A stretch of 64,000 nt of DNA from positions 1,736,001 through 1,800,000 of the forward strand of contig NZ_CP049156.1 in the NCBI RefSeq assembly GCF_011493005.1, in the 5' to 3' direction. Position 1 is the stretch's first letter, and the number at the start of each line of letters is the position of its first letter. The notes below the pieces were generated by a model, which searched no databases, had not been told where the DNA came from, and worked only from the letters and a program-made list of their open reading frames with translations. The translations under genes and the position numbers were made by a program. Origin of the DNA: Caballeronia sp. SBC1 (lineage in GTDB: Bacteria; Pseudomonadota; Gammaproteobacteria; Burkholderiales; Burkholderiaceae). This document shows, piece after piece, positions 1 through 64,000 of this stretch.

Positions 1-1
1 C

Positions 2-1021
2 GCGCTGAAAATGCACGATGAGATCCTGGAGGGTTTCCAGAATTTCAAGTCGCTGGTGGCTGAAATCGACTGCGATCCGCAGCCGGGCGGTCACTTCCTG
101 ATTGCGCATCGCCCGCGCATGATGGAAAAACTCGCCGCCGAGGCGAAGGTATGGAAGAACGTGTTCGGCTACCCGTCCGAGCTGCTCGATCAGGAAACGT
201 TTCGTCGTGAGTATGTGAACGATGCTGAAGCGGCCGGCGCGCTCCATGAACCCGAGGGCATCGGTATCCATGCGTTGAAGCTCGCATTCGGCTACTTGCG
301 GCTTGCCCGCGAGGCGGGAGCGCGGGTGCATCCAGCCAGCCCGGTGATTGGGTGGGAAACCGTCAATGGGGTCCATCATCTCCGTACGCCTGGCGGCATC
401 GTGCGGGCGCGTTCGGTGGGCATTGCGACGGGTGCCTATACGGCGCCTGATCTTCATCCGTCGCTGACGAGCCGGATCATGCCGATCCTGTCCAATTCAA
501 TGGTGACGCGCCCGCTCACCCAGCAGGAAATTGCGGCATGCAACTTCCGCACGACACAGGTGCTGACTGACACGCGCACCCTGCGTTTCTATTACCGCTT
601 CTTGCCGGATAACCGGCTGCAGATTGGCAGCCGCAGCGCAATCACAGGCGCTGATGCACCGAATTCCCGCCACTACGATTTGCTCGTGGAAGGCATGGTT
701 CGCAAGTTCCCCGCGTTGCGCGGCGTTGCGATTGACTACTCGTGGTGGGGTTGGGTCGATGTCGCTCACGATATGATGCCGCGTATCTGTCAGCCGGACC
801 CGAAGCAATCGGTCTACTACGCGCTGGGTTACGGTGGCAATGGCGTGTCGTATTCGCAGCAGGCGGGCCGGCGGTTGGCTGAGCAGATAGCGGGGAAGGG
901 AGGGAAACAGACGTTGCCGATTTTCACATCGCAATTGCCCGGTCATCCGTTCGCACCGTTCCGCCGGATTGGCCAACGGATGCTCTATCAGCTGTATTTC
1001 AGGCGCGACGAGAAGCCCTGA
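2..1021 (+). CDS. FAD-dependent oxidoreductase, C-terminal part (possible taurine dehydrogenase large subunit)
   Basis: The reading frame is open to the window edge, so the first visible ATG at 11 is probably internal and the N-terminal Rossmann FAD motif lies upstream. What remains resembles the DadA/glycine-oxidase family: a substrate-domain region and a C-terminal FAD-closing segment (YALGYGGNGVSYSQQAGRRL). Family members oxidise a primary or secondary amine with release of ammonia. The taurine transporter genes and tauR lie a few kb away, and the large subunit of taurine dehydrogenase (TauY) belongs to this family, so a role in converting taurine to sulfoacetaldehyde is plausible. A polyamine or amino-acid oxidase is equally possible on sequence alone. 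The small subunit gene (tauX), if present, would lie outside the window. Confidence 0.75.
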   Translation, partial: ALKMHDEILEGFQNFKSLVAEIDCDPQPGGHFLIAHRPRMMEKLAAEAKVWKNVFGYPSELLDQETFRREYVNDAEAAGALHEPEGIGIHALKLAFGYLRLAREAGARVHPASPVIGWETVNGVHHLRTPGGIVRARSVGIATGAYTAPDLHPSLTSRIMPILSNSMVTRPLTQQEIAACNFRTTQVLTDTRTLRFYYRFLPDNRLQIGSRSAITGADAPNSRHYDLLVEGMVRKFPALRGVAIDYSWWGWVDVAHDMMPRICQPDPKQSVYYALGYGGNGVSYSQQAGRRLAEQIAGKGGKQTLPIFTSQLPGHPFAPFRRIGQRMLYQLYFRRDEKP

Positions 1022-1227
1022 ACAGGGCGCGCGTGCTCCCCAGCGCGCGCTTGGCACTCAACTGGTGACGCGTCATCCATGCACGTAAGCCAGGTCTCAC
1101 CATTCAAGATGAATCTTTAACGGCGGGACGCGTAAGCGTCTTCGCCCGATCAAGTGACGCCGCCCGAATCTAAGCACTGCATGACAGAAGTGCACGGTCG
1201 GGCGGTCGATTGAAATCAGGAGACAAC

Positions 1228-2661
1228 ATGCAACGATCAACAGCAAAAAATGAATTGAAGGCTGGGCTCAAGCAGCGGCACATGACAATGATCGCGCTGG
1301 GAGGCGTGATTGGCGCGGGCCTTTTCGTGGGCAGTGGTGTGGTTATTCAGCAAACAGGGCCAGCGGCGATCCTGTCGTTTCTGATTACCGGTGGCCTGGT
1401 TGTACTGGTCATGCGAATGCTGGGAGAAATGGCATGCGCAATGCCCGCGGTCGGTTCGTTTTATGAATACGCGCGTCTTGCATTCGCAGGCAAGCGCGGG
1501 CCAGGCAAGCTTGCTGGTTTCCTGACGGGTTGGATGTACTGGTATTTCTGGGTGATCGTTGTTGCAGTGGAGGCCGTGGCCGGCGCCAAACTCGTGCAGT
1601 TCTGGCTACCGGACACGCCCGCTTGGATGATCAGCCTTGCGCTGCTCGTATTGCTGACCGCGACCAACCTGATCTCGGTCGCGAGCTACGGCGAATTCGA
1701 GTTCTGGTTCGCGTCGATCAAGGTGGCCGCGATCATCGTGTTTCTGTTCCTCGGCGGCTTGTATGTTCTGGGACTCTGGCCCGCCTCGATGCACGCAACG
1801 GCGGTGCTCCCGACACTCTTGTCGCACGGTGGTTTTATGCCAAAAGGGATCGGGCCGGTATTGAGCGGGGCAGTGGCCGCTACAGGGTTTTACTTCGGCG
1901 CAGAGATTGTCACGATCGCCGCCGCCGAAGCGCATGAGCCGACCAAGGCGGTCGCGAAGGCAACCAATTCAGTCATCACGCGGGTGCTGGTTTTCTATGT
2001 CGGTTCGATCCTGTTGGTCGTCGCGCTGGTGCCCTGGAATTCTCCGCAGATGGCAACGCCCTATGTCAGCGCGCTCAGCGCAATGGGCATCCCTGCGGCC
2101 GCGAACGTCATGAATGCAATCGTGCTCACCGCGGTGTTGTCGGCGCTCAATTCAGGCCTTTATGCTGCGTCGCGGATGCTATTCGCCCTGACTCGCCACG
2201 GTGACGCGCCAGCTGGTCTCGCGAAGGTCAACCGCAGGGGCGTGCCGGTCCGGGCGATCCTGATAGGCACCGTGTTTGGATACGCATCGGTAGTGATGTC
2301 TTACGTGTCCCCGGACACGGTGTTCGCATTCCTCGTCAACTCCTATGGCACGGTCGCAATTTTCGTCTATGTATTGATCGCGCTGTCGCAACTGAGGCTG
2401 CGTGCCCGTCTCGAGCGTGATGCACCGCAGAAGTTGCGCGTGAGAATGTGGTGTTACCCGTACCTGACCTGGGTCGCGATTATCGGCATGATCGGCATTC
2501 TTGTGGCGATGGCGTTGATACCCGAACAGCGCAAGCCTCTCTGGCTCGGAGTCGCGAGTCTCGGCGTGCTGTTTCCGGCATATATGTGGCGTGCCCGGAA
2601 GAAAAGCAGCGCAAGCGCCGAACCCGCGAGCCTCGCGGAGTATCAGCCGCCGCGGTTCTGA
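1228..2661 (+). CDS. APC-family amino acid permease
   Basis: Cytoplasmic-membrane amino acid:proton symporter of the amino acid transporter (AAT/GabP-AnsP) branch of the APC superfamily, 477 residues with about 12 hydrophobic segments. The first transmembrane segment carries the helix-breaking motif GGVIGAGLFVGSG, and an EMA motif follows at the end of the second/third helix, both typical of the family. The ATG at 1228 is chosen over a TTG at 1210 because AGGAGA lies just upstream of it. It follows the oxidoreductase gene by about 200 bp on the same strand and may import that enzyme's substrate or a by-product. The substrate cannot be read from the sequence. A strong hairpin follows the stop codon. 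Confidence 0.88.
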   Translation: MQRSTAKNELKAGLKQRHMTMIALGGVIGAGLFVGSGVVIQQTGPAAILSFLITGGLVVLVMRMLGEMACAMPAVGSFYEYARLAFAGKRGPGKLAGFLTGWMYWYFWVIVVAVEAVAGAKLVQFWLPDTPAWMISLALLVLLTATNLISVASYGEFEFWFASIKVAAIIVFLFLGGLYVLGLWPASMHATAVLPTLLSHGGFMPKGIGPVLSGAVAATGFYFGAEIVTIAAAEAHEPTKAVAKATNSVITRVLVFYVGSILLVVALVPWNSPQMATPYVSALSAMGIPAAANVMNAIVLTAVLSALNSGLYAASRMLFALTRHGDAPAGLAKVNRRGVPVRAILIGTVFGYASVVMSYVSPDTVFAFLVNSYGTVAIFVYVLIALSQLRLRARLERDAPQKLRVRMWCYPYLTWVAIIGMIGILVAMALIPEQRKPLWLGVASLGVLFPAYMWRARKKSSASAEPASLAEYQPPRF

Positions 2662-2702
2662 CGGGTAGGATGTTGATAGGGTTTCTGTTCTGTTGGAACA
2701 TG

Positions 2703-2729
2703 ATCGTGCCGATTTGATATCGGCACGAT
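2703..2729 (+). terminator. Rho-independent terminator candidate after the permease gene
   Basis: A perfect 11-bp stem (ATCGTGCCGAT / ATCGGCACGAT) with a 5-nt loop lies 41 bp after the permease stop and is followed by a T-rich stretch (TTTACTTTATG). It sits between the plus-strand permease and the converging minus-strand CobW operon. The T-run is present only for the plus direction. Confidence 0.7.
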
Positions 2730-2826
2730 TTACTTTATGTTCAACGGCGTTTTAGGTCAGATGGAAATCGTCACGACGTTTGGCAATTACTAAGGATAAC
2801 TAGTCAGCAATGAAAGAACTTCAGTG

Positions 2827-3786
2827 TCACCATTCCGTCGATATTGCTGCAGCGAGCGCATCGAGCGTCGCCTGTTCGGTTGCATTGTCGAATATGCCGA
2901 TAAGAACGATCACAGACTCCGTGATAACTTCTCCGGGAAATGGCGTAATAAGGATACGGCCGCCGGCCACATGAAGTTCTTGTGTCGCCGCTTCACCGTC
3001 CAACCGGATCAGGCCTTTCGCTCTCAATAGGTGCCCAGAGACGCTTCGCAGCGCGCCCTTGAGTTTCTTGCGATCCAGGTGTGCCGTGGTACTAAAGAGA
3101 AAGCTGCAGAAGTCCACCGGCAGCTTCGGGTTTAAACCGGTCATCGGGCGCGGCCAGCTGGTGCGAAGCTGGCCCGTGATGTTCTCATCGAAGAAGAGTT
3201 CCAGGGGAACCGCGCCGTTTGTTGTTTCCAGCATGATCCCGGTATGGGCCACCGTCGTCAATTCAGCCACGACAGCCGCTTTCTTATGCTCGTCGATCAA
3301 GTCTGTTTTGGTCAGCAGTATTGCCGTAGCACCAGCAATCTGTTGCCGTGCAATATCGCCTACATAGGGGTCCAGTAGTGTCTGCGTGATGGATGCCAAA
3401 TCTACCGCAACGATGATTCCATACAGCCGGTACGCGCGATCGAGCAGACCAATTTGCGCGATGCGCACAGGGTCCGATACTCCGCTTGCCTCAATGATCA
3501 GAAAGTCGGGCGGATCGGGCCGGTTGCTGATCGCGAGCAGTGCGTCGACCAGTCGTCCGCCAATCGAACAGCAGACGCAGCCGTTCTCCAGGGTGATGAC
3601 ATCGTCAGTGCGTTCCCTGATCAGGGCAGCGTCGATATTGATCGCACCAAAGTCGTTGACGAGCACGGTAATGCGGCGCTGTCCCGCATTCGCGAGCACA
3701 TGATTGAGCAGCGTCGTCTTGCCCGCGCCCAGATAGCCGCCGACGATAATGAGCGGAATCGGCCCCCGGACGCCGCTCGCTGTCAT
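2827..3786 (-). CDS. CobW/P47K-family GTPase, putative metallochaperone
   Basis: G3E-family GTP-binding metal chaperone of 319 residues. Visible motifs are the Walker A loop GGYLGAGKTT (residues 16-25), the metal-binding CVCC motif (70-73) and a TKTD guanine-specificity motif, with a CobW C-terminal domain after about residue 200. The start is the ATG at 3786, which overlaps the stop of the amidohydrolase gene as ATGA, so the two are likely translationally coupled. A longer frame from 3831 lies inside the upstream gene and is less likely. Family members deliver zinc or another divalent metal to client enzymes. The coupling suggests, as an inference, that the client is the metal-dependent amidohydrolase next to it. 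It is the last gene of the minus-strand symporter operon. Confidence 0.85.
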   Translation of the reverse strand: MTASGVRGPIPLIIVGGYLGAGKTTLLNHVLANAGQRRITVLVNDFGAINIDAALIRERTDDVITLENGCVCCSIGGRLVDALLAISNRPDPPDFLIIEASGVSDPVRIAQIGLLDRAYRLYGIIVAVDLASITQTLLDPYVGDIARQQIAGATAILLTKTDLIDEHKKAAVVAELTTVAHTGIMLETTNGAVPLELFFDENITGQLRTSWPRPMTGLNPKLPVDFCSFLFSTTAHLDRKKLKGALRSVSGHLLRAKGLIRLDGEAATQELHVAGGRILITPFPGEVITESVIVLIGIFDNATEQATLDALAAAISTEW

Positions 3787-5438
3787 CCTGCCGGCCCTTG
3801 GAATACGCGGCCACCGAGCACCGTTCCCCACACTGGCAGATCCTTCAACCGCTCGGGCGCGATCTCACTCGGGTCATCCTCCAACACGGCGAAGTCGGCG
3901 AACTTGCCCACTTCGATACTGCCGACCAGATGATCCATCTTGAGCGTGTAGGCAGCCCCAAGCGTGATCGCCCGCAACGCGTCTGCCACCGGAACACGCT
4001 CGCTGGCGCCAAGCACTCGCCCCGAAGATGTCTCGCGCTGCGAAGCACACCACGCCGTGAACAACGGATTCAACGGCGTGATTGGCGCATCGGAATGAAA
4101 GGCGAACGGAATACCCAGGCGCCGCGCTGATTCCGCGGCGTCCATGCGGTTCGCACGATCGGCGCCCATGGTCTGCTCATAATGGGCATCGCCCCAGTAG
4201 TAGAGATGGTTGGAGAAGAAATTGATGCACAGGCCCAGTTTTGCCGCTCGTGCGAGCTGGCTTGCGTTGGCCATCTGGCAGTGCTGCAAGGTATGCCGAT
4301 GATCGTGGCGAGGGCAGCGATCGAGAATTTTTTCGAGCGCATCGAGGACCAGTTCGGTCGCCTCGTCGCCGTTGGTATGAATATGCAGTTGCAGCCCGGC
4401 TTCATGGAACGGCGCAAATACTTCGACGAACTGGCTTGGCGGAATCAACCACAATCCGTTCGGCTTGCCATTCAGATATCCCGGCCATTTCAAGCGAGCA
4501 GTAAAGCCCTGAATCGATCCGTCGACAATGAATTTAACCGGTCCGAAGCGCAGCTTGTCCGTGTTGCCGACAATAGCTGACAGAACGCGCTGCGGGCCGC
4601 CTTCGGGGCATCGCTGCGGCGCAAATGCCGGAACAATCCTGAGCGGGTAGGCCGGGTCGTTAGTGATGTCTCTCAGGTTCTGATTGCCCCGTTCAGAGAA
4701 ATCGTTCACCAGGTCGGTCGCGGTTGTGACGCCAGCTAGTTGCGCGACGCGGCCGAAATTCCAGATGGCTTCCTTCTTTTCGCTGGCCGCAATGGAAAGT
4801 CCACCACCGATCAAGCGGTACACGGGGAACATGGCGGCGAACTCCTGCAGTTCGCCGGTTGGTTCGCCATCCGCATCCTTGCCGATTCCGTCAATGTCCG
4901 TCTCGCTGTCAATACCCGCGAGCGCCAGCATGGGCGAATTGACGTTCATCAGATGCACGCTGGCATGGAGTACGACGATGGACCGCTGCGCGCTGACTGT
5001 GTCGAGTTCCTTGACCGACAAGCGCTTTGTGCCGAAGAAGATTGGATCAAAGCCCCAGGCGAGAAGCGGGGCCTGCCCATCCGTCATCAGATCGTGGGCT
5101 GCCTTGAGCCGGTCGATCACCGCGTCGAGCGTTGTTAATCCGGGATGACGAATGCCATCGGGGCCGCGACGATCGTGATAGCCCACATAAACCGCGTCCC
5201 ACATCGCGCCTTCCATCAGGTGGCAATGGCCTTCCACCAAACCGGGCATCAGCACTTTGTCTCTGAACGTATCGACGATTTCGGCATCGCCCCACTGTTT
5301 CACGTCTTCACTATTTCCAACCGACAGGATCCTGCCATCGCGAATGGCGACATGGGTGGCGTGCGGTTGCGCCGGGTTCATCGTGAGGATTTTCTTCGCG
5401 ACAAGAACCTGGATGGGACTTGTTGATGCGTCGTTCAT
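3783..5438 (-). CDS. Metal-dependent amidohydrolase, YtcJ-like (amidohydrolase_3)
   Basis: A 551-residue amidohydrolase-superfamily enzyme that hydrolyses an amide, imide or related C-N bond in the cytoplasm. Metal ligands are visible in order: HxH in GHCH (residues 71-73), His in LQLHIHTNGDEA, His in LQHCQM, and the catalytic Asp in FHSDAP, in a TIM-barrel order typical of the YtcJ group. No signal peptide is seen. It lies 37 bp downstream of the sodium symporter gene and overlaps the CobW gene, so the three form one operon with the DUF3311 gene. The operon has a TauR-type direct repeat in its promoter. An N-acyltaurine-type amide is therefore an attractive substrate, but this is inference. 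YtcJ proteins are otherwise of broad and mostly unknown specificity. Confidence 0.85.
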   Translation of the reverse strand: MNDASTSPIQVLVAKKILTMNPAQPHATHVAIRDGRILSVGNSEDVKQWGDAEIVDTFRDKVLMPGLVEGHCHLMEGAMWDAVYVGYHDRRGPDGIRHPGLTTLDAVIDRLKAAHDLMTDGQAPLLAWGFDPIFFGTKRLSVKELDTVSAQRSIVVLHASVHLMNVNSPMLALAGIDSETDIDGIGKDADGEPTGELQEFAAMFPVYRLIGGGLSIAASEKKEAIWNFGRVAQLAGVTTATDLVNDFSERGNQNLRDITNDPAYPLRIVPAFAPQRCPEGGPQRVLSAIVGNTDKLRFGPVKFIVDGSIQGFTARLKWPGYLNGKPNGLWLIPPSQFVEVFAPFHEAGLQLHIHTNGDEATELVLDALEKILDRCPRHDHRHTLQHCQMANASQLARAAKLGLCINFFSNHLYYWGDAHYEQTMGADRANRMDAAESARRLGIPFAFHSDAPITPLNPLFTAWCASQRETSSGRVLGASERVPVADALRAITLGAAYTLKMDHLVGSIEVGKFADFAVLEDDPSEIAPERLKDLPVWGTVLGGRVFQGPAG

Positions 5439-5475
5439 AAGCGCTCGTTAGTGGGTTTGGCAGTCGATACACGAG

Positions 5476-6861
5476 TCAAGACAATGCATGCACATGAGGC
5501 CGCTTCATCGCAAGATGCACCGCGGCGAGTACGGCAACGTTCACGGCGAGGCAAACGAGGCCGAGATTCAAGCCGCCCAGATCAAACTGCAAGACATAAA
5601 GGGCGATAGCCAGGATTTGTCCGGTAAGCATGCCTGCTCCAATTGCTGCAGGCCGTACGCGAAGCCCGAACAGAATCGCGATAACGCCGGGGAAGAACTG
5701 GGTCACGCCGTAGTACGTGGTGTTGATGAGCGTCAGCATGAGATTCGGCGTCAGAAGCGTCATCACGATCGACACCACCAGGTAAATGACAATAACGAAC
5801 TTCGCACTCCTTTTCTGCTTGTTCTCGGGCATGTTCGGCAGCAGGTTGCGGGTGACGATCGGTCCGATGGAAAGGCAGATCCCAGCCAGCACGAGCAGTC
5901 CGGAAAGCGATGCGCCAGCGGCCACAAGACCCAGCAGCCAGCCCGGCAGCAAACGGATCGCAGCCGCGAAGAACGCTTCGTTGGGCGATGCAAGATGCAG
6001 GTTCTGGCTGATCGCGTAGTAAGACGCGACAACAAGAAACGGATACATCAGCATGTAGAGAGGCATGGCGACCTGCGTGCGTCGGATCGTGTTCGCACTT
6101 TTTGCCGTGAAGAAATTCTGCACCGCAAACGGCATTACATAGAAGCCTAGTGATTGGAACAGCATGGTGCTCATCGAGAACGTCAATTGATGCGCGTCCA
6201 TCCGGTTGCTGACATGCAGGCTAGCGGCGTGGAAGACTTCGGTGACGCCGACCTCCGCCGAGACCGCGACCCCGGTGATAACAATGGCGGCGACCATGAG
6301 AATATCTTTCAGCACTGCGATATAAGCCGACGCCCGCACGCCCGCAATCGCGATGTACGTGAACGCCAGCATGGCCGATATCAGGATCAGATAGAACGGC
6401 TGAAAATTCCAGCCCAGTCCCTTGAGCGCGGCGACAAGACCGGTGAACTGTAATTGGCCCCAAGGCAGCAAGAACAAAATGGCGGACGCTGCCACGACAA
6501 GCTCGAGCGTACGGCTCTGGAAGTGACCCTTGAACAGGTCGGGCAGGGTGATCGCGTTATAGCGTTTTCCTGCTTGCCAGATTTTTGGCCCGATAAAATA
6601 ACCGACCGGATACGCCAGCAGGATGTAACCGAGGAACCAGACGCCATATGTCGGTCCCTTGGCATAGATCCCGCCAGGAAAACCGACCATCGTGCCGATG
6701 CTGTAGATCTCACCCGCGGCGAGAAAGAACACCAGGTACGCGCCGAACTGCCGCGATGCAACAAAGAAATCATGCACGCTTTGCGGTCCGCGGCCCGATT
6801 TTGATCGGATCGCGAGGTAAAGCGAAAAGACGATGAAGCCCAGAAATACGGCGGTGGCCAT
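5476..6861 (-). CDS. Sodium:solute symporter (SSS family)
   Basis: Membrane transporter of 461 residues with about 12-13 hydrophobic segments and SSS features such as GEIYSIGTMVGFPGGIYAKG near residues 50-70. Members import carboxylates, amino acids, pantothenate or nucleosides with sodium. The ATG at 6861 has a strong AAGGAGG Shine-Dalgarno sequence. The DUF3311 gene ends 13 bp upstream, an arrangement often seen for such symporters. Downstream come the amidohydrolase and CobW genes, implying that the imported compound is then hydrolysed. The substrate is not evident from the sequence. Confidence 0.88.
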   Translation of the reverse strand: MATAVFLGFIVFSLYLAIRSKSGRGPQSVHDFFVASRQFGAYLVFFLAAGEIYSIGTMVGFPGGIYAKGPTYGVWFLGYILLAYPVGYFIGPKIWQAGKRYNAITLPDLFKGHFQSRTLELVVAASAILFLLPWGQLQFTGLVAALKGLGWNFQPFYLILISAMLAFTYIAIAGVRASAYIAVLKDILMVAAIVITGVAVSAEVGVTEVFHAASLHVSNRMDAHQLTFSMSTMLFQSLGFYVMPFAVQNFFTAKSANTIRRTQVAMPLYMLMYPFLVVASYYAISQNLHLASPNEAFFAAAIRLLPGWLLGLVAAGASLSGLLVLAGICLSIGPIVTRNLLPNMPENKQKRSAKFVIVIYLVVSIVMTLLTPNLMLTLINTTYYGVTQFFPGVIAILFGLRVRPAAIGAGMLTGQILAIALYVLQFDLGGLNLGLVCLAVNVAVLAAVHLAMKRPHVHALS

Positions 6862-6874
6862 CCGTCATCCTCCT

Positions 6875-7084
6875 TCAGTTGTTGTCGGGATGTGCATCGT
6901 CGAAATGGCAGTCGAACAGACGCCAGCAGAGCATCAGGCAGCCCGACGTCAACACGAACCATCCGAAGATCCAGGCGTAGATGAACGGGACGCCGAGCAC
7001 GGTGCGGTCAATCGATGCGACCCACGGCAGCAGGCCGATGACGCCTATATAGGGAATACCGAGCCCGATCATGAGCTTGAGCAT
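6875..7084 (-). CDS. Small membrane protein, DUF3311-like
   Basis: A 69-residue protein with two predicted transmembrane segments (about residues 5-24 and 30-52) and a short hydrophilic C-terminus. The ATG at 7084 is preceded by GGAGA at correct spacing. A longer frame to 7249 would run through the operator-like repeats and is not supported. Proteins of this size and pattern (DUF3311) commonly precede SSS symporter genes and are presumed accessory subunits. It is the first gene of the operon that continues through the symporter, amidohydrolase and CobW genes. Confidence 0.72.
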   Translation of the reverse strand: MLKLMIGLGIPYIGVIGLLPWVASIDRTVLGVPFIYAWIFGWFVLTSGCLMLCWRLFDCHFDDAHPDNN

Positions 7085-7217
7085 GTTGTCTCCGTGTATT
7101 GCGGATCCTCGGGCGGCTTTTCTGGAGACAGCCGTTCGAGTGGAGTGCGGGCAATCCGCAGTTGGATCGCGTTTGCGGCGAATGAATCCAGTATGGCAAG
7201 CCAAAAATCGGGACGAG

Positions 7218-7251
7218 TAGTACCAGTGCCGGTAAATCGCTAAGTCCACAT
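7218..7251 (-). promoter_or_regulatory. TauR-type bipartite direct repeat upstream of the symporter operon
   Basis: On the plus strand this reads TAGTACCAG, 14 nt, then TAAGTCCACAT. On the coding strand it is two direct repeats, GTGGACTTAG and CTGGTACTAC, 23 bp apart start to start. It lies about 135-165 bp upstream of the ATG at 7084. The same element with the same spacing occurs at 10224-10257 before tauA. Both resemble the CTGGACYTAA repeats that I recall being reported for the MocR regulator TauR of Rhodobacter capsulatus. Confidence 0.6.
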
Positions 7252-7283
7252 GCCGCCGCCAGGAGCGGCGACATGTTCAAGGA

Positions 7284-8201
7284 CTAGACCTTGCCTTTCC
7301 AGGGCACGAGCACTCGCTCTACATAGCGCATCAGGACGTCGAAACACAGCGCGAAGAATCCGATCACGATAATGCCCATGATGACGACATCGCTTGCGAG
7401 AAATTCTGCGGCGTTGAGCACCATGAAACCGAGTCCGCTCGTGGACGCCACCATCTCGGCTGCGACCAGCGTGGTCCAGCCCACACCAATGCCGATGCGC
7501 ATGCCCGTGAATATCTCCGGCATCGCCGATTTGAGAATCACGTAAAGGACCACTTGCGTGCGCGATGCACCCATGGAGTAAGCGGCATGAATCTGCTCGA
7601 TTGATACTGAACGCACACCGGCACGCGCAGCAATAGCAAGTGGCGCGAAGATCGCGAGGTAGATCAAAAACACCTTCGAGAACTCACCAATGCCGAACCA
7701 GATGATGATGAGCGGCAAGTAGGCAAGCGGAGGCAACGGACGATAGAACTCGATCGGCGGATCGAACAGGCCGCGCGCAATGCGGGACACGCCCATCATC
7801 ACACCCACGGGTATGGCGGTGAGACACGCGAGTGCAAAGGCACCGAACACGCGCAAGAGGCTGATCCCGGTATGTTGCGCGAGCGTCGAGTTGGCGAAGC
7901 CGTCCGTTGCCACCAGGATGAATTTCGCATAGACGGCCTGTGGCGAAGGCAGGAAGAGTGGCTTGATCAAGTGCAGGTTCGTCACCGCGAACCACAAGCC
8001 GAACAGGGCAAGGATGGTGAACATGCTTGCGGCAAGGCTGCTACCTTGCCCAGGCACGCCAAACGAGTCACCGGGCTTGACCGGTTTCTTGGCGAGAACC
8101 CGCGCACGGCGGCGCGGCCGTTGCGGCGGTTCGGCCGAGGTGTCGGGTCTCATAGATACGTTGCGGTGAGGTAGCGCGTTAATCGATTTCGAACTAGACA
8201 T
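7284..8201 (-). CDS. tauC: Taurine ABC transporter permease TauC
   Basis: Inner-membrane permease of the SsuC/TauC family, 305 residues. A basic, Pro/Arg-rich cytoplasmic N-terminus (about residues 1-55) is followed by six hydrophobic segments. The EAA-type loop that contacts the ATPase is visible around [21 protein letters not shown]. The ATG at 8201 overlaps the tauB stop, so the genes are coupled; the longer frame to 8321 runs inside tauB. It is the last gene of tauABC, and the next operon starts about 200 bp downstream behind its own operator. Confidence 0.88.
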
Positions 8202-9009
8202 GAACCACCTCCGCCGCTGCGCCGTGAGATTTCTCGTCGCCGTAGATAATGCTAAGTATGCGCTCGCGCATTTCAATGAAGTCGGGGCTTGACTTGACAG
8301 CCCGCGCGTCGCGAGTCTCAAGAAAACGCTGGTTGAAATCGAGCTCGTAGGTATGGGTGATTCGCCCCGGTCGGGGTGACATCACGATCAGCCGGCTTGC
8401 AAGAAAGAGCGCCTCCTCCACGCTATGGGTAATGAAGAAGAACATCTTGTTGGTCTTCTTCCAGACGTCGAGCAACAGCTCCTGGATGGTTTCGCGGGTG
8501 AGCGCGTCGAGCGCGGCCATGGGTTCGTCCATCAATAGCATGGCTGGGTCGCAGGTGAGGGCGCGCGCAATACCCACGCGTTGCTGCATTCCTCCGGATA
8601 ACTGGTAGATCATATGTTTGTGGAAATCCTGCAGCCCGACGAGGGCGAGGTTGCGCACCGCTATCTCACGGCGCTTCGCTCGGGCGACACCCTGCAGCTT
8701 CAAGCCGAACTCCGCGTTATCGATCACGTTCAACCACGGCAGCAATGCGTGTTTCTGGAACACCACGCCGCGATCGGCGCCGGGGCCGGCGATAGGTTCG
8801 CCGCCTAGCAGCAACTGGCCGCTGCTAGGCGCAATGAATCCCGCCATCAGCGACAGCAAGGTGGTTTTGCCGCAGCCCGATGCACCCAGCGCGACCACCA
8901 GGTCGCCGGAATTGATCTTCAGGTTGATGTCGTCCAGCGCGTGCACGCTCTCGCCAGCACGACGTCCTGGAAACGTCACGCTTACGTTGATGACATTCAT
9001 GCTTTCCAT
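8194..9009 (-). CDS. tauB: Taurine ABC transporter ATP-binding protein TauB
   Basis: ABC ATPase of 271 residues. Walker A is GASGCGKTT, the signature is LSGGMQQR, Walker B is [12 protein letters not shown], and the switch His is in [10 protein letters not shown]. The ATG at 9009 follows AGGAGG closely, and a second in-frame ATG at 9000 would also be served by it. The protein has the usual length for SsuB/TauB and energises uptake through the permease encoded next to it. It lies 31 bp after tauA and overlaps tauC, so the order tauA-tauB-tauC is one transcription unit. Confidence 0.9.
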
Positions 9010-9040
9010 AGATCCTCCTGGTCGACGACCATGGCGTGGT

Positions 9041-10105
9041 TCACTTAAGCTTCGTCGCGGCTTCGGCGTACACCGGCGTGACGAATTTCGCATAATCAGG
9101 TGCGACCGCGTTGATGCTCTTCTGGCCCTTCAGGAACTCTGACGTGTCCTTCAGAGCCATTGTTGCGCGACCGGAATCGCCGCCACCGAGCCATTGCGCC
9201 GACACCTGATCCGAGAGCGAGGGAAATGCATAAAGCGCAAGCGCCCCCGGTACTTCAGCCGGCGTGCCACCGATCATCTTCGCGATGGCTGCCGCCTGCG
9301 GCGAACCCGCGTTCCATTGCGCGGCATTGCTACGATATTGATTGTCGGCGTCAGAGATTGCCTTCACCAGTTTTGCCATGAAGTCCTTATGCTCCTCGCC
9401 CCATTTGCGATCGACCGCGATACCGTCGAACGTTGGCTTTCCAAGCTTTGACAGGTCGCCCGAGGTGATCAGCACCCTGCCGCTTTTCTTCAACTCGGCC
9501 AGCGCCGGATTCCATACATACGCCGCATCGATGTCACCCCGTTCCCACGCGGCCACAATCTGGTTCGGTTGCATGTTGAGGACCTTCACGTCCGACGGAT
9601 TGATGCCCCAGTGCTGCAGCGCGAACATGGTGTGATAGTGGGTGGTCGAAACGAACGGGACGCCGATCGTCTTGCCCTTCAGGTCTGCCGGTTTCGTGAT
9701 GCCGGAGCCGTTACGCACGACCATCGCTTCAGCCTGGTTGATGTTGTCGAGAATCCAGAAAAGCTGCAGATCCACACCCTGGCTCACGGCCGCAGCAAGC
9801 GGGCTCGATCCAATCACACCGACCTTCACATCGCCCGAAGCCATTGCTGTTGCTACTTTGGCGCCGGACTCGAATTGCCGCCAGTTGATCTTGTAGCCTG
9901 TCTCCTTTTCGATGGACCCATTGGCGATCGCCACGACCCAGGGATCGACGATCTGCTGGTACGCAATGGTGACCTCCTTGTCCTCGGCGTGGGCGGGCTG
10001 GAGCCCGATGGTGACGAACGTTGCCAGCGCGGTGGCGGCTGCAATGACGCAATGCAGCGGGCGAGCGAACCACCGAGAAAATTTTGATCGTTTATCGTGT
10101 TGCAT
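9041..10105 (-). CDS. tauA: Taurine ABC transporter substrate-binding protein TauA
   Basis: Periplasmic binding protein of 354 residues. It has a basic N-terminus, a hydrophobic stretch (about residues 15-38) and a Sec cleavage site after AHA, followed by [16 protein letters not shown]. The mature sequence follows the TauA pattern, including [21 protein letters not shown] and [16 protein letters not shown]. The ATG at 10105 has a good AGGAGA Shine-Dalgarno sequence; the frame to 10138 is not needed. It is the first gene of tauABC and is divergent from tauR, with a bipartite operator between them. Taurine is the expected ligand, though other C2-C3 aminosulfonates cannot be excluded. Confidence 0.9.
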
Positions 10106-10223
10106 TGCGGATCTCCTGGCGGGCAGCGTGCATGGCACGCAAGTCTTATCGGGTCGACCGGGGCTTGTCCCGATCGCGGGAACACGGTCGAATCGAGTAT
10201 CGTCAACTAAAAATAGGCCGAGT

Positions 10224-10257
10224 TAGTACCAGACGCCGCCGATCGTTGAGTCCACAT
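10224..10257 (-). promoter_or_regulatory. TauR-type bipartite direct repeat upstream of tauA
   Basis: The plus strand reads TAGTACCAG, 14 nt, then TGAGTCCACAT. On the tauA coding strand it is two direct repeats (GTGGACTCAA and CTGGTACTAA) 23 bp apart. It lies 119-152 bp upstream of the tauA ATG, in the divergent space shared with tauR. MocR-type regulators commonly bind direct repeats. The element is nearly identical to the one at 7218-7251. Confidence 0.65.
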
Positions 10258-10399
10258 TCACCGCAGCCGATTGCGGCAGCCAGGTTTGCCCGGAGGGGCC
10301 AACGGCTGCCGTCATCGTGCAATGCGGCACTGCATATCGAATCAATCACTTCGTGCTAAATCGCCGGGTGCAATCGAATTAATCAATTTGGGAGGAAAT

Positions 10400-11917
10400 A
10401 TGGCTAGCCGGATGTCGTCGGCAATGTGGACGCAGCGGTTCCAGCGTTCGGCTGAATCCAATATAAGCCTGCAAGGGCAGATTCGGCAGATGCTGGTGGC
10501 CGCCATTCTCGACGGGCAGATGTCCGTTGATACCGCGTTGCCCTCGAGTCGCGAACTGGCCGATCAGTTGAGCGTGGCCCGCAATACGGTTGTGCTCGCT
10601 TACCAGCAGTTGGTGGAAGAGGGTTATCTGATTTCCCGGGAGCGCAGCGGGCACTTCGTCAATCCGGCCATGCTCGAAGGCCGGCACGGGTTTGTACCTA
10701 CGCAAACCGTCGCGGCGAACGAGGCAGTCGGGCGCCCCGACTGGACCCGGCGCATTGAGCGTTTGCCGTCCCTGCAGCGCAATATTGTCAAGCAGGCGAG
10801 TTGGCAGAACTACGAGTTTCCCTTTATTTACGGCCAGTTCGATCAAACGCTCTTTCCGACGAGCGACTGGCGCGAGTGCTGCATGAAGGCGCTGTCCGTC
10901 ATGGAAATCCGCAACTGGGCGCCGGACCTGATCGAACGCGACGACGACACGCTGATCCAGCAGATTCGCACGCGCGTCCTGCCGCGTCGCGGCGTCTTCG
11001 CGATGCCCGACGAAATTGTCGTCACGATGGGCGCACAGCAGGCGCTTTATCTGATCGCCGACCTGTTGGCGAACGAGCGCACGACGATCGGTTTCGAGAA
11101 CCCCGGCTACCCGGATGCACGCAATATTTTCCTGAATCGCAACGCGCCGCTGCTGCCTCTGCCGGTTGACGAAGGCGGCGTGCGTCCGGTCGCCGACGCC
11201 CATCTGCTGGCGCAATGCGACTACGTGTACGTGACGCCGAGCCATCAGTGCCCGACCACGGCGACCCTGCCGCTCGAACGCAGGCACGCGCTCCTGGAAC
11301 TCGCGCAAAAGCATGATTTCGTTGTGATCGAGGACGACTACGAGAGTGAAAATAATTTCTCGGGCGGCCCGCATCCGGCGCTGAAGAGCCTGGATACCGC
11401 CGACCGCGTGCTCTATGTGGGCAGCTTGTCGAAGAGTTTCGCCCCGGGCTTGCGACTGGGTTATGTGGTGGGCCCGCGTGACCTGATTCGCGAGTTGCGG
11501 GCATTGCGGCGGCTGATGGTGCGGCATCCAGCAGCGTACATTCAGCGCGCATTCGCGACCTTTCTAGCGCTGGGTCATCACGATGCGTTGCTGCGGCGGC
11601 TCGCCTTCGCCTACAAGGAGCGCGCGGAAGCACTCAGCGTAGCGCTCGACGCTCATCTGCCGGAAGTCCGTCACGCGCGGATTACCGGTGGCTCCTCGTG
11701 CTGGGTCGAAGGGCCGCCGTGGCTTGACGCGACCCGTCTCGCGGCTGAAGCCGAGGCGCACGGCATCCTGATCGAGCTGGGTAGCGTGTTTTTCATGGAG
11801 GGGCTGGAACAGCGCCAATGCTTCCGCATGGGCTTTTCGGCGATCAAGCAGGAAAAGATCGAACCCGGTGTGCGCGCGCTGGCGGAGCTTGTTCGGGCGC
11901 AACGTCCGAAGGCGTGA
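10400..11917 (+). CDS. tauR: MocR-family (GntR/aminotransferase) transcriptional regulator TauR
   Basis: A 505-residue fusion of a GntR-type winged helix (about residues 18-85, with SRELADQLSVARNTVVLAYQ) and a class I aminotransferase-like domain (about 130-500). The latter keeps the PLP-lysine motif SLSKSFAPGLRLGY and an EDDYESE segment. MocR proteins use PLP or its adduct with an amine as effector, and TauR activates taurine genes in other bacteria. The ATG at 10400 follows GGAGG at good spacing; the longer frame to 10271 would cross the operator and has no supporting signal. Its divergent position from tauABC supports direct control of that operon and probably of the symporter operon carrying the same repeat. 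Confidence 0.85.
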   Translation: MASRMSSAMWTQRFQRSAESNISLQGQIRQMLVAAILDGQMSVDTALPSSRELADQLSVARNTVVLAYQQLVEEGYLISRERSGHFVNPAMLEGRHGFVPTQTVAANEAVGRPDWTRRIERLPSLQRNIVKQASWQNYEFPFIYGQFDQTLFPTSDWRECCMKALSVMEIRNWAPDLIERDDDTLIQQIRTRVLPRRGVFAMPDEIVVTMGAQQALYLIADLLANERTTIGFENPGYPDARNIFLNRNAPLLPLPVDEGGVRPVADAHLLAQCDYVYVTPSHQCPTTATLPLERRHALLELAQKHDFVVIEDDYESENNFSGGPHPALKSLDTADRVLYVGSLSKSFAPGLRLGYVVGPRDLIRELRALRRLMVRHPAAYIQRAFATFLALGHHDALLRRLAFAYKERAEALSVALDAHLPEVRHARITGGSSCWVEGPPWLDATRLAAEAEAHGILIELGSVFFMEGLEQRQCFRMGFSAIKQEKIEPGVRALAELVRAQRPKA

Positions 11918-12071
11918 GCGCTTGGGTGCTCCGGTGCTCGGAGCAGGCGCTGGCCCAAGCGAATCGGCTCGACTGGCGCTACCGCGGGGCGTGAGAGTTA
12001 TTTAACGTGTCGGTGAAACTTGCCGCAGCCATCGCCGATCGGCAATGCCAGTTTTCTCACAGGAGACACGT

Positions 12072-12476
12072 ATGACAGACTCGCTCACCGCGACATCCGA
12101 AGTGACGGCCGACACGCTTGCGGCCTTTTCCGACGCCTTCAATCGTCACGACGCTGCTGCGTTGATGGACTTCATGACAGAAGACTGTGTCTTCGATACC
12201 GCTGGCGGCAACGATATCCACGGCACTCGCTTCACTGGCCGCGCGGCCGTGCAAGCGGCCTTTGAAGCGGTCTTCAAGACCTTTCCCGATGCCCACTGGG
12301 GACACGGCCGCCACTACGTGGCCGGTGAACGCGGTGTGTCGGAATGGGTATTTACCGGCACGCACGCGGAAGGGTGGCGGATTGAGGCCGAAGGCTGCGA
12401 TCTCTTCGAGTTTCGCGACGGGCTGATTGCGGTAAAACGCGCGTTTCGCAAGGAACGCCCAAAGCAAACTGCCTGA
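12072..12476 (+). CDS. SnoaL/NTF2-like protein
   Basis: A 134-residue protein with the NTF2-like cone-fold pattern. It has an N-terminal helix AFSDAFNRHDAAALMDFMTED, then FDTAGG, GTRFTGRAAVQAAFEAVF, and a beta-rich C-terminal half with SEWVFTGTH. Family members include polyketide cyclases, ketosteroid isomerase relatives and small accessory subunits. The ATG at 12072 follows AGGAGA. It stands alone downstream of tauR, with an IclR gene converging on it. No catalytic assignment is possible. Confidence 0.7.
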   Translation: MTDSLTATSEVTADTLAAFSDAFNRHDAAALMDFMTEDCVFDTAGGNDIHGTRFTGRAAVQAAFEAVFKTFPDAHWGHGRHYVAGERGVSEWVFTGTHAEGWRIEAEGCDLFEFRDGLIAVKRAFRKERPKQTA

Positions 12477-12584
12477 TTGCTTCGATAGGCGGCAATGGGC
12501 GCACCAAATCGGGCGCTGGCAGGCTTGCGGCTCGCACCGTAGCGGAACAGTGCCCGCCTCATCGACGGGCTGCTTAGAACGTAC

Positions 12585-13340
12585 TTAGAACGTGTTTGCC
12601 AGCTCCCGCGCTGCTTCCTGCAGGCGCGGCACGAATTCGAGCGAGCGAGATAGCGGCGCACGTGAGACCGGCGCATGCACGGCGATGGCGGCAATGCTCA
12701 TGCCGTCCTTGTTCATCACAGGCACTGCAACGCAGGCGATGCCCGCGAGAAATTCCTCGTTGTCGATACCAATGCGCTTGTGCGCGGTGCGATCGAGTTC
12801 GGCTTCGAGCATTTCGGGGTCGGTGATGGTATTCGGCGTGAAGCGTTCGATCTTGAGCGCGCGCACGAGCGCGGAACGCTGTTCGCGCGACAGCATCATG
12901 GCCAGCAGCAACTTGCCGCTGGCGGTGCAATAGGCCGGTACCTTCGACCCGGGCTTGAGATCAAGCCGCAGAGGCCAGGGCGCTTCCATGCGGTCCAGAT
13001 ACAGCACTTCGGTTTCGTGCAGCATCGTGAGGTTGCAGGTTTCCCCGAGGTCCGCCACCAGCCGCCCGAGAATGGCGTGGCGCAGACGCCGTGCGCCTGA
13101 GTGCATGACCACGCCCAGCCCGAGTTGCGCGAGACGCGGGCCGATCACATAGGCGTTCTTGTGGCCCGGATCGCGGATCACGAGGCCGCCCGCTTCCAGC
13201 GAAGCCAGCATGCGGTGCAGCGATGGTTTCGGCAAATCGACGTCCTGCGCGATGTCGGCGAGCGACACCGGACCTTCCGCTTTGACGAGATGCTCGAGCA
13301 GCGCGAAGGCACGCAGTGTCGGTGTATCAGCGATGGTCAT
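12585..13340 (-). CDS. IclR-family transcriptional regulator
   Basis: A 251-residue IclR regulator with an N-terminal winged helix (LADIAQDVDLPKPSLHRMLASLE, about residues 22-45) and a C-terminal effector-binding GAF-like domain with CNLTMLHETEVLYLDRME and YCTASGKLLLAMM. It is a close paralogue of the regulator at 34704-35465, with long blocks identical or nearly so across both domains. It converges on the SnoaL gene. Its partner operon is not obvious from position; the next genes upstream are a second IclR gene and the GMC/MFS pair. Half of a GGAAC-type palindrome (GTTCCG) occurs just upstream of its start. Confidence 0.88.
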   Translation of the reverse strand: MTIADTPTLRAFALLEHLVKAEGPVSLADIAQDVDLPKPSLHRMLASLEAGGLVIRDPGHKNAYVIGPRLAQLGLGVVMHSGARRLRHAILGRLVADLGETCNLTMLHETEVLYLDRMEAPWPLRLDLKPGSKVPAYCTASGKLLLAMMLSREQRSALVRALKIERFTPNTITDPEMLEAELDRTAHKRIGIDNEEFLAGIACVAVPVMNKDGMSIAAIAVHAPVSRAPLSRSLEFVPRLQEAARELANTF

Positions 13341-13523
13341 AGCAAGCGTTCCGAAAAATAGATGATGACCATTGTACAGAAACGCCTTACTGGCTGGCCT
13401 GTGCTGATTTTCGGGAGGAATTCCAGACCAGAACCATTCCGGTTTTCGATATTTTCCTAATCCGGCTGTTGCCCAGCAACGGCTCGGAACGCCTCGTCTG
13501 AGGAGCGCAACTTTTCCGCACCG

Positions 13524-14384
13524 CTAACGTTGTGGCGTTGCGTCCGCGTGAAGCAAAGGGGCGAGGCGCGCCGCAGTCTCCTTGAGTTTCGGCACGTTCT
13601 TAAGCAAGTCGTCCAGGCTTGCCCGCGCGGTCGGCGCATGCACGGCCAGCGACGCTAGCACGCCGATACCGCCGGGTTTGCGCACGGGCACGGCAATCGC
13701 CACCATCCCTCGTACGAATTCCTCATTGTCTATACCAAGACCCCGTGAAGCCAGCCGGTCAAGTTCCGCGCCGAGCAGGGTCGGGTCCGTGAACGTGCGA
13801 TAGGTATGTGCCTTGAGTTGCATCCGCGCGAGGACAAGCGCGCGCTCGGCAGGCGCCATCTGCGACAGGAACAGCTTGCCGCTCGCCGTGCAATGCAGCG
13901 GCACGCGCATACCGGGCTGCATGTGCAGGCGCAGGGGCTCGTTCGTCTCCACGCGTTCAACGTAAAGCACGGCGTCGCCATCGAGCACGGTGAGATTGCA
14001 GCTCTCTCCGAGCACATCGACAAGTCCGCGCAGTAACGCGCGGCAGGAGCGGGTAAACGTGCTGTTCGCGAGCATGGTCAGCGCGAGTTGAGTGGCACGC
14101 GGACCGAGGGTTATGCCACGGTCGGCACCGCGCGAATCAGGTATGTGTGTGACATAGCCCAGTGCTTCCAGCGAATCGATCATGCGCGTCAAGGTCGCCT
14201 TCGGAATATGCAGGCGTGCAGACAGTTGCGACAGTGAGAACGGTTGTCCGGCCGCGGCAAGGTGCTCGACAACGATGAGTGCGCGCAGAACGCGGGTGTC
14301 CTCGGGAAGCTGTTCCTGTTGCACGGCAGCATGTGAAGGAGCATGGGACGAAGCATTTGACGCGGAACTCAAGGCGTCTTTCAT
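13524..14384 (-). CDS. IclR-family transcriptional regulator divergent from the GMC dehydrogenase
   Basis: A 286-residue IclR protein with a Ser/Ala-rich N-terminal extension (about 30 residues), a winged helix around SQLSARLHIPKATLTRMIDSLE, and a C-terminal ligand domain with CNLTVLDGDAVLYVERVE and HCTASGKLFLSQM. The ATG at 14384 is chosen because AGAGG precedes it; a GTG at 14390 is also in frame. It is divergently transcribed from the GMC dehydrogenase gene with palindromic repeats between them, so it probably controls the dehydrogenase and MFS genes. If these are isethionate genes, it corresponds to the IseR-type regulator. Confidence 0.88.
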   Translation of the reverse strand: MKDALSSASNASSHAPSHAAVQQEQLPEDTRVLRALIVVEHLAAAGQPFSLSQLSARLHIPKATLTRMIDSLEALGYVTHIPDSRGADRGITLGPRATQLALTMLANSTFTRSCRALLRGLVDVLGESCNLTVLDGDAVLYVERVETNEPLRLHMQPGMRVPLHCTASGKLFLSQMAPAERALVLARMQLKAHTYRTFTDPTLLGAELDRLASRGLGIDNEEFVRGMVAIAVPVRKPGGIGVLASLAVHAPTARASLDDLLKNVPKLKETAARLAPLLHADATPQR

Positions 14385-14475
14385 TGGCACCTCTGATTAA
14401 GGCTGGAGGGTGTTCAACATGAGCAACCGGGTCGGGGAGAACCCGAATAAACACCTGAATGCAGCCCTGAAAGTG

Positions 14476-14499
14476 GAACAAAAAGGTTCTTTTTGAACC
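14476..14499. promoter_or_regulatory. Overlapping palindromes in the IclR/GMC intergenic region (candidate IclR operator)
   Basis: GAAC, 5-6 nt, GTTC is followed directly by a second inverted repeat GGTTC-TTTTT-GAACC (14485-14499). The arms match the GGAAC/GTTCC type seen in the xsc leaders of this window. The position between divergent iclR and dehydrogenase genes fits an operator. A further CGGAAC half-site lies near 14533. Confidence 0.5.
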
Positions 14500-14600
14500 G
14501 GTTTCATCGATCGTAGCGGTATTTCCTTGAAGGCGGAACGAACAATCAATAAATTTCAACGAAACGTACCGAAAAAACGAAAACAATGGAGGCATCAGTA

Positions 14601-16259
14601 ATGGCACGGAGTTTTGACTATGTCATCGTCGGCGCTGGATCGGCTGGCTGTGTCCTCGCCAACCGCCTCTCGGAAAACGGCCGCTACTCGGTGTGCCTGC
14701 TTGAAGCCGGTCCGCCCGACCGGTATCTGTGGATTCATATTCCCATCGGCTACGGCAAGACCATGTTTCACCCGGTCTACAACTGGGGCTTCAAGACCGA
14801 CCCCGATCCGAACATGAACGATCGCCAGTTGTACTGGCCGCGCGGACGCACGCTCGGCGGCAGCAGTTCGATCAACGGGCTGATCTACGTCCGTGGTCAG
14901 AAGAATGACTACGATCACTGGAGTGCGCTGGGAAACCGGGGCTGGAGCTGGCAAGAGTGCCTGCCGTATTTCCGGCGGCTTGAACACAATGAGTTGGGGG
15001 CGTCGCCGACTCGCGGCGTGGACGGACCGCTCTGGGCTTCCACCATCAAGCAGCGTCATGAACTCGTGGACGCGTTCATTGCAGCATCGAACAAGATCGG
15101 AGTGCGTACGGTCGATGATTTCAATAGCGGCGATCAGGAAGGCGTCGGCTACTACCAACTGACGACGCGAAAGGGCTGGCGTTGTTCGACCGCGGTGGCG
15201 TACCTGAAGCCCGCGCGTCGGCGTCCGAACCTGCACGTGGAAACCGATGCGCTTGCGTCGAAGATTATTTTCGAAGGCACGCGTGCCGCTGGTATCCGCT
15301 ACTTGCAGCATGGACAAATGCAAGAGGTGCGCGCGAATCGCGAGGTGTTACTTGCGGCTGGTGCGCTTCAATCACCGCAATTGCTGCAGGTCTCGGGCGT
15401 GGGTCCGGCCAAGCTGCTCGGCGACTTTGGCATTCCGGTGGTCGCGAACCGGCCGGGTGTCGGCGAGAATCTTCAGGATCATCTGCAAGTACGGCTGATC
15501 TATGAAGTCTCGCGGCCGATCTCGACCAATAACCTGCTGCATTCTTGGCGAGGCCGCGCGAAGATGGGCCTGCAATGGGCGCTGTTTCGCGAAGGGCCGC
15601 TTGCTGTGGGCATCAACCAGGGCGGGTTGTTCTGCCGTGCGCTGCCCGACGAGGCCAAGACGCCCGACATCCAGTTCCATTTTTCAACACTCTCCGCCGA
15701 TTCCGCCGGCGGCGACGTCCACGCGTTTCCCGGCTGCACATATTCAATTTGCCAGTTGCGCCCGGAGTCTCGTGGCCTCTTGCGCATCCGTACGAACGAC
15801 ATGCGCGACGCACCGTCGATGCAGCCGAACTATCTTTCGACTGATCTCGACCGCCGCACGACGGTTGCGGGCGTGCGTTTCGCGCGCCGGATCGCTGCTG
15901 CGGAGCCGATGGCATCGCTCATGAAGCGCGAAGTTCGTCCCGGCGCAGACGCGCAGACCGACGACGAACTGCTGCAGTTTTGCCGCGAATACGGTCAGAC
16001 GATCTTTCATCCGTCGGGGACGGCCAAGATGGGCGTGGCGAGCGATCCGCTTGCCGTAGTCGACGAGCGTCTGCGTGTATACGGCACGCGCGGATTGCGG
16101 GTGGTCGACTGCTCGATCATGCCGACGCTCGTCTCGGGCAATACCAACGTGCCGATCGTGATGGTTGCCGAGAAAGCCTCGGACATGATTCTCGCCGACG
16201 CCCGCGCCGACGACCGTTCCAGGACAGCGCCTCGCGAGGAGGTACTGACGCCGCATTGA
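14601..16259 (+). CDS. GMC-family FAD dehydrogenase (candidate isethionate dehydrogenase, IseJ-like)
   Basis: Choline-dehydrogenase-like flavoprotein of 552 residues. It has the Rossmann dinucleotide motif DYVIVGAGSAGCVLANRLSE at the N-terminus, the GMC signature around GGSSSINGLIYVRGQ, the second signature GALQSPQLLQVSG, and the C-terminal catalytic region HPSGTAKMG. The start at 14601 is preferred because GGAGG lies 8 nt upstream; the ATG at 14586 overlaps that site. Such enzymes oxidise primary alcohols and pass electrons to the membrane. In Cupriavidus necator isethionate is oxidised to sulfoacetaldehyde by an enzyme of this family, with an MFS transporter and regulator genes beside it. 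The same arrangement here, among sulfoacetaldehyde genes, supports that role, but choline or another alcohol cannot be excluded. Confidence 0.8.
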   Translation: MARSFDYVIVGAGSAGCVLANRLSENGRYSVCLLEAGPPDRYLWIHIPIGYGKTMFHPVYNWGFKTDPDPNMNDRQLYWPRGRTLGGSSSINGLIYVRGQKNDYDHWSALGNRGWSWQECLPYFRRLEHNELGASPTRGVDGPLWASTIKQRHELVDAFIAASNKIGVRTVDDFNSGDQEGVGYYQLTTRKGWRCSTAVAYLKPARRRPNLHVETDALASKIIFEGTRAAGIRYLQHGQMQEVRANREVLLAAGALQSPQLLQVSGVGPAKLLGDFGIPVVANRPGVGENLQDHLQVRLIYEVSRPISTNNLLHSWRGRAKMGLQWALFREGPLAVGINQGGLFCRALPDEAKTPDIQFHFSTLSADSAGGDVHAFPGCTYSICQLRPESRGLLRIRTNDMRDAPSMQPNYLSTDLDRRTTVAGVRFARRIAAAEPMASLMKREVRPGADAQTDDELLQFCREYGQTIFHPSGTAKMGVASDPLAVVDERLRVYGTRGLRVVDCSIMPTLVSGNTNVPIVMVAEKASDMILADARADDRSRTAPREEVLTPH

Positions 16260-16470
16260 AGTTCTATTGAAGCCGCATTGAAGCCGTATTGAACGCAGTG
16301 ATCCGAAGTTGCATCAGAAGCAAAAACGATCCCGGCCTGCATCGCTGACACAAAGTTGATAACACAGCATGCATACCGGGTAATTCGTGCCCCGGAGGAG
16401 ACAGGTTTTGGGGCATTGCGTCGGGCGACACGCTGAGGTCGCCGCTCGACCATCCATCGGAGAAGACAGA

Positions 16471-17775
16471 ATGGCAGTCGATAACAAGGTTATTCGCCGC
16501 GTTGCATTCGCGAGCGTCATCGGGGCCACCGTCGAGTGGTACGACTTTTTCCTGTACGGCGTGGTCGCAGGGATAGTGTTCAACAAGCTGTATTTTCCGG
16601 CACACGACCCGCTTGTCTCCACCATGCTTGCCTACGGCACGTTCGCAGTCGGCTTCGTTACACGGCCGCTCGGCGGCATCATTTTCGGCCATTTCGGGGA
16701 CAAGGTCGGACGCAAATCCGCGCTCATCTGCACGCTCATCATCATGGGTGTCTCGACTGCAGGCGTGGCCTTCGTGCCGACGTACGCGCAGATAGGAATC
16801 TGGGCGCCAATCCTGCTGCTGGCGTTGCGCGTGCTGCAGGGCATCGGGCTCGGCGGTGAATGGGGTGGGGCCGTGCTGATGGCTTATGAATATGCGCCGC
16901 CTAACCGGCGCGGACTTTACGCAAGCTTGCCGCAGATTGGTTTGTCGATCGGCTTGTGCCTCGCGTCGGGCGTGGTTGCCGCCATCTCGAAGCTGCTGCC
17001 GGAGAGCGCGTTTCTCTCGTGGGGCTGGCGCGTCGCGTTCGCCATGTCGCTTGCGCTAGTGGTGATCGGCCTGTATATCCGCGTCAAGGTCATGGAGACA
17101 CCCGAGTTCCTGGCGCTCAAGCGCACGCGGCGCGACGTGAAGGTCCCGTTCATTGACATGATCACGCGGTATCGTCGCTCTGTGCTGCTCGGCATGGGCG
17201 CACGCTGGATTGACGGTGTTTTCTTCAACATCTTCGCCGTGTTCATGATCGGCTATCTCACGCAGCATCTCGCGATGAGCCGGACCGAAGCGCTTACGGG
17301 CGTCATGATGGCCGCCATTGTGATGTGCTTTTTCATCCCGCTGTTCGGCAGGATGTCGGACCTGCTGGGCCGGACGCGCGTGTACCGGTGGGGCTCGCTG
17401 ATTTGCGGCCTCTCGGTGCTGCCGGCATTCTGGCTGATGGAGAATCAGGCGGGCAACACAATGATCGTCTGGCTCGCGATCGTGATCCCGTTCGGTATCT
17501 TCTACGCAATGGTGTACGGCCCGGAAGCGGCGCTCTTTGCCGAGTTGTTCGATGCCGAAGTCCGCTACACAGGCATCTCGTTCGTGTACCAGTTCTCGGG
17601 AATCTTCGCGAGCGGCCTGACGCCGATCATCGCAACGGCACTTCTTCGGCTGAACGGCGGCAAGCCGTGGGCCGTGTGTGTGTATGTGGTGTTGTCGGCG
17701 CTACTGTCGGCGTGGTGCGCGCACAAGATGGAACCGCGCACGGATACGTTCGACGCGGTCACCCGAGCGCACTGA
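16471..17775 (+). CDS. MFS transporter, metabolite:H+ symporter type (candidate isethionate importer)
   Basis: A 434-residue MFS protein with about 12 hydrophobic segments. The N-terminal motif ATVEWYDFFLYG marks the metabolite:H+ symporter (MHS) branch, and the loop 2-3 motif FGHFGDKVGRK is present. MHS transporters import organic acids, betaines or sulfonates. The ATG at 16471 has a nearby GGAGAAG; the frame from 16387 is not supported. It lies about 210 bp after the dehydrogenase gene on the same strand, so it likely imports that enzyme's substrate. The assignment to isethionate follows from context only. Confidence 0.8.
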   Translation: MAVDNKVIRRVAFASVIGATVEWYDFFLYGVVAGIVFNKLYFPAHDPLVSTMLAYGTFAVGFVTRPLGGIIFGHFGDKVGRKSALICTLIIMGVSTAGVAFVPTYAQIGIWAPILLLALRVLQGIGLGGEWGGAVLMAYEYAPPNRRGLYASLPQIGLSIGLCLASGVVAAISKLLPESAFLSWGWRVAFAMSLALVVIGLYIRVKVMETPEFLALKRTRRDVKVPFIDMITRYRRSVLLGMGARWIDGVFFNIFAVFMIGYLTQHLAMSRTEALTGVMMAAIVMCFFIPLFGRMSDLLGRTRVYRWGSLICGLSVLPAFWLMENQAGNTMIVWLAIVIPFGIFYAMVYGPEAALFAELFDAEVRYTGISFVYQFSGIFASGLTPIIATALLRLNGGKPWAVCVYVVLSALLSAWCAHKMEPRTDTFDAVTRAH

Positions 17776-17831
17776 ATGAGCCACGGTAGCCCGCGTGTTG
17801 TTTTTGGCGCGCGGGGTTATCAATCAACTAA

Positions 17832-18596
17832 TCAATCGTGGAATGTCTTCGCCGTTTCTTCGGCGGCGAGGCGCAGGTCGGGGACGAAGGCGAGCAGGTC
17901 GTCGAGCGCGACGCGGCCAATTGGCGCTTGCACGGCGATAGCCGCACACGCGCGATTGCGATCGAGCATCACCGGGACCGCAATGGCGATCAGTCCCTGC
18001 AAGTGCTCCTGGTTGTTGATCGCGAGCAGGCGCCGGCGCGTCGTGCTTAGTTCCTTTCGCAAGGCATCGCGGTCGATGATGGTCCGTTCCGAGTAGGCTC
18101 GCAATGGCAGCGTCTCGATCATCCTCTCGCGCCGTTCGCGGGGCATGAAGCTCAGCAGCAGCTTGCCGCTTGCCGAACAGTGCAGGGGCACGTGCGAACC
18201 CGGCTGCAGATGCATGCGCAGCGGCCACTCTGTTTCCACGCGATCGACATAGACCACGTCGTTGCCCGACAACATTGTCAGGTTGCATGTCTCACCGATC
18301 TTTTCCACCAGTTGTTCGAGTAGCGCATGGCGCGCCGCTGCCGGACCGGCATGCATCAGGACGTTGACCGCGAGCGAGCGCACGCGTGGCGAACATTCGT
18401 ATAACCGGTCGCCAGCGCCGCGCGTAATGAGGTACGCATCCGTCAACTGCACAAGGATGCGATGAACCGTCTGCTTGGGCAGCGCGAGTGCGTCGACGAG
18501 TTCGGTCATTGAAAGAGGGTGGCCCGCCTGGGCCAGCGTTTCTAATACCCGAAACGCACGCACGGCGGCGGCGTTGGATTGGTTGGATGTCGACAC
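17832..18596 (-). CDS. sauR: IclR-family regulator, SauR-like
   Basis: A 254-residue IclR regulator with a winged helix (TELVDALALPKQTVHRILVQL) and the effector domain (CNLTMLSGNDVVYVDRVE; HCSASGKLLLSFM). I place the start at the GTG at 18596 because AGGAG lies 5 nt upstream and the resulting length matches the family. Upstream ATGs at 18638 and 18764 have no clear ribosome site, and the one at 18764 would run through a palindrome. It is divergent from sauSTU, as expected for the sulfoacetate regulator. The symbol rests on gene order rather than on a diagnostic residue. Confidence 0.78.
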   Translation of the reverse strand: MSTSNQSNAAAVRAFRVLETLAQAGHPLSMTELVDALALPKQTVHRILVQLTDAYLITRGAGDRLYECSPRVRSLAVNVLMHAGPAAARHALLEQLVEKIGETCNLTMLSGNDVVYVDRVETEWPLRMHLQPGSHVPLHCSASGKLLLSFMPRERRERMIETLPLRAYSERTIIDRDALRKELSTTRRRLLAINNQEHLQGLIAIAVPVMLDRNRACAAIAVQAPIGRVALDDLLAFVPDLRLAAEETAKTFHD

Positions 18597-18650
18597 TCCG
18601 TCTCCTGAAGGCCGTAAATTTTTATCGAGAATTTGCATCAACTTTATCGC

Positions 18651-18678
18651 TTTTCGGGACTGCAAAACGTCCCGAAAA
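18651..18678. promoter_or_regulatory. Perfect 10-bp inverted repeat between sauR and sauS (candidate SauR operator)
   Basis: TTTTCGGGAC and GTCCCGAAAA form perfect inverted arms separated by 8 nt. The element lies about 55 bp upstream of the sauR start and about 120 bp upstream of the sauS ATG. Its symmetry and position fit an IclR dimer or tetramer site controlling both directions. It lacks a T-run on either side, so a terminator is unlikely. Confidence 0.62.
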
Positions 18679-18798
18679 CTGCATTTTTCGTCGCTGCTGG
18701 AAAGGTAGTGAGCGTTAGATCGGAAAACGGGACTCCACTGTGCGCGTGGCTGAGTAGATTGCAAATCATAGTGATTCTTTTAGCCGGAGCGACGCGTA

Positions 18799-20244
18799 AT
18801 GAACGGACACATCAGCGCAGTGGAAATGGCGAAGGCCGCCGTCACCGATAGCGTCGAACAGGACGTGGCGGAACTGGTCGCACGGGCGCGTGCGGCGCAG
18901 CAAGGTTTCGAACATGCGGGGCAGGAGGTCCTGGACGCAGCGGCCGCTGCCGCCGCGTGGGCGATCATGGAGCCGGGGCGAAACCGGCAACTGGCGGACC
19001 TTGCCGTACGAGACACGGGTCTGGGCAACGCCGACGACAAGTTCCGCAAGAACTATCGGAAGACGCTTGGTCTGCTGCGTGATTTGCGCGGAGCCAAAAC
19101 CTGCGGGGTGATCAACCGTGATTCAGCCACCGGGATTGTCGAGATCGCACGCTCGGTGGGTGTGGTTGCGGCGATTACGCCTTCGACCAACCCGGCCGCC
19201 ACGCCCGCCAACAAGATCATCAACGCGCTGAAATGCGGCAATGCAGTAATCGTTGCACCATCGCCGAAGGGATATTCGTCATGCGCGTTGCTGATCGAAT
19301 TCATCCACGCGCAATTCGCTAAGGCGGGCTTGTCCCCGGATCTCGTTCAGGTGCTACCGCCGCCGATCACCAAGGCGGCGACAGCAGCCCTTCTACGGCA
19401 GTGTGACCTCGTGGTCGCGACGGGATCGCAGGCCAATGTTCGCATGGCTTACACGAGCGGCACGCCCGCGTTCGGTGTAGGTGCAGGGAACGTGGCGTCG
19501 ATTGTCGCTGCATCGGCGGATCTTAATGATGCGGCGCGGAAGATTCGCATTTCCAAAACCTTCGATAATGCCACCAGTTGTTCGTCTGAAAACAGCGTCG
19601 TGATTGTGGAGGCGGTGTATCGGCCTGCACTCAACGCACTCGCTGAAAACGGCGGAGTGTTACTCGACACGGCCCAAAAAGAACGCCTGCAAGCGGCAAT
19701 GTGGACGGGGGGCAAACTCTCGGCGCACTGCACCGCGAAGTCGGCCGTTGAGATCGCCCGGCTAGCGGGTCTGGATGACGTCGCGGCCAAGGCGCCCGCT
19801 TTTCTGATGGTCGAGGAAGACGGGTTCGGCGAGACGTACCCGTTTTCGGGCGAAAAGCTTTCACCTGTACTGACCGTTTACCGCGCGAAGGATTTCGATG
19901 ACGCTGCCTCTGTCGTGCAGCGCATCTACGCGTACATGGGCGCGGGTCATTCGGTCGGGCTGCATTCCGCCGATCCGGCCGAGGCCGTGCAACTCGGCAT
20001 GAACTTACCGGTTGCCCGCGTTATCTCCAATCAGGCGCATTGCCTCGCAACGGGCGGCAATTTCGACAACGGCCTGCCGTTTTCGCTGTCGATGGGTTGC
20101 GGCACCTGGGGCCGCAACAACTTCTCCGAGAACCTCGGCTTTCGCCACTACCTGAACATCACGCGGATCGCATATCCCATCGAAGAACGGGTTCCGGAGA
20201 TGGACGATCTGCTCGGCGATTTCTTCAAGAGGTACGGACGATGA
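18799..20244 (+). CDS. sauS: CoA-acylating aldehyde dehydrogenase, sulfoacetaldehyde dehydrogenase SauS
   Basis: A 481-residue aldehyde dehydrogenase of the acylating (EutE/AdhE-like) branch. The catalytic Cys lies in FDNATSCSSENSV, and ITPSTNPAATPANK and the GAGN segment are family landmarks. It would reduce sulfoacetyl-CoA to sulfoacetaldehyde with NAD(P)H. The next gene, overlapping by ATGA, is an acyl-CoA ligase, followed by an MFS transporter, with a divergent IclR gene. This is the sauRSTU order described for sulfoacetate catabolism in Cupriavidus necator. The product feeds the two Xsc enzymes encoded downstream. Without that context the enzyme would only be called an acylating aldehyde dehydrogenase. 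Confidence 0.8.
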   Translation: MNGHISAVEMAKAAVTDSVEQDVAELVARARAAQQGFEHAGQEVLDAAAAAAAWAIMEPGRNRQLADLAVRDTGLGNADDKFRKNYRKTLGLLRDLRGAKTCGVINRDSATGIVEIARSVGVVAAITPSTNPAATPANKIINALKCGNAVIVAPSPKGYSSCALLIEFIHAQFAKAGLSPDLVQVLPPPITKAATAALLRQCDLVVATGSQANVRMAYTSGTPAFGVGAGNVASIVAASADLNDAARKIRISKTFDNATSCSSENSVVIVEAVYRPALNALAENGGVLLDTAQKERLQAAMWTGGKLSAHCTAKSAVEIARLAGLDDVAAKAPAFLMVEEDGFGETYPFSGEKLSPVLTVYRAKDFDDAASVVQRIYAYMGAGHSVGLHSADPAEAVQLGMNLPVARVISNQAHCLATGGNFDNGLPFSLSMGCGTWGRNNFSENLGFRHYLNITRIAYPIEERVPEMDDLLGDFFKRYGR

Positions 20245-21872
20245 ATACGCCTGCCACCTTGCGCGCATTGATAGACGAACGCGCGGCTCAGTTCCCCGAC
20301 AAACCCTTCCTGCTCGCGCCCGCCGACGACGAGGCCAATACGGATGCCAGCCCGATCGCAAGCCGCGCGGGCGTGCTGACATTCGGCGAATTGCGTGACG
20401 CTTGCCAGACGCTTGACGCCCGCTTTCGCGACGCGGGGCTGAAGCCGGGCGATGTTGTCTCGGTGTTCATGAGCAACGGCATCCAGACGGCCACGCTGCT
20501 CCTTGCCGCGATGTACAGCGGGCTTGTAGCCAATCCGTTGAACCTGCTGTGCCAGCCTTCGCAGGTGCGTTATATCGTCGAGCATTCGGATACACGGGCG
20601 ATATTTGTCTCGGAGGAATCGCGAGCTGCGATCACGTCTGCCATTGCCGCGTTGCGCGACGAGGGTTTCGATCGCGAGATTCTGGTCGTCACCACTGAGC
20701 CTGACGCGCTTGAAGCACCGGTGTTCGCGCCTCCAGAACTGGCGCTCGCCGATGCTGCCATGCAGCCTTCAGCACGGCCTGTTGCATCGCAGTTGGCGAG
20801 CGGCAGTGAAAATTCACCGCGTTCGGAAGACGTCGCGCTTCTGATGTACACCTCCGGCACGACCGGTTTGCCCAAAGGCGTGCTTCTCACACATCGCAAC
20901 CTGTTGGCGAACGCGCGCACGATCACGGCCGAGCACCGGCTCACTGCTGACGATCGCGTGCTCGCTTCGCTACCGCTTTTTCACATCAACGGCTTGGTGG
21001 TGACGCTTCTGGCCCCGTTGCATCACGGCGGTTCCGTCGTCGTAGCGCCGCGTTTCTCCGCCCGAACGTTTTGGCGCGACGTCACGCGTCACGGCTGCAC
21101 CTGGATCAACGTCGTGCCTACGATAGTCGCGTATCTGCTCAACCAGCAGGACGATCACACCTTCGACCTGTCCGCGCTCAAGTTCTGCCGCAGCGCGTCG
21201 GCGGCGCTGCCGGTCGAGCATCACCGCGCGTTCGAGGCACGCTTTGGAGTTGGTGTAATCGAAACGATGGGCATGACGGAAACTGCCGCTCCAGTATTCA
21301 GTAATCCATATGAAATGAACAAGAGGCGGGTTGGCAGCATCGGCTTGCCATCCGGTGCGAGCGCCCGCGTGATTGACGCGCAAGGCCGCGATTGTGCCAG
21401 CGACGAATGCGGCGAGATCGTGTTGCGCGGCGAACAAGTGATGAGCGGTTACTACAAGCGCCCGGAAGAGACGCGAGCGGCATTCACTGAGGACGGCTGG
21501 CTGCGCACTGGCGACCTGGGTTACCGCGATGCGGAGGGTTACTTCTATATCAACGGCCGTTCGAAGGAACTGATTATCAAGGGCGGCGAGAACATTGCGC
21601 CGCGCGAGATTGATGAAGCGTTGCTGAAGCACCTGGGTGTGCTTGATGCGGCGGCGGTCGGTGTGCCGGATGCCGCTTATGGACAGGAGATCATCGCATT
21701 CGTCGTTCCGCGCACGCTCGACGGTCCGCTCGCCCTCGATCTCGCCGATCTCAGGAATCACTGCCTTCGCGAACTCGGCCGCTTCAAGACGCCGAAAGAA
21801 TTCCGGCTGATCGATGAACTGCCACGTGGGCCATCGGGCAAGGTGCAGCGGCTGAAGTTGCTGGATAGCTGA
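20241..21872 (+). CDS. sauT: Acyl-CoA ligase (AMP-forming), sulfoacetate-CoA ligase SauT
   Basis: ANL-superfamily ligase of 543 residues. It has the P-loop-like motif MYTSGTTGLPKGVLLTH, an ETMGMTETAAPVF motif, and the C-terminal hinge and lysine region WLRTGDLGYRDAEG and GRSKELIIKGGENIAPREID, with a final catalytic Lys in PRGPSGKVQR. It activates a carboxylate to the CoA thioester with ATP. The ATG at 20241 overlaps the sauS stop (ATGA), so the two are coupled; the longer frame from 20040 lies in sauS. In the sau context the substrate is sulfoacetate, giving sulfoacetyl-CoA for SauS. Confidence 0.8.
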   Translation: MNTPATLRALIDERAAQFPDKPFLLAPADDEANTDASPIASRAGVLTFGELRDACQTLDARFRDAGLKPGDVVSVFMSNGIQTATLLLAAMYSGLVANPLNLLCQPSQVRYIVEHSDTRAIFVSEESRAAITSAIAALRDEGFDREILVVTTEPDALEAPVFAPPELALADAAMQPSARPVASQLASGSENSPRSEDVALLMYTSGTTGLPKGVLLTHRNLLANARTITAEHRLTADDRVLASLPLFHINGLVVTLLAPLHHGGSVVVAPRFSARTFWRDVTRHGCTWINVVPTIVAYLLNQQDDHTFDLSALKFCRSASAALPVEHHRAFEARFGVGVIETMGMTETAAPVFSNPYEMNKRRVGSIGLPSGASARVIDAQGRDCASDECGEIVLRGEQVMSGYYKRPEETRAAFTEDGWLRTGDLGYRDAEGYFYINGRSKELIIKGGENIAPREIDEALLKHLGVLDAAAVGVPDAAYGQEIIAFVVPRTLDGPLALDLADLRNHCLRELGRFKTPKEFRLIDELPRGPSGKVQRLKLLDS

Positions 21873-22008
21873 TCCGCAAGGTCGCACACCATCCACTCAC
21901 GCAAGGGAAGCATCTGACACAAAAACGCCAGACGGAATAAGGAACAAGCAACACTGAAGCACCTATCACGAACGTCAAAGACGTCACATGGAAGAGACAG
22001 GAGACAGC

Positions 22009-23400
22009 ATGGAACAGCAAGCGACGCAACCGCGGCGTGTCAAGACGCGTCACATCATTCTCGCGGTCATGTGCCTGATGTATTTCATCTCATACATCGA
22101 TCGCGTGAACATTGCCGTGGCCGGCCCCCTTATCCGGCATGAGATGGGATTGACTTCGGGGCAACTGGGCCTTGTGTTTTCCGCGTTCGCGTATCCGTAT
22201 GCGGTCATGCAGATCGTGGGCGGCTGGCTTGCCGACAAGTACGGACCCAAGCGTGTGCTGACCGTGCTTTCGCTCATTTGGGGCGTGGCTACGCTTGCGA
22301 CCGGCTTTGCCGGCAGTGTAGCGATGCTTGTCGGCTTGCGCTTCATGCTGGGCATAGGCGAGGGCGGTGCATTTCCGACGGCTACCCGTGCCTTTACCTA
22401 CTGGATGCCGGTCGCCGAGCGCGGCTTTGCGCAAGGCATCACGCATAGTTTCGCCAGGCTCGGCGGTGCCGTGACGCCGCCGCTCGTGCTCGCGGTGGTA
22501 GCAACAGGCGGATGGCGCGACGCGTTCATTCTGCTCGGCATCGCCAGCCTTGCGTGGACCGTGCTCTATTTGTTCGTGTTCACGAACTCTCCCGAACAGC
22601 ACCGTCGCATCACGCCAGAAGAAACAGCGGAGATCGGTTATCACGTGGGCGACTGCGACCGCGCCAAACATTGCGCGACGCCGTGGCGAAAGCTGATGCA
22701 TCGCATGTGGCTCGTGACGTTCGTCGATTTTTGCTATGGCTGGCTGCTGTGGGTCTACTTGACGTGGTTGCCGTCTTATCTCAAGGAGTCGCGGGGATTC
22801 GATCTGAAGCAACTCGCGCTCTTCACCGCATTGCCGCTGCTGGCGGGCGTGATAGGCGATACGCTCGGCGGGACGCTATCCGACAAGATCTTCAAGATGA
22901 CTGGCCGGCTGCGCTTCGCACGCTGTTCCGTTCTGGTGGTGGGATTGGGCGGCTCGCTCGCGTTCCTGGTGCCTATGGTTAGTACAGCGAATCCCTTGAC
23001 GGCCGTGCTGTTCCTGTCGGCGTCATTCTTTTTCCTGGAGATCACCAATCCCGTGCTCTGGACGCTGCCGCTCGATATCGCGGGAAAATACGCGGGCACC
23101 GCTGGCGGCATGATGAACACGGGCTTCGGCGTAGCGGGCATGGTGTCGCCGGTCGTGTTCGGTTACCTGATCGAAACGACGGGCAGCTACAACGTGCCGT
23201 TCACTATCTCGGCGTGCTTGCTTGCAGTGGGCATGGTGGCGGCACTGTTCATCAACCCGTTGAAGACGGTCGATGCCGACGAGGAACGCGACCGCAGCGA
23301 GGCCAGTTCGCTTGGCGGCATCCCCGCGTTCCTGCAAGCAGCACCCGGCTTGCGCCTGGAGCGGCATCACTTGCGCCGGCCGTTGCGCTGGCGCAAGTGA
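22009..23400 (+). CDS. sauU: MFS transporter, sulfoacetate importer SauU
   Basis: A 463-residue MFS protein of the anion:cation symporter (phthalate/glucarate permease) type, with about 12 hydrophobic segments and the early motif FISYIDRVNIAVAGP followed by GGWLADKYGPKRVL. The ATG at 22009 is preceded by AGGAG at 6-nt spacing; an ATG at 21988 is also in frame. It is the third gene of the sauSTU unit, 136 bp after sauT. Sulfoacetate is the expected substrate from gene order. The C-terminal tail is long and basic. Confidence 0.78.
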   Translation: MEQQATQPRRVKTRHIILAVMCLMYFISYIDRVNIAVAGPLIRHEMGLTSGQLGLVFSAFAYPYAVMQIVGGWLADKYGPKRVLTVLSLIWGVATLATGFAGSVAMLVGLRFMLGIGEGGAFPTATRAFTYWMPVAERGFAQGITHSFARLGGAVTPPLVLAVVATGGWRDAFILLGIASLAWTVLYLFVFTNSPEQHRRITPEETAEIGYHVGDCDRAKHCATPWRKLMHRMWLVTFVDFCYGWLLWVYLTWLPSYLKESRGFDLKQLALFTALPLLAGVIGDTLGGTLSDKIFKMTGRLRFARCSVLVVGLGGSLAFLVPMVSTANPLTAVLFLSASFFFLEITNPVLWTLPLDIAGKYAGTAGGMMNTGFGVAGMVSPVVFGYLIETTGSYNVPFTISACLLAVGMVAALFINPLKTVDADEERDRSEASSLGGIPAFLQAAPGLRLERHHLRRPLRWRK

Positions 23401-23416
23401 ATTGCGGTGCTTGCAA

Positions 23417-24328
23417 TTAGCTCTTGAGTTTGCGCAGGCGCCAGATCAGGCTGGAGGTATCGAAACGATTACCACCGAGCGCCTGTACGTCGCCGTAGAA
23501 CTGGTCGACAAGTGCGGTCACCGGAAGCGAAGCGCCGTTGCGCTTCGCTTCGTCGAGACAGAAGCCCAGGTCCTTGCGCATCCAGTCGACGGCAAAGCCG
23601 TAGTCGAACTTGCCGTCGATCATGGTCTTGCCACGATTGTCCATCTGCCAGCTAGCCGCCGCACCTTTGCCGATTACGTCGAGTACGAGCGGCATGTCGA
23701 GACCCGACAACTGGCCGAAATTAACTGCCTCGGACAAGCCCTGAACGAGTCCCGCGATGCAGATCTGATTGACCATTTTCGCGAGTTGCCCGGCGCCCGC
23801 CGGGCCGATCAACGTAACGGCCGTCGCGTAGTGATCAAGCGTGGTGTGGACCCGTTCAAATGCTTCCGGAGCGCCGCCGCACATGATGGTCAGCTTGCCG
23901 TTTTGCGCGCCCGCCTGGCCGCCGGACACAGGGGCGTCGATGAAAGCCAGTCCGCGTGCGTCCGCGATCTCTGCCAGTTCGCGTGCGACATTGGCGGATG
24001 CTGTCGTGTGATCGACGAAGGCGGCGCCCGGGGTCATGCCGGCGAAAGCGCCATCGTCGCCCAGCGTGATGCTGCGCAGGTCATCGTCGTTGCCCACGCA
24101 CGCCAGCACCAAGTCTGCCTTCGATGCGGCTTCGCGTGGCGTCCGCGCCGCGTGTCCGCCGTGCTCGGCTACCCATTGTTCAGCCTTGGCGTGGGTTCGG
24201 TTGTACACCGTCACGTCGAGGCCGGCTTTGGCAAGGTGGCCGGCCATCGGATAACCCATGACGCCCAGGCCAAGAAACGCGACACGGCGCACGGGGCCGC
24301 CGGAGGAAGAGTTTGCAGGTTCGGTCAC
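23417..24328 (-). CDS. NAD(P)-dependent beta-hydroxyacid dehydrogenase
   Basis: A 303-residue enzyme of the 3-hydroxyisobutyrate/tartronate-semialdehyde reductase family. It has the nucleotide motif FLGLGVMGYPMAGHLAKAG, the substrate-binding DAPVSGGQAGAQNGK, the catalytic Lys in GAGQLAKMVNQ, and a C-terminal KDLGFCLDEAK segment. A GTG at 24328 preceded by AAAGGAA is the start. It converges on sauU with 16 bp between stops. The family includes sulfolactaldehyde reductase (YihU/SlaB type), so reduction of a small sulfonated aldehyde is possible here. Glycerate or hydroxyisobutyrate metabolism is the ordinary alternative. Confidence 0.85.
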   Translation of the reverse strand: MTEPANSSSGGPVRRVAFLGLGVMGYPMAGHLAKAGLDVTVYNRTHAKAEQWVAEHGGHAARTPREAASKADLVLACVGNDDDLRSITLGDDGAFAGMTPGAAFVDHTTASANVARELAEIADARGLAFIDAPVSGGQAGAQNGKLTIMCGGAPEAFERVHTTLDHYATAVTLIGPAGAGQLAKMVNQICIAGLVQGLSEAVNFGQLSGLDMPLVLDVIGKGAAASWQMDNRGKTMIDGKFDYGFAVDWMRKDLGFCLDEAKRNGASLPVTALVDQFYGDVQALGGNRFDTSSLIWRLRKLKS

Positions 24329-25081
24329 GTGTGGTTCCTTTCAGAGTCGAGAGAGAACTCGATTGACGCTTCTGAGTCAAGCGGCGGGTATCGAGTTGGC
24401 TAGATCGGCCAGGATGAGCGAGTGCCGTTCCTTGACGATAAAGCGCTTCAGGCGTTGGAGAGTTTTCTTGTTAGACATGCCTTCCTTGTTCGACCACAAA
24501 CATGTGCTCGTCCATGCGGCTCGCTGCGCATTTGGACCATGGCAATGGTTCAGAGGGCGTTGCTTGCCGATCAATCACCGCTCCTGCTCAAACGCGCCCT
24601 GAAGTCTTGCCGGGCGACACCTGCAACGGACCTGTTCCATAGAGTGCGGCCATTCCAAACACGAGTTGGATCGGTGTGATAGTCGTTGGGAAGCTAAGAC
24701 CGCTCCAGTGAAGCCTGATGACGTGTAGCAAACGATACGGGTTACCCCTAATTATCGCTGCTTTTCGGATTTATCTCATTGTGCGCTCCGGCTATGGCTT
24801 GTCATGCTTGTAGATCATTGCCGGTTTAGAAACATTAGATAGAGACATTACACAATGAGAAACGACATCGGGCAAGACATTACACGCATGGGAGCTATGA
24901 CCCATCACGCCCCTAACCCGGTGCCGGTCGGCTTCGGACCTGACCCGCGTGGATATCCAGAGCGTATTTGACGGCACCTCGTTGGATATCCGAACCTGTC
25001 TCTAGTTGTCCGGCATCGCCGCCCGCAAGCGCCGCCAAATGGGCATACGCGTCGTTAGCCCTCTACTCAATAAAAGTCCCC
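24329..25081. other. Intergenic stretch between the dehydrogenase gene and vgrG
   Basis: No convincing gene is seen. A 33-codon frame on the minus strand (24377-24478, Lys/Arg-rich start) has purines directly before its ATG but spacing too short for a normal ribosome site. The stretch marks the boundary between the sulfonate cluster and the secretion island and is less GC-rich than its surroundings in parts. Confidence 0.4.
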
Positions 25082-27844
25082 ATGTTCAAACCAATTCAGT
25101 CCCGAACACTCGCTATCTCAGGGGCGTCGCTGCCTACCCACGGGGGAATGCCAATTCTTCGCGCCGTGCGTCTGTCAGGTTCCGACAAGCTCGGCACGCT
25201 GTACAAATACACGCTGGATGTGATGACCGTTGATGAGCCAACGCTGGGCGTGTGGCAGGCGAAAGAACTAGTTTCCCCGGACGCGTTGATCGGTACGGAA
25301 ATGACGGCGGTCATCGAGTACGAAGGAAGCGGCACGTTTATGCCGGGGTTGCGAGGCAATGCGGGCAGCGCAAATCTGGGCGCGGGCAAACGCGAGATTA
25401 CTGGCCTGATAACAGCGGTGCGCAGCAACGACGCGGATGACCGCCACGCGTACTACCGTTTGACGATCCGCCCGTGGCTGTGGCTGGCTACCAGAAACCG
25501 GGAAAACCGCATTTTCCAGAATCAGAGTGTGGTCGAAATAACCGAGTCGATCCTGAAGGAAGATAGCTATGGATTCCCCTACGAACTTCGCCTTGCTGCC
25601 TGGGGTTTCAAGTCCGGCTTTCCGAAGCGCGATTATGTACGGCAATTCTGGGAAAGTGACTTCGCATTTTTGTCCCGGCTCTGGCGCGAATGGGGACTGT
25701 ATTTTTTCATGGAAGGGTCAACCCTCGTTCTGTGCGATTCCCCCGGGTCGCACAAGCCTCATGACGTGGCGTATGAAACCATTTCCTATCATGCACCGGG
25801 CGGCAAACGGATTGACGAAGAGCATATTCGTAAGCTCGCTGTCGCGCACGAGTTGACCGCAGGGACCGTCAGCCTGATCGACTACGATTACACGCGCTCT
25901 CGTGCCCTGCTTGGCGCATCCAAATCAGACCCGGGTGATACCGCATTCGCTAACGCCGAGCATTACGGCTGGGGCAATTATTCTCAGCCGCTCGCCAGCA
26001 GCATGGGTCTGTCGACCACGCCGAATGATTATCAGGGGGAGGCCGAATACCTGGCGCAGGTACGCCTTGATGCACTGCGCTGCCGCTCTCTGCGCGCACG
26101 CGGCACGGGCAACATGCGCGGAATGGCGACAGGTCGGACGTTCAAGCTACAGGGCTATCCGATAGAAAAGGCCAACATTGAGTATCTGGTGGTCTCAACG
26201 CAGATCGATATCCGCAACGTCGATGAGACCAGCCGCCCGTCTGGAGAAGACGCGCACTACCAGTGCGTCACGGACTTTGTGCTCCAACCAGCCAATGCGT
26301 TCTTCAAGAACCGCGCAAAGGCAAAGAGGCCGCGCTGCGGTGCGGAGACGGCCATTGTCGTTGGACCGAAAGACCAACCAATGTGGGTTGACGGTTACGC
26401 ACGCATCAAGGTTCAGCTTATATGGGACCGGCAAGGCAGCGAGGACCAGAATTCGAGTTGCTGGGTGCGGGTTTCATCACCGTGGCAGGGAAACGGATTC
26501 GGGGTAATTTACCTGCCGAGAATTGGCCAGGAAATCACCGTCAGCTACCACGAGGATGACCCGGACAAACCGTATGTGTCGGACAGGATGGTCAATCAGC
26601 TCAATCAGCCGCCGTGGCAATTGCCAAAGAATCAGGCGCTGTCTGGTACGCGCACTCGCGACCTGAAAGGCAGCCAATCGAATCACATTGCTGCGGACGA
26701 CACGCCGGGAAAACTTCAGGTTCAAGTAGCCAGCGATCATGGGCAGTCGCGACTGGTGCTAGGTTACAACACGCGGATCGAGGGTCGTGAGGGACGGCTC
26801 GAAGCGCGGGGCGAGGGGGTAGAGTTCGCCACGAATTTGTGGGCTGTATTTCGCGCCAACCGGGGCATGCTGATTAGTACCGAGACGCGAGCGGGAGCAA
26901 CGACACCGGCGAAGGACATGGGCGAGACGGTGCAGCGGCTGACGCAGGCGCGCGAGCAACATGAAGAACTGGCGCGACTTGCGCGGCAGCATAAGGCCCA
27001 GCAGGACGGTGCGGATCAGAACGACGCGGCAAAGGCCATCAAGACGCAGAATGAGGCAATACGCGGCGACGCGGTGAGCACCGACAATCCGTTTCCGCAA
27101 CTCACCCGCCCGGACCTGGTAATCGCCAGCGCGGCTGGCACCAGCATGACGGCGGCGCAGAGCACCCATATTGCGAGCAGTCAGGATTTTTCGGTGACGA
27201 CGGGCCGTGACGTGAGCATTTCGTCGGGCCGCTCGCTGATTGCGGCGGTCAAGGGCGCGGTGTCGATCTTCGCCTACCGGCTCGGCATGAAGCTCATTGC
27301 TGCGCAGGGCAAAGTCGAGATTCAGGCACAAAGCGACGAGATGGCGCTGAGCGCATTGAAGGACATCACGATCACGAGTACGGACGGCAAGATCATCCTG
27401 ACGGCGCCCAAAGAAATCTGGATCGGCGCGGGCGGTTCGTACATCAAGATCAACGCTGAGGGCATCGAAAACGGCACGCCCGGACACATCCTCGAAAAGA
27501 CCTCGTTCTGGGACAAACCGGGGCCGGCCACCATGCGCATGCCAGTTCCAGTTCTACCGCTAAGCACCCTAGTGCAAGACCCGGTTCAGGAATACACGCA
27601 GGTTTTTGATGTCAGCACCCTGCTCGGCCACGAAGGTCTAGCGTCGGCGCTGGACAGCCAGCCATACCGCATCTATCTGCCGGACGGCACGATCCAGCAG
27701 CAAGGCATGTTGACTGACGGCGCTACCACGGTTGTTCAAACACCCACCTCCACGAAGGTCAAATGCGAAATCGGTGCTGGTGAGTGGAGCATTGGTGAGG
27801 ATACCTACGATCAACATGAACTGGACGATCCGGCAGAAGGATGA
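25082..27844 (+). CDS. vgrG: Type VI secretion tip protein VgrG
   Basis: A 920-residue VgrG. The N-terminal phage gp27-like part contains the family segments RDYVRQFWESDFAFLSRLW and EWGLYFFMEG (about residues 185-215). A gp5-like OB domain follows with HPRIGQEITV-type sequence (LPRIGQEITVSYHEDDPDKP), then a DUF2345 beta-helix region to about residue 830 and a C-terminal extension of about 90 residues that may bind cargo. The ATG at 25082 fits the known VgrG start; the frame from 24968 lacks similarity. VgrG trimers cap the Hcp tube and deliver effectors. The genes behind it encode an effector, a likely immunity protein and a PAAR tip, so this is an orphan vgrG island with no core secretion genes in the window. 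Confidence 0.9.
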   Translation: MFKPIQSRTLAISGASLPTHGGMPILRAVRLSGSDKLGTLYKYTLDVMTVDEPTLGVWQAKELVSPDALIGTEMTAVIEYEGSGTFMPGLRGNAGSANLGAGKREITGLITAVRSNDADDRHAYYRLTIRPWLWLATRNRENRIFQNQSVVEITESILKEDSYGFPYELRLAAWGFKSGFPKRDYVRQFWESDFAFLSRLWREWGLYFFMEGSTLVLCDSPGSHKPHDVAYETISYHAPGGKRIDEEHIRKLAVAHELTAGTVSLIDYDYTRSRALLGASKSDPGDTAFANAEHYGWGNYSQPLASSMGLSTTPNDYQGEAEYLAQVRLDALRCRSLRARGTGNMRGMATGRTFKLQGYPIEKANIEYLVVSTQIDIRNVDETSRPSGEDAHYQCVTDFVLQPANAFFKNRAKAKRPRCGAETAIVVGPKDQPMWVDGYARIKVQLIWDRQGSEDQNSSCWVRVSSPWQGNGFGVIYLPRIGQEITVSYHEDDPDKPYVSDRMVNQLNQPPWQLPKNQALSGTRTRDLKGSQSNHIAADDTPGKLQVQVASDHGQSRLVLGYNTRIEGREGRLEARGEGVEFATNLWAVFRANRGMLISTETRAGATTPAKDMGETVQRLTQAREQHEELARLARQHKAQQDGADQNDAAKAIKTQNEAIRGDAVSTDNPFPQLTRPDLVIASAAGTSMTAAQSTHIASSQDFSVTTGRDVSISSGRSLIAAVKGAVSIFAYRLGMKLIAAQGKVEIQAQSDEMALSALKDITITSTDGKIILTAPKEIWIGAGGSYIKINAEGIENGTPGHILEKTSFWDKPGPATMRMPVPVLPLSTLVQDPVQEYTQVFDVSTLLGHEGLASALDSQPYRIYLPDGTIQQQGMLTDGATTVVQTPTSTKVKCEIGAGEWSIGEDTYDQHELDDPAEG

Positions 27845-27882
27845 TCGACGAGCGAAAACTTTAGATATTTGAGGGAAGACTT

Positions 27883-29253
27883 GTGAATAAACCGCATCAT
27901 AAAAGTGGACCGTCCTCTCATCCGAAAACACCACCCAATCCGCTGGTTGAAGTGACGTTTGTGTTTCGGGATGCAGTGAACCATCCGATTGAAGGGCTTG
28001 CCGTGCAGATTAAAGCCGGAACCGGCGCGCCGCCTGCACCGGCATGGAAGACCGGCCTGGATGCGGACGATTCCGGATCGTTACCTGGATACGCAGCAGG
28101 AGTTGCGGCAGCGTCGGCAGGGGTAATCAACAGCATTCAGGGCGCAACCGACAAGGATGGTTATGGCATGACGATTCACAATGCCGCCCGAAATCAGCCG
28201 ATTGACGTGCTCGTCAAAAACCGTCATGGCGACTATGTGCTCAAGGGATCGGTCACGCCGTCAAAGGACGTGAGCGCGTACACGATTATCAGCCCGGAAT
28301 ACCATCTCGAGGCGGTGACGCAACTCGCGCCCAAGGATGCGTTCGAGCAGGACCTCAAGATTCCTGTGGTCAAGGAAGGCGAGGTGATGACCGTTGAGCG
28401 CCTGGTTAATGAATTTGGTCCGTATCTTGGATGGGTTCAGAAGATCACAGAACAAGGCAAGGTCAAGAAGGACTTCCCGACGAAAAAGAAGGAAACCTAT
28501 ACGGATGCCACCACGGGAAAATCAAAAACGTCTATTACCATCGAGCATCATTACAAGGTAGTCGATACCGGCAAGCCACGAACAATTGCTCTCAATGTGC
28601 TCGGGTCGAGGCTGAATTATCCGAAGTCGTCAAATCTCACCGACGAACATTTTCAATATCTAGCCCAATCTTTGGGATGTGAAGCGGCGGCAATCAAAGC
28701 TCTGAACAAGCAAGAGACTGTCGGCAAAGGCCCGTGGAAACCCGATGGGGGTTTTGACGCAAATGGATTGCCACGAATTCTCTTTGAGCGCCACCATTTC
28801 TATGATTTTACGTCACCGTCGATCGACAAAAAAACAGGCAAGAAGCCCAAAAACCCTTACCTTTCTTTTCCGGACATTTGTTTCCCAAAATCTGGAGGTT
28901 TCGGCGCCAGTGGATTACATCAATACGAGCGATTCGCTAGGGCTGGAAAACTAGATCTGGATGCTGCTATTCAATCTTGCTCTTGGGGCGCATTCCAAAT
29001 TTTAGGCGAATATTACAAAGGCTGTAACTGCAAGACATCGATGGAGATGGCAAATGAATACATGCAAGGCATCGACAATCAAGTCAAGATGTTCGAAGCT
29101 TTCATGAAAAATGTAAAACCGAATGCGGTCAAAGCTTTATGTAGTAAGGACTGGCGAGGCGTTGCAGCTGCTTATAATGGGCTGCGTTGGGAGAAGCATA
29201 ACCCAGATTATGCAAAGGACTTAGAAAGGTACTTCAATGAATTTAAAAAATAA
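27883..29253 (+). CDS. Putative type VI effector with N-acetylmuramidase (DUF3380-like) domain
   Basis: A 456-residue protein starting at GTG 27883 after GAGGGAAG. Residues 1-245 form an N-terminal part with a transthyretin-like beta segment (EVTFVFRDAVNHPIEGL) and a central region around residues 150-240. From about 250 to the end it resembles phage-type N-acetylmuramidases: KQETVGKGPWKPDGGFDANG, the putative catalytic Glu302 in RILFERHHFYDF, then SCSWGAFQILGEYY and AAAYNGLRW. It would cut peptidoglycan glycan strands in a neighbouring cell's periplasm. No signal peptide is present, consistent with delivery by VgrG. The 3' half is visibly more AT-rich than the host genes, suggesting recent transfer. 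It overlaps the next gene by 17 bp. Confidence 0.8.
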   Translation: MNKPHHKSGPSSHPKTPPNPLVEVTFVFRDAVNHPIEGLAVQIKAGTGAPPAPAWKTGLDADDSGSLPGYAAGVAAASAGVINSIQGATDKDGYGMTIHNAARNQPIDVLVKNRHGDYVLKGSVTPSKDVSAYTIISPEYHLEAVTQLAPKDAFEQDLKIPVVKEGEVMTVERLVNEFGPYLGWVQKITEQGKVKKDFPTKKKETYTDATTGKSKTSITIEHHYKVVDTGKPRTIALNVLGSRLNYPKSSNLTDEHFQYLAQSLGCEAAAIKALNKQETVGKGPWKPDGGFDANGLPRILFERHHFYDFTSPSIDKKTGKKPKNPYLSFPDICFPKSGGFGASGLHQYERFARAGKLDLDAAIQSCSWGAFQILGEYYKGCNCKTSMEMANEYMQGIDNQVKMFEAFMKNVKPNAVKALCSKDWRGVAAAYNGLRWEKHNPDYAKDLERYFNEFKK

Positions 29254-29929
29254 CTATCGAGCGGCGCTTATGCTGGTCACACTAGGTACTTCATCCTTAT
29301 GCCACTCGTCAGAATTATTAATTTTTGACAATGACAATCTAATCGCTCTTGAGTCGAGCGGGCGATTGTACGGATACTATGGTGCAGTGGAGAAGGATAA
29401 GTCATGCATGTTCCTTTTCGTCGGTCAGTCCCCGCGCATTGGAAATTCTGGAGCGACTACTATTATCGAAAAAATAAAAACGTTCGGGTTCGAATTCGGT
29501 AAATACTCATATGCCGACAGATATAAACCAGCGGACATTGACGGAACTATAGCTATTACAGGAGGGGAGTGGATAGTTCAGGCTGAAGAAGAGCCGCCCG
29601 GTTGCGGTGGGAGCGTTGGCGTCTTCCACTCCAGCCCTTTCAATTCTCATCAATTTCGTTACAACGTAACTACTAAGATTAGCGGGTTAAGTATTCGCAT
29701 CGCGACAAAAAAATCGTCAATTTTTAAAAAGCGAAACAAGTTACTTTTGAAAACGAAAAGTTACATCACAGAAGGGGACGTCGTCGCTGTGTTGCAACAA
29801 GAAGGGAATTTTTCTTATATTCGGTATACCAATCCGGACTACTTCAGCCCGATTTCGCAAAGGGTTACTACAGGCTGGGTTCGGACAAGTGATCTAGAGG
29901 ACCCGTTCCCACCGTCGCAGAAGCAGTGA
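29237..29929 (+). CDS. Periplasmic protein with SH3-like domain, putative immunity protein
   Basis: A 230-residue protein with an N-terminal signal peptide (about residues 1-22, ending near CHS) and a C-terminal stretch (about 165-222, KLLLKTKSYITEGDVVAVLQ then GWVRTSDLED) resembling bacterial SH3 domains. It starts inside the end of the muramidase gene, which suggests coupled expression. A periplasmic location is where immunity to a cell-wall hydrolase must act, so an immunity role is inferred. No known immunity family was recognised. The gene is clearly AT-rich relative to the rest of the window. Confidence 0.6.
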   Translation: MNLKNNYRAALMLVTLGTSSLCHSSELLIFDNDNLIALESSGRLYGYYGAVEKDKSCMFLFVGQSPRIGNSGATTIIEKIKTFGFEFGKYSYADRYKPADIDGTIAITGGEWIVQAEEEPPGCGGSVGVFHSSPFNSHQFRYNVTTKISGLSIRIATKKSSIFKKRNKLLLKTKSYITEGDVVAVLQQEGNFSYIRYTNPDYFSPISQRVTTGWVRTSDLEDPFPPSQKQ

Positions 29930-29985
29930 GCGCGCCGCGCGGCGGCAAGCCTGAAACCATAGACAACCTTGAGGAAACCAAACCT

Positions 29986-30234
29986 ATGAACCTGATCCGA
30001 CTCGGTGACGATACCGACCACCGCGGCAAAGTCACCAGCGCATCGACAACGATGCGGTTTGATGGCCGGTTCGTGGCCCGCAAGGGCGACGGGGTGTCGT
30101 GCCCGCTCCACCCCGGTATCCAGCCCAACCTCATTATCGAAGGCGATGATTCCATGATGGACAACGGGGTACCCATCGCCCGTCATGGCCACCGGGCAAC
30201 ATGCGGATGCCATCTGATTTCAAGTCTGGTGTGA
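29986..30234 (+). CDS. PAAR-domain protein
   Basis: An 82-residue protein with the PAAR tip pattern. It begins MNLIRLGDDTDHRGKV, contains GDGVSCPLHPG and ends with HGHRATCGCHLI, with the His and Cys residues that bind the tip zinc. It sharpens the VgrG spike. The ATG at 29986 follows GAGGAAACC; the frame from 29926 reaches into the preceding stop. Its last codons lie 26 bp before the IS3 insertion. Confidence 0.85.
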   Translation: MNLIRLGDDTDHRGKVTSASTTMRFDGRFVARKGDGVSCPLHPGIQPNLIIEGDDSMMDNGVPIARHGHRATCGCHLISSLV

Positions 30235-30247
30235 TATGAAAACGCTC

Positions 30248-30254
30248 GGAGGAG
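30248..30254 (+). promoter_or_regulatory. Orphaned Shine-Dalgarno sequence cut from its gene by the IS3 insertion
   Basis: GGAGGAG followed by CTTTTA ends at the IS boundary. Removing the IS and one copy of the TTTA duplication joins this to TGAATCAACC at 33084, giving GGAGGAG-CTTTT-ATG in front of the gene at 33083. The insertion therefore lies exactly between ribosome site and start codon. Confidence 0.75.
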
Positions 30255-30260
30255 CTTTTA

Positions 30261-30287
30261 TGAACCGCCCCGGGAATCGTGGAGGCT
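30261..30287 (+). repeat. Left terminal inverted repeat of the IS3 element
   Basis: It pairs with 33053-33079: 13 matching bases, a divergent 5-base block, then 9 matching bases. Confidence 0.85.
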
Positions 30288-30294
30288 GGTTGGT

Positions 30295-31146
30295 TTAAGT
30301 TAATGCGGGTTCGACGGCAGGTGTTTCAAGTTGCCGGTAGTAGTTTGCCTCAGCTTCAGCGGGCGGGATATAGCCAAGCGGTTCCATCAGCCGATGGTGA
30401 TTGAACCAGGCCACCCATTCCAGCGTTGCCAACTCGACGGACTCGCGTGTTTTCCAGGTGCGGCGATGAATCAGTTCAGCCTTGTACAAGCCGTTGATCG
30501 TTTCAGCGAGGGCGTTATCGTAGCTGTCGCCCCGACTGCCGACCGACGGTTCGATGCCCGCTTCGGCGAGCCGCTCGCTATAGCGAATGCTGACGTATTG
30601 CGAACCTCTGTCGGAGTGGTGTATCAGCGTTGCGTCGCCGCCTGGTCGCCGCGCGTAAAGCGCCTGTTCAAGCGCATCCAGAACGAAGTCCGTGGTCATC
30701 GACGTGCTGACGCGCCAGCCAACGATCCGCCGAGCGAACACGTCGACCACGAACGCGACGTACAACCAGCCCTGCCACGTCGAGACGTAGGTGAAGTCCG
30801 AGACCCAAAGCTGGTTTGGCCGCGAAGCGTTGAACTGGCGATTGACCCGATCCAGCGGGCGCGGGGCGCAGGCATCGGGGACGGTCGTGCGAACACGCTT
30901 GCCTCGCATCACGCCACGCAAACCCAGTCGTCTCATCAATCGCTCAACGGTGCAGCGAGCCACCTTGATGCGCTCCCGGTTCATCTGTTTCCAGACCTTA
31001 TCCGCGCCGTAGACCTGCATGTTGGTCTGCCAGACGCGCTTGATCTCGGGTTGCAGACGTTCATCGCGTATCGCGCGAGCACAGCGCCGCGACGGATCGC
31101 GAAGCTGTGCGGCATGACGCCGATAGCCCGACGGGGCAATCCGCAA
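30295..31146 (-). CDS. IS3-family transposase OrfB (DDE integrase)
   Basis: rve-type catalytic domain with the DDE triad visible in WVSDFTYVS, HHSDRGSQYVS and DNALAETING, after an HTH_21-like segment. The ATG at 31146 is internal: the open frame continues upstream to about 31244, where a run of five T on the coding strand allows a -1 shift from orfA. The active product is therefore an OrfAB fusion. The frame is intact, but the IS110 insertion upstream probably silences it. Confidence 0.88.
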   Translation of the reverse strand: MRIAPSGYRRHAAQLRDPSRRCARAIRDERLQPEIKRVWQTNMQVYGADKVWKQMNRERIKVARCTVERLMRRLGLRGVMRGKRVRTTVPDACAPRPLDRVNRQFNASRPNQLWVSDFTYVSTWQGWLYVAFVVDVFARRIVGWRVSTSMTTDFVLDALEQALYARRPGGDATLIHHSDRGSQYVSIRYSERLAEAGIEPSVGSRGDSYDNALAETINGLYKAELIHRRTWKTRESVELATLEWVAWFNHHRLMEPLGYIPPAEAEANYYRQLETPAVEPALT

Positions 31147-31202
31147 GACCTTGCAGATCGACTCGACCCCGAAGGTGTCGCGATGCTGATCGACGAAGGC
31201 CT

Positions 31203-31526
31203 TCAGGACTTCAGACGGCGGTCGAGCTCCGCCTGGGCGAAAAACGCGCTCGCCAACTTCAGAATCTCGTTGGCGCGGCGCAGTTCCTTGTTCTCACGTT
31301 CCAGCGTCTTGAGGCGTTCACGCTCCGACGTGGTCACGCCTTCGCGCTCGCCGCTGTCGATCTGCTCACGCTTGACCCAGCCCAATAGGGTCTGGCTCGA
31401 ACAACCGATCATCGGCGCAATGGTTTCAACAGCTGCCCACAGTGACGGGTGCTCGCCACGCTGCTCGCGCACCAGACGAACGGCGCGCTCTCGGACTTCA
31501 GGGGAAAATTGGCTTGGCTTGCTCAT
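31203..31526 (-). CDS. IS3-family transposase OrfA
   Basis: A 107-residue helix-turn-helix protein ([20 protein letters not shown]) with a leucine-zipper-like C-terminus ([20 protein letters not shown]), as in IS3 OrfA proteins. A T-run at 31240-31244 on the coding strand near the end is the likely -1 frameshift site into orfB. Confidence 0.88.
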
Positions 31527-31549
31527 GGCTCCATTCTGGTAAGAAGCCG

Positions 31550-32773
31550 TTATGACGGGGAAGCTGGCTGCACCGGATATCCAAGATCCGTGAGGCGTTT
31601 TAGTAATCGCTTAACGGTGCTCTGCATGTCGTGCCGGGTGAAATAGTCTGCACCGAGATCTGCGTATTCCACGCCATTGCGAAGCATGTGCCACGCTGCG
31701 GTGAGCATCGACGCAGCCACTGCGATGATTGCTTTCTTTGAACCGCGCCGCGCCTTGACGCGAGTGAACTGGGCGAACAGGTAGCTGTTCTTCGTACGTA
31801 CTGCGGCCCATGCGGCAGTCACGAGTGCCGTCTTGAGCCATGTGCCGCTCTTGCGGACACGCGTACTGCGGCGCTTACCGGCGCTCTCATCATTGCGGGG
31901 ACACAGTCCGGCCCACGATATGAGGTGAGCGGAATCGGGAAAGCGCGTCATGTCGACCCCAATCTCGGCCACCAGGACCCGCGCGGTCAGGTCACCGACG
32001 CCGGGAATGGTTCTTAGCAGTTGAACGTGCTGCCGGATTGGCGTCAGAGCAAGTCCCACGGCGGCATCCAGTTCAGTCAGCGCGTGCTCAAGGGCGTCGA
32101 TGAGCTGCAAATGCAGCGCGAGCATCGTACGGTGATGTGAAGTTATGCGGCCGCGCAATGCTTCGCGTAGTTCACTCGTCTTCTTGCGCGCGTGACCTTG
32201 CGCCAGTGCCGCGAGCAGCACCGGATCGTTCTCGCCCGAGATGATGGCCTTCAGAATCGCGCGTCCGCTGCCGCCAAGTACGTCAGAAAGGACACTGCCC
32301 AGTTTGAGATTGGCATCCTCGAGCACCTTCTGGACACGCAGACAATGCTGGGCGATCTCGCGCGTCAGCTGTTTGCGTGTGCGTGTCAGATCACGTAACT
32401 CCTGGATCGCGGCCGGCGGGACGAAGCTGGAGCGGATCAGCCCGTGTGCGAGCAGGTCTGCGATCCACGTCGCATCGTTCACATCGGTTTTGCGGCCAGG
32501 CACGTTCCGAATATGCGCAGCGTTGCCCAGCACGAGTTCGAAGGAGCCCTCGAGAACGTGCCACACTGGCTTCCAGTAAACGCCGGTGGCTTCCATTGCC
32601 ACGTGGGAACAGCCATGGACGGCCAGCCAGTCCGACAGCGCCAGCAATCCCTTAGTGGTACTGCAAAATCTCTGCACTTCACGGTGCTCCGGCGCAGACA
32701 CACAACGGACGCAGGCGACGATGATGTCCTTATGTATGTCCAGCCCGGCACAGCGCGGATAGAGTACCTGCAT
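31550..32773 (-). CDS. IS110-family transposase
   Basis: A 407-residue transposase with the N-terminal DEDD-type RuvC-like domain ([32 protein letters not shown]) and the C-terminal Transposase_20 domain ([39 protein letters not shown]) with the conserved Ser region. The ATG at 32773 follows AGGAGG. The gene is complete and lies inside the IS3 element. IS110 elements usually lack terminal inverted repeats and leave no clear duplication, in keeping with the lack of visible ends here. Confidence 0.88.
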
Positions 32774-33052
32774 GCTGCCCTCCTGCAAGATAGAGAATGG
32801 CAGCGGCGACAACCCTCGTTATCGGATTCTGGTAAGCGTGCTCCGGCAGGGCGACATTTGCCCTCGGTCACAATTCGGGGTGCTCGCAGGGTTGCGGGTC
32901 CAACTCTCAAACGGGCTCAGTGCACCAGATAATGGGCCGACCTCGACCACCGCTGCCTCGTAATCGTATTCCTTCCCAGATCCGCCTGCAGCAGTCGTGC
33001 GCTTCATCCTTCGGGGTCGGGAAAAACCCGATGAATCACTCTCAAGAGTTGG
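32774..33052. other. Non-coding part of the nested insertion, upstream of the IS110 gene
   Basis: It contains the upstream end of the IS110 element and the leftover IS3 leader. A hairpin (CATCGGGTTTTTCCCGA on the minus strand, near 33014-33032) is visible. No gene is supported. Confidence 0.4.
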
Positions 33053-33079
33053 AGCCTCCACCAAATCCGGGGCGGTTCA
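33053..33079 (-). repeat. Right terminal inverted repeat of the IS3 element
   Basis: Partner of 30261-30287; followed by the TTTA target duplication that includes the A of the downstream start codon. Confidence 0.85.
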
Positions 33080-33082
33080 TTT

Positions 33083-33739
33083 ATGAATCAACCACAACCT
33101 GACAGAACGAGCAATACGCAGCGCTTCTTTATCAACCCGCGAGCCTTTGTGCTGAGTATAGAGATTGAGCCGGGCCAGCATCAACTCGTGACTGAGGGCG
33201 ATGACCAACACCATGGACTGCTATGCTTCCTATCTCCCATGGACGCTCATATCGAGGGCACGTTCCGGGCGAGGCCCGGTCTCTCGTACTCAGTCTTGTC
33301 GACCTGGAGCCTTTCCGAGAAAAGCTTCCTGGCGGACAACGGCCTGCTCGTAGCGGTCCTGCATTTGGGCTGGTCCGCACGCAACGGTCGCCTGCTACTG
33401 CGCCAAGACGGCATCCCGCGCCAGTATGGAGGACCATTGCTGACGTGGGCTGGGAAAGACCGGCCGATAACATTTGAAGTCAGCGCTACGGCGCTGTGCA
33501 CGCTGGATCGCATATATGAGCATGCGGGTCTGTTCGCCTGGCGCGAGACCTGTGAGTCACTACTGAAAGAGGCGAGCGAAGACCTGCGCACGACAGCTAT
33601 CCAGGCGGTTCTCGCAGCGCGCACGATGACGCCGAAAGGCGACGACCCTGCTACCCAAACGGCACTGTTTGACCCAGAGTTCCAACAATGGCATTTCCTG
33701 CCTGTGGCGATCACCGACGATCAACCAATCAATGATTAA
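33083..33739 (+). CDS. Unknown protein, first of two tandem paralogues in the vgrG island
   Basis: A 218-residue soluble protein with no recognised family. It shares with its neighbour the motifs HLGWSARNGRLLLR, IYEHAGLFAWRET and LFDPEFQQWHF, in the same order and spacing, so the two arose by duplication. Before the IS3 insertion it sat directly behind the PAAR gene with a strong ribosome site. The insertion has removed that site and probably its promoter, so the gene may now be poorly translated or depend on IS sequences. Position suggests a cargo-related or immunity-related role in type VI secretion, which is inference only. Confidence 0.6.
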   Translation: MNQPQPDRTSNTQRFFINPRAFVLSIEIEPGQHQLVTEGDDQHHGLLCFLSPMDAHIEGTFRARPGLSYSVLSTWSLSEKSFLADNGLLVAVLHLGWSARNGRLLLRQDGIPRQYGGPLLTWAGKDRPITFEVSATALCTLDRIYEHAGLFAWRETCESLLKEASEDLRTTAIQAVLAARTMTPKGDDPATQTALFDPEFQQWHFLPVAITDDQPIND

Positions 33740-33870
33740 CAAACTTCAAGTGGGTTGTCCTACACGGCTTGAGAAACGTCAACTTATCTCTGCGCGAGGA
33801 CCTTCTTCATTCGTTCGCGAATCGGGACCAAAACATTGACGTACCGCCTCGCTTGCAGAAAGGAACCATA

Positions 33871-34515
33871 ATGATTTCATCTTCGCAGCCCCGAAACGAC
33901 TTCGGCGGCCTCTCGGTGCTACCGGAGCCGCCCGTCTATATTCTCGCGACCGTCGATGGGCCGGGACGGCTGACGATGGTCTCCAGCCCGGGTCGGCTCG
34001 GCGTGATGCCCCACTGCTTCTTGTCGCCCTTCGATACGCTGATCGAAAGCGCATACCTCAGCAATGGCCGGTCTCTTCACACTCTACCTTCCTCGCAGGT
34101 GAACTGGCCGCTGTTCGAGGATGACACCCGGCGCGCCTTCATAGGTGATGTGCATCTTGGCTGGCCGGCGCGCGATGGCCGAATACTTTTGCGTGACGGT
34201 GGCGGGCTGGCTGGATTCAGGCAGGGAGCGTACAAAGTTGTTGCAGATGGTCAGGAGCCGGGCGCGTTCGATGTTGACGCGCGTGCACTTGCGAAGGTCG
34301 ATCACATCTACGAACAGGCCGGTTTATTCGCTTGGCGCGAAACGGCTTTGGACGTGATTTTCTGGGACGACAACAAAGTACACCGTGCGCTGGAATGTGC
34401 CCTTCGAACTATGAACGTGAAACCCGCTGAGGGCGATCCGTCATGGGATCAGCTCGCGCTATTCGACCCCGAGTTCGAACAGTGGCATTTTGTGCCCTTT
34501 GACAAGACAACGTAA
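33871..34515 (+). CDS. Unknown protein, second tandem paralogue in the vgrG island
   Basis: A 214-residue protein with HLGWPARDGRILLR, IYEQAGLFAWRET and LFDPEFEQWHF matching its upstream neighbour. The start at 33871 follows AAGGAACC; a frame from 33769 lacks support. No signal peptide or membrane segment is seen. Family and function are unknown. Tandem related genes behind an effector/PAAR set often encode immunity or adaptor proteins. Confidence 0.6.
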   Translation: MISSSQPRNDFGGLSVLPEPPVYILATVDGPGRLTMVSSPGRLGVMPHCFLSPFDTLIESAYLSNGRSLHTLPSSQVNWPLFEDDTRRAFIGDVHLGWPARDGRILLRDGGGLAGFRQGAYKVVADGQEPGAFDVDARALAKVDHIYEQAGLFAWRETALDVIFWDDNKVHRALECALRTMNVKPAEGDPSWDQLALFDPEFEQWHFVPFDKTT

Positions 34516-34703
34516 GAGAGAAATGGAGTCCATGCGAACCGCCTTTAACGAGCGCAATGTGCACGGTGATAGATACAGCAATTGCAGAATGCTTCAAGAA
34601 CCAGTAGGCCCGGATGGATACGCGCCGGAGGCGTCCGGGGTCGATGCGTGTGCGTTGGCCCCGAGCGGCGGTATGAGGGGGGCCATACGCGTGGCAGGAC
34701 GCG

Positions 34704-35465
34704 CTAGAACGTCTTCGCAAGCTCCCGTGCCGCTTCTTGCATGCGCGGGACGAATTCGAGTGCGCGCGACAGCGGCGCCCGCGAGACGGGCGCATGCACG
34801 GCGATCGCCGCAATGCATTGGTCGTTTGCGTCCATCACGGGCGTGGCCACGCAAACGATGCCAACCACGAACTCCTCATTGTCGATGGCGACGCGCTTGT
34901 GCGCGGTCCGGTCAAGTTCGGCGTCGAGCAGTTCAGGGTCGGTGATGGTGTTCGGCGTGAGGCGCTCGAGTTTCAGCGCACGAACAATCGCACCGCGCTG
35001 TTCGCGCGCCTGCATCGCAAGCAGCAGCTTGCCACTTGCGCTGCAATGGACGGGGACATGAGAGCCGGGTTTCAGATCGAGACGCAGCGGCCACGGCGCT
35101 TCCATCCTGTCGAGATAGAGCACTTGCGCCCCGTGAAGCATGGTCAGGTTGCAGGTCTCGCCGAGATCGGCGACAAGGCGCGCGAGGATTGCATGACGCA
35201 GGCGACGGGCGCCCGAGTGCATCATCACGCCCAGCCCCAGTTGTGCGAGCCGCGGCCCAATCACATAGGCGTTCTTGTGGTCGGGTGAGCGAATGACAAG
35301 GCCACCCGCCTCCAGAGAAGCCAGCATTCTGTGCAGCGATGCCTTCGGCAAACCCACGTCGTTTGCAATGTCGGCGAGCGACACGGGACCTTCTGCGGCA
35401 ACCAGATGTTCGAGCAGCGCGAACGTACGCAGCGTTGGCGTGTGCGCTTCTTTCATTTGCGCCAT
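34704..35465 (-). CDS. IclR-family transcriptional regulator downstream of xsc
   Basis: A 253-residue IclR protein very similar to the one at 12585-13340. Examples are LADIANDVGLPKASLHRMLASLE in the winged helix, then CNLTMLHGAQVLYLDRMEAPWPLRLDLKPG and HCSASGKLLLAM in the ligand domain. The start at 35465 is chosen from alignment with that paralogue; the frame runs to 35585 and neither site has a clear ribosome site. It follows xsc copy 1 on the same strand after 265 bp. Xsc leaders in this window carry GGAAC-N5-GTTCC palindromes, so this protein may regulate xsc. Confidence 0.85.
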   Translation of the reverse strand: MAQMKEAHTPTLRTFALLEHLVAAEGPVSLADIANDVGLPKASLHRMLASLEAGGLVIRSPDHKNAYVIGPRLAQLGLGVMMHSGARRLRHAILARLVADLGETCNLTMLHGAQVLYLDRMEAPWPLRLDLKPGSHVPVHCSASGKLLLAMQAREQRGAIVRALKLERLTPNTITDPELLDAELDRTAHKRVAIDNEEFVVGIVCVATPVMDANDQCIAAIAVHAPVSRAPLSRALEFVPRMQEAARELAKTF

Positions 35466-35730
35466 TCTGGAAAACGGGTCGGTCAAATTGTAGGCGAGCG
35501 TTTTGCTATCGGCCGTTTTAGAACGAGCTTCATCGACGTCGGACAGGTCCTCGGTAATGGTCGTTTCGGTGTAGTCGGTCGGCACGGCGAATCCAGGTCA
35601 AAGAGGTTCTGACAGCAGCCGAAAAGTCTTTCTCAAGCTAAAACTTGCCGGAGGCAGGGGAGTGGATGTGACCCGTTCATCGCGGACCCTGTCCGGGCGA
35701 TGAACGGATCAAACCCCACGCCTTAGATGC

Positions 35731-37560
35731 TCACACGTAGTCTTTGTACTTATCGAGCAAACGCACGGGTTTAGCGAGTGCATCACGGCGGAACGGGTCG
35801 CCGAGCTCGCGCGTACACATGATCTCGATGATGGTGGTCTTGCCATGATTCATCTGCAGATCAATGGCACGCTTGAGCGCCGGGCCCACATCCTCAAGCT
35901 GATTCACCAGGATCCCTTCTGCACCCATCGCCTTGGCGATCTCCGCAAAGCTCTGGTTATCCAGCTCGCCCGCCACGAAACGCCGGTTGTAGAAGTCCAC
36001 CTGATTTTTCTTCTCCGCGCCCCACTGCCGGTTATGAAACACCACCGCTGTCACCGGAATGTTGTGACGCACGCAGGTCATGGTTTCCATCAGGCTCATG
36101 CCCCAGGCGCCATCGCCCGCATAAGACACCGCCGGCCGGTGAGGTGCAGCTACCTTCGCCCCGATGATGGTCGGAAACGCGTACCCGCAGTTACCCCAGC
36201 TCATCGCGGCAAAGAAGCTGCGCGGCTTGTTAAAACGTAGATAACTATTGGCCACCGAATTGATATTGCCGATATCCGTGGACACCATCACGTCCTCGGG
36301 CATCGCCTTCTCCAGCTCGCGCAACACCTGACGCGGATGCAGATACTGCCCACCACCCAGCGGCCGCTCGTGCTTCTGCTCCTCGATCATGTCCAGGCTG
36401 TAGGCATCACGCTCGTGGGTCCACTCGTCGAGTTCTTTCTCCCACGCTGCCTTCTCTGAGGCGATCTGGCGCGCGCGCTCTTCACGCGTGGCGTCGCTTA
36501 CCAGCGTGCGTCCATCGAGCCGCTGGCTCAGTGCAATGGCGGCCGCTTTCGCATCGCCGCAAATGCCCACCGAGATTGTCTTCACCAGCCCGAGCATCTT
36601 GTGATCGGCATCGATCTGGATGATCTTCGCGTCCTTGGGCCAATAGTCCATGCCGTGCTGCGGCAACGTGCCGAAGGGTCCAAGACGCGAGCCGAGCGCG
36701 ATCACCACATCGGCTTGCGCCAGCAGCTTCATGGCGGCCTTTGAGCCCTGATAACCGAGCGGGCCGCACCACAGCGGGTGCTTGGCCGGAAACGAATCGT
36801 TATGCAGGTAGCTGTTGACCACCGGCGCTCCAAGACGCTCAGCGAGCGCCTGACACTGCTCGATGGCGTCTCCCATCACCACGCCACCGCCGGAGATGAT
36901 CACGGGGAACTTCGCCTGTGCGATCAACTCGGCCGCATCGTTCAGGCTCTGTTCGCCGCCGGGGCCGCGATCCAGGTTCTGGGGCTTCGGGATCTCGGCC
37001 TTGATCTGGCCGTAGAAGTAATCGCGCGGGATATTGAGCTGGGTCGGTCCCATCTCGGCCTTGGCGCGATCGAAACACCGGCCGGTGAATTCGGCCATGC
37101 GCGCGGGATGCGTGACGTGACCCTGGTACTTGGTGAACTCCTGGAACATCGGCAACTGGCGCGCTTCTTGAAAGCCGCCCAACCCGATGCCCATGGTGCC
37201 GGCTTCAGGCGTGACGATCACCACCGGGCTATGCGCCCAGTAAGCCGCAGCAATAGCGGTGACGCAGTTGCTGATGCCCGGCCCGTTCTGGCCGATGACC
37301 ACGCCGTGGCGCCCGGAGACCCGCGAATAGCCATCGGCCATGTGGCCCGCGCCCTGTTCGTGAACCACGGGAATCAGACGAATGCCGGCGGGCGCGAAGA
37401 TGTCCATCGCGTCCATGAAGGCCGAGCCCATGATGCCGAACATCTCGGTGACGCCGTTGGCGGCAAGCGTTTCAACGAACGCTTCAGACGGAGTCATGGC
37501 CTGGGGGCCGGTGCGGGCGGCGGTGGAAGCGCTGCTGGCTACGGGGTCGTGCTCGCTCAT
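35731..37560 (-). CDS. xsc: Sulfoacetaldehyde acetyltransferase Xsc, copy 1
   Basis: Thiamine-diphosphate enzyme of 609 residues that converts sulfoacetaldehyde and phosphate to acetyl phosphate and sulfite. It has the Xsc-specific N-terminus TPSEAFVETLAANGVTEMFG, the catalytic Glu in VVHEQGAGHMADGYSR, and the ThDP/Mg2+ region GDGAWGMSLMETMT with a conserved NRQWGAEKKNQVDFY. The start at 37560 follows AGGAGA. It is longer and clearly distinct from acetolactate synthases, which share the fold. The gene is one arm of a large inverted repeat and differs from copy 2 by Leu for Val and Asp for Glu near the end. An IclR gene lies downstream; phnW is divergent. Confidence 0.92.
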   Translation of the reverse strand: MSEHDPVASSASTAARTGPQAMTPSEAFVETLAANGVTEMFGIMGSAFMDAMDIFAPAGIRLIPVVHEQGAGHMADGYSRVSGRHGVVIGQNGPGISNCVTAIAAAYWAHSPVVIVTPEAGTMGIGLGGFQEARQLPMFQEFTKYQGHVTHPARMAEFTGRCFDRAKAEMGPTQLNIPRDYFYGQIKAEIPKPQNLDRGPGGEQSLNDAAELIAQAKFPVIISGGGVVMGDAIEQCQALAERLGAPVVNSYLHNDSFPAKHPLWCGPLGYQGSKAAMKLLAQADVVIALGSRLGPFGTLPQHGMDYWPKDAKIIQIDADHKMLGLVKTISVGICGDAKAAAIALSQRLDGRTLVSDATREERARQIASEKAAWEKELDEWTHERDAYSLDMIEEQKHERPLGGGQYLHPRQVLRELEKAMPEDVMVSTDIGNINSVANSYLRFNKPRSFFAAMSWGNCGYAFPTIIGAKVAAPHRPAVSYAGDGAWGMSLMETMTCVRHNIPVTAVVFHNRQWGAEKKNQVDFYNRRFVAGELDNQSFAEIAKAMGAEGILVNQLEDVGPALKRAIDLQMNHGKTTIIEIMCTRELGDPFRRDALAKPVRLLDKYKDYV

Positions 37561-37889
37561 GGTGGTGTCTCCTGATTTATCGATAAAACGGAACGTCTGG
37601 TTCCGAAAAGTGCAGCTCATGCGGAAAGATAAAATAATATCAACCCACCGTCAATCCACATTTACAATAAACGGTACGATTTGTATCTATTAATGATGTG
37701 TTTCCAGGTCGCGGTCAGAGCTGAGGCTTTGAAACGGACGATGGGCGGTTAAAATGTCGTCATGCGCCGAGGACCTTGGCAGACGCGAATGCCTCGCAGC
37801 CTGCGGATCAAACGCACCACACACTTCACACGCTGATCTACTCTTCGTGCAGCCTTTAAACGCCACACATCGATACGGACACTCTTCCT
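37561..37889. other. Divergent promoter region between xsc copy 1 and phnW
   Basis: The xsc side (to 37689) is part of the inverted repeat. It holds an AT-rich block (GATAAAATAATATC, 37626-37639) and a GGAAC-type palindrome. The remaining 200 bp before phnW show no gene and no strong ribosome site in front of its ATG. Confidence 0.5.
37589..37605. promoter_or_regulatory. Palindrome CGGAAC-N5-GTTCCG in the xsc copy 1 leader
   Basis: Perfect 6-bp arms separated by 5 nt, 29 bp upstream of the xsc ATG. It resembles IclR-type operators and the palindromes at 14476-14499. It is repeated at 42090-42106 in copy 2. Confidence 0.5.
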
Positions 37890-39050
37890 ATGAATCAATC
37901 CGCGGTCCTCAAACCAGCCGCTTCCGAAACGGGCGATCCCTTTCTCCTGACGCCCGGACCTCTGACGACCTCGCGTACCGTCAAGGCATCGATGGCACAC
38001 GACTGGGGCTCGCGCGATGCGAGCTTCGTGGCAATCAACAAGGCCGTCCTCGCGCGACTCGCTGAGATCGTTCACGGCGAGGGCGACTATGTAACGGTGC
38101 CCATGCAAGGCTCCGGCACCTTTGCAGTCGAAGCCATGCTGACCAGTTTCGTCCCGCCTACGGGTAAGGTTCTCGTGCTCATCAACGGCGCTTATGGTCA
38201 GCGCGCGAAACGGATTCTCGACATCGCCCGGCGCAAGACCGTCGTCCATGAAACGGCCGAAGATGCGCCGCCGGACCTGAAGAAGGTCGAAACAGTACTG
38301 AAGCGCACGCCGTCGATCACACATATTTTCGTGGTCCATTGCGAGACGACCTCGGGCATCCTGAATCCGATTGCCGAGATCGGCGCACTCGCGGCCAAGT
38401 ACAAAAAGGGCTATCTCATCGATTCAATGAGCGCCTTCGGCGCGCTGCCAATCGATGCACCCGCGATCCACGCAGACGCGGTGGCGGCGTCTTCGAACAA
38501 GTGCATCGAAGGCGTGCCGGGGCTTGGCTTCGTTGTGTGCCAGCGCGACGCGCTTGCAGCGACCAGGGGCAACGCCACCACGCTGGTCCTCGACCTGCAT
38601 GATCAGTGGGCGAATTTCGAAAAAACCGGGCAGTACCGGTTCACGCCACCTACGCACGTGATCGTGGCATTTCACCAGGCGCTCGCGGAATTTGATGCGG
38701 AGGGGGGCGTTGGGGGACGTGGGGGGCGGTATAGGAACAACTGCAGCGTTCTGGTCGATGGCATGAAGGCGCTTGGCTTTGAGCTTCTACTGAAGGAGGA
38801 TTTGCAGGCGCCGATCATCGTGACCTTCCGGATGCCCGCCCATCCGGGCTTTGTCTTCGAGCGTTTCTACGATGGCCTGAAAACACGCGGTTATGTGATC
38901 TATCCCGGCAAGCTGACGATTGCAGAATCGTTTCGTATCGGCTGCATCGGCCGGCTCTACGAAAAGGAGATGCACGGTTTGATTGCCGCTGTGCGCGACG
39001 TGCTGGATGAGATGGGTGTGAATAGCTTGAGCGCCGCGGCTATTGCGTAG
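37890..39050 (+). CDS. phnW: 2-aminoethylphosphonate:pyruvate aminotransferase-like (PhnW)
   Basis: Class V aminotransferase of 386 residues. The PLP lysine is in ASSNKCIEGVPGLGF, with LLTPGPLTTS near the N-terminus, PMQGSGTFAVEAM and a C-terminal SFRIGCIGRL motif, all typical of PhnW. PhnW moves the amino group of 2-aminoethylphosphonate to pyruvate, giving phosphonoacetaldehyde and alanine. No phosphonatase (phnX), phnY or phnA gene is in the window. Instead it sits between two xsc genes. It may serve phosphonate nitrogen use with downstream genes elsewhere, or may have shifted toward taurine, the sulfonate analogue of its usual substrate. The known taurine aminotransferases are a different (class III) family. 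Confidence 0.83.
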   Translation: MNQSAVLKPAASETGDPFLLTPGPLTTSRTVKASMAHDWGSRDASFVAINKAVLARLAEIVHGEGDYVTVPMQGSGTFAVEAMLTSFVPPTGKVLVLINGAYGQRAKRILDIARRKTVVHETAEDAPPDLKKVETVLKRTPSITHIFVVHCETTSGILNPIAEIGALAAKYKKGYLIDSMSAFGALPIDAPAIHADAVAASSNKCIEGVPGLGFVVCQRDALAATRGNATTLVLDLHDQWANFEKTGQYRFTPPTHVIVAFHQALAEFDAEGGVGGRGGRYRNNCSVLVDGMKALGFELLLKEDLQAPIIVTFRMPAHPGFVFERFYDGLKTRGYVIYPGKLTIAESFRIGCIGRLYEKEMHGLIAAVRDVLDEMGVNSLSAAAIA

Positions 39051-39148
39051 GGATGGGGTTCGGTAACGTGGAGGACACGCTGGTGCGCTTCGCCGGGCGA
39101 TATACCCGGCGAAGCGCATTTGGTTTCAATCGCGCGTCTACCTCGGGG

Positions 39149-40900
39149 TCACCTGACCCCCGCCGCATGCCTAGGTCCGCCGATCCATCGCACCAGTTCG
39201 CCGAACATCGCCATGGTGGGTGGGACGGACAAGTCCATCGCGAGGCAATGCCGGTAGTACGGGCTGAGATCCAGCCCAACACCCAATCCCAGCACCTCCA
39301 CATCCCGCGCGGTCTCGTGGCGCGCAATAACTTCGCGCAGGTGATTGTCGAGATAGCTCGCGTTGTTGGCGAGGACGGTCGCACCTTCCATCGGGCTGCC
39401 GTCTGAAATCACGATCACGATCCGTCTTCGCTCGTCGCGTGCAAGCAGCCGCGAGCACGCCCAGTCGATTGCCTCGCCATCCACGCCTTCGCGAAACAGG
39501 TCGGCTTTGAAGAGCGCGGCGATATCGGCGCGGGCCCGTCGCCAGTTGGTGGACGCATCCTTGAATATCATGTGCGAGAGCTCACAGAGCCGGCCGGGAT
39601 GAGGCGGCCTTCCACGCGCGAGCCAGTCGAGCCGGGCGCGCCCCCCGTTCCAGGCGCCCGTGGTGAAACCCAGCACCTCGGTTGTCACACCCGCCTGGTC
39701 CAGGGCGCGCACGAGCGTGTCCACCATGACGGCCACTGCTTCAATATGCGCGCGCATCGAACCCGAGCAGTCGATCAGAAAGCTGACTGCACAATCGGCC
39801 AGCAGCGTGTCCCGTTCCAGCAGGAAGAGGCGTCTCTCAGCAGGAGAGCTAACGAGTTGCGCGAGGCGCCGGCCGTCGATGCGGCCATGTTCTTCTCCGA
39901 ATGACCAGCCGTCGCGCTGCGGGATAGCGAGCGCAATCCGCAGCGCGTGAGCCAGTCGGGGCACATTTATGCCTTGCGTCGCAATGCGCTCGTCGAGACG
40001 CTCGCGATACTCCGCCAGTAGCGCCTTGCGCACGAGCGCGCCCGGATGAATCTCCTGGTCATAGCGCTGGGTGAAAATACGATAGCTGTCGCTGGATGCC
40101 CCCGGCACGCGCCCCACGCCGGTGACGGCGGCTGCCACCGACTCGTCTTCATCCGCGGTCTCGTTGTCATCGAAATCGAACCATAACGACAACGCCGTGC
40201 GTGTGGCTTCGTCGTCTGTTTGATCCGATGAATCGTCGAGCGTGTGCTGCTCGCGCGCATCCCGGATCATTTCGCTCACGAGGCGCGCCATCTCGAGCGC
40301 GTGGACCGCGAATGCGCCTTGGTCTGCACGATGCCGCCGCAGCCCCGCCAACGACAAGCCAAGCACCGGGGCGACCCCAGCACGCGTATGTTCGATCAGA
40401 CCCTCGGTTTCTTCAAGCACCGGCCAACCCGAGAGGCGCGACCACGAAATTTGCGCGACGGTATAGAGCAGATTTCCGATATGGCTTTCCGCCTGCCCAG
40501 AGCGATAAAAACCTCGGGACCACGCTTCGAACTGGTGACGAAGGTTTAACACCAGACCGGGCATGCCGGGCGGCGTCAGGCTTTCGCAGCGCAATTGCTC
40601 AAGCAGTTCGAACACGAGGCGCGCGACCGGATCAGCGGGGCATAACCGGCTATGCAGAGTCGCGTCGGATCGCATCAGACGCAGCGCTGCGCCATCGGCC
40701 GCGCCACGCAGGGAGTCGAGACTATTCGCCACCGTATCGCGGCGCAGATGCGGCGCATTGAACGGCAGCGGGCGCAGGTCGCGGCACAAACGACCGTTGC
40801 GATAGTCGAGCGCGGCATCGCCTGTGAGGGCGCGTATTGCCGATGCACACAGGTTCTCGCGCTGCTCGCGGCGGCGAACCGCCTGCCTGTCCGCCTCCAT
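39149..40900 (-). CDS. CobT-like protein with VWA domain
   Basis: A 583-residue protein resembling the CobT subunit of aerobic cobaltochelatase. It has a CobT N-terminal region (to about residue 200), an acidic linker (about 225-270, DDSSDQTDDE and DFDDNETADEDES), and a C-terminal von Willebrand A domain. The metal-ion-dependent adhesion motif is in LIDCSGSMRAHIEAVA, with EVLGFTTGAWNGG and ISDGSPMEGA after it. It overlaps the AAA+ gene by one base. No cobN or other cobalamin gene is in the window, so this pair may be a MoxR-like AAA/VWA machine that assembles another metalloenzyme. Ordinary cobalt chelation for B12 is the alternative. Confidence 0.8.
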   Translation of the reverse strand: MEADRQAVRRREQRENLCASAIRALTGDAALDYRNGRLCRDLRPLPFNAPHLRRDTVANSLDSLRGAADGAALRLMRSDATLHSRLCPADPVARLVFELLEQLRCESLTPPGMPGLVLNLRHQFEAWSRGFYRSGQAESHIGNLLYTVAQISWSRLSGWPVLEETEGLIEHTRAGVAPVLGLSLAGLRRHRADQGAFAVHALEMARLVSEMIRDAREQHTLDDSSDQTDDEATRTALSLWFDFDDNETADEDESVAAAVTGVGRVPGASSDSYRIFTQRYDQEIHPGALVRKALLAEYRERLDERIATQGINVPRLAHALRIALAIPQRDGWSFGEEHGRIDGRRLAQLVSSPAERRLFLLERDTLLADCAVSFLIDCSGSMRAHIEAVAVMVDTLVRALDQAGVTTEVLGFTTGAWNGGRARLDWLARGRPPHPGRLCELSHMIFKDASTNWRRARADIAALFKADLFREGVDGEAIDWACSRLLARDERRRIVIVISDGSPMEGATVLANNASYLDNHLREVIARHETARDVEVLGLGVGLDLSPYYRHCLAMDLSVPPTMAMFGELVRWIGGPRHAAGVR

Positions 40901-41919
40901 CAGCGATGCTCCACTGCAAGGCTCTCGCGCTCGGACACGTCATCCAGTTCCTTGCCAAAGCAACGCTGGAAATACTCCGCAACGATCGGCCGCTCCGCCT
41001 CATCACATTTGTTGAGGAATGTCAGACGAAACGCGCGCGCCGGATCGTGGAAGATCTGGCAGTTCTCTGCCCAGTCAATCACTGTACGCGGTGACATAAG
41101 CGTCGATACGTCGCCGGTCGTGAACCCTTTGCGCGTGAGTTCGGCCACGCTCACCATCGATTCAATCAGTGCACGGCCGGCGTCGTCGGCAAGCTCCGGC
41201 ACGCGCGCGAGCACGATTCCCGCTTCTTCCGCACGCGGCAGGTAATTGAGCGTGGCGACCACGTTCCAGCGGTCCATCTGCGCGTGGTTCAACATCTGGG
41301 TGCCGTGATACAGGCCGTTGATGTTGCCCAGACCCACCGTGTTGGTGGTGGCGAACAGGCGGAAGTATGGGTGCGGCCGAATTACGCGGTTCTGGTCGAG
41401 CAGGGTGAACCTGCCATCGCGCTCCAGGATGCGCTGGATCACGAACATCACGTCGGGGCGGCCGGCGTCGTATTCGTCGAAGATCAGCGCGACCGGCCGC
41501 TGCAGCGCCCACGGCACGATGCCCTCCTGGAACTCCGTCACCTGCAGGTCGTCGCGCACCACGATCGCATCTTTTCCGACCAGGTCGAGGCGGCTGATAT
41601 GACCGTCGAGATTGATACGCACACACGGCCAGTTGAGCCGCGCCGCCACTTGTTCGATATGCGTTGATTTACCCGTTCCGTGCAGCCCCTGCACCATGAC
41701 CCGGCGGTTGCGGGCAAAGCCAGCGAGGATGGCGGTTGTCACTTCCGGGTTGAAGCGATAAACCTCATCGATTTCCGGAACGTGGTCGTCAGGTTCGCTG
41801 AAGGCGGGCACCATCAAGTCGGAATCGATACCGAACACAGCCCGCACCGCGACCATTTTGTCCGGCTTGTTCATTGCACCCGTCACGCTCGCTGCACCGC
41901 TCGTCGCACCATCAGTCAC
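40900..41919 (-). CDS. CobS-like AAA+ ATPase
   Basis: A 339-residue AAA+ protein of the CobS type. It has an N-terminal CobS segment (AVFGIDSDLMVPAFSEPDDH), Walker A GLHGTGKS, Walker B with ALIFDEYDAGRPDV, and a sensor/arginine-finger region with LFATTNTVGLG. It forms hexamers that act with a VWA partner, here the overlapping CobT-like gene. The gene ends one base into that gene, so they are cotranslated. It lies head to head with xsc copy 2. Confidence 0.85.
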   Translation of the reverse strand: MTDGATSGAASVTGAMNKPDKMVAVRAVFGIDSDLMVPAFSEPDDHVPEIDEVYRFNPEVTTAILAGFARNRRVMVQGLHGTGKSTHIEQVAARLNWPCVRINLDGHISRLDLVGKDAIVVRDDLQVTEFQEGIVPWALQRPVALIFDEYDAGRPDVMFVIQRILERDGRFTLLDQNRVIRPHPYFRLFATTNTVGLGNINGLYHGTQMLNHAQMDRWNVVATLNYLPRAEEAGIVLARVPELADDAGRALIESMVSVAELTRKGFTTGDVSTLMSPRTVIDWAENCQIFHDPARAFRLTFLNKCDEAERPIVAEYFQRCFGKELDDVSERESLAVEHR

Positions 41920-42089
41920 TTTCGTCTCCTCTCTCGTGTCATCTCGGCAACGCGTTCGCCCACGCGACCGGCTTACCAGGTGGTCATCATAGCTTTCTTC
42001 TTTTTTAGATACAAATCGTACCGTTTATTGTAAATGTGGATTGACGATGGGTTGATATTATTTTATCTTTCCGCATGAGCTGCACTTTT

Positions 42090-42106
42090 CGGAACCAGAC
42101 GTTCCG
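42090..42106. promoter_or_regulatory. Palindrome CGGAAC-N5-GTTCCG in the xsc copy 2 leader
   Basis: The same element as at 37589-37605, 28 bp upstream of the ATG at 42135. Upstream on the same strand is the AT-rich block TGATATTATTTTATC. Confidence 0.5.
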
Positions 42107-42134
42107 TTTTATCGATAAATCAGGAGACACCACC

Positions 42135-43964
42135 ATGAGCGAGCACGACCCCGTAGCCAGCAGCGCTTCCACCGCCGCCCGCACCGGCCCCCAGGCCATG
42201 ACTCCGTCTGAAGCGTTCGTTGAAACGCTTGCCGCCAACGGCGTCACCGAGATGTTCGGCATCATGGGCTCGGCCTTCATGGACGCGATGGACATCTTCG
42301 CGCCCGCCGGCATTCGTCTGATTCCCGTGGTTCACGAACAGGGCGCGGGCCACATGGCCGATGGCTATTCGCGGGTCTCCGGGCGCCACGGCGTGGTCAT
42401 CGGCCAGAACGGGCCGGGCATCAGCAACTGCGTCACCGCTATTGCTGCGGCTTACTGGGCGCATAGCCCGGTGGTGATCGTCACGCCTGAAGCCGGCACC
42501 ATGGGCATCGGGTTGGGCGGCTTTCAAGAAGCGCGCCAGTTGCCGATGTTCCAGGAGTTCACCAAGTACCAGGGTCACGTCACGCATCCCGCGCGCATGG
42601 CCGAATTCACCGGCCGGTGTTTCGATCGCGCCAAGGCCGAGATGGGACCGACCCAGCTCAATATCCCGCGCGATTACTTCTACGGCCAGATCAAGGCCGA
42701 GATCCCGAAGCCCCAGAACCTGGATCGCGGCCCCGGCGGCGAACAGAGCCTGAACGATGCGGCCGAGTTGATCGCACAGGCGAAGTTCCCCGTGATCATC
42801 TCCGGCGGTGGCGTGGTGATGGGAGACGCCATCGAGCAGTGTCAGGCGCTCGCTGAGCGTCTTGGAGCGCCGGTGGTCAACAGCTACCTGCATAACGATT
42901 CGTTTCCGGCCAAGCACCCGCTGTGGTGCGGCCCGCTCGGTTATCAGGGCTCAAAGGCCGCCATGAAGCTGCTGGCGCAAGCCGATGTGGTGATCGCGCT
43001 CGGCTCGCGTCTTGGACCCTTCGGCACGTTGCCGCAGCACGGCATGGACTATTGGCCCAAGGACGCGAAGATCATCCAGATCGATGCCGATCACAAGATG
43101 CTCGGGCTGGTGAAGACAATCTCGGTGGGCATTTGCGGCGATGCGAAAGCGGCCGCCATTGCACTGAGCCAGCGGCTCGATGGACGCACGCTGGTAAGCG
43201 ACGCCACGCGTGAAGAGCGCGCGCGCCAGATCGCCTCAGAGAAGGCAGCGTGGGAGAAAGAACTCGACGAGTGGACCCACGAGCGTGATGCCTACAGCCT
43301 GGACATGATCGAGGAGCAGAAGCACGAGCGGCCGCTGGGTGGTGGGCAGTATCTGCATCCGCGTCAGGTGTTGCGCGAGCTGGAGAAGGCGATGCCCGAG
43401 GACGTGATGGTGTCCACGGATATCGGCAATATCAATTCGGTGGCCAATAGTTATCTGCGTTTTAACAAGCCGCGCAGCTTCTTCGCCGCGATGAGCTGGG
43501 GTAACTGCGGGTACGCGTTTCCGACCATCATCGGGGCGAAGGTAGCTGCACCTCACCGGCCGGCGGTGTCTTATGCGGGCGATGGCGCCTGGGGCATGAG
43601 CCTGATGGAAACCATGACCTGCGTGCGTCACAACATTCCGGTGACAGCGGTGGTGTTTCATAACCGGCAGTGGGGCGCGGAGAAGAAAAATCAGGTGGAC
43701 TTCTACAACCGGCGCTTCGTGGCGGGTGAGCTGGATAACCAGAGCTTTGCGGAGATCGCCAAGGCGATGGGTGCAGAAGGGATCGTGGTGAATCAGCTTG
43801 AGGATGTGGGCCCGGCGCTCAAGCGTGCCATTGATCTGCAGATGAATCACGGCAAGACCACCATCATCGAGATCATGTGTACGCGCGAGCTCGGCGACCC
43901 GTTCCGCCGTGATGCACTCGCTAAACCCGTGCGCTTGCTCGAGAAATACAAAGACTACGTGTGA
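42135..43964 (+). CDS. xsc: Sulfoacetaldehyde acetyltransferase Xsc, copy 2
   Basis: A 609-residue near-identical twin of copy 1, with the same ThDP and Xsc motifs (VVHEQGAGHMADGYSR; GDGAWGMSLMETMT). It carries Val where copy 1 has Leu (EGIVVNQLEDVG) and Glu where copy 1 has Asp (LLEKYKDYV). The ATG at 42135 follows AGGAGA. Unlike copy 1 it is followed by pta on the same strand, the usual xsc-pta arrangement in taurine degraders, so this is probably the ancestral position. Both frames are intact, so gene dosage may be doubled. Confidence 0.93.
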   Translation: MSEHDPVASSASTAARTGPQAMTPSEAFVETLAANGVTEMFGIMGSAFMDAMDIFAPAGIRLIPVVHEQGAGHMADGYSRVSGRHGVVIGQNGPGISNCVTAIAAAYWAHSPVVIVTPEAGTMGIGLGGFQEARQLPMFQEFTKYQGHVTHPARMAEFTGRCFDRAKAEMGPTQLNIPRDYFYGQIKAEIPKPQNLDRGPGGEQSLNDAAELIAQAKFPVIISGGGVVMGDAIEQCQALAERLGAPVVNSYLHNDSFPAKHPLWCGPLGYQGSKAAMKLLAQADVVIALGSRLGPFGTLPQHGMDYWPKDAKIIQIDADHKMLGLVKTISVGICGDAKAAAIALSQRLDGRTLVSDATREERARQIASEKAAWEKELDEWTHERDAYSLDMIEEQKHERPLGGGQYLHPRQVLRELEKAMPEDVMVSTDIGNINSVANSYLRFNKPRSFFAAMSWGNCGYAFPTIIGAKVAAPHRPAVSYAGDGAWGMSLMETMTCVRHNIPVTAVVFHNRQWGAEKKNQVDFYNRRFVAGELDNQSFAEIAKAMGAEGIVVNQLEDVGPALKRAIDLQMNHGKTTIIEIMCTRELGDPFRRDALAKPVRLLEKYKDYV

Positions 43965-44006
43965 GCGTTTGAGCTTCCGAGGGTTCAGGCTCTCGTGGAA
44001 CCCGAC

Positions 44007-44039
44007 GTGCTGGAAACGGACCGCTGCCGTTTCCAGCAC
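44007..44039 (+). terminator. Strong hairpin between xsc copy 2 and pta
   Basis: A perfect 13-bp stem (GTGCTGGAAACGG / CCGTTTCCAGCAC) with a 7-nt loop lies 42 bp after the xsc stop and 34 bp before the pta ATG. No good T-run follows, so it may be a partial terminator or an mRNA-stabilising structure that sets the xsc to pta ratio. Confidence 0.55.
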
Positions 44040-44072
44040 CATACAGTCTTTGGCAACCGTGACCGAGTACCC

Positions 44073-45092
44073 ATGAAGCCGATTAACCGCATCATCGAGC
44101 GCGCCCGCATTCATCCTATGCGTATCGTACTGAGCGAGGCGGAGGACCCGCGGATTCTCCAGGCGGCGCAACGTGTGACTTTCGAACGCATTGCCCGAGT
44201 GATTTTGGTGGGGGACGTCACGCGTATTCTTCAAGTGGCGGCCAGTGAGGGCATAGATCTGACCGGCATCGAACTGGTGGACCCATCCACTTCGCCGCTT
44301 GCACCATCCTTGTACCAATGCCTCTTCGAGCTGCGATGCGGCAAGGGCATGACGCTGGATGACGCGAAGCGGGAAGTGCTTAAACCTCTCTGTTTTGTTA
44401 ACCTGATGGTGCGCCTCGGTCATGCCGATGGTTCGGTATCGGGAGCTGTCAACACCACCGCCGACGTGGTTCGTACAGCTATCCAGATCATCGGTATCGA
44501 CCCGTCGTTCAAGCTGGTTTCCAGCTTCTTCCTGATGATGTTGTGCGAACCTTTCCATACGCTCAAGGGCGGCCTTATCTTCTCCGATTGCGGGTTGGTC
44601 GTGGACCCGAATGCGGACGAGCTGGCCCAGATCGCCATGGCGGCCGCAGATAGCGCGCAGAACCTTTTGATGGATGAACCGCGCGTGGCCATGCTGTCAT
44701 TCTCGACAAGCGGTAGCGCCCGGCATGCGGCGGTCGACAAGGTCGTGGAAGCAACGCGTCTGGTCAGGCTGCAACGCCCGAACCTTGCTATTGATGGCGA
44801 CGTGCAGCTCGACGCGGCGATCGTCGCCGAGATCGCCGAACGCAAGATCGATCACTCGAATGTGCACGGCCGGGCCAACGTGCTGGTCTTTCCGAGTCTC
44901 GAGGCCGGCAATATCAGCTACAAGCTGGCGGAAAGGGTAGGCGGTGCAAAGGCGATCGGCCCGTTGTTGCAAGGCCTTCGAAAACCCGCCAACGATCTGT
45001 CACGCGGCTGCAGCGCAGACGACATTTATTACGTCATTGGCGTGACCGTCGTGCAGGCACAAGCGACATTGGACACCACACAAAACACTTGA
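44073..45092 (+). CDS. pta: Phosphate acetyltransferase
   Basis: A 339-residue PTA_PTB-domain enzyme that converts acetyl phosphate and CoA to acetyl-CoA. Landmarks are IVLSEAEDPRILQAA near the N-terminus, GHADGSVSGAVNTTADVVRTA, FSTSGSARH and the C-terminal ANVLVFPSLEAGNISYKL. It is a short Pta without the N-terminal regulatory domains of the E. coli enzyme, as usual for pta genes linked to xsc. The ATG at 44073 is taken from family alignment; the frame is open from 43995 through the hairpin. It completes the path from sulfoacetaldehyde to central metabolism. Confidence 0.9.
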   Translation: MKPINRIIERARIHPMRIVLSEAEDPRILQAAQRVTFERIARVILVGDVTRILQVAASEGIDLTGIELVDPSTSPLAPSLYQCLFELRCGKGMTLDDAKREVLKPLCFVNLMVRLGHADGSVSGAVNTTADVVRTAIQIIGIDPSFKLVSSFFLMMLCEPFHTLKGGLIFSDCGLVVDPNADELAQIAMAAADSAQNLLMDEPRVAMLSFSTSGSARHAAVDKVVEATRLVRLQRPNLAIDGDVQLDAAIVAEIAERKIDHSNVHGRANVLVFPSLEAGNISYKLAERVGGAKAIGPLLQGLRKPANDLSRGCSADDIYYVIGVTVVQAQATLDTTQNT

Positions 45093-45252
45093 GACTCCCG
45101 CATAGGCAGTCACCTGTCGTTCTGATGTGCATCTAGCTTCAACGTCTCCCGGAAAGACACGGAGGATAACGCTTGAGACGCGTCACGGGGTCACTTAAAA
45201 AGACGCCAATCCCGGCATTCGGTCGGGCGGCCCTACGGACAGAAACACTGGG

Positions 45253-46593
45253 TCATCGAACCTTTTCAGCTACCTGAAAAATCCGCTTCCGCACGATGCC
45301 TATTGCCTGCTTAAGCGCATAAACGTCCTGGAAATAACGTTGAGGAATCCGAATCTGACTGGCATGCGCGTCGATGCTTTCTATTTCTTCGCGCCATTGC
45401 GCAATCTGGTCCGGGGTTGGTTGCGGGGTTCTCCATATTTCATCTTCCAGCGATTTTATTTCCCGATACCAGACCACGAGCCGGTTTTTAATCCGCGCCG
45501 ACGCCATGCGCGGCAATGCCTGCAGCAAACCTATCAGGAGAGCCATGAAGGGCACCAGGATCAGCAGCCGCCTTTCGATAAAGCTGGCCAGCCAGAACGG
45601 AAGGTATCGCTGCAGAAAAGGACGGCCGGATTTGAAGTAGCGCGTGCTTTCGTCGGAGATGGGAAATTCATCGGTGTTCAAGTTGGGAAACGCGCCGAGC
45701 GGCGTGAAGTAATCTTCGCCGCCGTGCACGGTTTTGGCCGCCTCCAGCAGCAGATACGCGAGAGCGGGGTGCAGGGTGTCCTTGGATACGAGCAGAGCTG
45801 TTGCGGCTAGCAGGGTGACATCGGTCTGCGGAAGATCATTGACAATGCTGGTCGACGCACGCGGAAAAATGATCTTGGAGAGCGACGGGAATTTTTGCAC
45901 GAGGGCGTCGGCCTGCGCGAAACTCATCAGCTTCAGATCACTGTTCAGTAACGTCTGCTGCATGGAAGCATCAGGTCTGCCGATAAAGAATGCCGCATCC
46001 AGTGTGCCATTTTCGAGGTCTTGATACGCCTTGGCTGCGTCCATTTCCAGCAGCTTGGTGTTGTCGCCGGTGACGCCGCTATAAGAGAGCAATACCTGGG
46101 CGACGTTGAGCAGGCCGCTGCCAGGAACGCCGATGGCAATCCTTTTGCCGCGTAACTGCGCCAACCGGTTGACGGTTGTATCGCCGCGATAAAACACCCA
46201 GATAGGTTCATATGAAACGGCAGCGATCGTCTGCAGGTTGTCGGTCTCTGTCGGGCGGGTGGTACCTGACTGAATAAAGCCGACTTCGTATTCGCTGTCA
46301 GGATCTTTCAGCCGCTGATAATTTTCGATCGAGCCCGAAGAACTGCGGATATCAAGCGTAATGCCGTCGCGTTTCAGGAGCGGAGCATAGCGATCCGCAA
46401 AGCCGCGATAAATACCGTTGTCCGCGCCGGTCGTAATGACGATGGTGCGCTGGATGGCGGGCTTGAGCACGGTCGCCAGCGCCCAGCCTAGTGTAGCGAT
46501 CAAAACTATGGCGCCAACGATGAGAAGCCGTCTGCGCCCCGGCGTCATGGGGGCTTTCTGGATACGATGAAGCGCTGGGTCGTGCCTGGGCAT
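45253..46593 (-). CDS. TAXI-family TRAP-type solute-binding protein, membrane anchored
   Basis: A 446-residue protein. An N-terminal hydrophobic segment (about residues 22-42) anchors or exports it, followed by a TAXI ligand-binding domain (TTGADNGIYRGFADRYAPLL; GSGLLNVAQVLL). A second hydrophobic segment lies near residues 340-360 (LLILVPFMALLIGLLQALP), then a charged, probably coiled-coil cytoplasmic tail to the end. Typical TAXI proteins work with a fused DctQM permease, which is absent here. The tail suggests a sensing or docking role rather than simple transport. The ATG at 46593 follows AGAGAGG; M16 is an alternative start. It is divergent from a chemoreceptor gene. Confidence 0.8.
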   Translation of the reverse strand: MPRHDPALHRIQKAPMTPGRRRLLIVGAIVLIATLGWALATVLKPAIQRTIVITTGADNGIYRGFADRYAPLLKRDGITLDIRSSSGSIENYQRLKDPDSEYEVGFIQSGTTRPTETDNLQTIAAVSYEPIWVFYRGDTTVNRLAQLRGKRIAIGVPGSGLLNVAQVLLSYSGVTGDNTKLLEMDAAKAYQDLENGTLDAAFFIGRPDASMQQTLLNSDLKLMSFAQADALVQKFPSLSKIIFPRASTSIVNDLPQTDVTLLAATALLVSKDTLHPALAYLLLEAAKTVHGGEDYFTPLGAFPNLNTDEFPISDESTRYFKSGRPFLQRYLPFWLASFIERRLLILVPFMALLIGLLQALPRMASARIKNRLVVWYREIKSLEDEIWRTPQPTPDQIAQWREEIESIDAHASQIRIPQRYFQDVYALKQAIGIVRKRIFQVAEKVR

Positions 46594-46962
46594 TGCTTGG
46601 CCTCTCTCGTCAGGTCTTGCGCGTGCGGGCTGCGCCTGAAAGCCTGTCCTTCACGGATGGATGGGCATGCTCTGGAAGGAGAGGATGTTGAACGCTGACG
46701 AAACGAAACCCATCGTCGTTCAGCAATTTTCTCATCGTTTAAATAGTTGATCCCTATCATATTATCCTTGTTAAGGCTGTCAATATGACGATGAGCTTGG
46801 TCGGGCGATGTTGAACATCACGTTCCATCGAATTCAATAACTGGGGCCGTTACACCAGTCATCGCGCCGCGACTACGCACCTTCAGTTTTGCGCAAATGG
46901 ACCGATAAGCAGTAGTCCAACCGCGCGCTCCCGACGCGGCTTGCCGAATCCGAGAACCGTCG
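46594..46962. other. Divergent intergenic region between the TAXI and chemoreceptor genes
   Basis: No gene seen. It contains an AT-rich block around 46735-46790 likely to hold promoters. An ACCGATAA sequence near 46900 resembles the -10 of flagellar sigma-28 promoters, but no matching -35 was found at the right distance. Confidence 0.4.
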
Positions 46963-48588
46963 ATGAAGCTCAGCCTCAAAATCCCTCTTGCCTTTGCCGT
47001 CGCGCTGCTCCTGATGTTCGCGGGCGCGCTGTATGGCATCTTCGCCCTCAATCAGTCGATCAACGCGTACGGAACCACAGTGCAGGACAACGTTGCGAAC
47101 GAACGGATGGTGTCCGCCACGCTCGTTGCATTCAAGCTGCAAGTCCAGGAGTGGAAAGACACGTTGTTGCGCGGCAAGGATCCCGCTCAACTCGACAAAT
47201 ACTGGTCCGCCTTCCAGACCCGCGAAAAGACCGTCGCCACCCTCGCGACGGAACTCAGGACGAAGCTGCCGGAAGGCGAAAGCCGCACGCTGATCGAACG
47301 CTTCGCGACCGCGCACGTTTCGATGGGTGAGGGTTATCGCAAGGGCCTGGAGGCGTTCAAAGCCGCGGACTTCGAACCCTCCGCCGGTGATAAAGCCGTG
47401 GCCGGTGTTGACCGCGAACCGTCGGCGCTGCTGGAACAAGCCGCCGAAAAAATCGCCGCTGACAGTGCGCAAGTTTCCGCGCAGGCTGCAATCGACGCGC
47501 GTCATGCGACCGAGATCAGCGTTGCGTTGATGCTGGCGGTACTCGCCCTCGCGATGATCGGCGGCTTCATGTTCAGCCGTACGGTCTCGCTGCCTCTTGG
47601 CCACGCGCTGCGTTGCGCGCAGGCAGTGGCGACCGGCAATCTGTCGATGGATTTCGACTCCAGCGGCAAGGACGAGATCGCGCAGTTGCTTGCAGCACTG
47701 AAAGATATGCAGTCGAGTTTGTCGCATGTGGTTGCGAAAGTTCGCGCGAACGCCGAAGGCGTGGCGACGGCCAGCGCCGAGATCGCATCGGGCAACCTGA
47801 ACCTCTCGTCGCGCACGGAAGAGCAAGCGGCGTCGCTCGAAGAAACGGCAGCGAGCATGGAAGAACTCACCGGCACGGTCCGCCAGAACGCCGAGAACGC
47901 GCGACAGGCATCCACGCTTGCGGATGCTGCCTCGCATACCGCATCACGGGGTGGTGCCATGATGGTTCAGGTCGTGGAAACCATGCACGGAATTGCCGAT
48001 AGTTCGAGCAAGGTCGCGGAGATCATCGCCGTGATCGACGCTATCGCGTTTCAGACCAATATTCTTGCGCTCAACGCGGCCGTTGAAGCGGCTCGTGCCG
48101 GCGAGGAAGGGCGCGGTTTCGCCGTGGTCGCCTCTGAGGTCCGTACGCTCGCGCAGCGCAGCGCAACGGCAGCAAAGGAAATCAAGGCATTGATCGCCCA
48201 GTCGACCGACCGCGTGAATACAGGCTCGGTACTCGTCGGCGACGCGGGGAAGATCATCGCGGAGATTGTGGGATCGGTGCAGCGCGTGACGGATATCGTC
48301 GGAGAAATTTCAACGGCGTCACAGGAGCAGAGCACGGGTATCGAACAGGTCAATACGGCCGTCACGCAGATGGACGAGGTCACGCAGCAGAATGCCGCGC
48401 TTGTAGAAGAAGCGTCCGCGGCGGCGCACGCGCTTGCCGACCAGGCTATTTCGTTGCGCGAGGCGGTGGCGGTGTTCACGCTGCGAGGCGATGCGTCACT
48501 GTCTGGAGAAGTGTCCATGCGTTCGCGGGCGCTTCGGCCGAGCACACCGTTCAAGGCGGTTTCCCGACGCGTGCCGGAGCTTGCGTAA
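46963..48588 (+). CDS. Methyl-accepting chemotaxis protein
   Basis: A 541-residue chemoreceptor. The first transmembrane helix is about residues 7-28 and the second about 188-210, enclosing a four-helix-bundle-like periplasmic domain of about 160 residues. A HAMP domain follows (to about 265), then the MA signalling domain with the hairpin tip [20 protein letters not shown] and [19 protein letters not shown]. There is no C-terminal NWETF-type tether. The ligand is unknown. Its position beside a solute-binding protein and within a sulfonate region makes sulfonate or acid taxis possible. Confidence 0.92.
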
Positions 48589-48679
48589 GACGCGTTGTAA
48601 ATGAGCTGAGGGCAGTCTGGACTGGCGAGCCAACCCGGCAACGAGTTAGCCGCGGCGAACCGGGTCTTTAGTCGAAGGA

Positions 48680-48733
48680 GGGGTTGGCCCGGGGTTGGCC
48701 CGGGGTTGGCCCGGGGTTGGCCCGGGGTTGGCC
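48680..48733. repeat. Tandem 11-bp repeat, about five copies
   Basis: The unit GGGGTTGGCCC is repeated 4.9 times without interruption in the 194-bp gap between the chemoreceptor and ArsR genes. A reverse-complement match (GCCAACCCC) lies about 17 bp further on and could fold back on it. Length variation by slippage is likely. Confidence 0.85.
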
Positions 48734-48782
48734 GTATACGACGCCAACCCCACAAGCCGTCTCTCTCGCCGGCATCTTCAGT

Positions 48783-49085
48783 ATGCGCATATATAACCAT
48801 CCTGACCCAGAGGACTTCACCCTCCGGCGAATCTTCAACGCCTTGAGCGACCCGGTGCGTCTCGACATGGTGCGGCATTTGTCGCGTGTCACGGAGGCCA
48901 CCTGCGGGGAGCTCGACGGCGGCCGCCCGAAATCAAGCATGTCCCATCACTTTCGCATCTTGCGCGAGGCGGGTCTCGTGCAGACCGGCGTGGCCGGCAC
49001 GGTTCATCGGAACACGTTGCGACGCGCCGAACTCGACAGCAGGTTCCCGGGCCTCATGAACGCCATCCTCAAACAGACTTCCTGA
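48783..49085 (+). CDS. ArsR-family winged-helix regulator
   Basis: A 100-residue winged-helix protein: LRRIFNALSDPVRLDMVRHL, then SSMSHHFRILREAGLV as recognition helix and VAGTVHRNTLRRAELDSRFPG. The metal-binding CxC motif of metal sensors is absent; a single Cys lies at TCGEL. It therefore probably senses something other than a metal. The ATG at 48783 is chosen because the upstream part of the open frame encodes the tandem repeat. The DJ-1-like and wrbA genes follow on the same strand and are candidate targets. Confidence 0.83.
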   Translation: MRIYNHPDPEDFTLRRIFNALSDPVRLDMVRHLSRVTEATCGELDGGRPKSSMSHHFRILREAGLVQTGVAGTVHRNTLRRAELDSRFPGLMNAILKQTS

Positions 49086-49301
49086 CGGCCTCGCCAATCA
49101 CCCGTCCGGCGCAGCCAACCGTGTGGTGGAGAAAGAGGTTGAGCGTGCGTTGGGTGTTGGCAAGCCGCGCTCGTTCATCATGATCTTGCCAGCCGCCTAT
49201 ACTGGCTTGATATCCCGGTGTCCGACGGCTGTTCGACGACTGTTCGACGACACCGGCCGGCGGTTGTCGCACCGCAAACCGAGCACACTTCGAAGGTTGC
49301 T

Positions 49302-49985
49302 ATGAAACTCCTGATGGTTTTGACTTCACACGATCAACTCGGCGATACCGGCAAGAAAACCGGCTTCTGGCTTGAAGAATTTGCCGCGCCTTACTACGTG
49401 TTCAAGGACGCAGGCGTCGAGATTACACTGGCATCCCCCAAGGGCGGCCAGCCGCCTCTTGATCCCAAGAGCGACGATCCAGATTCGCAAACCGACGCAA
49501 CCCGGCGTTTCAAAAGCGATAAAGACGCGCAGGCCGCTTTAGCCAGCACAGTCAAACTCTCGACTGTCTCGAGCGCGAGCTACGACGCCGTGTTTTATCC
49601 CGGCGGCCACGGTCCGCTGTGGGACTTGGCGGACGATCCCCAGTCGATCGCATTGATCGAAGCCCTTTATGCCGACGGCAAGATCGTCGCCGCGGTTTGC
49701 CATGCTCCCGGCGTGCTGCGTCATACGAAGGCGCCGGATGGCTCCCCGCTTGTGCAGGACAAGGCAGTGACAGGTTTCGCGAATTCGGAAGAGGAGGCCG
49801 TCGGCCTGACCAAGGTGGTGCCGTTCCTCGTTGAAGACGCGTTGAAGAAGAATGGCGGCAAGTATTCGAAGGGACCGGACTGGCAATCCCATGTGGTTGT
49901 CGCCGGGAACCTGATTACCGGCCAGAATCCCGCGTCGTCCGAAGCCGCGGCAAAAGCGCTGCTGGCGGCAGGAAACGCGGCCTGA
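49302..49985 (+). CDS. DJ-1/PfpI-family protein (type 1 glutamine amidotransferase-like)
   Basis: A 227-residue protein with the nucleophile elbow VAAVCHAPGVLRH containing the conserved Cys, the preceding YDAVFYPGGHGPLWDL, and an N-terminal GFWLEEFAAPYYVFKDAG. The layout matches the Hsp31/glyoxalase III-like subgroup that acts on reactive aldehydes or glycated molecules. It ends 24 bp before wrbA on the same strand, so both are likely cotranscribed for carbonyl or quinone stress. Confidence 0.85.
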   Translation: MKLLMVLTSHDQLGDTGKKTGFWLEEFAAPYYVFKDAGVEITLASPKGGQPPLDPKSDDPDSQTDATRRFKSDKDAQAALASTVKLSTVSSASYDAVFYPGGHGPLWDLADDPQSIALIEALYADGKIVAAVCHAPGVLRHTKAPDGSPLVQDKAVTGFANSEEEAVGLTKVVPFLVEDALKKNGGKYSKGPDWQSHVVVAGNLITGQNPASSEAAAKALLAAGNAA

Positions 49986-50009
49986 CGTGTTGACCCAGGA
50001 GAGAGAGCG

Positions 50010-50630
50010 ATGACAGTCAAGGTCCAGGTGGTGTTCTACAGCATGTATGGGCACATTTATCAGATGGCGGAGGCCATTGCTGAGGGCGCACGCGAGGTGG
50101 CGGGCGCGGACGTTTCGATTCATCAGGTAGCCGAACTGATGTCCGACGAGGTGCTGGAAAAGAGCGGCGCCAAAGCGGCGCGGGCCGCCTTTGCACATAT
50201 TCCCGTAGCGACTGTCGAGCAACTCGCGCAAGCCGATGCCATCATCTTCGGCACGCCCACGCGCTTTGGCAACATGTGCGCGCAGATGCGCAATTTTCTC
50301 GATCAGACCGGCAGCTTGTGGATGAGCGGCGGACTGATCGGCAAGGTGGGCAGTGTGTTCGCCAGCACCGCGAGCCAGCATGGCGGCCAGGAGACCACGA
50401 TCACGAGTTTCCATACCACGCTGCTCCACCAGGGCATGATAATCGTAGGGGTGCCTTATTCCGAACAGGGCCTGCTCAAGATGGATGAAGTATCGGGCGG
50501 CACGCCTTATGGCGCAACGACCTTAGCCAAGGCCGACGGCTCGCGGCAGCCCAGCGAAAACGAACTCTCTATTGCACGATTCCAGGGCCGTCACGTGGCG
50601 CAGATCGCGGCGAAACTCGCTGCTAAGTAG
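50010..50630 (+). CDS. wrbA: NAD(P)H:quinone oxidoreductase WrbA
   Basis: A 206-residue flavodoxin-like protein. The FMN phosphate loop is [18 protein letters not shown], followed by [21 protein letters not shown] and [13 protein letters not shown], all hallmarks of WrbA. It reduces quinones by two electrons as a cytoplasmic tetramer. GGAGAGAG precedes the ATG. It follows the DJ-1-like gene closely. Confidence 0.92.
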
Positions 50631-50750
50631 TTCGGTTTGCTAACTGCTGTGCAGTAGGGGTATGGCGTCGCGCATCTCGCTCGCGAGATCGGCCGGTCAA
50701 TGACAGGCCGGATCGCACGCGAGGGCTGAACTGCCGCTATGGGCGCGGGC

Positions 50751-51512
50751 TTACCCCTCCTGTTCCTCGCGCCCGGGTCGAGCGCCAATGTATTCGTAGT
50801 TCTCGGTGTTCAGCCGGGACACGCGAAGCTCGACCGCGCACCGATGATACGAGTACGCAATCCGCTGGATTTCCAGCAGCGGTGTGCCGGGGTCGAGGGA
50901 CAGCTGCTCGCTTTCGAGTTCGTTCGCGAGCGCGACTCTCACACGTTCGTCCGTTTCGACCACGTTGATCGCAAACACGTCCTGATAGAAGTTGTAGAGC
51001 GTATTCGGACGATTGCGCAGCTTCGCTTCGGTCAGCCCCGGAAAACGTGCCTCCGGAACCGTGATGTGTTCGATCAGGACGGTCGCACCGTGCAGCGCAA
51101 GGCCGTTGGTAAACTGAAACACGCGTGCGCCGGTTTCTATGCCGAGCGCCACCGCGGTTTCGCGCGAGGCGCGCGCCTTGCGGAAATCGATGAGCGTAAC
51201 AACGGGATACGCTTTCTCTCCGTCTCGCCTGACAATCCGGAAAAAGCGGAAAAAGTGGCGATCGCGCTGATGCATGGAGACGAACGTCCCCAAGCCCTGA
51301 TGCCGGATCAGGATGTTCTCGGCGCAGAGTTCGTCGATCGCTTTGCGCAACGTGCCAATAGACACGCCGAATCGTTCGGCCAGGCGCTTTTCGGAAGGAA
51401 TGCATTCGCCGCCTTTCCATTCGCCCGCCGAAAGCGCCATCAGGATGGCGCCCTTGACTTCCTTGTACCGCGTGCCGCCGAGCGACGGCGGAGTGATGGC
51501 GAGCGTGCTCAT
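50751..51512 (-). CDS. GntR/HutC-family regulator with UTRA domain
   Basis: A 253-residue regulator with an N-terminal GntR winged helix (EVKGAILMALSAGEWKGGE; LAERFGVSIGTLRKAIDEL) and a C-terminal UTRA ligand domain (GARVFQFTNGLALHGATVLIE to IQRIAYSYHRCAVELRVSR). The ATG at 51512 is preceded by AGAGG; another ATG at 51527 is in frame. It is divergent from the reductase/hydratase operon. A CATAYAGATGA element lies in that intergenic region and again twice before suyAB and the ABC operon, so this protein is the best candidate for common control of all three. Confidence 0.87.
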   Translation of the reverse strand: MSTLAITPPSLGGTRYKEVKGAILMALSAGEWKGGECIPSEKRLAERFGVSIGTLRKAIDELCAENILIRHQGLGTFVSMHQRDRHFFRFFRIVRRDGEKAYPVVTLIDFRKARASRETAVALGIETGARVFQFTNGLALHGATVLIEHITVPEARFPGLTEAKLRNRPNTLYNFYQDVFAINVVETDERVRVALANELESEQLSLDPGTPLLEIQRIAYSYHRCAVELRVSRLNTENYEYIGARPGREEQEG

Positions 51513-51846
51513 AAAAACCTCTGACATGCGCGAGTTGCGTCGAATTAAGTCCGTGATGTCCTTCCGTTCTTCCGTTTGGGACTCGCTCCAATTTTAAACG
51601 ACAAACTCATATAGCACATATAGATGAGATGGTTTTTGTGTGTTTGTCGATACAGGGAATTCACCCTATGCGAGGTGGCCTGATTCCGCGCCATGCATGG
51701 TCACGCATCCTCACGCATCGTTCCGCGCAGGCCAAGAAACCCTTGTCCTCGAATGAAGAATTATTGGCTTTTCAAGGAGCCGAGCGTCGCTTTAATCTGA
51801 CGATCAGCCCATATTCCAAAGCTAATTAATCAGGCGTTTATCCCCC
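51513..51846. other. Divergent promoter region, GntR gene / reductase-hydratase operon
   Basis: No gene of its own is supported. CATATAG occurs twice 9 bp apart (51608-51614, 51617-51623), with CACATATAGATGA at 51615-51627 shared exactly with 61468-61480. An AT-rich stretch (TTTTAAAC, near 51593) may be part of the GntR promoter. Confidence 0.5.
51608..51628 (+). promoter_or_regulatory. Candidate GntR operator, shared 13-mer element
   Basis: CATATAG-CA-CATATAG-ATGAG. Outer bases also form a CTCAT/ATGAG inversion (51607-51611 and 51624-51628). The 13 bases CACATATAGATGA recur exactly upstream of suyA in the same orientation relative to transcription. Confidence 0.55.
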
Positions 51847-52581
51847 ATGCAGCCCTCCGTCAGCGACTCGCTGAGCGTGCGCGTCTGGCGCGGTGCCGAA
51901 GACGGCGCGTTCGAACCGTTCAAAGTCCCGCGCCGCGAAAGCCAGACCGTGCTCGATGTAGTGACGTTTATCCAGCGCAGTATCGACGCCACGCTGTCTT
52001 ATCGCTTCGCGTGCCGTGTCGGTATGTGCGGTTCGTGCGCGATGACCGTGAACGGCCGTGCGCGCTGGACCTGCCGCACGCACGTCACGAAAGTGCTTCG
52101 CCATGCGGGCGACGTGCTCGAGATCGCGCCGCTGAACCACCTGCCGATCGTGAAGGATCTAGCGGTCGACATGACCACGTTCTTTGATAAATGGCGCGAT
52201 GCAAAAGGCTATTTCGCGGGCAACCGCGACCGCAGCGCACCGCTTGAATTGATCGATCCCGCATCACGTGAACGGCAGGCCGCCGACGCGGGCATCGAGT
52301 GCATTGGTTGCGGCGTGTGTTACGCGAGTTGCGATGTGGTCGGATGGAAACCGGACTATCTTGGACCGGCAGCGCTAAACCGGGCATGGACGCTCGTGAA
52401 CGACGTCCGAGACGTTCAGCAGGGCGTGCGCCACGAAGCGGTATCGAACGATGCGGGCTGCCACTCCTGCCATACGCTTGGTTCGTGTACCGAACGTTGT
52501 CCCAAAGCATTGGCACCAACCGCGAGCATTGCGGGCCTCAAGCGCGCGGGCCGCCAGACGCCGAAAGGAGGGACACGATGA
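51847..52581 (+). CDS. Succinate dehydrogenase/fumarate reductase-type iron-sulfur subunit
   Basis: A 244-residue FrdB/SdhB-like protein. The plant-type [2Fe-2S] site is C56, C61, C64 and C76 in CRVGMCGSCAMTVNG; the [4Fe-4S] site is CIGCGVCYASC (152-162); the third cluster site is around C205-C218 (CHSCHTLGSCTERCPK). It passes electrons between the flavoprotein and the membrane anchors. It is first in an operon running iron-sulfur subunit, two anchors, hydratase alpha, hydratase beta, flavoprotein, unlike the normal sdhCDAB order of the TCA cycle enzyme. The anchor gene overlaps by ATGA. Confidence 0.88.
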   Translation: MQPSVSDSLSVRVWRGAEDGAFEPFKVPRRESQTVLDVVTFIQRSIDATLSYRFACRVGMCGSCAMTVNGRARWTCRTHVTKVLRHAGDVLEIAPLNHLPIVKDLAVDMTTFFDKWRDAKGYFAGNRDRSAPLELIDPASRERQAADAGIECIGCGVCYASCDVVGWKPDYLGPAALNRAWTLVNDVRDVQQGVRHEAVSNDAGCHSCHTLGSCTERCPKALAPTASIAGLKRAGRQTPKGGTR

Positions 52582-52922
52582 ACGTCACACTCAACGGATG
52601 GTGGCTGCAACGCATGTCCGCGATGGTGCTCACGCTCTGCGTCGCGGTGCATCTCGCGACCATGATCTGGGTGGTGCATGGCGGCCTGCGCGCAGCCGAT
52701 GTGATCTCGCGCCTGCACGGCAACCTCGCGTGGGGCGCTTTCTACGCGGTCTTCGTGGTCGCGGCGTCCGTGCATGTGCCCGTGGGCTTGCGCCGTATCG
52801 CCGATGAATGGCTCAACTGGCGCGATGCGTGGGCCGGACGGGCCAGCGTGATCGTAGGCATCGCGCTGGCATTGGCGGGCCTGCGCGCGGTCTATGCGCT
52901 GATTGCGGGAACGCCGGCATGA
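52578..52922 (+). CDS. Membrane anchor subunit of the dehydrogenase/reductase (first)
   Basis: A 114-residue protein with three hydrophobic helices (about residues 12-34, 50-70 and 88-108). HLATMIWVVHGG and SVHVPVGLRRI contain His residues placed to bind heme or quinone. It overlaps both neighbours by ATGA junctions. It matches small SdhC/SdhD-type anchors in size and topology. Confidence 0.75.
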   Translation: MNVTLNGWWLQRMSAMVLTLCVAVHLATMIWVVHGGLRAADVISRLHGNLAWGAFYAVFVVAASVHVPVGLRRIADEWLNWRDAWAGRASVIVGIALALAGLRAVYALIAGTPA

Positions 52923-53302
52923 GTACAAGTCACCGCGCCGTCACGCCAGGACGCAAGCTGGATTTCCGTGCGCGTAACCACCCCGCGTGGTGGGCGTTCC
53001 TGGTCCATCGCGTGTCTGGACTTGGGCTGGCGTTCTTCCTGCCCGCGCATTTCTGGGCGCTCGGCACGGCGCTGCATGGCGCTGCGCCGTTCGACTCTTT
53101 CCTGGCCGTCACGCGCGCGCCCGCATTCGTGTTTGCGGAGTGGGGCCTCGTCACGTTGCTGGCGGCTCACCTGATCGGCGGCGTACGGCTGTTGCTGATC
53201 GAATTTCGTCCGTGGAGCGGCTTGCGCAAGGATCTGATCGCGGCGACGGTAGGCGGCGCCTTTGTGATTGGAATGGCGTTTGCGCTGTCACTGACGCTGT
53301 AA
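52919..53302 (+). CDS. Membrane anchor subunit of the dehydrogenase/reductase (second), SdhC-like
   Basis: A 127-residue protein with three hydrophobic helices and the SdhC-type motif AFLVHRVSGLGLAFFLPAHFW near residues 26-45, where His and Ser/Arg line the quinone and heme site. It forms the cytochrome b part with the preceding gene. The hydratase alpha gene follows 41 bp later. Confidence 0.8.
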   Translation: MSTSHRAVTPGRKLDFRARNHPAWWAFLVHRVSGLGLAFFLPAHFWALGTALHGAAPFDSFLAVTRAPAFVFAEWGLVTLLAAHLIGGVRLLLIEFRPWSGLRKDLIAATVGGAFVIGMAFALSLTL

Positions 53303-53343
53303 GACTGACGCATGTACGCATGCGTGCTTTTGAAGAGGTATCC

Positions 53344-54237
53344 ATGGAAACGACAACGGATTTCACGGTCGATTATGCGTTGATCGAAGAGATCGCGAAA
53401 ACGCTTTATATCCGCTCGCTGAAGCAACTTCCGCCTGACATCAAGGAGGGCATCGCGAAGCTCGAAGCTGGAGAACGCAACGATACCGCGCGGCGCGTGC
53501 TTGGCACGATGCGTCAGAACATTGTCGTCGCGGAGCAGGCTGACAACCTGTTGTGCCAGGACACCGGGATCCCGATCTACAACGTAACTATCGGGCAGGG
53601 CGTGCAGTTCGACGGCATGCGTCTGAAGGCCGCAATTCGCCGCGGTTGCGAGCGCGCGACACATGAACATCCGCTGCGTTCATCGGTTGTTCATCCGCTC
53701 ACGCGGCATAACGAGCAGAGTTCGTGCGGCGCGGAAGTGCCCGTGATCCACGTCGATTTCGACGATACCCCGGAGACGCTGTCCATCGAGATGATCCCGA
53801 AGGGAAGCGGCTCGGAGAACAACTCGTTTCTTCGCATGGCGATTCCAGCGGAAGGGGTCGACGCCATCCGGCGCTTCGTGATCGACTGTGTGGTCGACGC
53901 AGGCGGTAAGACCTGCCCGCCGACGATTGTCGGCGTGGGAATCGGCGGCACGTCCGACCTGTGCGTGGCGCTCGCGAAGCGCGCGGCTACGCGGCCGCTC
54001 GGCACGCATTGCCACGATGAACACGGTGCGGCGCTCGAGCGCCAGTTGTCGGCTGCCGTCAATCAGTTGGGTGTCGGGCCGCAAGGACTTGGCGGCGACG
54101 CGACGGCATTCGCGGTTCACATCGAGCTGGCTGCCACACACATCACGATGAACCCTGTTGCAGTGAACATGCAATGCCATTCGGCACGGCGGGCGCGTGC
54201 AACCGTGAACGCTCAGGGAGTCGGCTATGGCTACTGA
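53344..54237 (+). CDS. Class I fumarase/tartrate dehydratase-type hydratase, alpha subunit
   Basis: A 297-residue iron-sulfur hydro-lyase subunit. The three likely [4Fe-4S] cysteines are C71 (LCQDTGIPIYN), C191 (GGKTCPPTIVGVGIGG) and C278 (VNMQCHSARRA). Other family motifs are MIPKGSGSENNS and the GGDATAFAVHIE segment. Size and motifs fit FumA/TtdA-type alpha subunits, which add water across the double bond of fumarate-like acids. It lies inside a succinate-dehydrogenase-like operon, so the dehydrogenation product is the likely substrate. Fumarate is the default; 3-sulfoacrylate is proposed from the neighbours. Confidence 0.87.
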   Translation: METTTDFTVDYALIEEIAKTLYIRSLKQLPPDIKEGIAKLEAGERNDTARRVLGTMRQNIVVAEQADNLLCQDTGIPIYNVTIGQGVQFDGMRLKAAIRRGCERATHEHPLRSSVVHPLTRHNEQSSCGAEVPVIHVDFDDTPETLSIEMIPKGSGSENNSFLRMAIPAEGVDAIRRFVIDCVVDAGGKTCPPTIVGVGIGGTSDLCVALAKRAATRPLGTHCHDEHGAALERQLSAAVNQLGVGPQGLGGDATAFAVHIELAATHITMNPVAVNMQCHSARRARATVNAQGVGYGY

Positions 54238-54862
54238 CACGCTGCCGACCGGCACGCATTACACGCTCGACATGCCGGTGAGCGAAGAACAGATTCGTGC
54301 ATTACGCATAGGCGACACGGTCACACTCAACACCACGCTGTTTGGTATCCGCGATGCCACGCAGATCCATATGTTCGACCACAAGCGCACGACCCGGTTC
54401 GATTTGCGCGGCCATGCCGTGATCCATACCGCGCCGAACGTGCGACGGGTTGAGGTGTCTGCACAGAACCCGGCGGGGTACGAACCGGTCTGCGTCGGCA
54501 CGACCACTTCCGCACGCATGGAGCGCTTTACCGCGCCGCTGATGCAAACGTATGGTGTACGGATCGTGATCGGCAAGGGCGGTCTTGGAGCGGCATCGAG
54601 TGCGGCGTTTGTCGAGTTCGGCGGGGTATATCTCGCGATAGTCGGTGGCACGGCGGCGCTCGAGACTACGTGGATTGAACAGATAGAGGACGTGGACCTG
54701 GACGACCTCAATCCCGAATCGCTCTGGCGCTTCAGGATTCGCGACTTCGGCCCGCTGCTCGTCGCCATGGATAGCCACGGCGGCAGTCTCTATACGGCGG
54801 TCCAGCAGAACACGAAAACGCAGCGTGACGCGGTGCTCGCGTCGCTCGGCATCCGAACCTGA
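54227..54862 (+). CDS. Class I fumarase/tartrate dehydratase-type hydratase, beta subunit
   Basis: A 211-residue partner of the alpha subunit, which it overlaps by 11 bp. Motifs of the FumA C-terminal/TtdB domain are LRIGDTVTLNTTLFGIRDATQ, VSAQNPAGYEPVCVGTTTS, IGKGGLGAASSAAF and IVGGTAALETTW. It contributes substrate carboxylate-binding residues in this family. The split into two genes is typical of archaeal and many bacterial class I enzymes. Confidence 0.87.
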   Translation: MATDTLPTGTHYTLDMPVSEEQIRALRIGDTVTLNTTLFGIRDATQIHMFDHKRTTRFDLRGHAVIHTAPNVRRVEVSAQNPAGYEPVCVGTTTSARMERFTAPLMQTYGVRIVIGKGGLGAASSAAFVEFGGVYLAIVGGTAALETTWIEQIEDVDLDDLNPESLWRFRIRDFGPLLVAMDSHGGSLYTAVQQNTKTQRDAVLASLGIRT

Positions 54863-54888
54863 ACATTTAGCATCACGAATCAAAGCCC

Positions 54889-56625
54889 ATGAAACAGCTC
54901 GATACCGACATCCTCATCCTGGGCAGCGGCGGCGCTGGCCTCTTCGCCGCGCTGCACGCGCAGGCCGCGGCGCCGCAATTGCGCATCACCGTGGCCGTGA
55001 AAGGGCTGCTCGGCAAGTGCGGATGTACGCGCATGGTGCAAGGCGGTTACAACGTCGCGCTCGCGCCGGGGGATTCTATCGAGCGGCATTTCATGGACAC
55101 GATCGAGGGCGGGAAGTGGCTCTCGAACCAGGATCTTGCGTGGATGCTGGTGACGGGCGCCATCGAGAGAATTCGCGAACTCGAAAACGAGCTGGGCTGT
55201 TTCTTCGATCGCAATCCCGACGGCTCCGTGAGGCAAAAAGCATTCGCCGGGCAGACCTTCGACCGCACCGTGCACAAGGGCGACCAGACCGGTATCGAGA
55301 TCATCAACCGCCTGGCGGAACAGGTATGGGCGCGGGGTATCGACAGGCTGGAGGAGCATCGGGCCGTGGAGTTCATCCACAGCCGCGACGGCAAGTCGCT
55401 TGCCGGTGTGCTCATGATCGACATGCGCAGCGGCGAGTTCGTGTTCGTGCGCGCGAAGGCCGTGCTGCTAGGAACGGGTGGCGGTCCGACCATGTATCGA
55501 TACCACACGCCCAGCGGTGATAAAAGCTGCGACGGCATGGCAATGGCATTGCGCGCCGGTCTCACGCTGCGTGACATGGAGATGGTGCAGTTCCATCCCA
55601 CGGGGCTGCTTGCCGGCGCGCATACGCGTATGACAGGCACCGTGCTCGAAGAGGGTTTGCGTGGCGCAGGCGGTTACCTGCTCACCGGTGCGGGCGAGCG
55701 TTTCATGCACGCGTACGACTCGCGCGGAGAGCGCGCGACACGCGACGTGGTGTCGCGAAGCATCTTCCGTGAACTGCGCGCCGGACACGCTACGCCCAAC
55801 GGCGGCGTTTATCTGCAGATGCATCACCTCGGCGCCGATAGCGTGCGCAAGCGCTTCAAGGGCATGGTCGAGCGTTGCGAGGATTGCGGTTTCGATCTCG
55901 CGGGAGGTCTGGTCGAAGTCGTGCCGACGGCGCACTACATGATGGGCGGTGTCGTCTTCGAGCCAAGCTGCGCGACCACGTTGACTGGGCTCTTTGTAGC
56001 GGGTGAAGACGCGGGCGGTGTGCACGGCGCGAACCGGCTGGGCGGCAACGGCGTGGCTAATTCGACCGTGTTCGGCGGTATCGCGGGCGACACGCTCGCG
56101 CGCTGGGTGCCGCAGCATGCTGACTACGCTGACATTGATACAGACGCGGTCAACGCAGCGATTGCCCGTTGCAACCGTCCGCTGAACCAACCACGGGGCG
56201 ACCTTGAGGCCATCCGCGATGCACTCTCAGAACTCATGTGGAACGATGTCGGCATTTTGCGCGATGCAAAAAGACTTCAGCGCGCGAAGCAGCAACTCGT
56301 TGAGCTTGAAGCGCAACTTGACCGCACCGGAATCGATGGCCGCGACTTGCGTTTCAACCTCTCATGGCACGACTGGATGAACCTGCGCAACCTGATCCTC
56401 GTGAGTCGCGCGATCACCGAATCCGCGTTGATGCGCGAGAACTCGCGAGGTGCGCATTATCGTGAAGATTTTCCGGAGGCGGGCGCGCTGGAGACGTCCG
56501 AATACATGTGCGTCCGGCTTGAGGGCAACACGTTCGCCACCAGCCGAGAACGCGTTCAGTTCACGCGGGTTCGGCCGGGGGAGTCGCTGATTGAAGAAGA
56601 GAGTTCGGCGGTATCGATGAAATGA
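54889..56625 (+). CDS. Succinate dehydrogenase/fumarate reductase-type flavoprotein subunit, lacking the FAD-linking His
   Basis: A 578-residue FrdA/SdhA-like flavoprotein. The FAD-binding Rossmann motif is ILILGSGGAGLFAALHAQ. Substrate residues expected in the family are present: His236 in QFHPTGL, Glu254/255 in LEEGLRGAGG, the proton-transfer Arg285 in ERATRDVVSR, His349 in PTAHYMMGG and Arg383 in HGANRLGGN. The His that normally carries covalent FAD (in SHTVxAQGG) is replaced by Cys46 in CGCTRMVQGG, so the FAD is probably not covalently linked in the usual way. This sets it apart from the TCA enzyme. It closes the operon, and its 3' end overlaps the converging LysR gene by 70 bp. Confidence 0.87.
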   Translation: MKQLDTDILILGSGGAGLFAALHAQAAAPQLRITVAVKGLLGKCGCTRMVQGGYNVALAPGDSIERHFMDTIEGGKWLSNQDLAWMLVTGAIERIRELENELGCFFDRNPDGSVRQKAFAGQTFDRTVHKGDQTGIEIINRLAEQVWARGIDRLEEHRAVEFIHSRDGKSLAGVLMIDMRSGEFVFVRAKAVLLGTGGGPTMYRYHTPSGDKSCDGMAMALRAGLTLRDMEMVQFHPTGLLAGAHTRMTGTVLEEGLRGAGGYLLTGAGERFMHAYDSRGERATRDVVSRSIFRELRAGHATPNGGVYLQMHHLGADSVRKRFKGMVERCEDCGFDLAGGLVEVVPTAHYMMGGVVFEPSCATTLTGLFVAGEDAGGVHGANRLGGNGVANSTVFGGIAGDTLARWVPQHADYADIDTDAVNAAIARCNRPLNQPRGDLEAIRDALSELMWNDVGILRDAKRLQRAKQQLVELEAQLDRTGIDGRDLRFNLSWHDWMNLRNLILVSRAITESALMRENSRGAHYREDFPEAGALETSEYMCVRLEGNTFATSRERVQFTRVRPGESLIEEESSAVSMK

Positions 56626-57473
56626 CGCTTCACTGCATCGGTGAATGCTTGCCGGGGATGATCGCGCCGTTCAAGCAAACCGACGTGACGCGGCGTGATT
56701 TGCTCGGGGAGCGGCGTGACACGCAAGCCGGACTCGCGGGTCCAGTTCGCGTTGGCAAGCAGGGGCACGATCGATACGCCAAAGCCGCGCCGCACCATCT
56801 CCGAGATGGCCTCTATCGAGTTGAGCTCCATGATTTCATCGCGGGCAAAACCGAGTTGCCGAAGGGCATTGTCGACAAGGACGCCGGTCCACGTATGGCG
56901 GTCGAAGCGGATGAAGGGTTCTTCAAGCAGCGCTTCGATTGAAGCGTCCGGATCATTGGCGGATGAGATGAAAACCATCGGTTCGCTGTACAGCACCGTC
57001 CACTTCAACGCGGCCGGTAACGCAGCGGGTGATTGCGTGACGATAGCCGCATCGAGTTCGCCGTTCTCCACGCGCGCTGCAAAGTCGCTCGACAAACCCG
57101 TGAACAGTTTCAGATCCAGACGCGGATAGCGTTGCTTGAGTTTGAGCATGGCATCGGCGAATGCGCCCATCAGCGAGGAGACGAGGGCGCCAACCCGCAC
57201 GGTGCCCGACAGTTCGCCGGCGTTACCCGTTGCGAGAATCTGCCGATAGTTTGCCACCAGTGTTTCCGCCAGCGGCAGCACTGCGCGGCCCTGCGCGCTG
57301 AGGGATACGGAGCGCGCGGCGCGATCGAAGAGAACCAGATCGAGATCGCGCTCGAGCGAACGCATTTGCAAGCCGACAGCGGCTTGCGTGAGACAGACTT
57401 CGTCGGCGGCGGCAGCGAACGAACCGTGCTTCGCCACTGAGAGAAACGTCACGAAATACCGGATTGCGCTCAC
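56556..57473 (-). CDS. LysR-family transcriptional regulator
   Basis: A 305-residue LysR protein: winged helix in FLSVAKHGSFAAAADEVCLTQAAVGLQMRSLE (positions about 9-40), then a type 2 periplasmic-binding-like effector domain. A GTG start at 57473 follows AAAGGGAG. It begins 12 bp after the TauE gene on the same strand, so it is cotranscribed as the last gene of the ABC-tauE operon. Its C-terminal codons overlap the end of the flavoprotein gene by 70 bp. Confidence 0.88.
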   Translation of the reverse strand: MSAIRYFVTFLSVAKHGSFAAAADEVCLTQAAVGLQMRSLERDLDLVLFDRAARSVSLSAQGRAVLPLAETLVANYRQILATGNAGELSGTVRVGALVSSLMGAFADAMLKLKQRYPRLDLKLFTGLSSDFAARVENGELDAAIVTQSPAALPAALKWTVLYSEPMVFISSANDPDASIEALLEEPFIRFDRHTWTGVLVDNALRQLGFARDEIMELNSIEAISEMVRRGFGVSIVPLLANANWTRESGLRVTPLPEQITPRHVGLLERRDHPRQAFTDAVKRHFIDTAELSSSISDSPGRTRVN

Positions 57474-57485
57474 GACGACTCCCTT

Positions 57486-58244
57486 TCACTGCAGTGCATG
57501 CCGCAGCGACGAACCGAGCAGCGCCACGCCCGACGCGAGCAGCAAGACAAAAAGCATGCGGCGAAACGCGTGCTCCGAGAGGCGCAAATAAAGCCGCGAC
57601 CCGAGCCACGCGAACAGCAACGACGAAGGCATCATCCACGCGAACAGCATAAGCGTCTCAGCAGAGATGAGTCCGTTCACGCTGTACATGACAAGCGTCA
57701 GCGTCTGCATCACGATGAAGAACGTCTGGCAGATCGCGCGTTGCGAATCCTTCGGGTAACCCCGCAACATGCACCATACCGTGGGCGCCGGACCCACGAG
57801 ACCGGCTATTCCCCCAAGGATGCCGCCGATTACGCCGATGCCGCCGTCCGCGAGCATGCTGCGGGTTGCGCTGATAGTGATCGTCGGCAGATTCGCCGCC
57901 AGCAGCATCAGGCCGCAATACACGATCAGCAGCACACCCACCCCCAACCGAAACACAACGGGGTCGAGCCAGGGCAACAACGCCGCCCCAATAGGCACGC
58001 CAATCAGCCCGCCCGCTAGCATGGGTGCGATCAGCTTCACACGGATGCTGCGCCGCACGGTCCCGACCGTCAGCACCTGCCCTCCAAGCGAACCGACCAC
58101 GAGCATCGGCCCGATCATTTGCGGTGGTAGCGTCCACGCCCAGAAGACCATCGCGACAAGCCCGAATGCAAAACCGGCCAGGCCCGAGACGAAGCCCGCG
58201 ATCGCGCTCCCTCCAATCACCAGGAACACGAGGTTGGCGGTCAA
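57486..58244 (-). CDS. TauE/SafE-family sulfite exporter
   Basis: A 252-residue membrane protein with about eight hydrophobic segments and two internal repeats. Family sequence FVSGLAGFAFGLVAMVFW opens the N-terminal half, and GGIGVIGGILGGIAGLVGP starts the second. The start is a TTG at 58244 with CCGGAG upstream; nearby GTG codons are alternatives. Family members export sulfite or sulfoacetate, protecting cells that release sulfite from sulfonates. It follows the ABC permease gene by 22 bp, tying sulfite removal to import by this ABC system. Confidence 0.83.
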   Translation of the reverse strand: MTANLVFLVIGGSAIAGFVSGLAGFAFGLVAMVFWAWTLPPQMIGPMLVVGSLGGQVLTVGTVRRSIRVKLIAPMLAGGLIGVPIGAALLPWLDPVVFRLGVGVLLIVYCGLMLLAANLPTITISATRSMLADGGIGVIGGILGGIAGLVGPAPTVWCMLRGYPKDSQRAICQTFFIVMQTLTLVMYSVNGLISAETLMLFAWMMPSSLLFAWLGSRLYLRLSEHAFRRMLFVLLLASGVALLGSSLRHALQ

Positions 58245-58266
58245 TGCGCGGCGCTCCGGAATCGCA

Positions 58267-59175
58267 TCAGGACTGCATGCCCCAGCGCTGCACCGTATGG
58301 CGTTCCAGTACCCGGAAGATCAGATTCTCGACGGCAAGCCCGATCAGGATCACCGTAAAAAGCCCGGCGAAGACGTTGGCGATATCGAGCATATTCTTGT
58401 TCTCATAGATGAACCATCCGAGCCCGCCCGAGCCCGCACTCACGCCAAACACGAGCTCGGCTGCGATCAACGTGCGCCACGCAAACGCCCAGCCGATCTT
58501 CAGGCCAGTCAGGATGCTCGGGAACGCCGCGGGCACGAGAATCTGCAGCACATAGCGGCCGCCGCGCAAACCGTAGTTCCTGCCGACCATCTTGAGCGTG
58601 TTGCTGACCGAGAGAAAGCCTGAATGTGTGTTCAGCGCCACCGACCACGTGACTGAATGCACCAGTACGAAAATGAGGCTGCCATTGCCCAGGCCGAACC
58701 AGATCAGCGCGAGCGGAAGCAACGCAATCGCGGGCAGCGGATTCAGCATGGACGTCATGGTCTCTAGAAAATCGGTGCCGATGCGCGAAGTGATTGCGGC
58801 CGCAGTGAGGGCAGCGGCGAGCACGATCCCGCAGGCATAACCGATCAGCAATACATGGATCGATGCCCACGCCTTGCCCGGCAACTCGCCGCTTGCAATG
58901 CTCCTGAAGAACGCTTCAATGGTCGCGCTAAAGGTGGGAAACAGCAGCGGATTGTTCAGCCAGCGACCGTAGATCTCCCAGATACCCGCCAGCAGCACGA
59001 GAATCATCAGCTTGCGAATCCATGCCTGGTTGTAGAGCCGTTCGAACAGCGACAGCGGCTTTTCCACCACGCTGAATTCGCGCGTTTCAGCCGGCTCGCG
59101 GACCACTTCGGAGCGTGGCACGACCGCCGCCTGTTTGCGATGACCGGAACCGCCGTGCGTGAGCATGTCAGACAT
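58267..59175 (-). CDS. ABC transporter permease, nitrate/sulfonate/taurine type
   Basis: A 302-residue permease of the SsuC/TauC family with a cytoplasmic N-terminus of about 55 residues and six hydrophobic segments. The EAA-like loop is seen near VSNTLKMVGRNYGLRGGRYV. Its ATG at 59175 overlaps the ATPase gene by 8 bp. It is the second ABC system of this type in the window and differs clearly from TauC. Confidence 0.88.
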   Translation of the reverse strand: MSDMLTHGGSGHRKQAAVVPRSEVVREPAETREFSVVEKPLSLFERLYNQAWIRKLMILVLLAGIWEIYGRWLNNPLLFPTFSATIEAFFRSIASGELPGKAWASIHVLLIGYACGIVLAAALTAAAITSRIGTDFLETMTSMLNPLPAIALLPLALIWFGLGNGSLIFVLVHSVTWSVALNTHSGFLSVSNTLKMVGRNYGLRGGRYVLQILVPAAFPSILTGLKIGWAFAWRTLIAAELVFGVSAGSGGLGWFIYENKNMLDIANVFAGLFTVILIGLAVENLIFRVLERHTVQRWGMQS

Positions 59176-59965
59176 TTTCGGCCCTCTCTATTTCGTCTTC
59201 GAACAGCATGTGCTGGATGCGCTTTTCAAGCGCAATGGCGGCTTCGGGCGTTGCGGCGGTTTCCAGTTCCGCCTTGACCTGACCGGGGTGAGGCGAGAGC
59301 AGCAAGATCCTGCTGCCGACCTTGATAGCCTCGGGAATGGAGTGCGTGACGAACAGCACGGTGAAGCGCGTTTCATCCCAAAGCGCGAGGAGTTCGTCCT
59401 GCATCTTGCGTCGCGTGAGGGCGTCGAGCGCGGCGAACGGTTCGTCCATCAGAAGAATGTCCGGTTCCATTGCCATCCCGCGCGCAATCGCAACGCGCTG
59501 CTTCATGCCGCCCGATAGCGTATGCGGATAGCTGTCGGCGAACGCGGAGAGATTGACCTTGTCGATGTAATGCATCGCACGGTCCTCTATCTCCTTGCCA
59601 TTGAGCCGACGAGACGCCTGCAACGGAAACATCACGTTCTGCCGCACGGTTTTCCACGGCAGCAACTGGTCGAATTCCTGGAACACCATCATCCGGTCTG
59701 GCCCCGGACGCGTGACCGTCTTGCCCTTCAGCGAGATCGTGCCTTCAGTGGGCGCGAGATATCCGCCGACACTCTTGAGCAACGTCGACTTGCCGCAGCC
59801 GGACGGCCCGAGCAGGACGAACCGGTCGCCGCGAAACACTTCGAAGTCCACACGATACGTGGCCATCACGAGTGTCTTTGGCGTCTTGTACTGGAGTGTG
59901 ACGCCGCGTACCGCGAGCAGCGGCGAGGTGTCGGGGTAGGGGGCGGTATCTGGCGCAGCGCGCAT
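59168..59965 (-). CDS. ABC transporter ATP-binding protein, nitrate/sulfonate/taurine type
   Basis: A 265-residue ABC ATPase: Walker A GPSGCGKST, signature LSGGMKQR, Walker B LLMDEPFAALDA, switch His in LFVTHSIPEA. It overlaps the permease gene and starts two bases from the end of the binding-protein gene, so the three are tightly coupled. Confidence 0.9.
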   Translation of the reverse strand: MRAAPDTAPYPDTSPLLAVRGVTLQYKTPKTLVMATYRVDFEVFRGDRFVLLGPSGCGKSTLLKSVGGYLAPTEGTISLKGKTVTRPGPDRMMVFQEFDQLLPWKTVRQNVMFPLQASRRLNGKEIEDRAMHYIDKVNLSAFADSYPHTLSGGMKQRVAIARGMAMEPDILLMDEPFAALDALTRRKMQDELLALWDETRFTVLFVTHSIPEAIKVGSRILLLSPHPGQVKAELETAATPEAAIALEKRIQHMLFEDEIERAENV

Positions 59966-59966
59966 G

Positions 59967-60986
59967 TCAGCTTCCTTGCAGGGATTGAGTGACGGGAAAA
60001 AACATGTCCTTCCACGATTGCGGTTTGGACTTGATAAGTCCCGTGCGCGCCATGAAGTCGGCGTATTTAATGGTGTTCTGGGGGACCGTGGTGAAGGACA
60101 CGTCGGGCGAGGAAATCATCTTCTCCACTTCATCCACCGTGCTTTTTTCCTTCGATATCCGCAGGTACGCAACCGCCGCCGCATGCTTGTCCCGGTTGAT
60201 CCACGCTTCCGATTCATTGAGTGCATCCATGAACGCTTTTACGAGTTTCGGGTTCTCGTTATAAAAGCGTGCCGTGCACCAGACCAGGTTGAAGCTCGAC
60301 TTGCCGCCGAGCACGTCATAGGAGTTGAGCACGGTATGCACGTTCGGTTTTTGCAGCTCCTGTTCCTGGAACGGCGGCGAGCCGAAGTGCGCTGTGACTT
60401 CGCTGCTGCCCGACATCAACGCCTGCTGCGCGTCCGGGTGAGAGAGCGAGACCGTGTACTTGTCGAGTTGCCCCTGATTGCCCGTACCGAACGCTTTTTC
60501 CGCAGCCATTTGCAGCGTGATTGCCTGGATGGATACCTTGGCCGCCGGCAGCGCGATCTTGTCCTGACCTGTGAAGTCCTTGAGGGTCTTCACTTTTGCA
60601 TTGGTCGTATTTAACAGCAGCGGCATGGAGTTGATCGCCGCCAACGCCTTCACTTCGACCGGCGTTCCCTGCGTGCGCGACCACAACAACACAAGCGGCG
60701 CAACGCCTCCCGAGGCGATCTGCAGCGAGTTGGAGAGCAGGGCGTCGTTCATCACGTTGCCGCCCGCGAACTCCACCCATGAGACCTTGAGGCCGGTGAT
60801 ACCGGCTTGCGCGGCATGTTTTTCGAAGAGCTTCTGGTCCTGCATGATCATGAGCGGCAGATAACTGACCCCGTATTGCCGCGCGATCTTCACTTCGCTC
60901 AGTTCCGCGCGGGCAGTCCCTGTCGCGAGCGTGGCAGAGAGCGCGCACGCTACGCCGATCATTCGAAAGAATCTTTTCACGTTCAT
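59967..60986 (-). CDS. ABC transporter substrate-binding protein, NMT1/SsuA-like
   Basis: A 339-residue periplasmic binding protein with a Sec signal (residues 1-27, cleavage after ARA). The mature part shows the NMT1/THI5-like pattern: VKIARQYGVSYLPLMIMQDQ, LQIASGGVAPLVLLWSRTQG and SGSSEVTAHFGSPPFQ. It is the first gene of the operon binding protein, ATPase, permease, TauE, LysR. Linkage to TauE and divergence from suyAB argue for a sulfonate ligand such as 3-sulfopropanoate or 3-sulfolactate, which is inference. Confidence 0.87.
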   Translation of the reverse strand: MNVKRFFRMIGVACALSATLATGTARAELSEVKIARQYGVSYLPLMIMQDQKLFEKHAAQAGITGLKVSWVEFAGGNVMNDALLSNSLQIASGGVAPLVLLWSRTQGTPVEVKALAAINSMPLLLNTTNAKVKTLKDFTGQDKIALPAAKVSIQAITLQMAAEKAFGTGNQGQLDKYTVSLSHPDAQQALMSGSSEVTAHFGSPPFQEQELQKPNVHTVLNSYDVLGGKSSFNLVWCTARFYNENPKLVKAFMDALNESEAWINRDKHAAAVAYLRISKEKSTVDEVEKMISSPDVSFTTVPQNTIKYADFMARTGLIKSKPQSWKDMFFPVTQSLQGS

Positions 60987-61342
60987 TGCTGACGACCCTG
61001 TGGGTTGTGAAAGCGCCAGTCAGGCGCGCAAGCAAAGCGGGAGTCAAGACGTAATCAAGGCGCTACTCAAGACGCGAGCGGACGGCCTTTCATTCGCGGA
61101 GGATGGTTGATCGCACAGAGGATCTGAAGCGGACCGAACGTGATGACTGATGACGCGCGGGTGCGAAAGCAGCCCACGGATGAAGGGACAGGTGCAAGCG
61201 TCATGCGTGTCTCCTGTTGCCGGTCGTGTCTCTTGGAGCGCATGTCTTGAGCTCAATGCACGCCCGCTTTTTCGCTCATTCCGGTCACATGTTTCTTGTG
61301 CGTCCGGAACCGTACTACGGAACAGATCAAAACCCTGTGTTA

Positions 61343-61360
61343 TTTAGGTCATCTGTATGA
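61343..61360 (-). promoter_or_regulatory. CATACAGATGACCTAA element facing the ABC-tauE operon
   Basis: On the minus strand it reads TCATACAGATGACCTAAA. It matches the suyA copy in 14 of 15 core bases and is oriented the same way relative to its operon. Confidence 0.55.
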
Positions 61361-61467
61361 GTTCGAAGTCTATGCGATGAATTCCGTGAAAGCAAATTGG
61401 GGGAAACGCGGCATTTATCCGACCCCTTTTGAAAAAGCGTGTACTAATGGAAAACACTCATCCAACA

Positions 61468-61484
61468 CATATAGATGACCTAGT
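61468..61484 (+). promoter_or_regulatory. CACATATAGATGACCTA element upstream of suyA
   Basis: Its first 13 bases are identical to 51615-51627 before the reductase/hydratase operon. It ends one base before the -35 hexamer of the suyA promoter, a typical activator or repressor position. Confidence 0.6.
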
Positions 61485-61485
61485 T

Positions 61486-61514
61486 GACATCGATATATCT
61501 GCCGCCTAATATCG
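61486..61514 (+). promoter_or_regulatory. Sigma-70 promoter of suyAB
   Basis: TTGACA, a 17-bp spacer and TAATAT, a close match to the consensus, 74 bp upstream of the suyA ATG. Confidence 0.7.
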
Positions 61515-61587
61515 ATTCAACGCAGCGTACTTGGCTCGCTGCCCGCGCGGGACGCACACCGCTTTCAACACACGAACGGAGACGCTA

Positions 61588-61932
61588 ATGAGCAATCCCA
61601 CGGCAGACATCAACAGCACGGCAGAGGCGGGTACAGCGCCCGAGCGCACGACTATTCATATCGTGTTGCATGAGGCGAAAGACACAGTCGGCGTGGCTGT
61701 TGTCGAGGGCATCAAGGCGGGAACGCAGCTCAACGCGTGGATCATGGACGACGATGAAATTGTGACGTTCCCGGCCAAGCAGGACATTCCTATCGGCCAT
61801 AAGGTCGCGCTAAAGGACATGGCTGTCGGCGACACGGTCTTCAAGTACGGCGTAGATATAGGCAAGGTGGTCGCACCCATCAGCGCCGGCGAACACGCTC
61901 ATGTGCACAACATCAAGACCAAGCGCTGGTAG
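61588..61932 (+). CDS. suyA: Sulfolactate sulfo-lyase small subunit SuyA
   Basis: A 114-residue SAF-domain protein: HIVLHEAKDTVGVAVVEGIK, then QDIPIGHKVALKDMAVGDTV and a C-terminal AGEHAHVHNIKTKRW. This corresponds to the N-terminal domain of UxaA-type dehydratases as a separate subunit, the known form of SuyA. The ATG at 61588 follows CGGAGAC. With SuyB it eliminates sulfite from (R)-3-sulfolactate to give pyruvate. It is preceded by a strong promoter and a shared operator-like element. A sugar-acid dehydratase small subunit would look similar, but the sulfonate context favours SuyA. Confidence 0.85.
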   Translation: MSNPTADINSTAEAGTAPERTTIHIVLHEAKDTVGVAVVEGIKAGTQLNAWIMDDDEIVTFPAKQDIPIGHKVALKDMAVGDTVFKYGVDIGKVVAPISAGEHAHVHNIKTKRW

Positions 61933-62031
61933 CCGGCCGGCACGCGCCACGCCGATGCGTGACATTGCCCGATCTTATTCCCGGAATTGAACCGGGCTGA
62001 ACCAAACGACGAACCGAACGAGAGACACACC

Positions 62032-63207
62032 ATGAGCGTGATTGACCTGGATACGATTTTCCGCGGCTATCGTCGCGACAATGGCCGCGTCGGCGTGCGC
62101 AACCACGTGATCATCCTGCCGGTCGACGACCTGTCGAACTCGGCGGCGCTGGCGGTCGAGAACAACATCAAGGGCACGATGGCGCTGCCCCATCCGTATG
62201 GGCGCCTGCAGTTTGGTGCCGACCTCGACCTGCATTTCCGCACGCTGATTGGCGCCGGCAGCAATCCGAACGTCGCGGCGGTGGTCGTGATCGGTATTGA
62301 GGAAGGCTGGACCAAGCGAGTGGTGGATGGCATTGCCAAGACGGGCAAGCCGGTGATGGGCTTCGGCATTGAACTGCATGGTGACCACGACACCGTCATG
62401 CGGGCGTCGAAAGCGGCGAAGGAGATGGTGCAGTACGCAACCGCGCTTCATAGAGAGGAATGTCCGATCTCGGATCTGTGGGTGTCCACCAAGTGCGGCG
62501 AGTCGGACACCACTTCCGGCTGCGGCTCGAACCCTACCGTGGGCAATGCTTTCGACAAGCTATACGGTCTCGGCACCACCCTCGTGTTCGGCGAGACCTC
62601 CGAACTGACAGGCGGTGAGCAGATCGTGGCCGCGCGTTGCGCCAACGACGGCGTGCGCGAGCGCTTCCAGTTCATGTTCGACCGCTATCAGGACATGATC
62701 AACCGCTGGAAAACGGACGATCTTTCCGAGTCGCAGCCGACCAAGGGCAACATTGCGGGCGGCCTGACGACCATCGAGGAAAAGGCGCTCGGCAATATCC
62801 AGAAGATCGGCAAGAAGTGCATGGTGGACGGCGTGCTCGACAAAGCGGAGGAGCCAACACATCCGGGCCTCTGGTTCATGGACTCATCGTCGGCGGCAGC
62901 AGAAATGGTGACGCTGTGCGCGGCGTCGGGCTTCGCGGTGCACTTCTTCCCGACGGGCCAAGGCAACGTGATCGGCAATCCGATCGTACCTGTCATCAAG
63001 ATCTGCGCGAACCCGCGTACAGTGCGTACGATGAGCGAGCATATCGACGTGGATGTGTCGGGTATTCTGCAGCGCGAGCAGAATCTCGACCAAAGCGGCG
63101 ACAAGCTGCTCGAATGCATGCTCGCTACCGTGAACGGCCGCTTCACGTCGGCGGAAGCGCTCGGGCATCGCGAGTTCGTACTGACCCGGTTGTTCGAAAG
63201 CGCCTGA
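62032..63207 (+). CDS. suyB: Sulfolactate sulfo-lyase large subunit SuyB
   Basis: A 391-residue UxaA-family lyase domain. Motifs are [20 protein letters not shown] at the N-terminus, [20 protein letters not shown], the metal/active-site region [36 protein letters not shown] and [20 protein letters not shown]. The ATG at 62032 follows GAGAGAC; the frame to 61987 is less likely. It lies 99 bp after suyA on the same strand. Family relatives are altronate and galactarate dehydratases, which carry the SAF domain fused; a separate small subunit is the SuyAB layout. Confidence 0.87.
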
Positions 63208-63360
63208 GGATCAAGCGGCGGGGTCTGTGCGGGATCTGACCAGACAGTGAACCCCGGCGCGCGCCGGCACGGAGAAGGCACACGCCACCCGTGCCGGCAC
63301 ACCCATGCCGCAAAGGCGCCGGCTCGACATGTAGCGGCAGCGAGTGGAGGAGACACCATC

Positions 63361-64000
63361 TTGCGCGTGCTGAAACATCTATACGTGCAAGTCCTGATCG
63401 GACTTGCGGCCGGCGTCGTTGTCGGTTATTTCGCGCCTTCGTTCGGCGTGGAAATGAAGCCGCTCGGCGACACCTTCATCCGTCTCATCAAGATGCTGAT
63501 CACGCTCGTGATCTTCTGCACGGTCTCCGTCGGCATCGCGCGAATGGAAAGCCTCAAGCAGGTGGGCCGCGTCGGTTTCAAGACGTTGCTCTACTTCGAG
63601 GTGATGACCACCATTGCACTGGTGATCGGGCTGGTCGTGGCGAACGTGCTGCACCCCGGCGCGGGTCTGAACATTGATCCGGCCACGCTCGATCCCCATG
63701 CGATCTCTCACTATGTAGCGGACGCGCATGCGGCATCGTCGAGTTTCTTCGAATTGATCGTGCCCAACTCGGTAGTGGGTGCATTCGCGCGCGGTGATCT
63801 CCTGCAGGTGCTGTTGTTCTCGGTGCTCTTCGGCATTGCGCTCTCAATCATGTCGCAGCGCAGCCGGCTGCTGATGCGCGGGATCGAGCAATTCGGCGAA
63901 GCGCTCATGAGCATCGTCGGCATGATCATGCGGCTTGCACCGCTCGGCGCATTCGGCGCGATCGCATTCACGGTCGGCAAATACGGCATTTCGACCTTGC
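63361..64000 (+). CDS. Dicarboxylate:cation symporter (DctA/GltP family), N-terminal part
   Basis: The frame is open from a TTG at 63361, preceded by GGAGGAG at 8-nt spacing, to the window edge, so the gene is incomplete. The 213 visible residues show the DAACS pattern: an N-terminal helix VLKHLYVQVLIGLAAGVVVG, then FIRLIKMLITLVIFCTVSVGIA, and later SSFFELIVPNSVVGAF and RLAPLGAFGAIAFTVGKYG. These carriers import C4-dicarboxylates with protons or sodium. It lies about 150 bp after suyB and may import a dicarboxylate-like sulfonate or a C4 acid that helps growth. Confidence 0.85.
   Translation, partial: MRVLKHLYVQVLIGLAAGVVVGYFAPSFGVEMKPLGDTFIRLIKMLITLVIFCTVSVGIARMESLKQVGRVGFKTLLYFEVMTTIALVIGLVVANVLHPGAGLNIDPATLDPHAISHYVADAHAASSSFFELIVPNSVVGAFARGDLLQVLLFSVLFGIALSIMSQRSRLLMRGIEQFGEALMSIVGMIMRLAPLGAFGAIAFTVGKYGISTL

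Follow-up and report, generated by a model that had tools for sequence, protein, structure and literature searches.

The closest described systems are the SuyAB pathway of sulfolactate degradation with SlcC and ComC, known from Chromohalobacter and Paracoccus, and the HpsN/HpsO route of Cupriavidus pinatubonensis. Their entry compounds are cysteate, dihydroxypropanesulfonate, sulfosugars and sulfolactate. In Roseovarius nubinhibens ISM, sulfolactate is degraded without SuyAB. Bacteria that draw their nitrogen from homotaurine form 3-sulfopropanoate as a by-product, as does Enterococcus gilvus during growth on sulfoquinovose or dihydroxypropanesulfonate (PMC11489063). The passage of this 2024 paper that deals with the fate of this compound attributes to a Konstanz thesis the degradation of 3-sulfopropionate by R. 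nubinhibens ISM via sulfoacrylate and sulfolactate, naming neither enzymes nor genes, and states that bacterial degradation is otherwise unreported. The mechanism in Bilophila is still called unclear in the relevant part of a 2026 review (PMC12890257), and our literature search found no gene assignment for the route from 3-sulfopropanoate through sulfoacrylate to sulfolactate.

The locus considered here belongs to Caballeronia sp. SBC1 and lies within a 64,000-nucleotide stretch (contig NZ_CP049156.1, positions 1,736,001 to 1,800,000), hereafter the window. It has SuyAB, SlcC, ComC, GntR and exporter genes and a sulfolactate hub in common with the described systems, but sulfolactate would here be fed by a complex II-like dehydrogenase and a hydratase. 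On the plus strand, genes for an FrdB-like iron-sulfur subunit (51847..52581; TIGR00384 dhsB, 192 bits against a cut-off of 88, with three-cluster cysteine motifs read by eye), an SdhD-like anchor (52569..52922; Pfam Sdh_cyt, 30.6 bits, cut-off 25.8) and an SdhC-like cytochrome b anchor (52922..53302; TIGR02970, 54.7 bits, cut-off 52.3), each anchor with three hydrophobic segments, are followed by the alpha (53344..54237; Fumerase PF05681) and beta (54227..54862; Fumerase_C) subunits of a class I fumarase-type hydratase and by an FrdA-like flavoprotein (54889..56625; FAD_binding_2, Succ_DH_flav_C). The hydratase genes are enclosed by the complex II-like set, and from frdB to frdA neighboring genes either overlap or are separated by at most 41 bp. 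A GntR/UTRA regulator (50751..51527, minus strand; Pfam GntR and UTRA) diverges from frdB. Beyond frdA come genes for a LysR regulator (56556..57473, minus; Pfam), a TauE/SafE membrane protein (57486..58244, minus) and an ABC importer, then suyAB and a symporter. Gene positions and families in the preliminary description agree with the open frames and profile matches, and the grouping is far beyond chance, as judged from co-occurrence across genomes of the order and mapped loci.

We propose that the cluster probably serves the aerobic breakdown of 3-sulfopropanoate, with sulfonates taking the place of succinate, fumarate and malate in the chemistry. The substrate would enter through the SsuA-like ABC importer, the symporter or both, and FrdABCD would oxidize it to 3-sulfoacrylate with transfer of electrons to quinone. 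Addition of water by the class I hydratase would then yield 3-sulfolactate; L-malate-type geometry predicts, on chemical grounds, the (R) isomer, which is the one that SuyAB takes. Cleavage of (R)-sulfolactate to pyruvate and sulfite is known for the SuyAB family and, by homology, predicted for this pair. SlcC- and ComC-like enzymes encoded past the window may give access to the other sulfolactate isomer, and a SoeABC-like enzyme may oxidize sulfite in the cytoplasm. For this same sequence of compounds, as put forward in the preliminary description, the gene logic is strongly supported; both new reactions, like the substrate, are predictions. Its statement that no such pathway had been described was too strong: the thesis, as cited in PMC11489063, gave the same metabolite order for R. 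nubinhibens, and the compounds of the route are therefore not wholly new.

The dehydrogenase resembles complex II (succinate dehydrogenase or fumarate reductase) in its four-subunit architecture and cofactor motifs, with a flavoprotein, a three-cluster Fe-S subunit and membrane anchors encoded in one operon. The succinate-dehydrogenase-like complex of the preliminary description is thus present and can be refined to one with two small anchors of the SdhC/SdhD type. FrdA possesses His236, Arg285, His349 and Arg383, which we take to be the catalytic residues of complex II. In contrast to complex II, it has Cys46 instead of the flavin-linking histidine, an inserted basic (Arg/Lys) loop, Glu254 for a substrate-site Thr, and Gly388 for Ser. 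The first three of these features constitute a family signature: Cys46 is common to 69/69 aligned relatives kept, Arg247 and Glu254 to 72/72, and the signature is retained across phyla in Methylobacterium, Rhodococcus, Paracoccus and haloarchaea. The host's own SdhA-type and NadB-type copies lack the signature residues, and the covalent-FAD histidine is present in the SdhA-type copies L090 and L091, the former 32% identical to FrdA. All six other FrdA matches in the genome are only 26–38% identical, in keeping with the earlier view of a paralogous enzyme. Curated SdhA/FrdA cut-offs are not reached, the best scores being 513 of 718 bits for TfrA and 429 of 567 for sdhA_frdA_Gneg. Close relatives of FrdA carry the database names fumarate reductase or L-aspartate oxidase. 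A Glu at the substrate site would be an odd choice for a more anionic substrate, barring compensation by the inserted Arg/Lys, and it counts against the proposed activity.

The proposed 3-sulfoacrylate hydratase shares its fold family and its Fe-S, Arg, His and Lys residues with two-subunit class I fumarases and L-tartrate dehydratase (TtdAB). The CQDTG motif, Arg112 and His266 of the alpha subunit are the same in 82/82 relatives kept, as are Arg42, Arg97 and Lys117 of the beta subunit in 79/79; both subunits thus carry the Fe-S and substrate residues of this class. Unlike the known enzymes, the hydratase sits within an Frd operon and its beta subunit falls under every listed cut-off (127 against 269 bits for PRK06043), whereas the alpha subunit passes PRK06246 (298 against 276 bits). 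One other class I hydratase was found in the same genome, with 31% identity.

The sulfo-lyase assignment rests on close homology. SuyB (62035..63207, plus; GD_AH_second and GD_AH_C, with an alternative in-frame TTG start possible upstream at 61987) is 86.7% identical to the SuyB adjoining hpsN and hpsO in C. pinatubonensis HN-2, and UxaA/GarD-type paralogs in the host are only 29–36% identical. It is preceded by a separate small subunit, SuyA (61588..61932, plus), which has no Pfam match and shares 75% identity, across 96 residues, with its counterpart next to hpsNO in C. pinatubonensis. A GD_AH large subunit with an adjacent, separate small subunit and high identity to a sulfonate-operon SuyB make the pair a predicted (R)-sulfolactate sulfo-lyase.

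Gene-neighborhood analysis ties this lyase to the dehydrogenase-hydratase set. The window-type hydratase occurs in 33 of 250 genomes of the order, 32 of which also encode SuyB, compared with 12 of the 217 genomes lacking the hydratase (Fisher p 2.5e-29, uncorrected for relatedness). A second family within this phylum has the hydratase in 10 of 248 genomes, 9 of them with SuyB, and Methylobacterium pMRAD01 carries the whole route in a single run. Of 41 mapped loci of at least 19.4 kb, 27 contain SuyB; for 12 of the remaining 14, it is found at another place in the genome. Over the full set of 80 mapped loci, which includes many short ones, we counted SuyB in 35, ComC in 34, SlcC in 28, an ABC permease in 31 and TauE of either type in 35. 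Exceptions with the set and without a real SuyB are the genomes of L036 (a 38% UxaA relative only), L039, G211 and the 73%-complete G720. Co-occurrence of the Frd-like, Fum-like and SuyAB families, the search advised in the preliminary description, is therefore evident, and homologous clusters do not consistently lack suyAB, tauE and sulfonate transporters, the pattern it had named as contrary to the route. Conversely, SlcC accompanies SuyB in 15 and ComC in 18 of 20 SuyB-only loci, none of which contains FrdA, FrdB or hydratase alpha; SuyAB thus appears independent of the set, whereas the set appears to need SuyAB.

The ABC permease (58267..59175, minus; BPD_transp_1), ATPase (59168..59965, minus; Pfam) and SsuA-like substrate-binding protein (59967..60986, minus) are present as claimed earlier, but their sulfonate type is less certain: the best NCBIfam matches of the permease (SaoP, SsuC) and ATPase (nitrate and taurine types) are below cut-off, as is the binding protein against TIGR01728 SsuA_fam (98 against 163.5 bits). 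Membership of the TauE/SafE family was confirmed (PF01925, 110 bits, cut-off 32.6). TauE may act as a sulfite exporter or as a sulfonate carrier; neither the three closest relatives (L006–L008) nor the 20 SuyB-only loci gave a TauE match. The symporter gene (63247..64000, plus; Pfam SDF, a DctA-like member of the sodium:dicarboxylate symporter family) extends past the window end, its full frame of 481 aa being seen in L151. Downstream of it lie slcC-, comC- and soeABC-like genes. The ComC-like protein scores 356 bits to Ldh_2 and is far below the cut-off for L-sulfolactate dehydrogenase NF040650 (211 against 500 bits). By family, the SoeABC-like genes would encode a putative sulfite dehydrogenase made up of a molybdoprotein without a visible export signal, a ferredoxin subunit and a DmsC-like anchor. 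Among 46 mapped GntR genes, the close neighbor (<700 bp) is SuyA in 27 and FrdB in 3; in the window it is FrdB, which speaks for the proposed route.

The same enzyme families and SuyAB linkage would also suit sulfosuccinate or another larger sulfonate, converted via sulfofumarate and sulfomalate to oxaloacetate and sulfite by SuyAB-type cleavage. A ThDP enzyme of no assigned role recurs beside the set (22/80 loci, 0/20 SuyB-only loci), so the substrate may be larger in some hosts. However, the window cluster lacks this enzyme; the sole ThDP-like matches in the window (26–27%) are at least about 7 kb away, upstream of the GntR gene. SlcC- and ComC-like dehydrogenases are recurrent companions of SuyB, and the 87% identity of SuyB to one in a dihydroxypropanesulfonate cluster also makes this reading unlikely. 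It is similarly improbable that an alternative succinate dehydrogenase and fumarase, forming a module for C4-dicarboxylates, and an independent neighboring module for sulfolactate share regulators and transporters by chance. The families do carry succinate and fumarate names, those of the FrdA relatives included, but linkage to SuyB within 15 kb in 27 of 32 genomes, the signature missing from the host's other copies, and the SuyB-only loci devoid of the set argue otherwise. Operation in reverse, in which sulfolactate would serve as an electron sink by dehydration and reduction to 3-sulfopropanoate, would accord with the missing histidine, as FrdA variants without the covalent FAD link reduce fumarate but are poor at oxidizing succinate. 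A TauE-type protein is named a probable 3-sulfopropionate exporter in the passage on export in PMC11489063, and TauE could have that role here. Yet an importer and sulfite-oxidizing genes adjoin the set, SuyAB already uses up sulfolactate, the anchors are of the SdhC/SdhD type, and hosts include Methylobacterium and haloarchaea, taken to be aerobes; we regard reversal as highly improbable.

In some relatives another class I hydratase lineage has replaced the window type while FrdA is kept, which, like the spread of the FrdA signature across phyla, favors the proposed route. SuyB is missing from the stretch seen in 12 of 13 such loci, and 3 of 4 genomes checked have none at E 1e-30, yet by our tally 11/13 loci encode TauE, a YeiH-type sulfate exporter or sulfite dehydrogenase. 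An MmsA-like dehydrogenase occurs in 3/13, compared with 0/41 long window-type loci (p 0.012). Together, the missing SuyB and the MmsA-like dehydrogenase indicate that some hosts may form a product other than sulfolactate. Were water added beside the sulfur, the bisulfite adduct of malonate semialdehyde would form and release sulfite and malonate semialdehyde, leaving SuyAB for other sulfonates only. As a general account this is very unlikely given the near-complete SuyAB tie of the window type; moreover, SuyB lies elsewhere in 2/12 second-type genomes (G388 and P. seriniphilus), and HpsN, HpsO and a frame we read as ComD-like at locus L169 point to sulfolactate and sulfopyruvate. In two haloarchaea, FrdA adjoins a relative of XcbC, the fumarase/aspartase-superfamily enzyme that forms sulfoacrylate in bacterial coenzyme M synthesis. 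The relative scores under the XcbC cut-off (257 against 575 bits to NF052535 for the Haloarcula copy) and above that of argH, would work in the other reaction direction, and is absent from the window. A broader and doubtful possibility is that complex II has a branch, the FrdA family, devoted to 3-sulfopropanoate oxidation in both bacteria and haloarchaea. Its partners would then be two or more class I hydratase lineages and, in haloarchaea, an argininosuccinate-lyase/XcbC-like protein, the second hydratase lineage perhaps adding water beside sulfur to yield sulfite and malonate semialdehyde with no sulfo-lyase. On that account, the differing partners of FrdA would mean that one dehydrogenase repeatedly recruited sulfoacrylate-handling enzymes.

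A possible parallel to the proposed 3-sulfopropanoate route comes from Paracoccus wurundjeri, for which the proteome portion of PMC12421959 reports that a 'fumarate and tartrate' cluster, one of whose genes encodes TauE, is upregulated on sulfofucose; we infer that 'cluster 3' of that paper is the same module as the window cluster. Genes for an aerobic 3-sulfopropanoate route would help to close the gap in its degradation and would correct the database names fumarate reductase, fumarate hydratase and L-aspartate oxidase for proteins of such clusters. They would also supply marker genes for metagenomes, and would extend complex II chemistry to sulfonates.

The gene cluster put forward in the preliminary description, a complex II-like dehydrogenase enclosing a two-subunit hydratase beside a sulfonate importer, TauE/SafE and suyAB, is borne out by gene order, co-occurrence and family signatures, beyond what could be seen in the window. 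From 50751 to the window end, it encodes a GntR-UTRA regulator, the Frd operon with its hydratase, a LysR regulator, TauE/SafE, a three-gene ABC importer, SuyA, SuyB and a dicarboxylate-type symporter. The operon is tightly packed between frdB and frdA, with overlaps or gaps no longer than 41 bp. Inspection by eye located the cysteines for three Fe-S clusters in FrdB, and both membrane anchors possess three hydrophobic segments. Beyond the window end in this 8.85 Mb genome, the same strand encodes SlcC- and ComC-like dehydrogenases, followed by a molybdoprotein (976 aa), a ferredoxin-type Fe-S protein and an anchor of DmsC type; these three would fit a SoeABC sulfite dehydrogenase. SoeABC-like genes also lie directly upstream of frdB in related loci L009, L015 and L041, and partially in L011. 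Homology supports putative assignment of the SuyAB, SlcC, ComC and SoeABC functions. Elsewhere in the window, a phosphate acetyl/butyryl transferase gene is located at 43995-45092.

3-Sulfopropanoate is succinate with one carboxylate exchanged for a sulfonate. Dehydrogenation by the Frd complex would yield 3-sulfoacrylate, and hydration of this intermediate would afford 3-sulfolactate. Exchange of the CH2-COOH of L-malate for CH2-SO3H changes the stereochemical label from S to R, and a hydratase with fumarase geometry would therefore give (R)-sulfolactate. This isomer is the one taken by SuyAB according to two reports (PMC12890257, PMC12421959). We infer both new reactions, substrate import and the role of TauE, and 3-sulfopropanoate is the most economical choice of substrate rather than a demonstrated one.

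Alignment of the window FrdA with E. coli FrdA revealed that the substrate residues His, Arg, His and Arg are conserved. In contrast, the FAD-holding His of the E. coli enzyme is replaced by Cys46 and a substrate-site Thr by Glu254, and the window protein has an extra loop carrying Arg247 ahead of Glu254. The sequences CTRMVQGG and LEEG mark this FrdA family. Cys46 is invariant in 69/69 relatives kept after setting aside the window's own loci (L001, L087 and L089) and proteins below 50-55% identity or 70% coverage, and Arg247 and Glu254 are invariant in 72/72 (72 loci; at least 50% identity, more than 300 residues). Rhodococcus, Paracoccus, Pseudomonas, Sulfitobacter and two haloarchaea all keep the signature; in Sulfitobacter sp. 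THAF37 and both haloarchaea, Lys stands at the position of Arg247. Copies in the host's own genome of SdhA type (L090, L091) and NadB type (L093) lack all three residues. In a database search that scored 8000 candidates and listed 120, close relatives of FrdA are named fumarate reductase or L-aspartate oxidase; we rejected the idea that FrdA is really an L-aspartate oxidase, given this NadB-type protein without the signature in the same genome. These residues mark the dehydrogenase as a distinct family, and we read the signature as a probable change of substrate. Our guess is that the basic residue, Arg247 or Lys, meets the sulfonate; the added Glu at the site is unexplained.

Co-occurrence with SuyAB, which the preliminary description had proposed as a check, was evident across the order. 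Among 250 sampled genomes, the window-type hydratase was present in 33 and SuyB in 44, with 32 encoding both, and SuyB was found in 12 of the 217 genomes lacking the hydratase (Fisher p 2.5e-29 with kinship ignored; the 33 hydratase genomes cover 11 family labels of the sample). The two genes lie within 15 kb in 27 of the 32; the other five place them on different draft contigs (four genomes) or 1.9 Mb apart (one). These counts required at least 60% identity for SuyB and at least 65% for hydratase alpha (FumA), leaving out six SuyB matches at 36-40% and FumA matches at 29-38%. The phylum sample (n=398) yielded the hydratase in two genomes, the window's own and G607, both with SuyB, which occurred in 15/398 overall. 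Sampling of another family from this phylum showed that 10/248 genomes encode a hydratase with at least 71% identity to the Methylobacterium protein (12 matches, two at 37-39% identity not counted), and SuyB was found in nine of the ten, within the fetched stretch in three and elsewhere in six; the tenth genome is 73% complete. The dependence is one-sided: SuyAB is found without the Frd-hydratase set, and the window-type set hardly ever without SuyAB.

We mapped the best 80 of 255 loci around related hydratases on named genome contigs, the closest found to the window being from Paraburkholderia. Many of the 80 are short. FrdA was present in 73, SuyB in 35, one or other of two TauE types in 35, ComC in 34, an ABC permease in 31 and SlcC in 28, using an identity floor set per gene here and in the control loci. 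SuyB lies in 27 of the 41 mapped loci of at least 19.4 kb, and a real SuyB is encoded elsewhere in 12 of the 14 remaining genomes. The 20 SuyB-only control loci included SlcC (15), ComC (18), GntR (17), HpsN (4) and HpsO (6), and none of these 20 contained FrdA, FrdB, hydratase alpha, the ThDP-dependent enzyme described below or TauE. Control locus L147 comes from G388, a genome with a set of the second hydratase type elsewhere (L171), and the control therefore compares loci, not genomes. Rhodobacteraceae was rejected as the family of G388, since a protein from Methylobacterium gives a 94% match, which points to a different family. GntR relatives adjoin suyA in 27/46 mapped cases and frdB in the window and its three closest relatives, as if one sulfolactate regulator now served both ends of the cluster; a search of 20 upstream regions for exact inverted repeats gave no convincing match to a palindromic operator that frdB and suyA might share.

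An acetolactate-synthase-like ThDP-dependent enzyme of about 545 aa, scoring below the cut-offs listed, adjoins the Frd-hydratase set in 22 of the 80 mapped loci and 0/20 SuyB-only loci; examples are at about 13.4 kb in L071 and L097:17475-19100. Within the window, frames at 35731-37620 and 42075-43964 are equal in length (629 aa), lie on opposite strands and give near-equal weak ThDP-enzyme matches (26-27%), perhaps reflecting a duplicated gene.

FrdA matched 18 plasmid sequences, and we considered neighbourhoods other than those of M. radiotolerans CP090580, M. oryzae, P. ferrooxidans, C. necator N-1 and NT-25. Plasmid pMRAD01 of Methylobacterium radiotolerans encodes FrdB, two anchors, hydratase alpha and beta, FrdA, the ThDP enzyme, TauE, SuyA and SuyB in a single run, together with symporter, SlcC-like, Ldh-family and GntR genes, and two further Methylobacterium plasmids carry hydratase alpha ~7 kb from SuyB. 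Plasmid pRHL1 of Rhodococcus jostii RHA1 encodes FrdA (52% identity) and hydratase alpha (49%) 14-18 kb from ComC-, SlcC- and SuyAB-like genes. A Cupriavidus pinatubonensis HN-2 plasmid encodes hpsN, hpsO and a SuyB 87% identical to that of the window, with no Frd or hydratase genes in the stretch around SuyB. The window also encodes a transporter (16486-17787) with 58% identity to the MFS carrier encoded alongside hpsN and hpsO in C. pinatubonensis. SuyAB was identified in C. pinatubonensis JMP134, as described in PMC12890257.

Judged by sequence, the hydratase is replaced in some relatives with the same FrdA family. On pTAV3 of Paracoccus versutus, FrdA (64% identical, full signature) precedes a class I hydratase from a different lineage (~1/3 identical), after which come a YeiH-type exporter, TauE, LysR, ComC-, SlcC-, HpsO- and HpsN-like proteins, SuyA, SuyB, a sulfate exporter and sulfite oxidase. 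Among 13 such second-type loci (nine plus four), SuyB lies within the stretch seen in one, and TauE, a YeiH-type exporter or sulfite dehydrogenase occurs in all except L159 and L169 (11/13). Four second-type genomes were searched for SuyB at E 1e-30, with no match in three and SuyB on another contig in the fourth; P. seriniphilus carries SuyAB on another plasmid, and L169 carries HpsN- and HpsO-like genes instead, plus a frame we read as ComD-like. An MmsA-like CoA-acylating semialdehyde dehydrogenase is near the hydratase in three of the 13 (L156:12325-13815; L162 at 5.6 kb; L171 at 3.8 kb) versus 0/41 long window-type loci (p 0.012), and the Pseudomonas copy scores 695 bits to the CoA-acylating methylmalonate-semialdehyde family (cut-off 448). 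A small NIPSNAP-family protein also recurs beside the second-type hydratase (L152:13636-13950, L156:14051-14377, L158:13383-13697).

Two haloarchaea combine the FrdA family with FrdB, an argininosuccinate-lyase-like protein (L160:7275-8777; L163:7200-8702), TauE and a UxaA-type pair, with the lyase gene located between FrdA, TauE and the UxaA pair. The Haloarcula lyase scores above the argH cut-off and gives 257 bits to XcbC of coenzyme M synthesis (cut-off 575). The large UxaA subunits share 35-36% identity with the window's SuyB and fall outside the SuyB group in a quick tree, so the haloarchaeal case is only suggestive.

Our survey of open-access literature, in which absence is weak evidence since most subscription journals are outside its scope, found no paper assigning genes of a 3-sulfopropanoate route in the text available. 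PMC11489063 reports 3-sulfopropionate formation by Enterococcus gilvus and cites a thesis by J. Mayer for its degradation by Roseovarius nubinhibens by way of sulfoacrylate and sulfolactate, apart from which degradation is described as previously unreported. The available portions of PMC11659671 and PMC12330013 mention the compound with no aerobic route. According to PMC12421959, an 11-gene 'fumarate and tartrate' cluster, MDP0926751-0926761, contains a TauE gene, and nine of its proteins are raised on sulfofucose; the authors tied these proteins to the Krebs cycle, and we suggest this cluster as a candidate module of the Frd-hydratase kind. The gene order of L126 was dropped as an identifier of 'cluster 3' in that paper, as the genes are arranged differently in the named Paracoccus loci. 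The gene set described here is a new addition to known C3-sulfonate degradation, relative to which the newest part is the hydratase replacement together with possible direct desulfonation.
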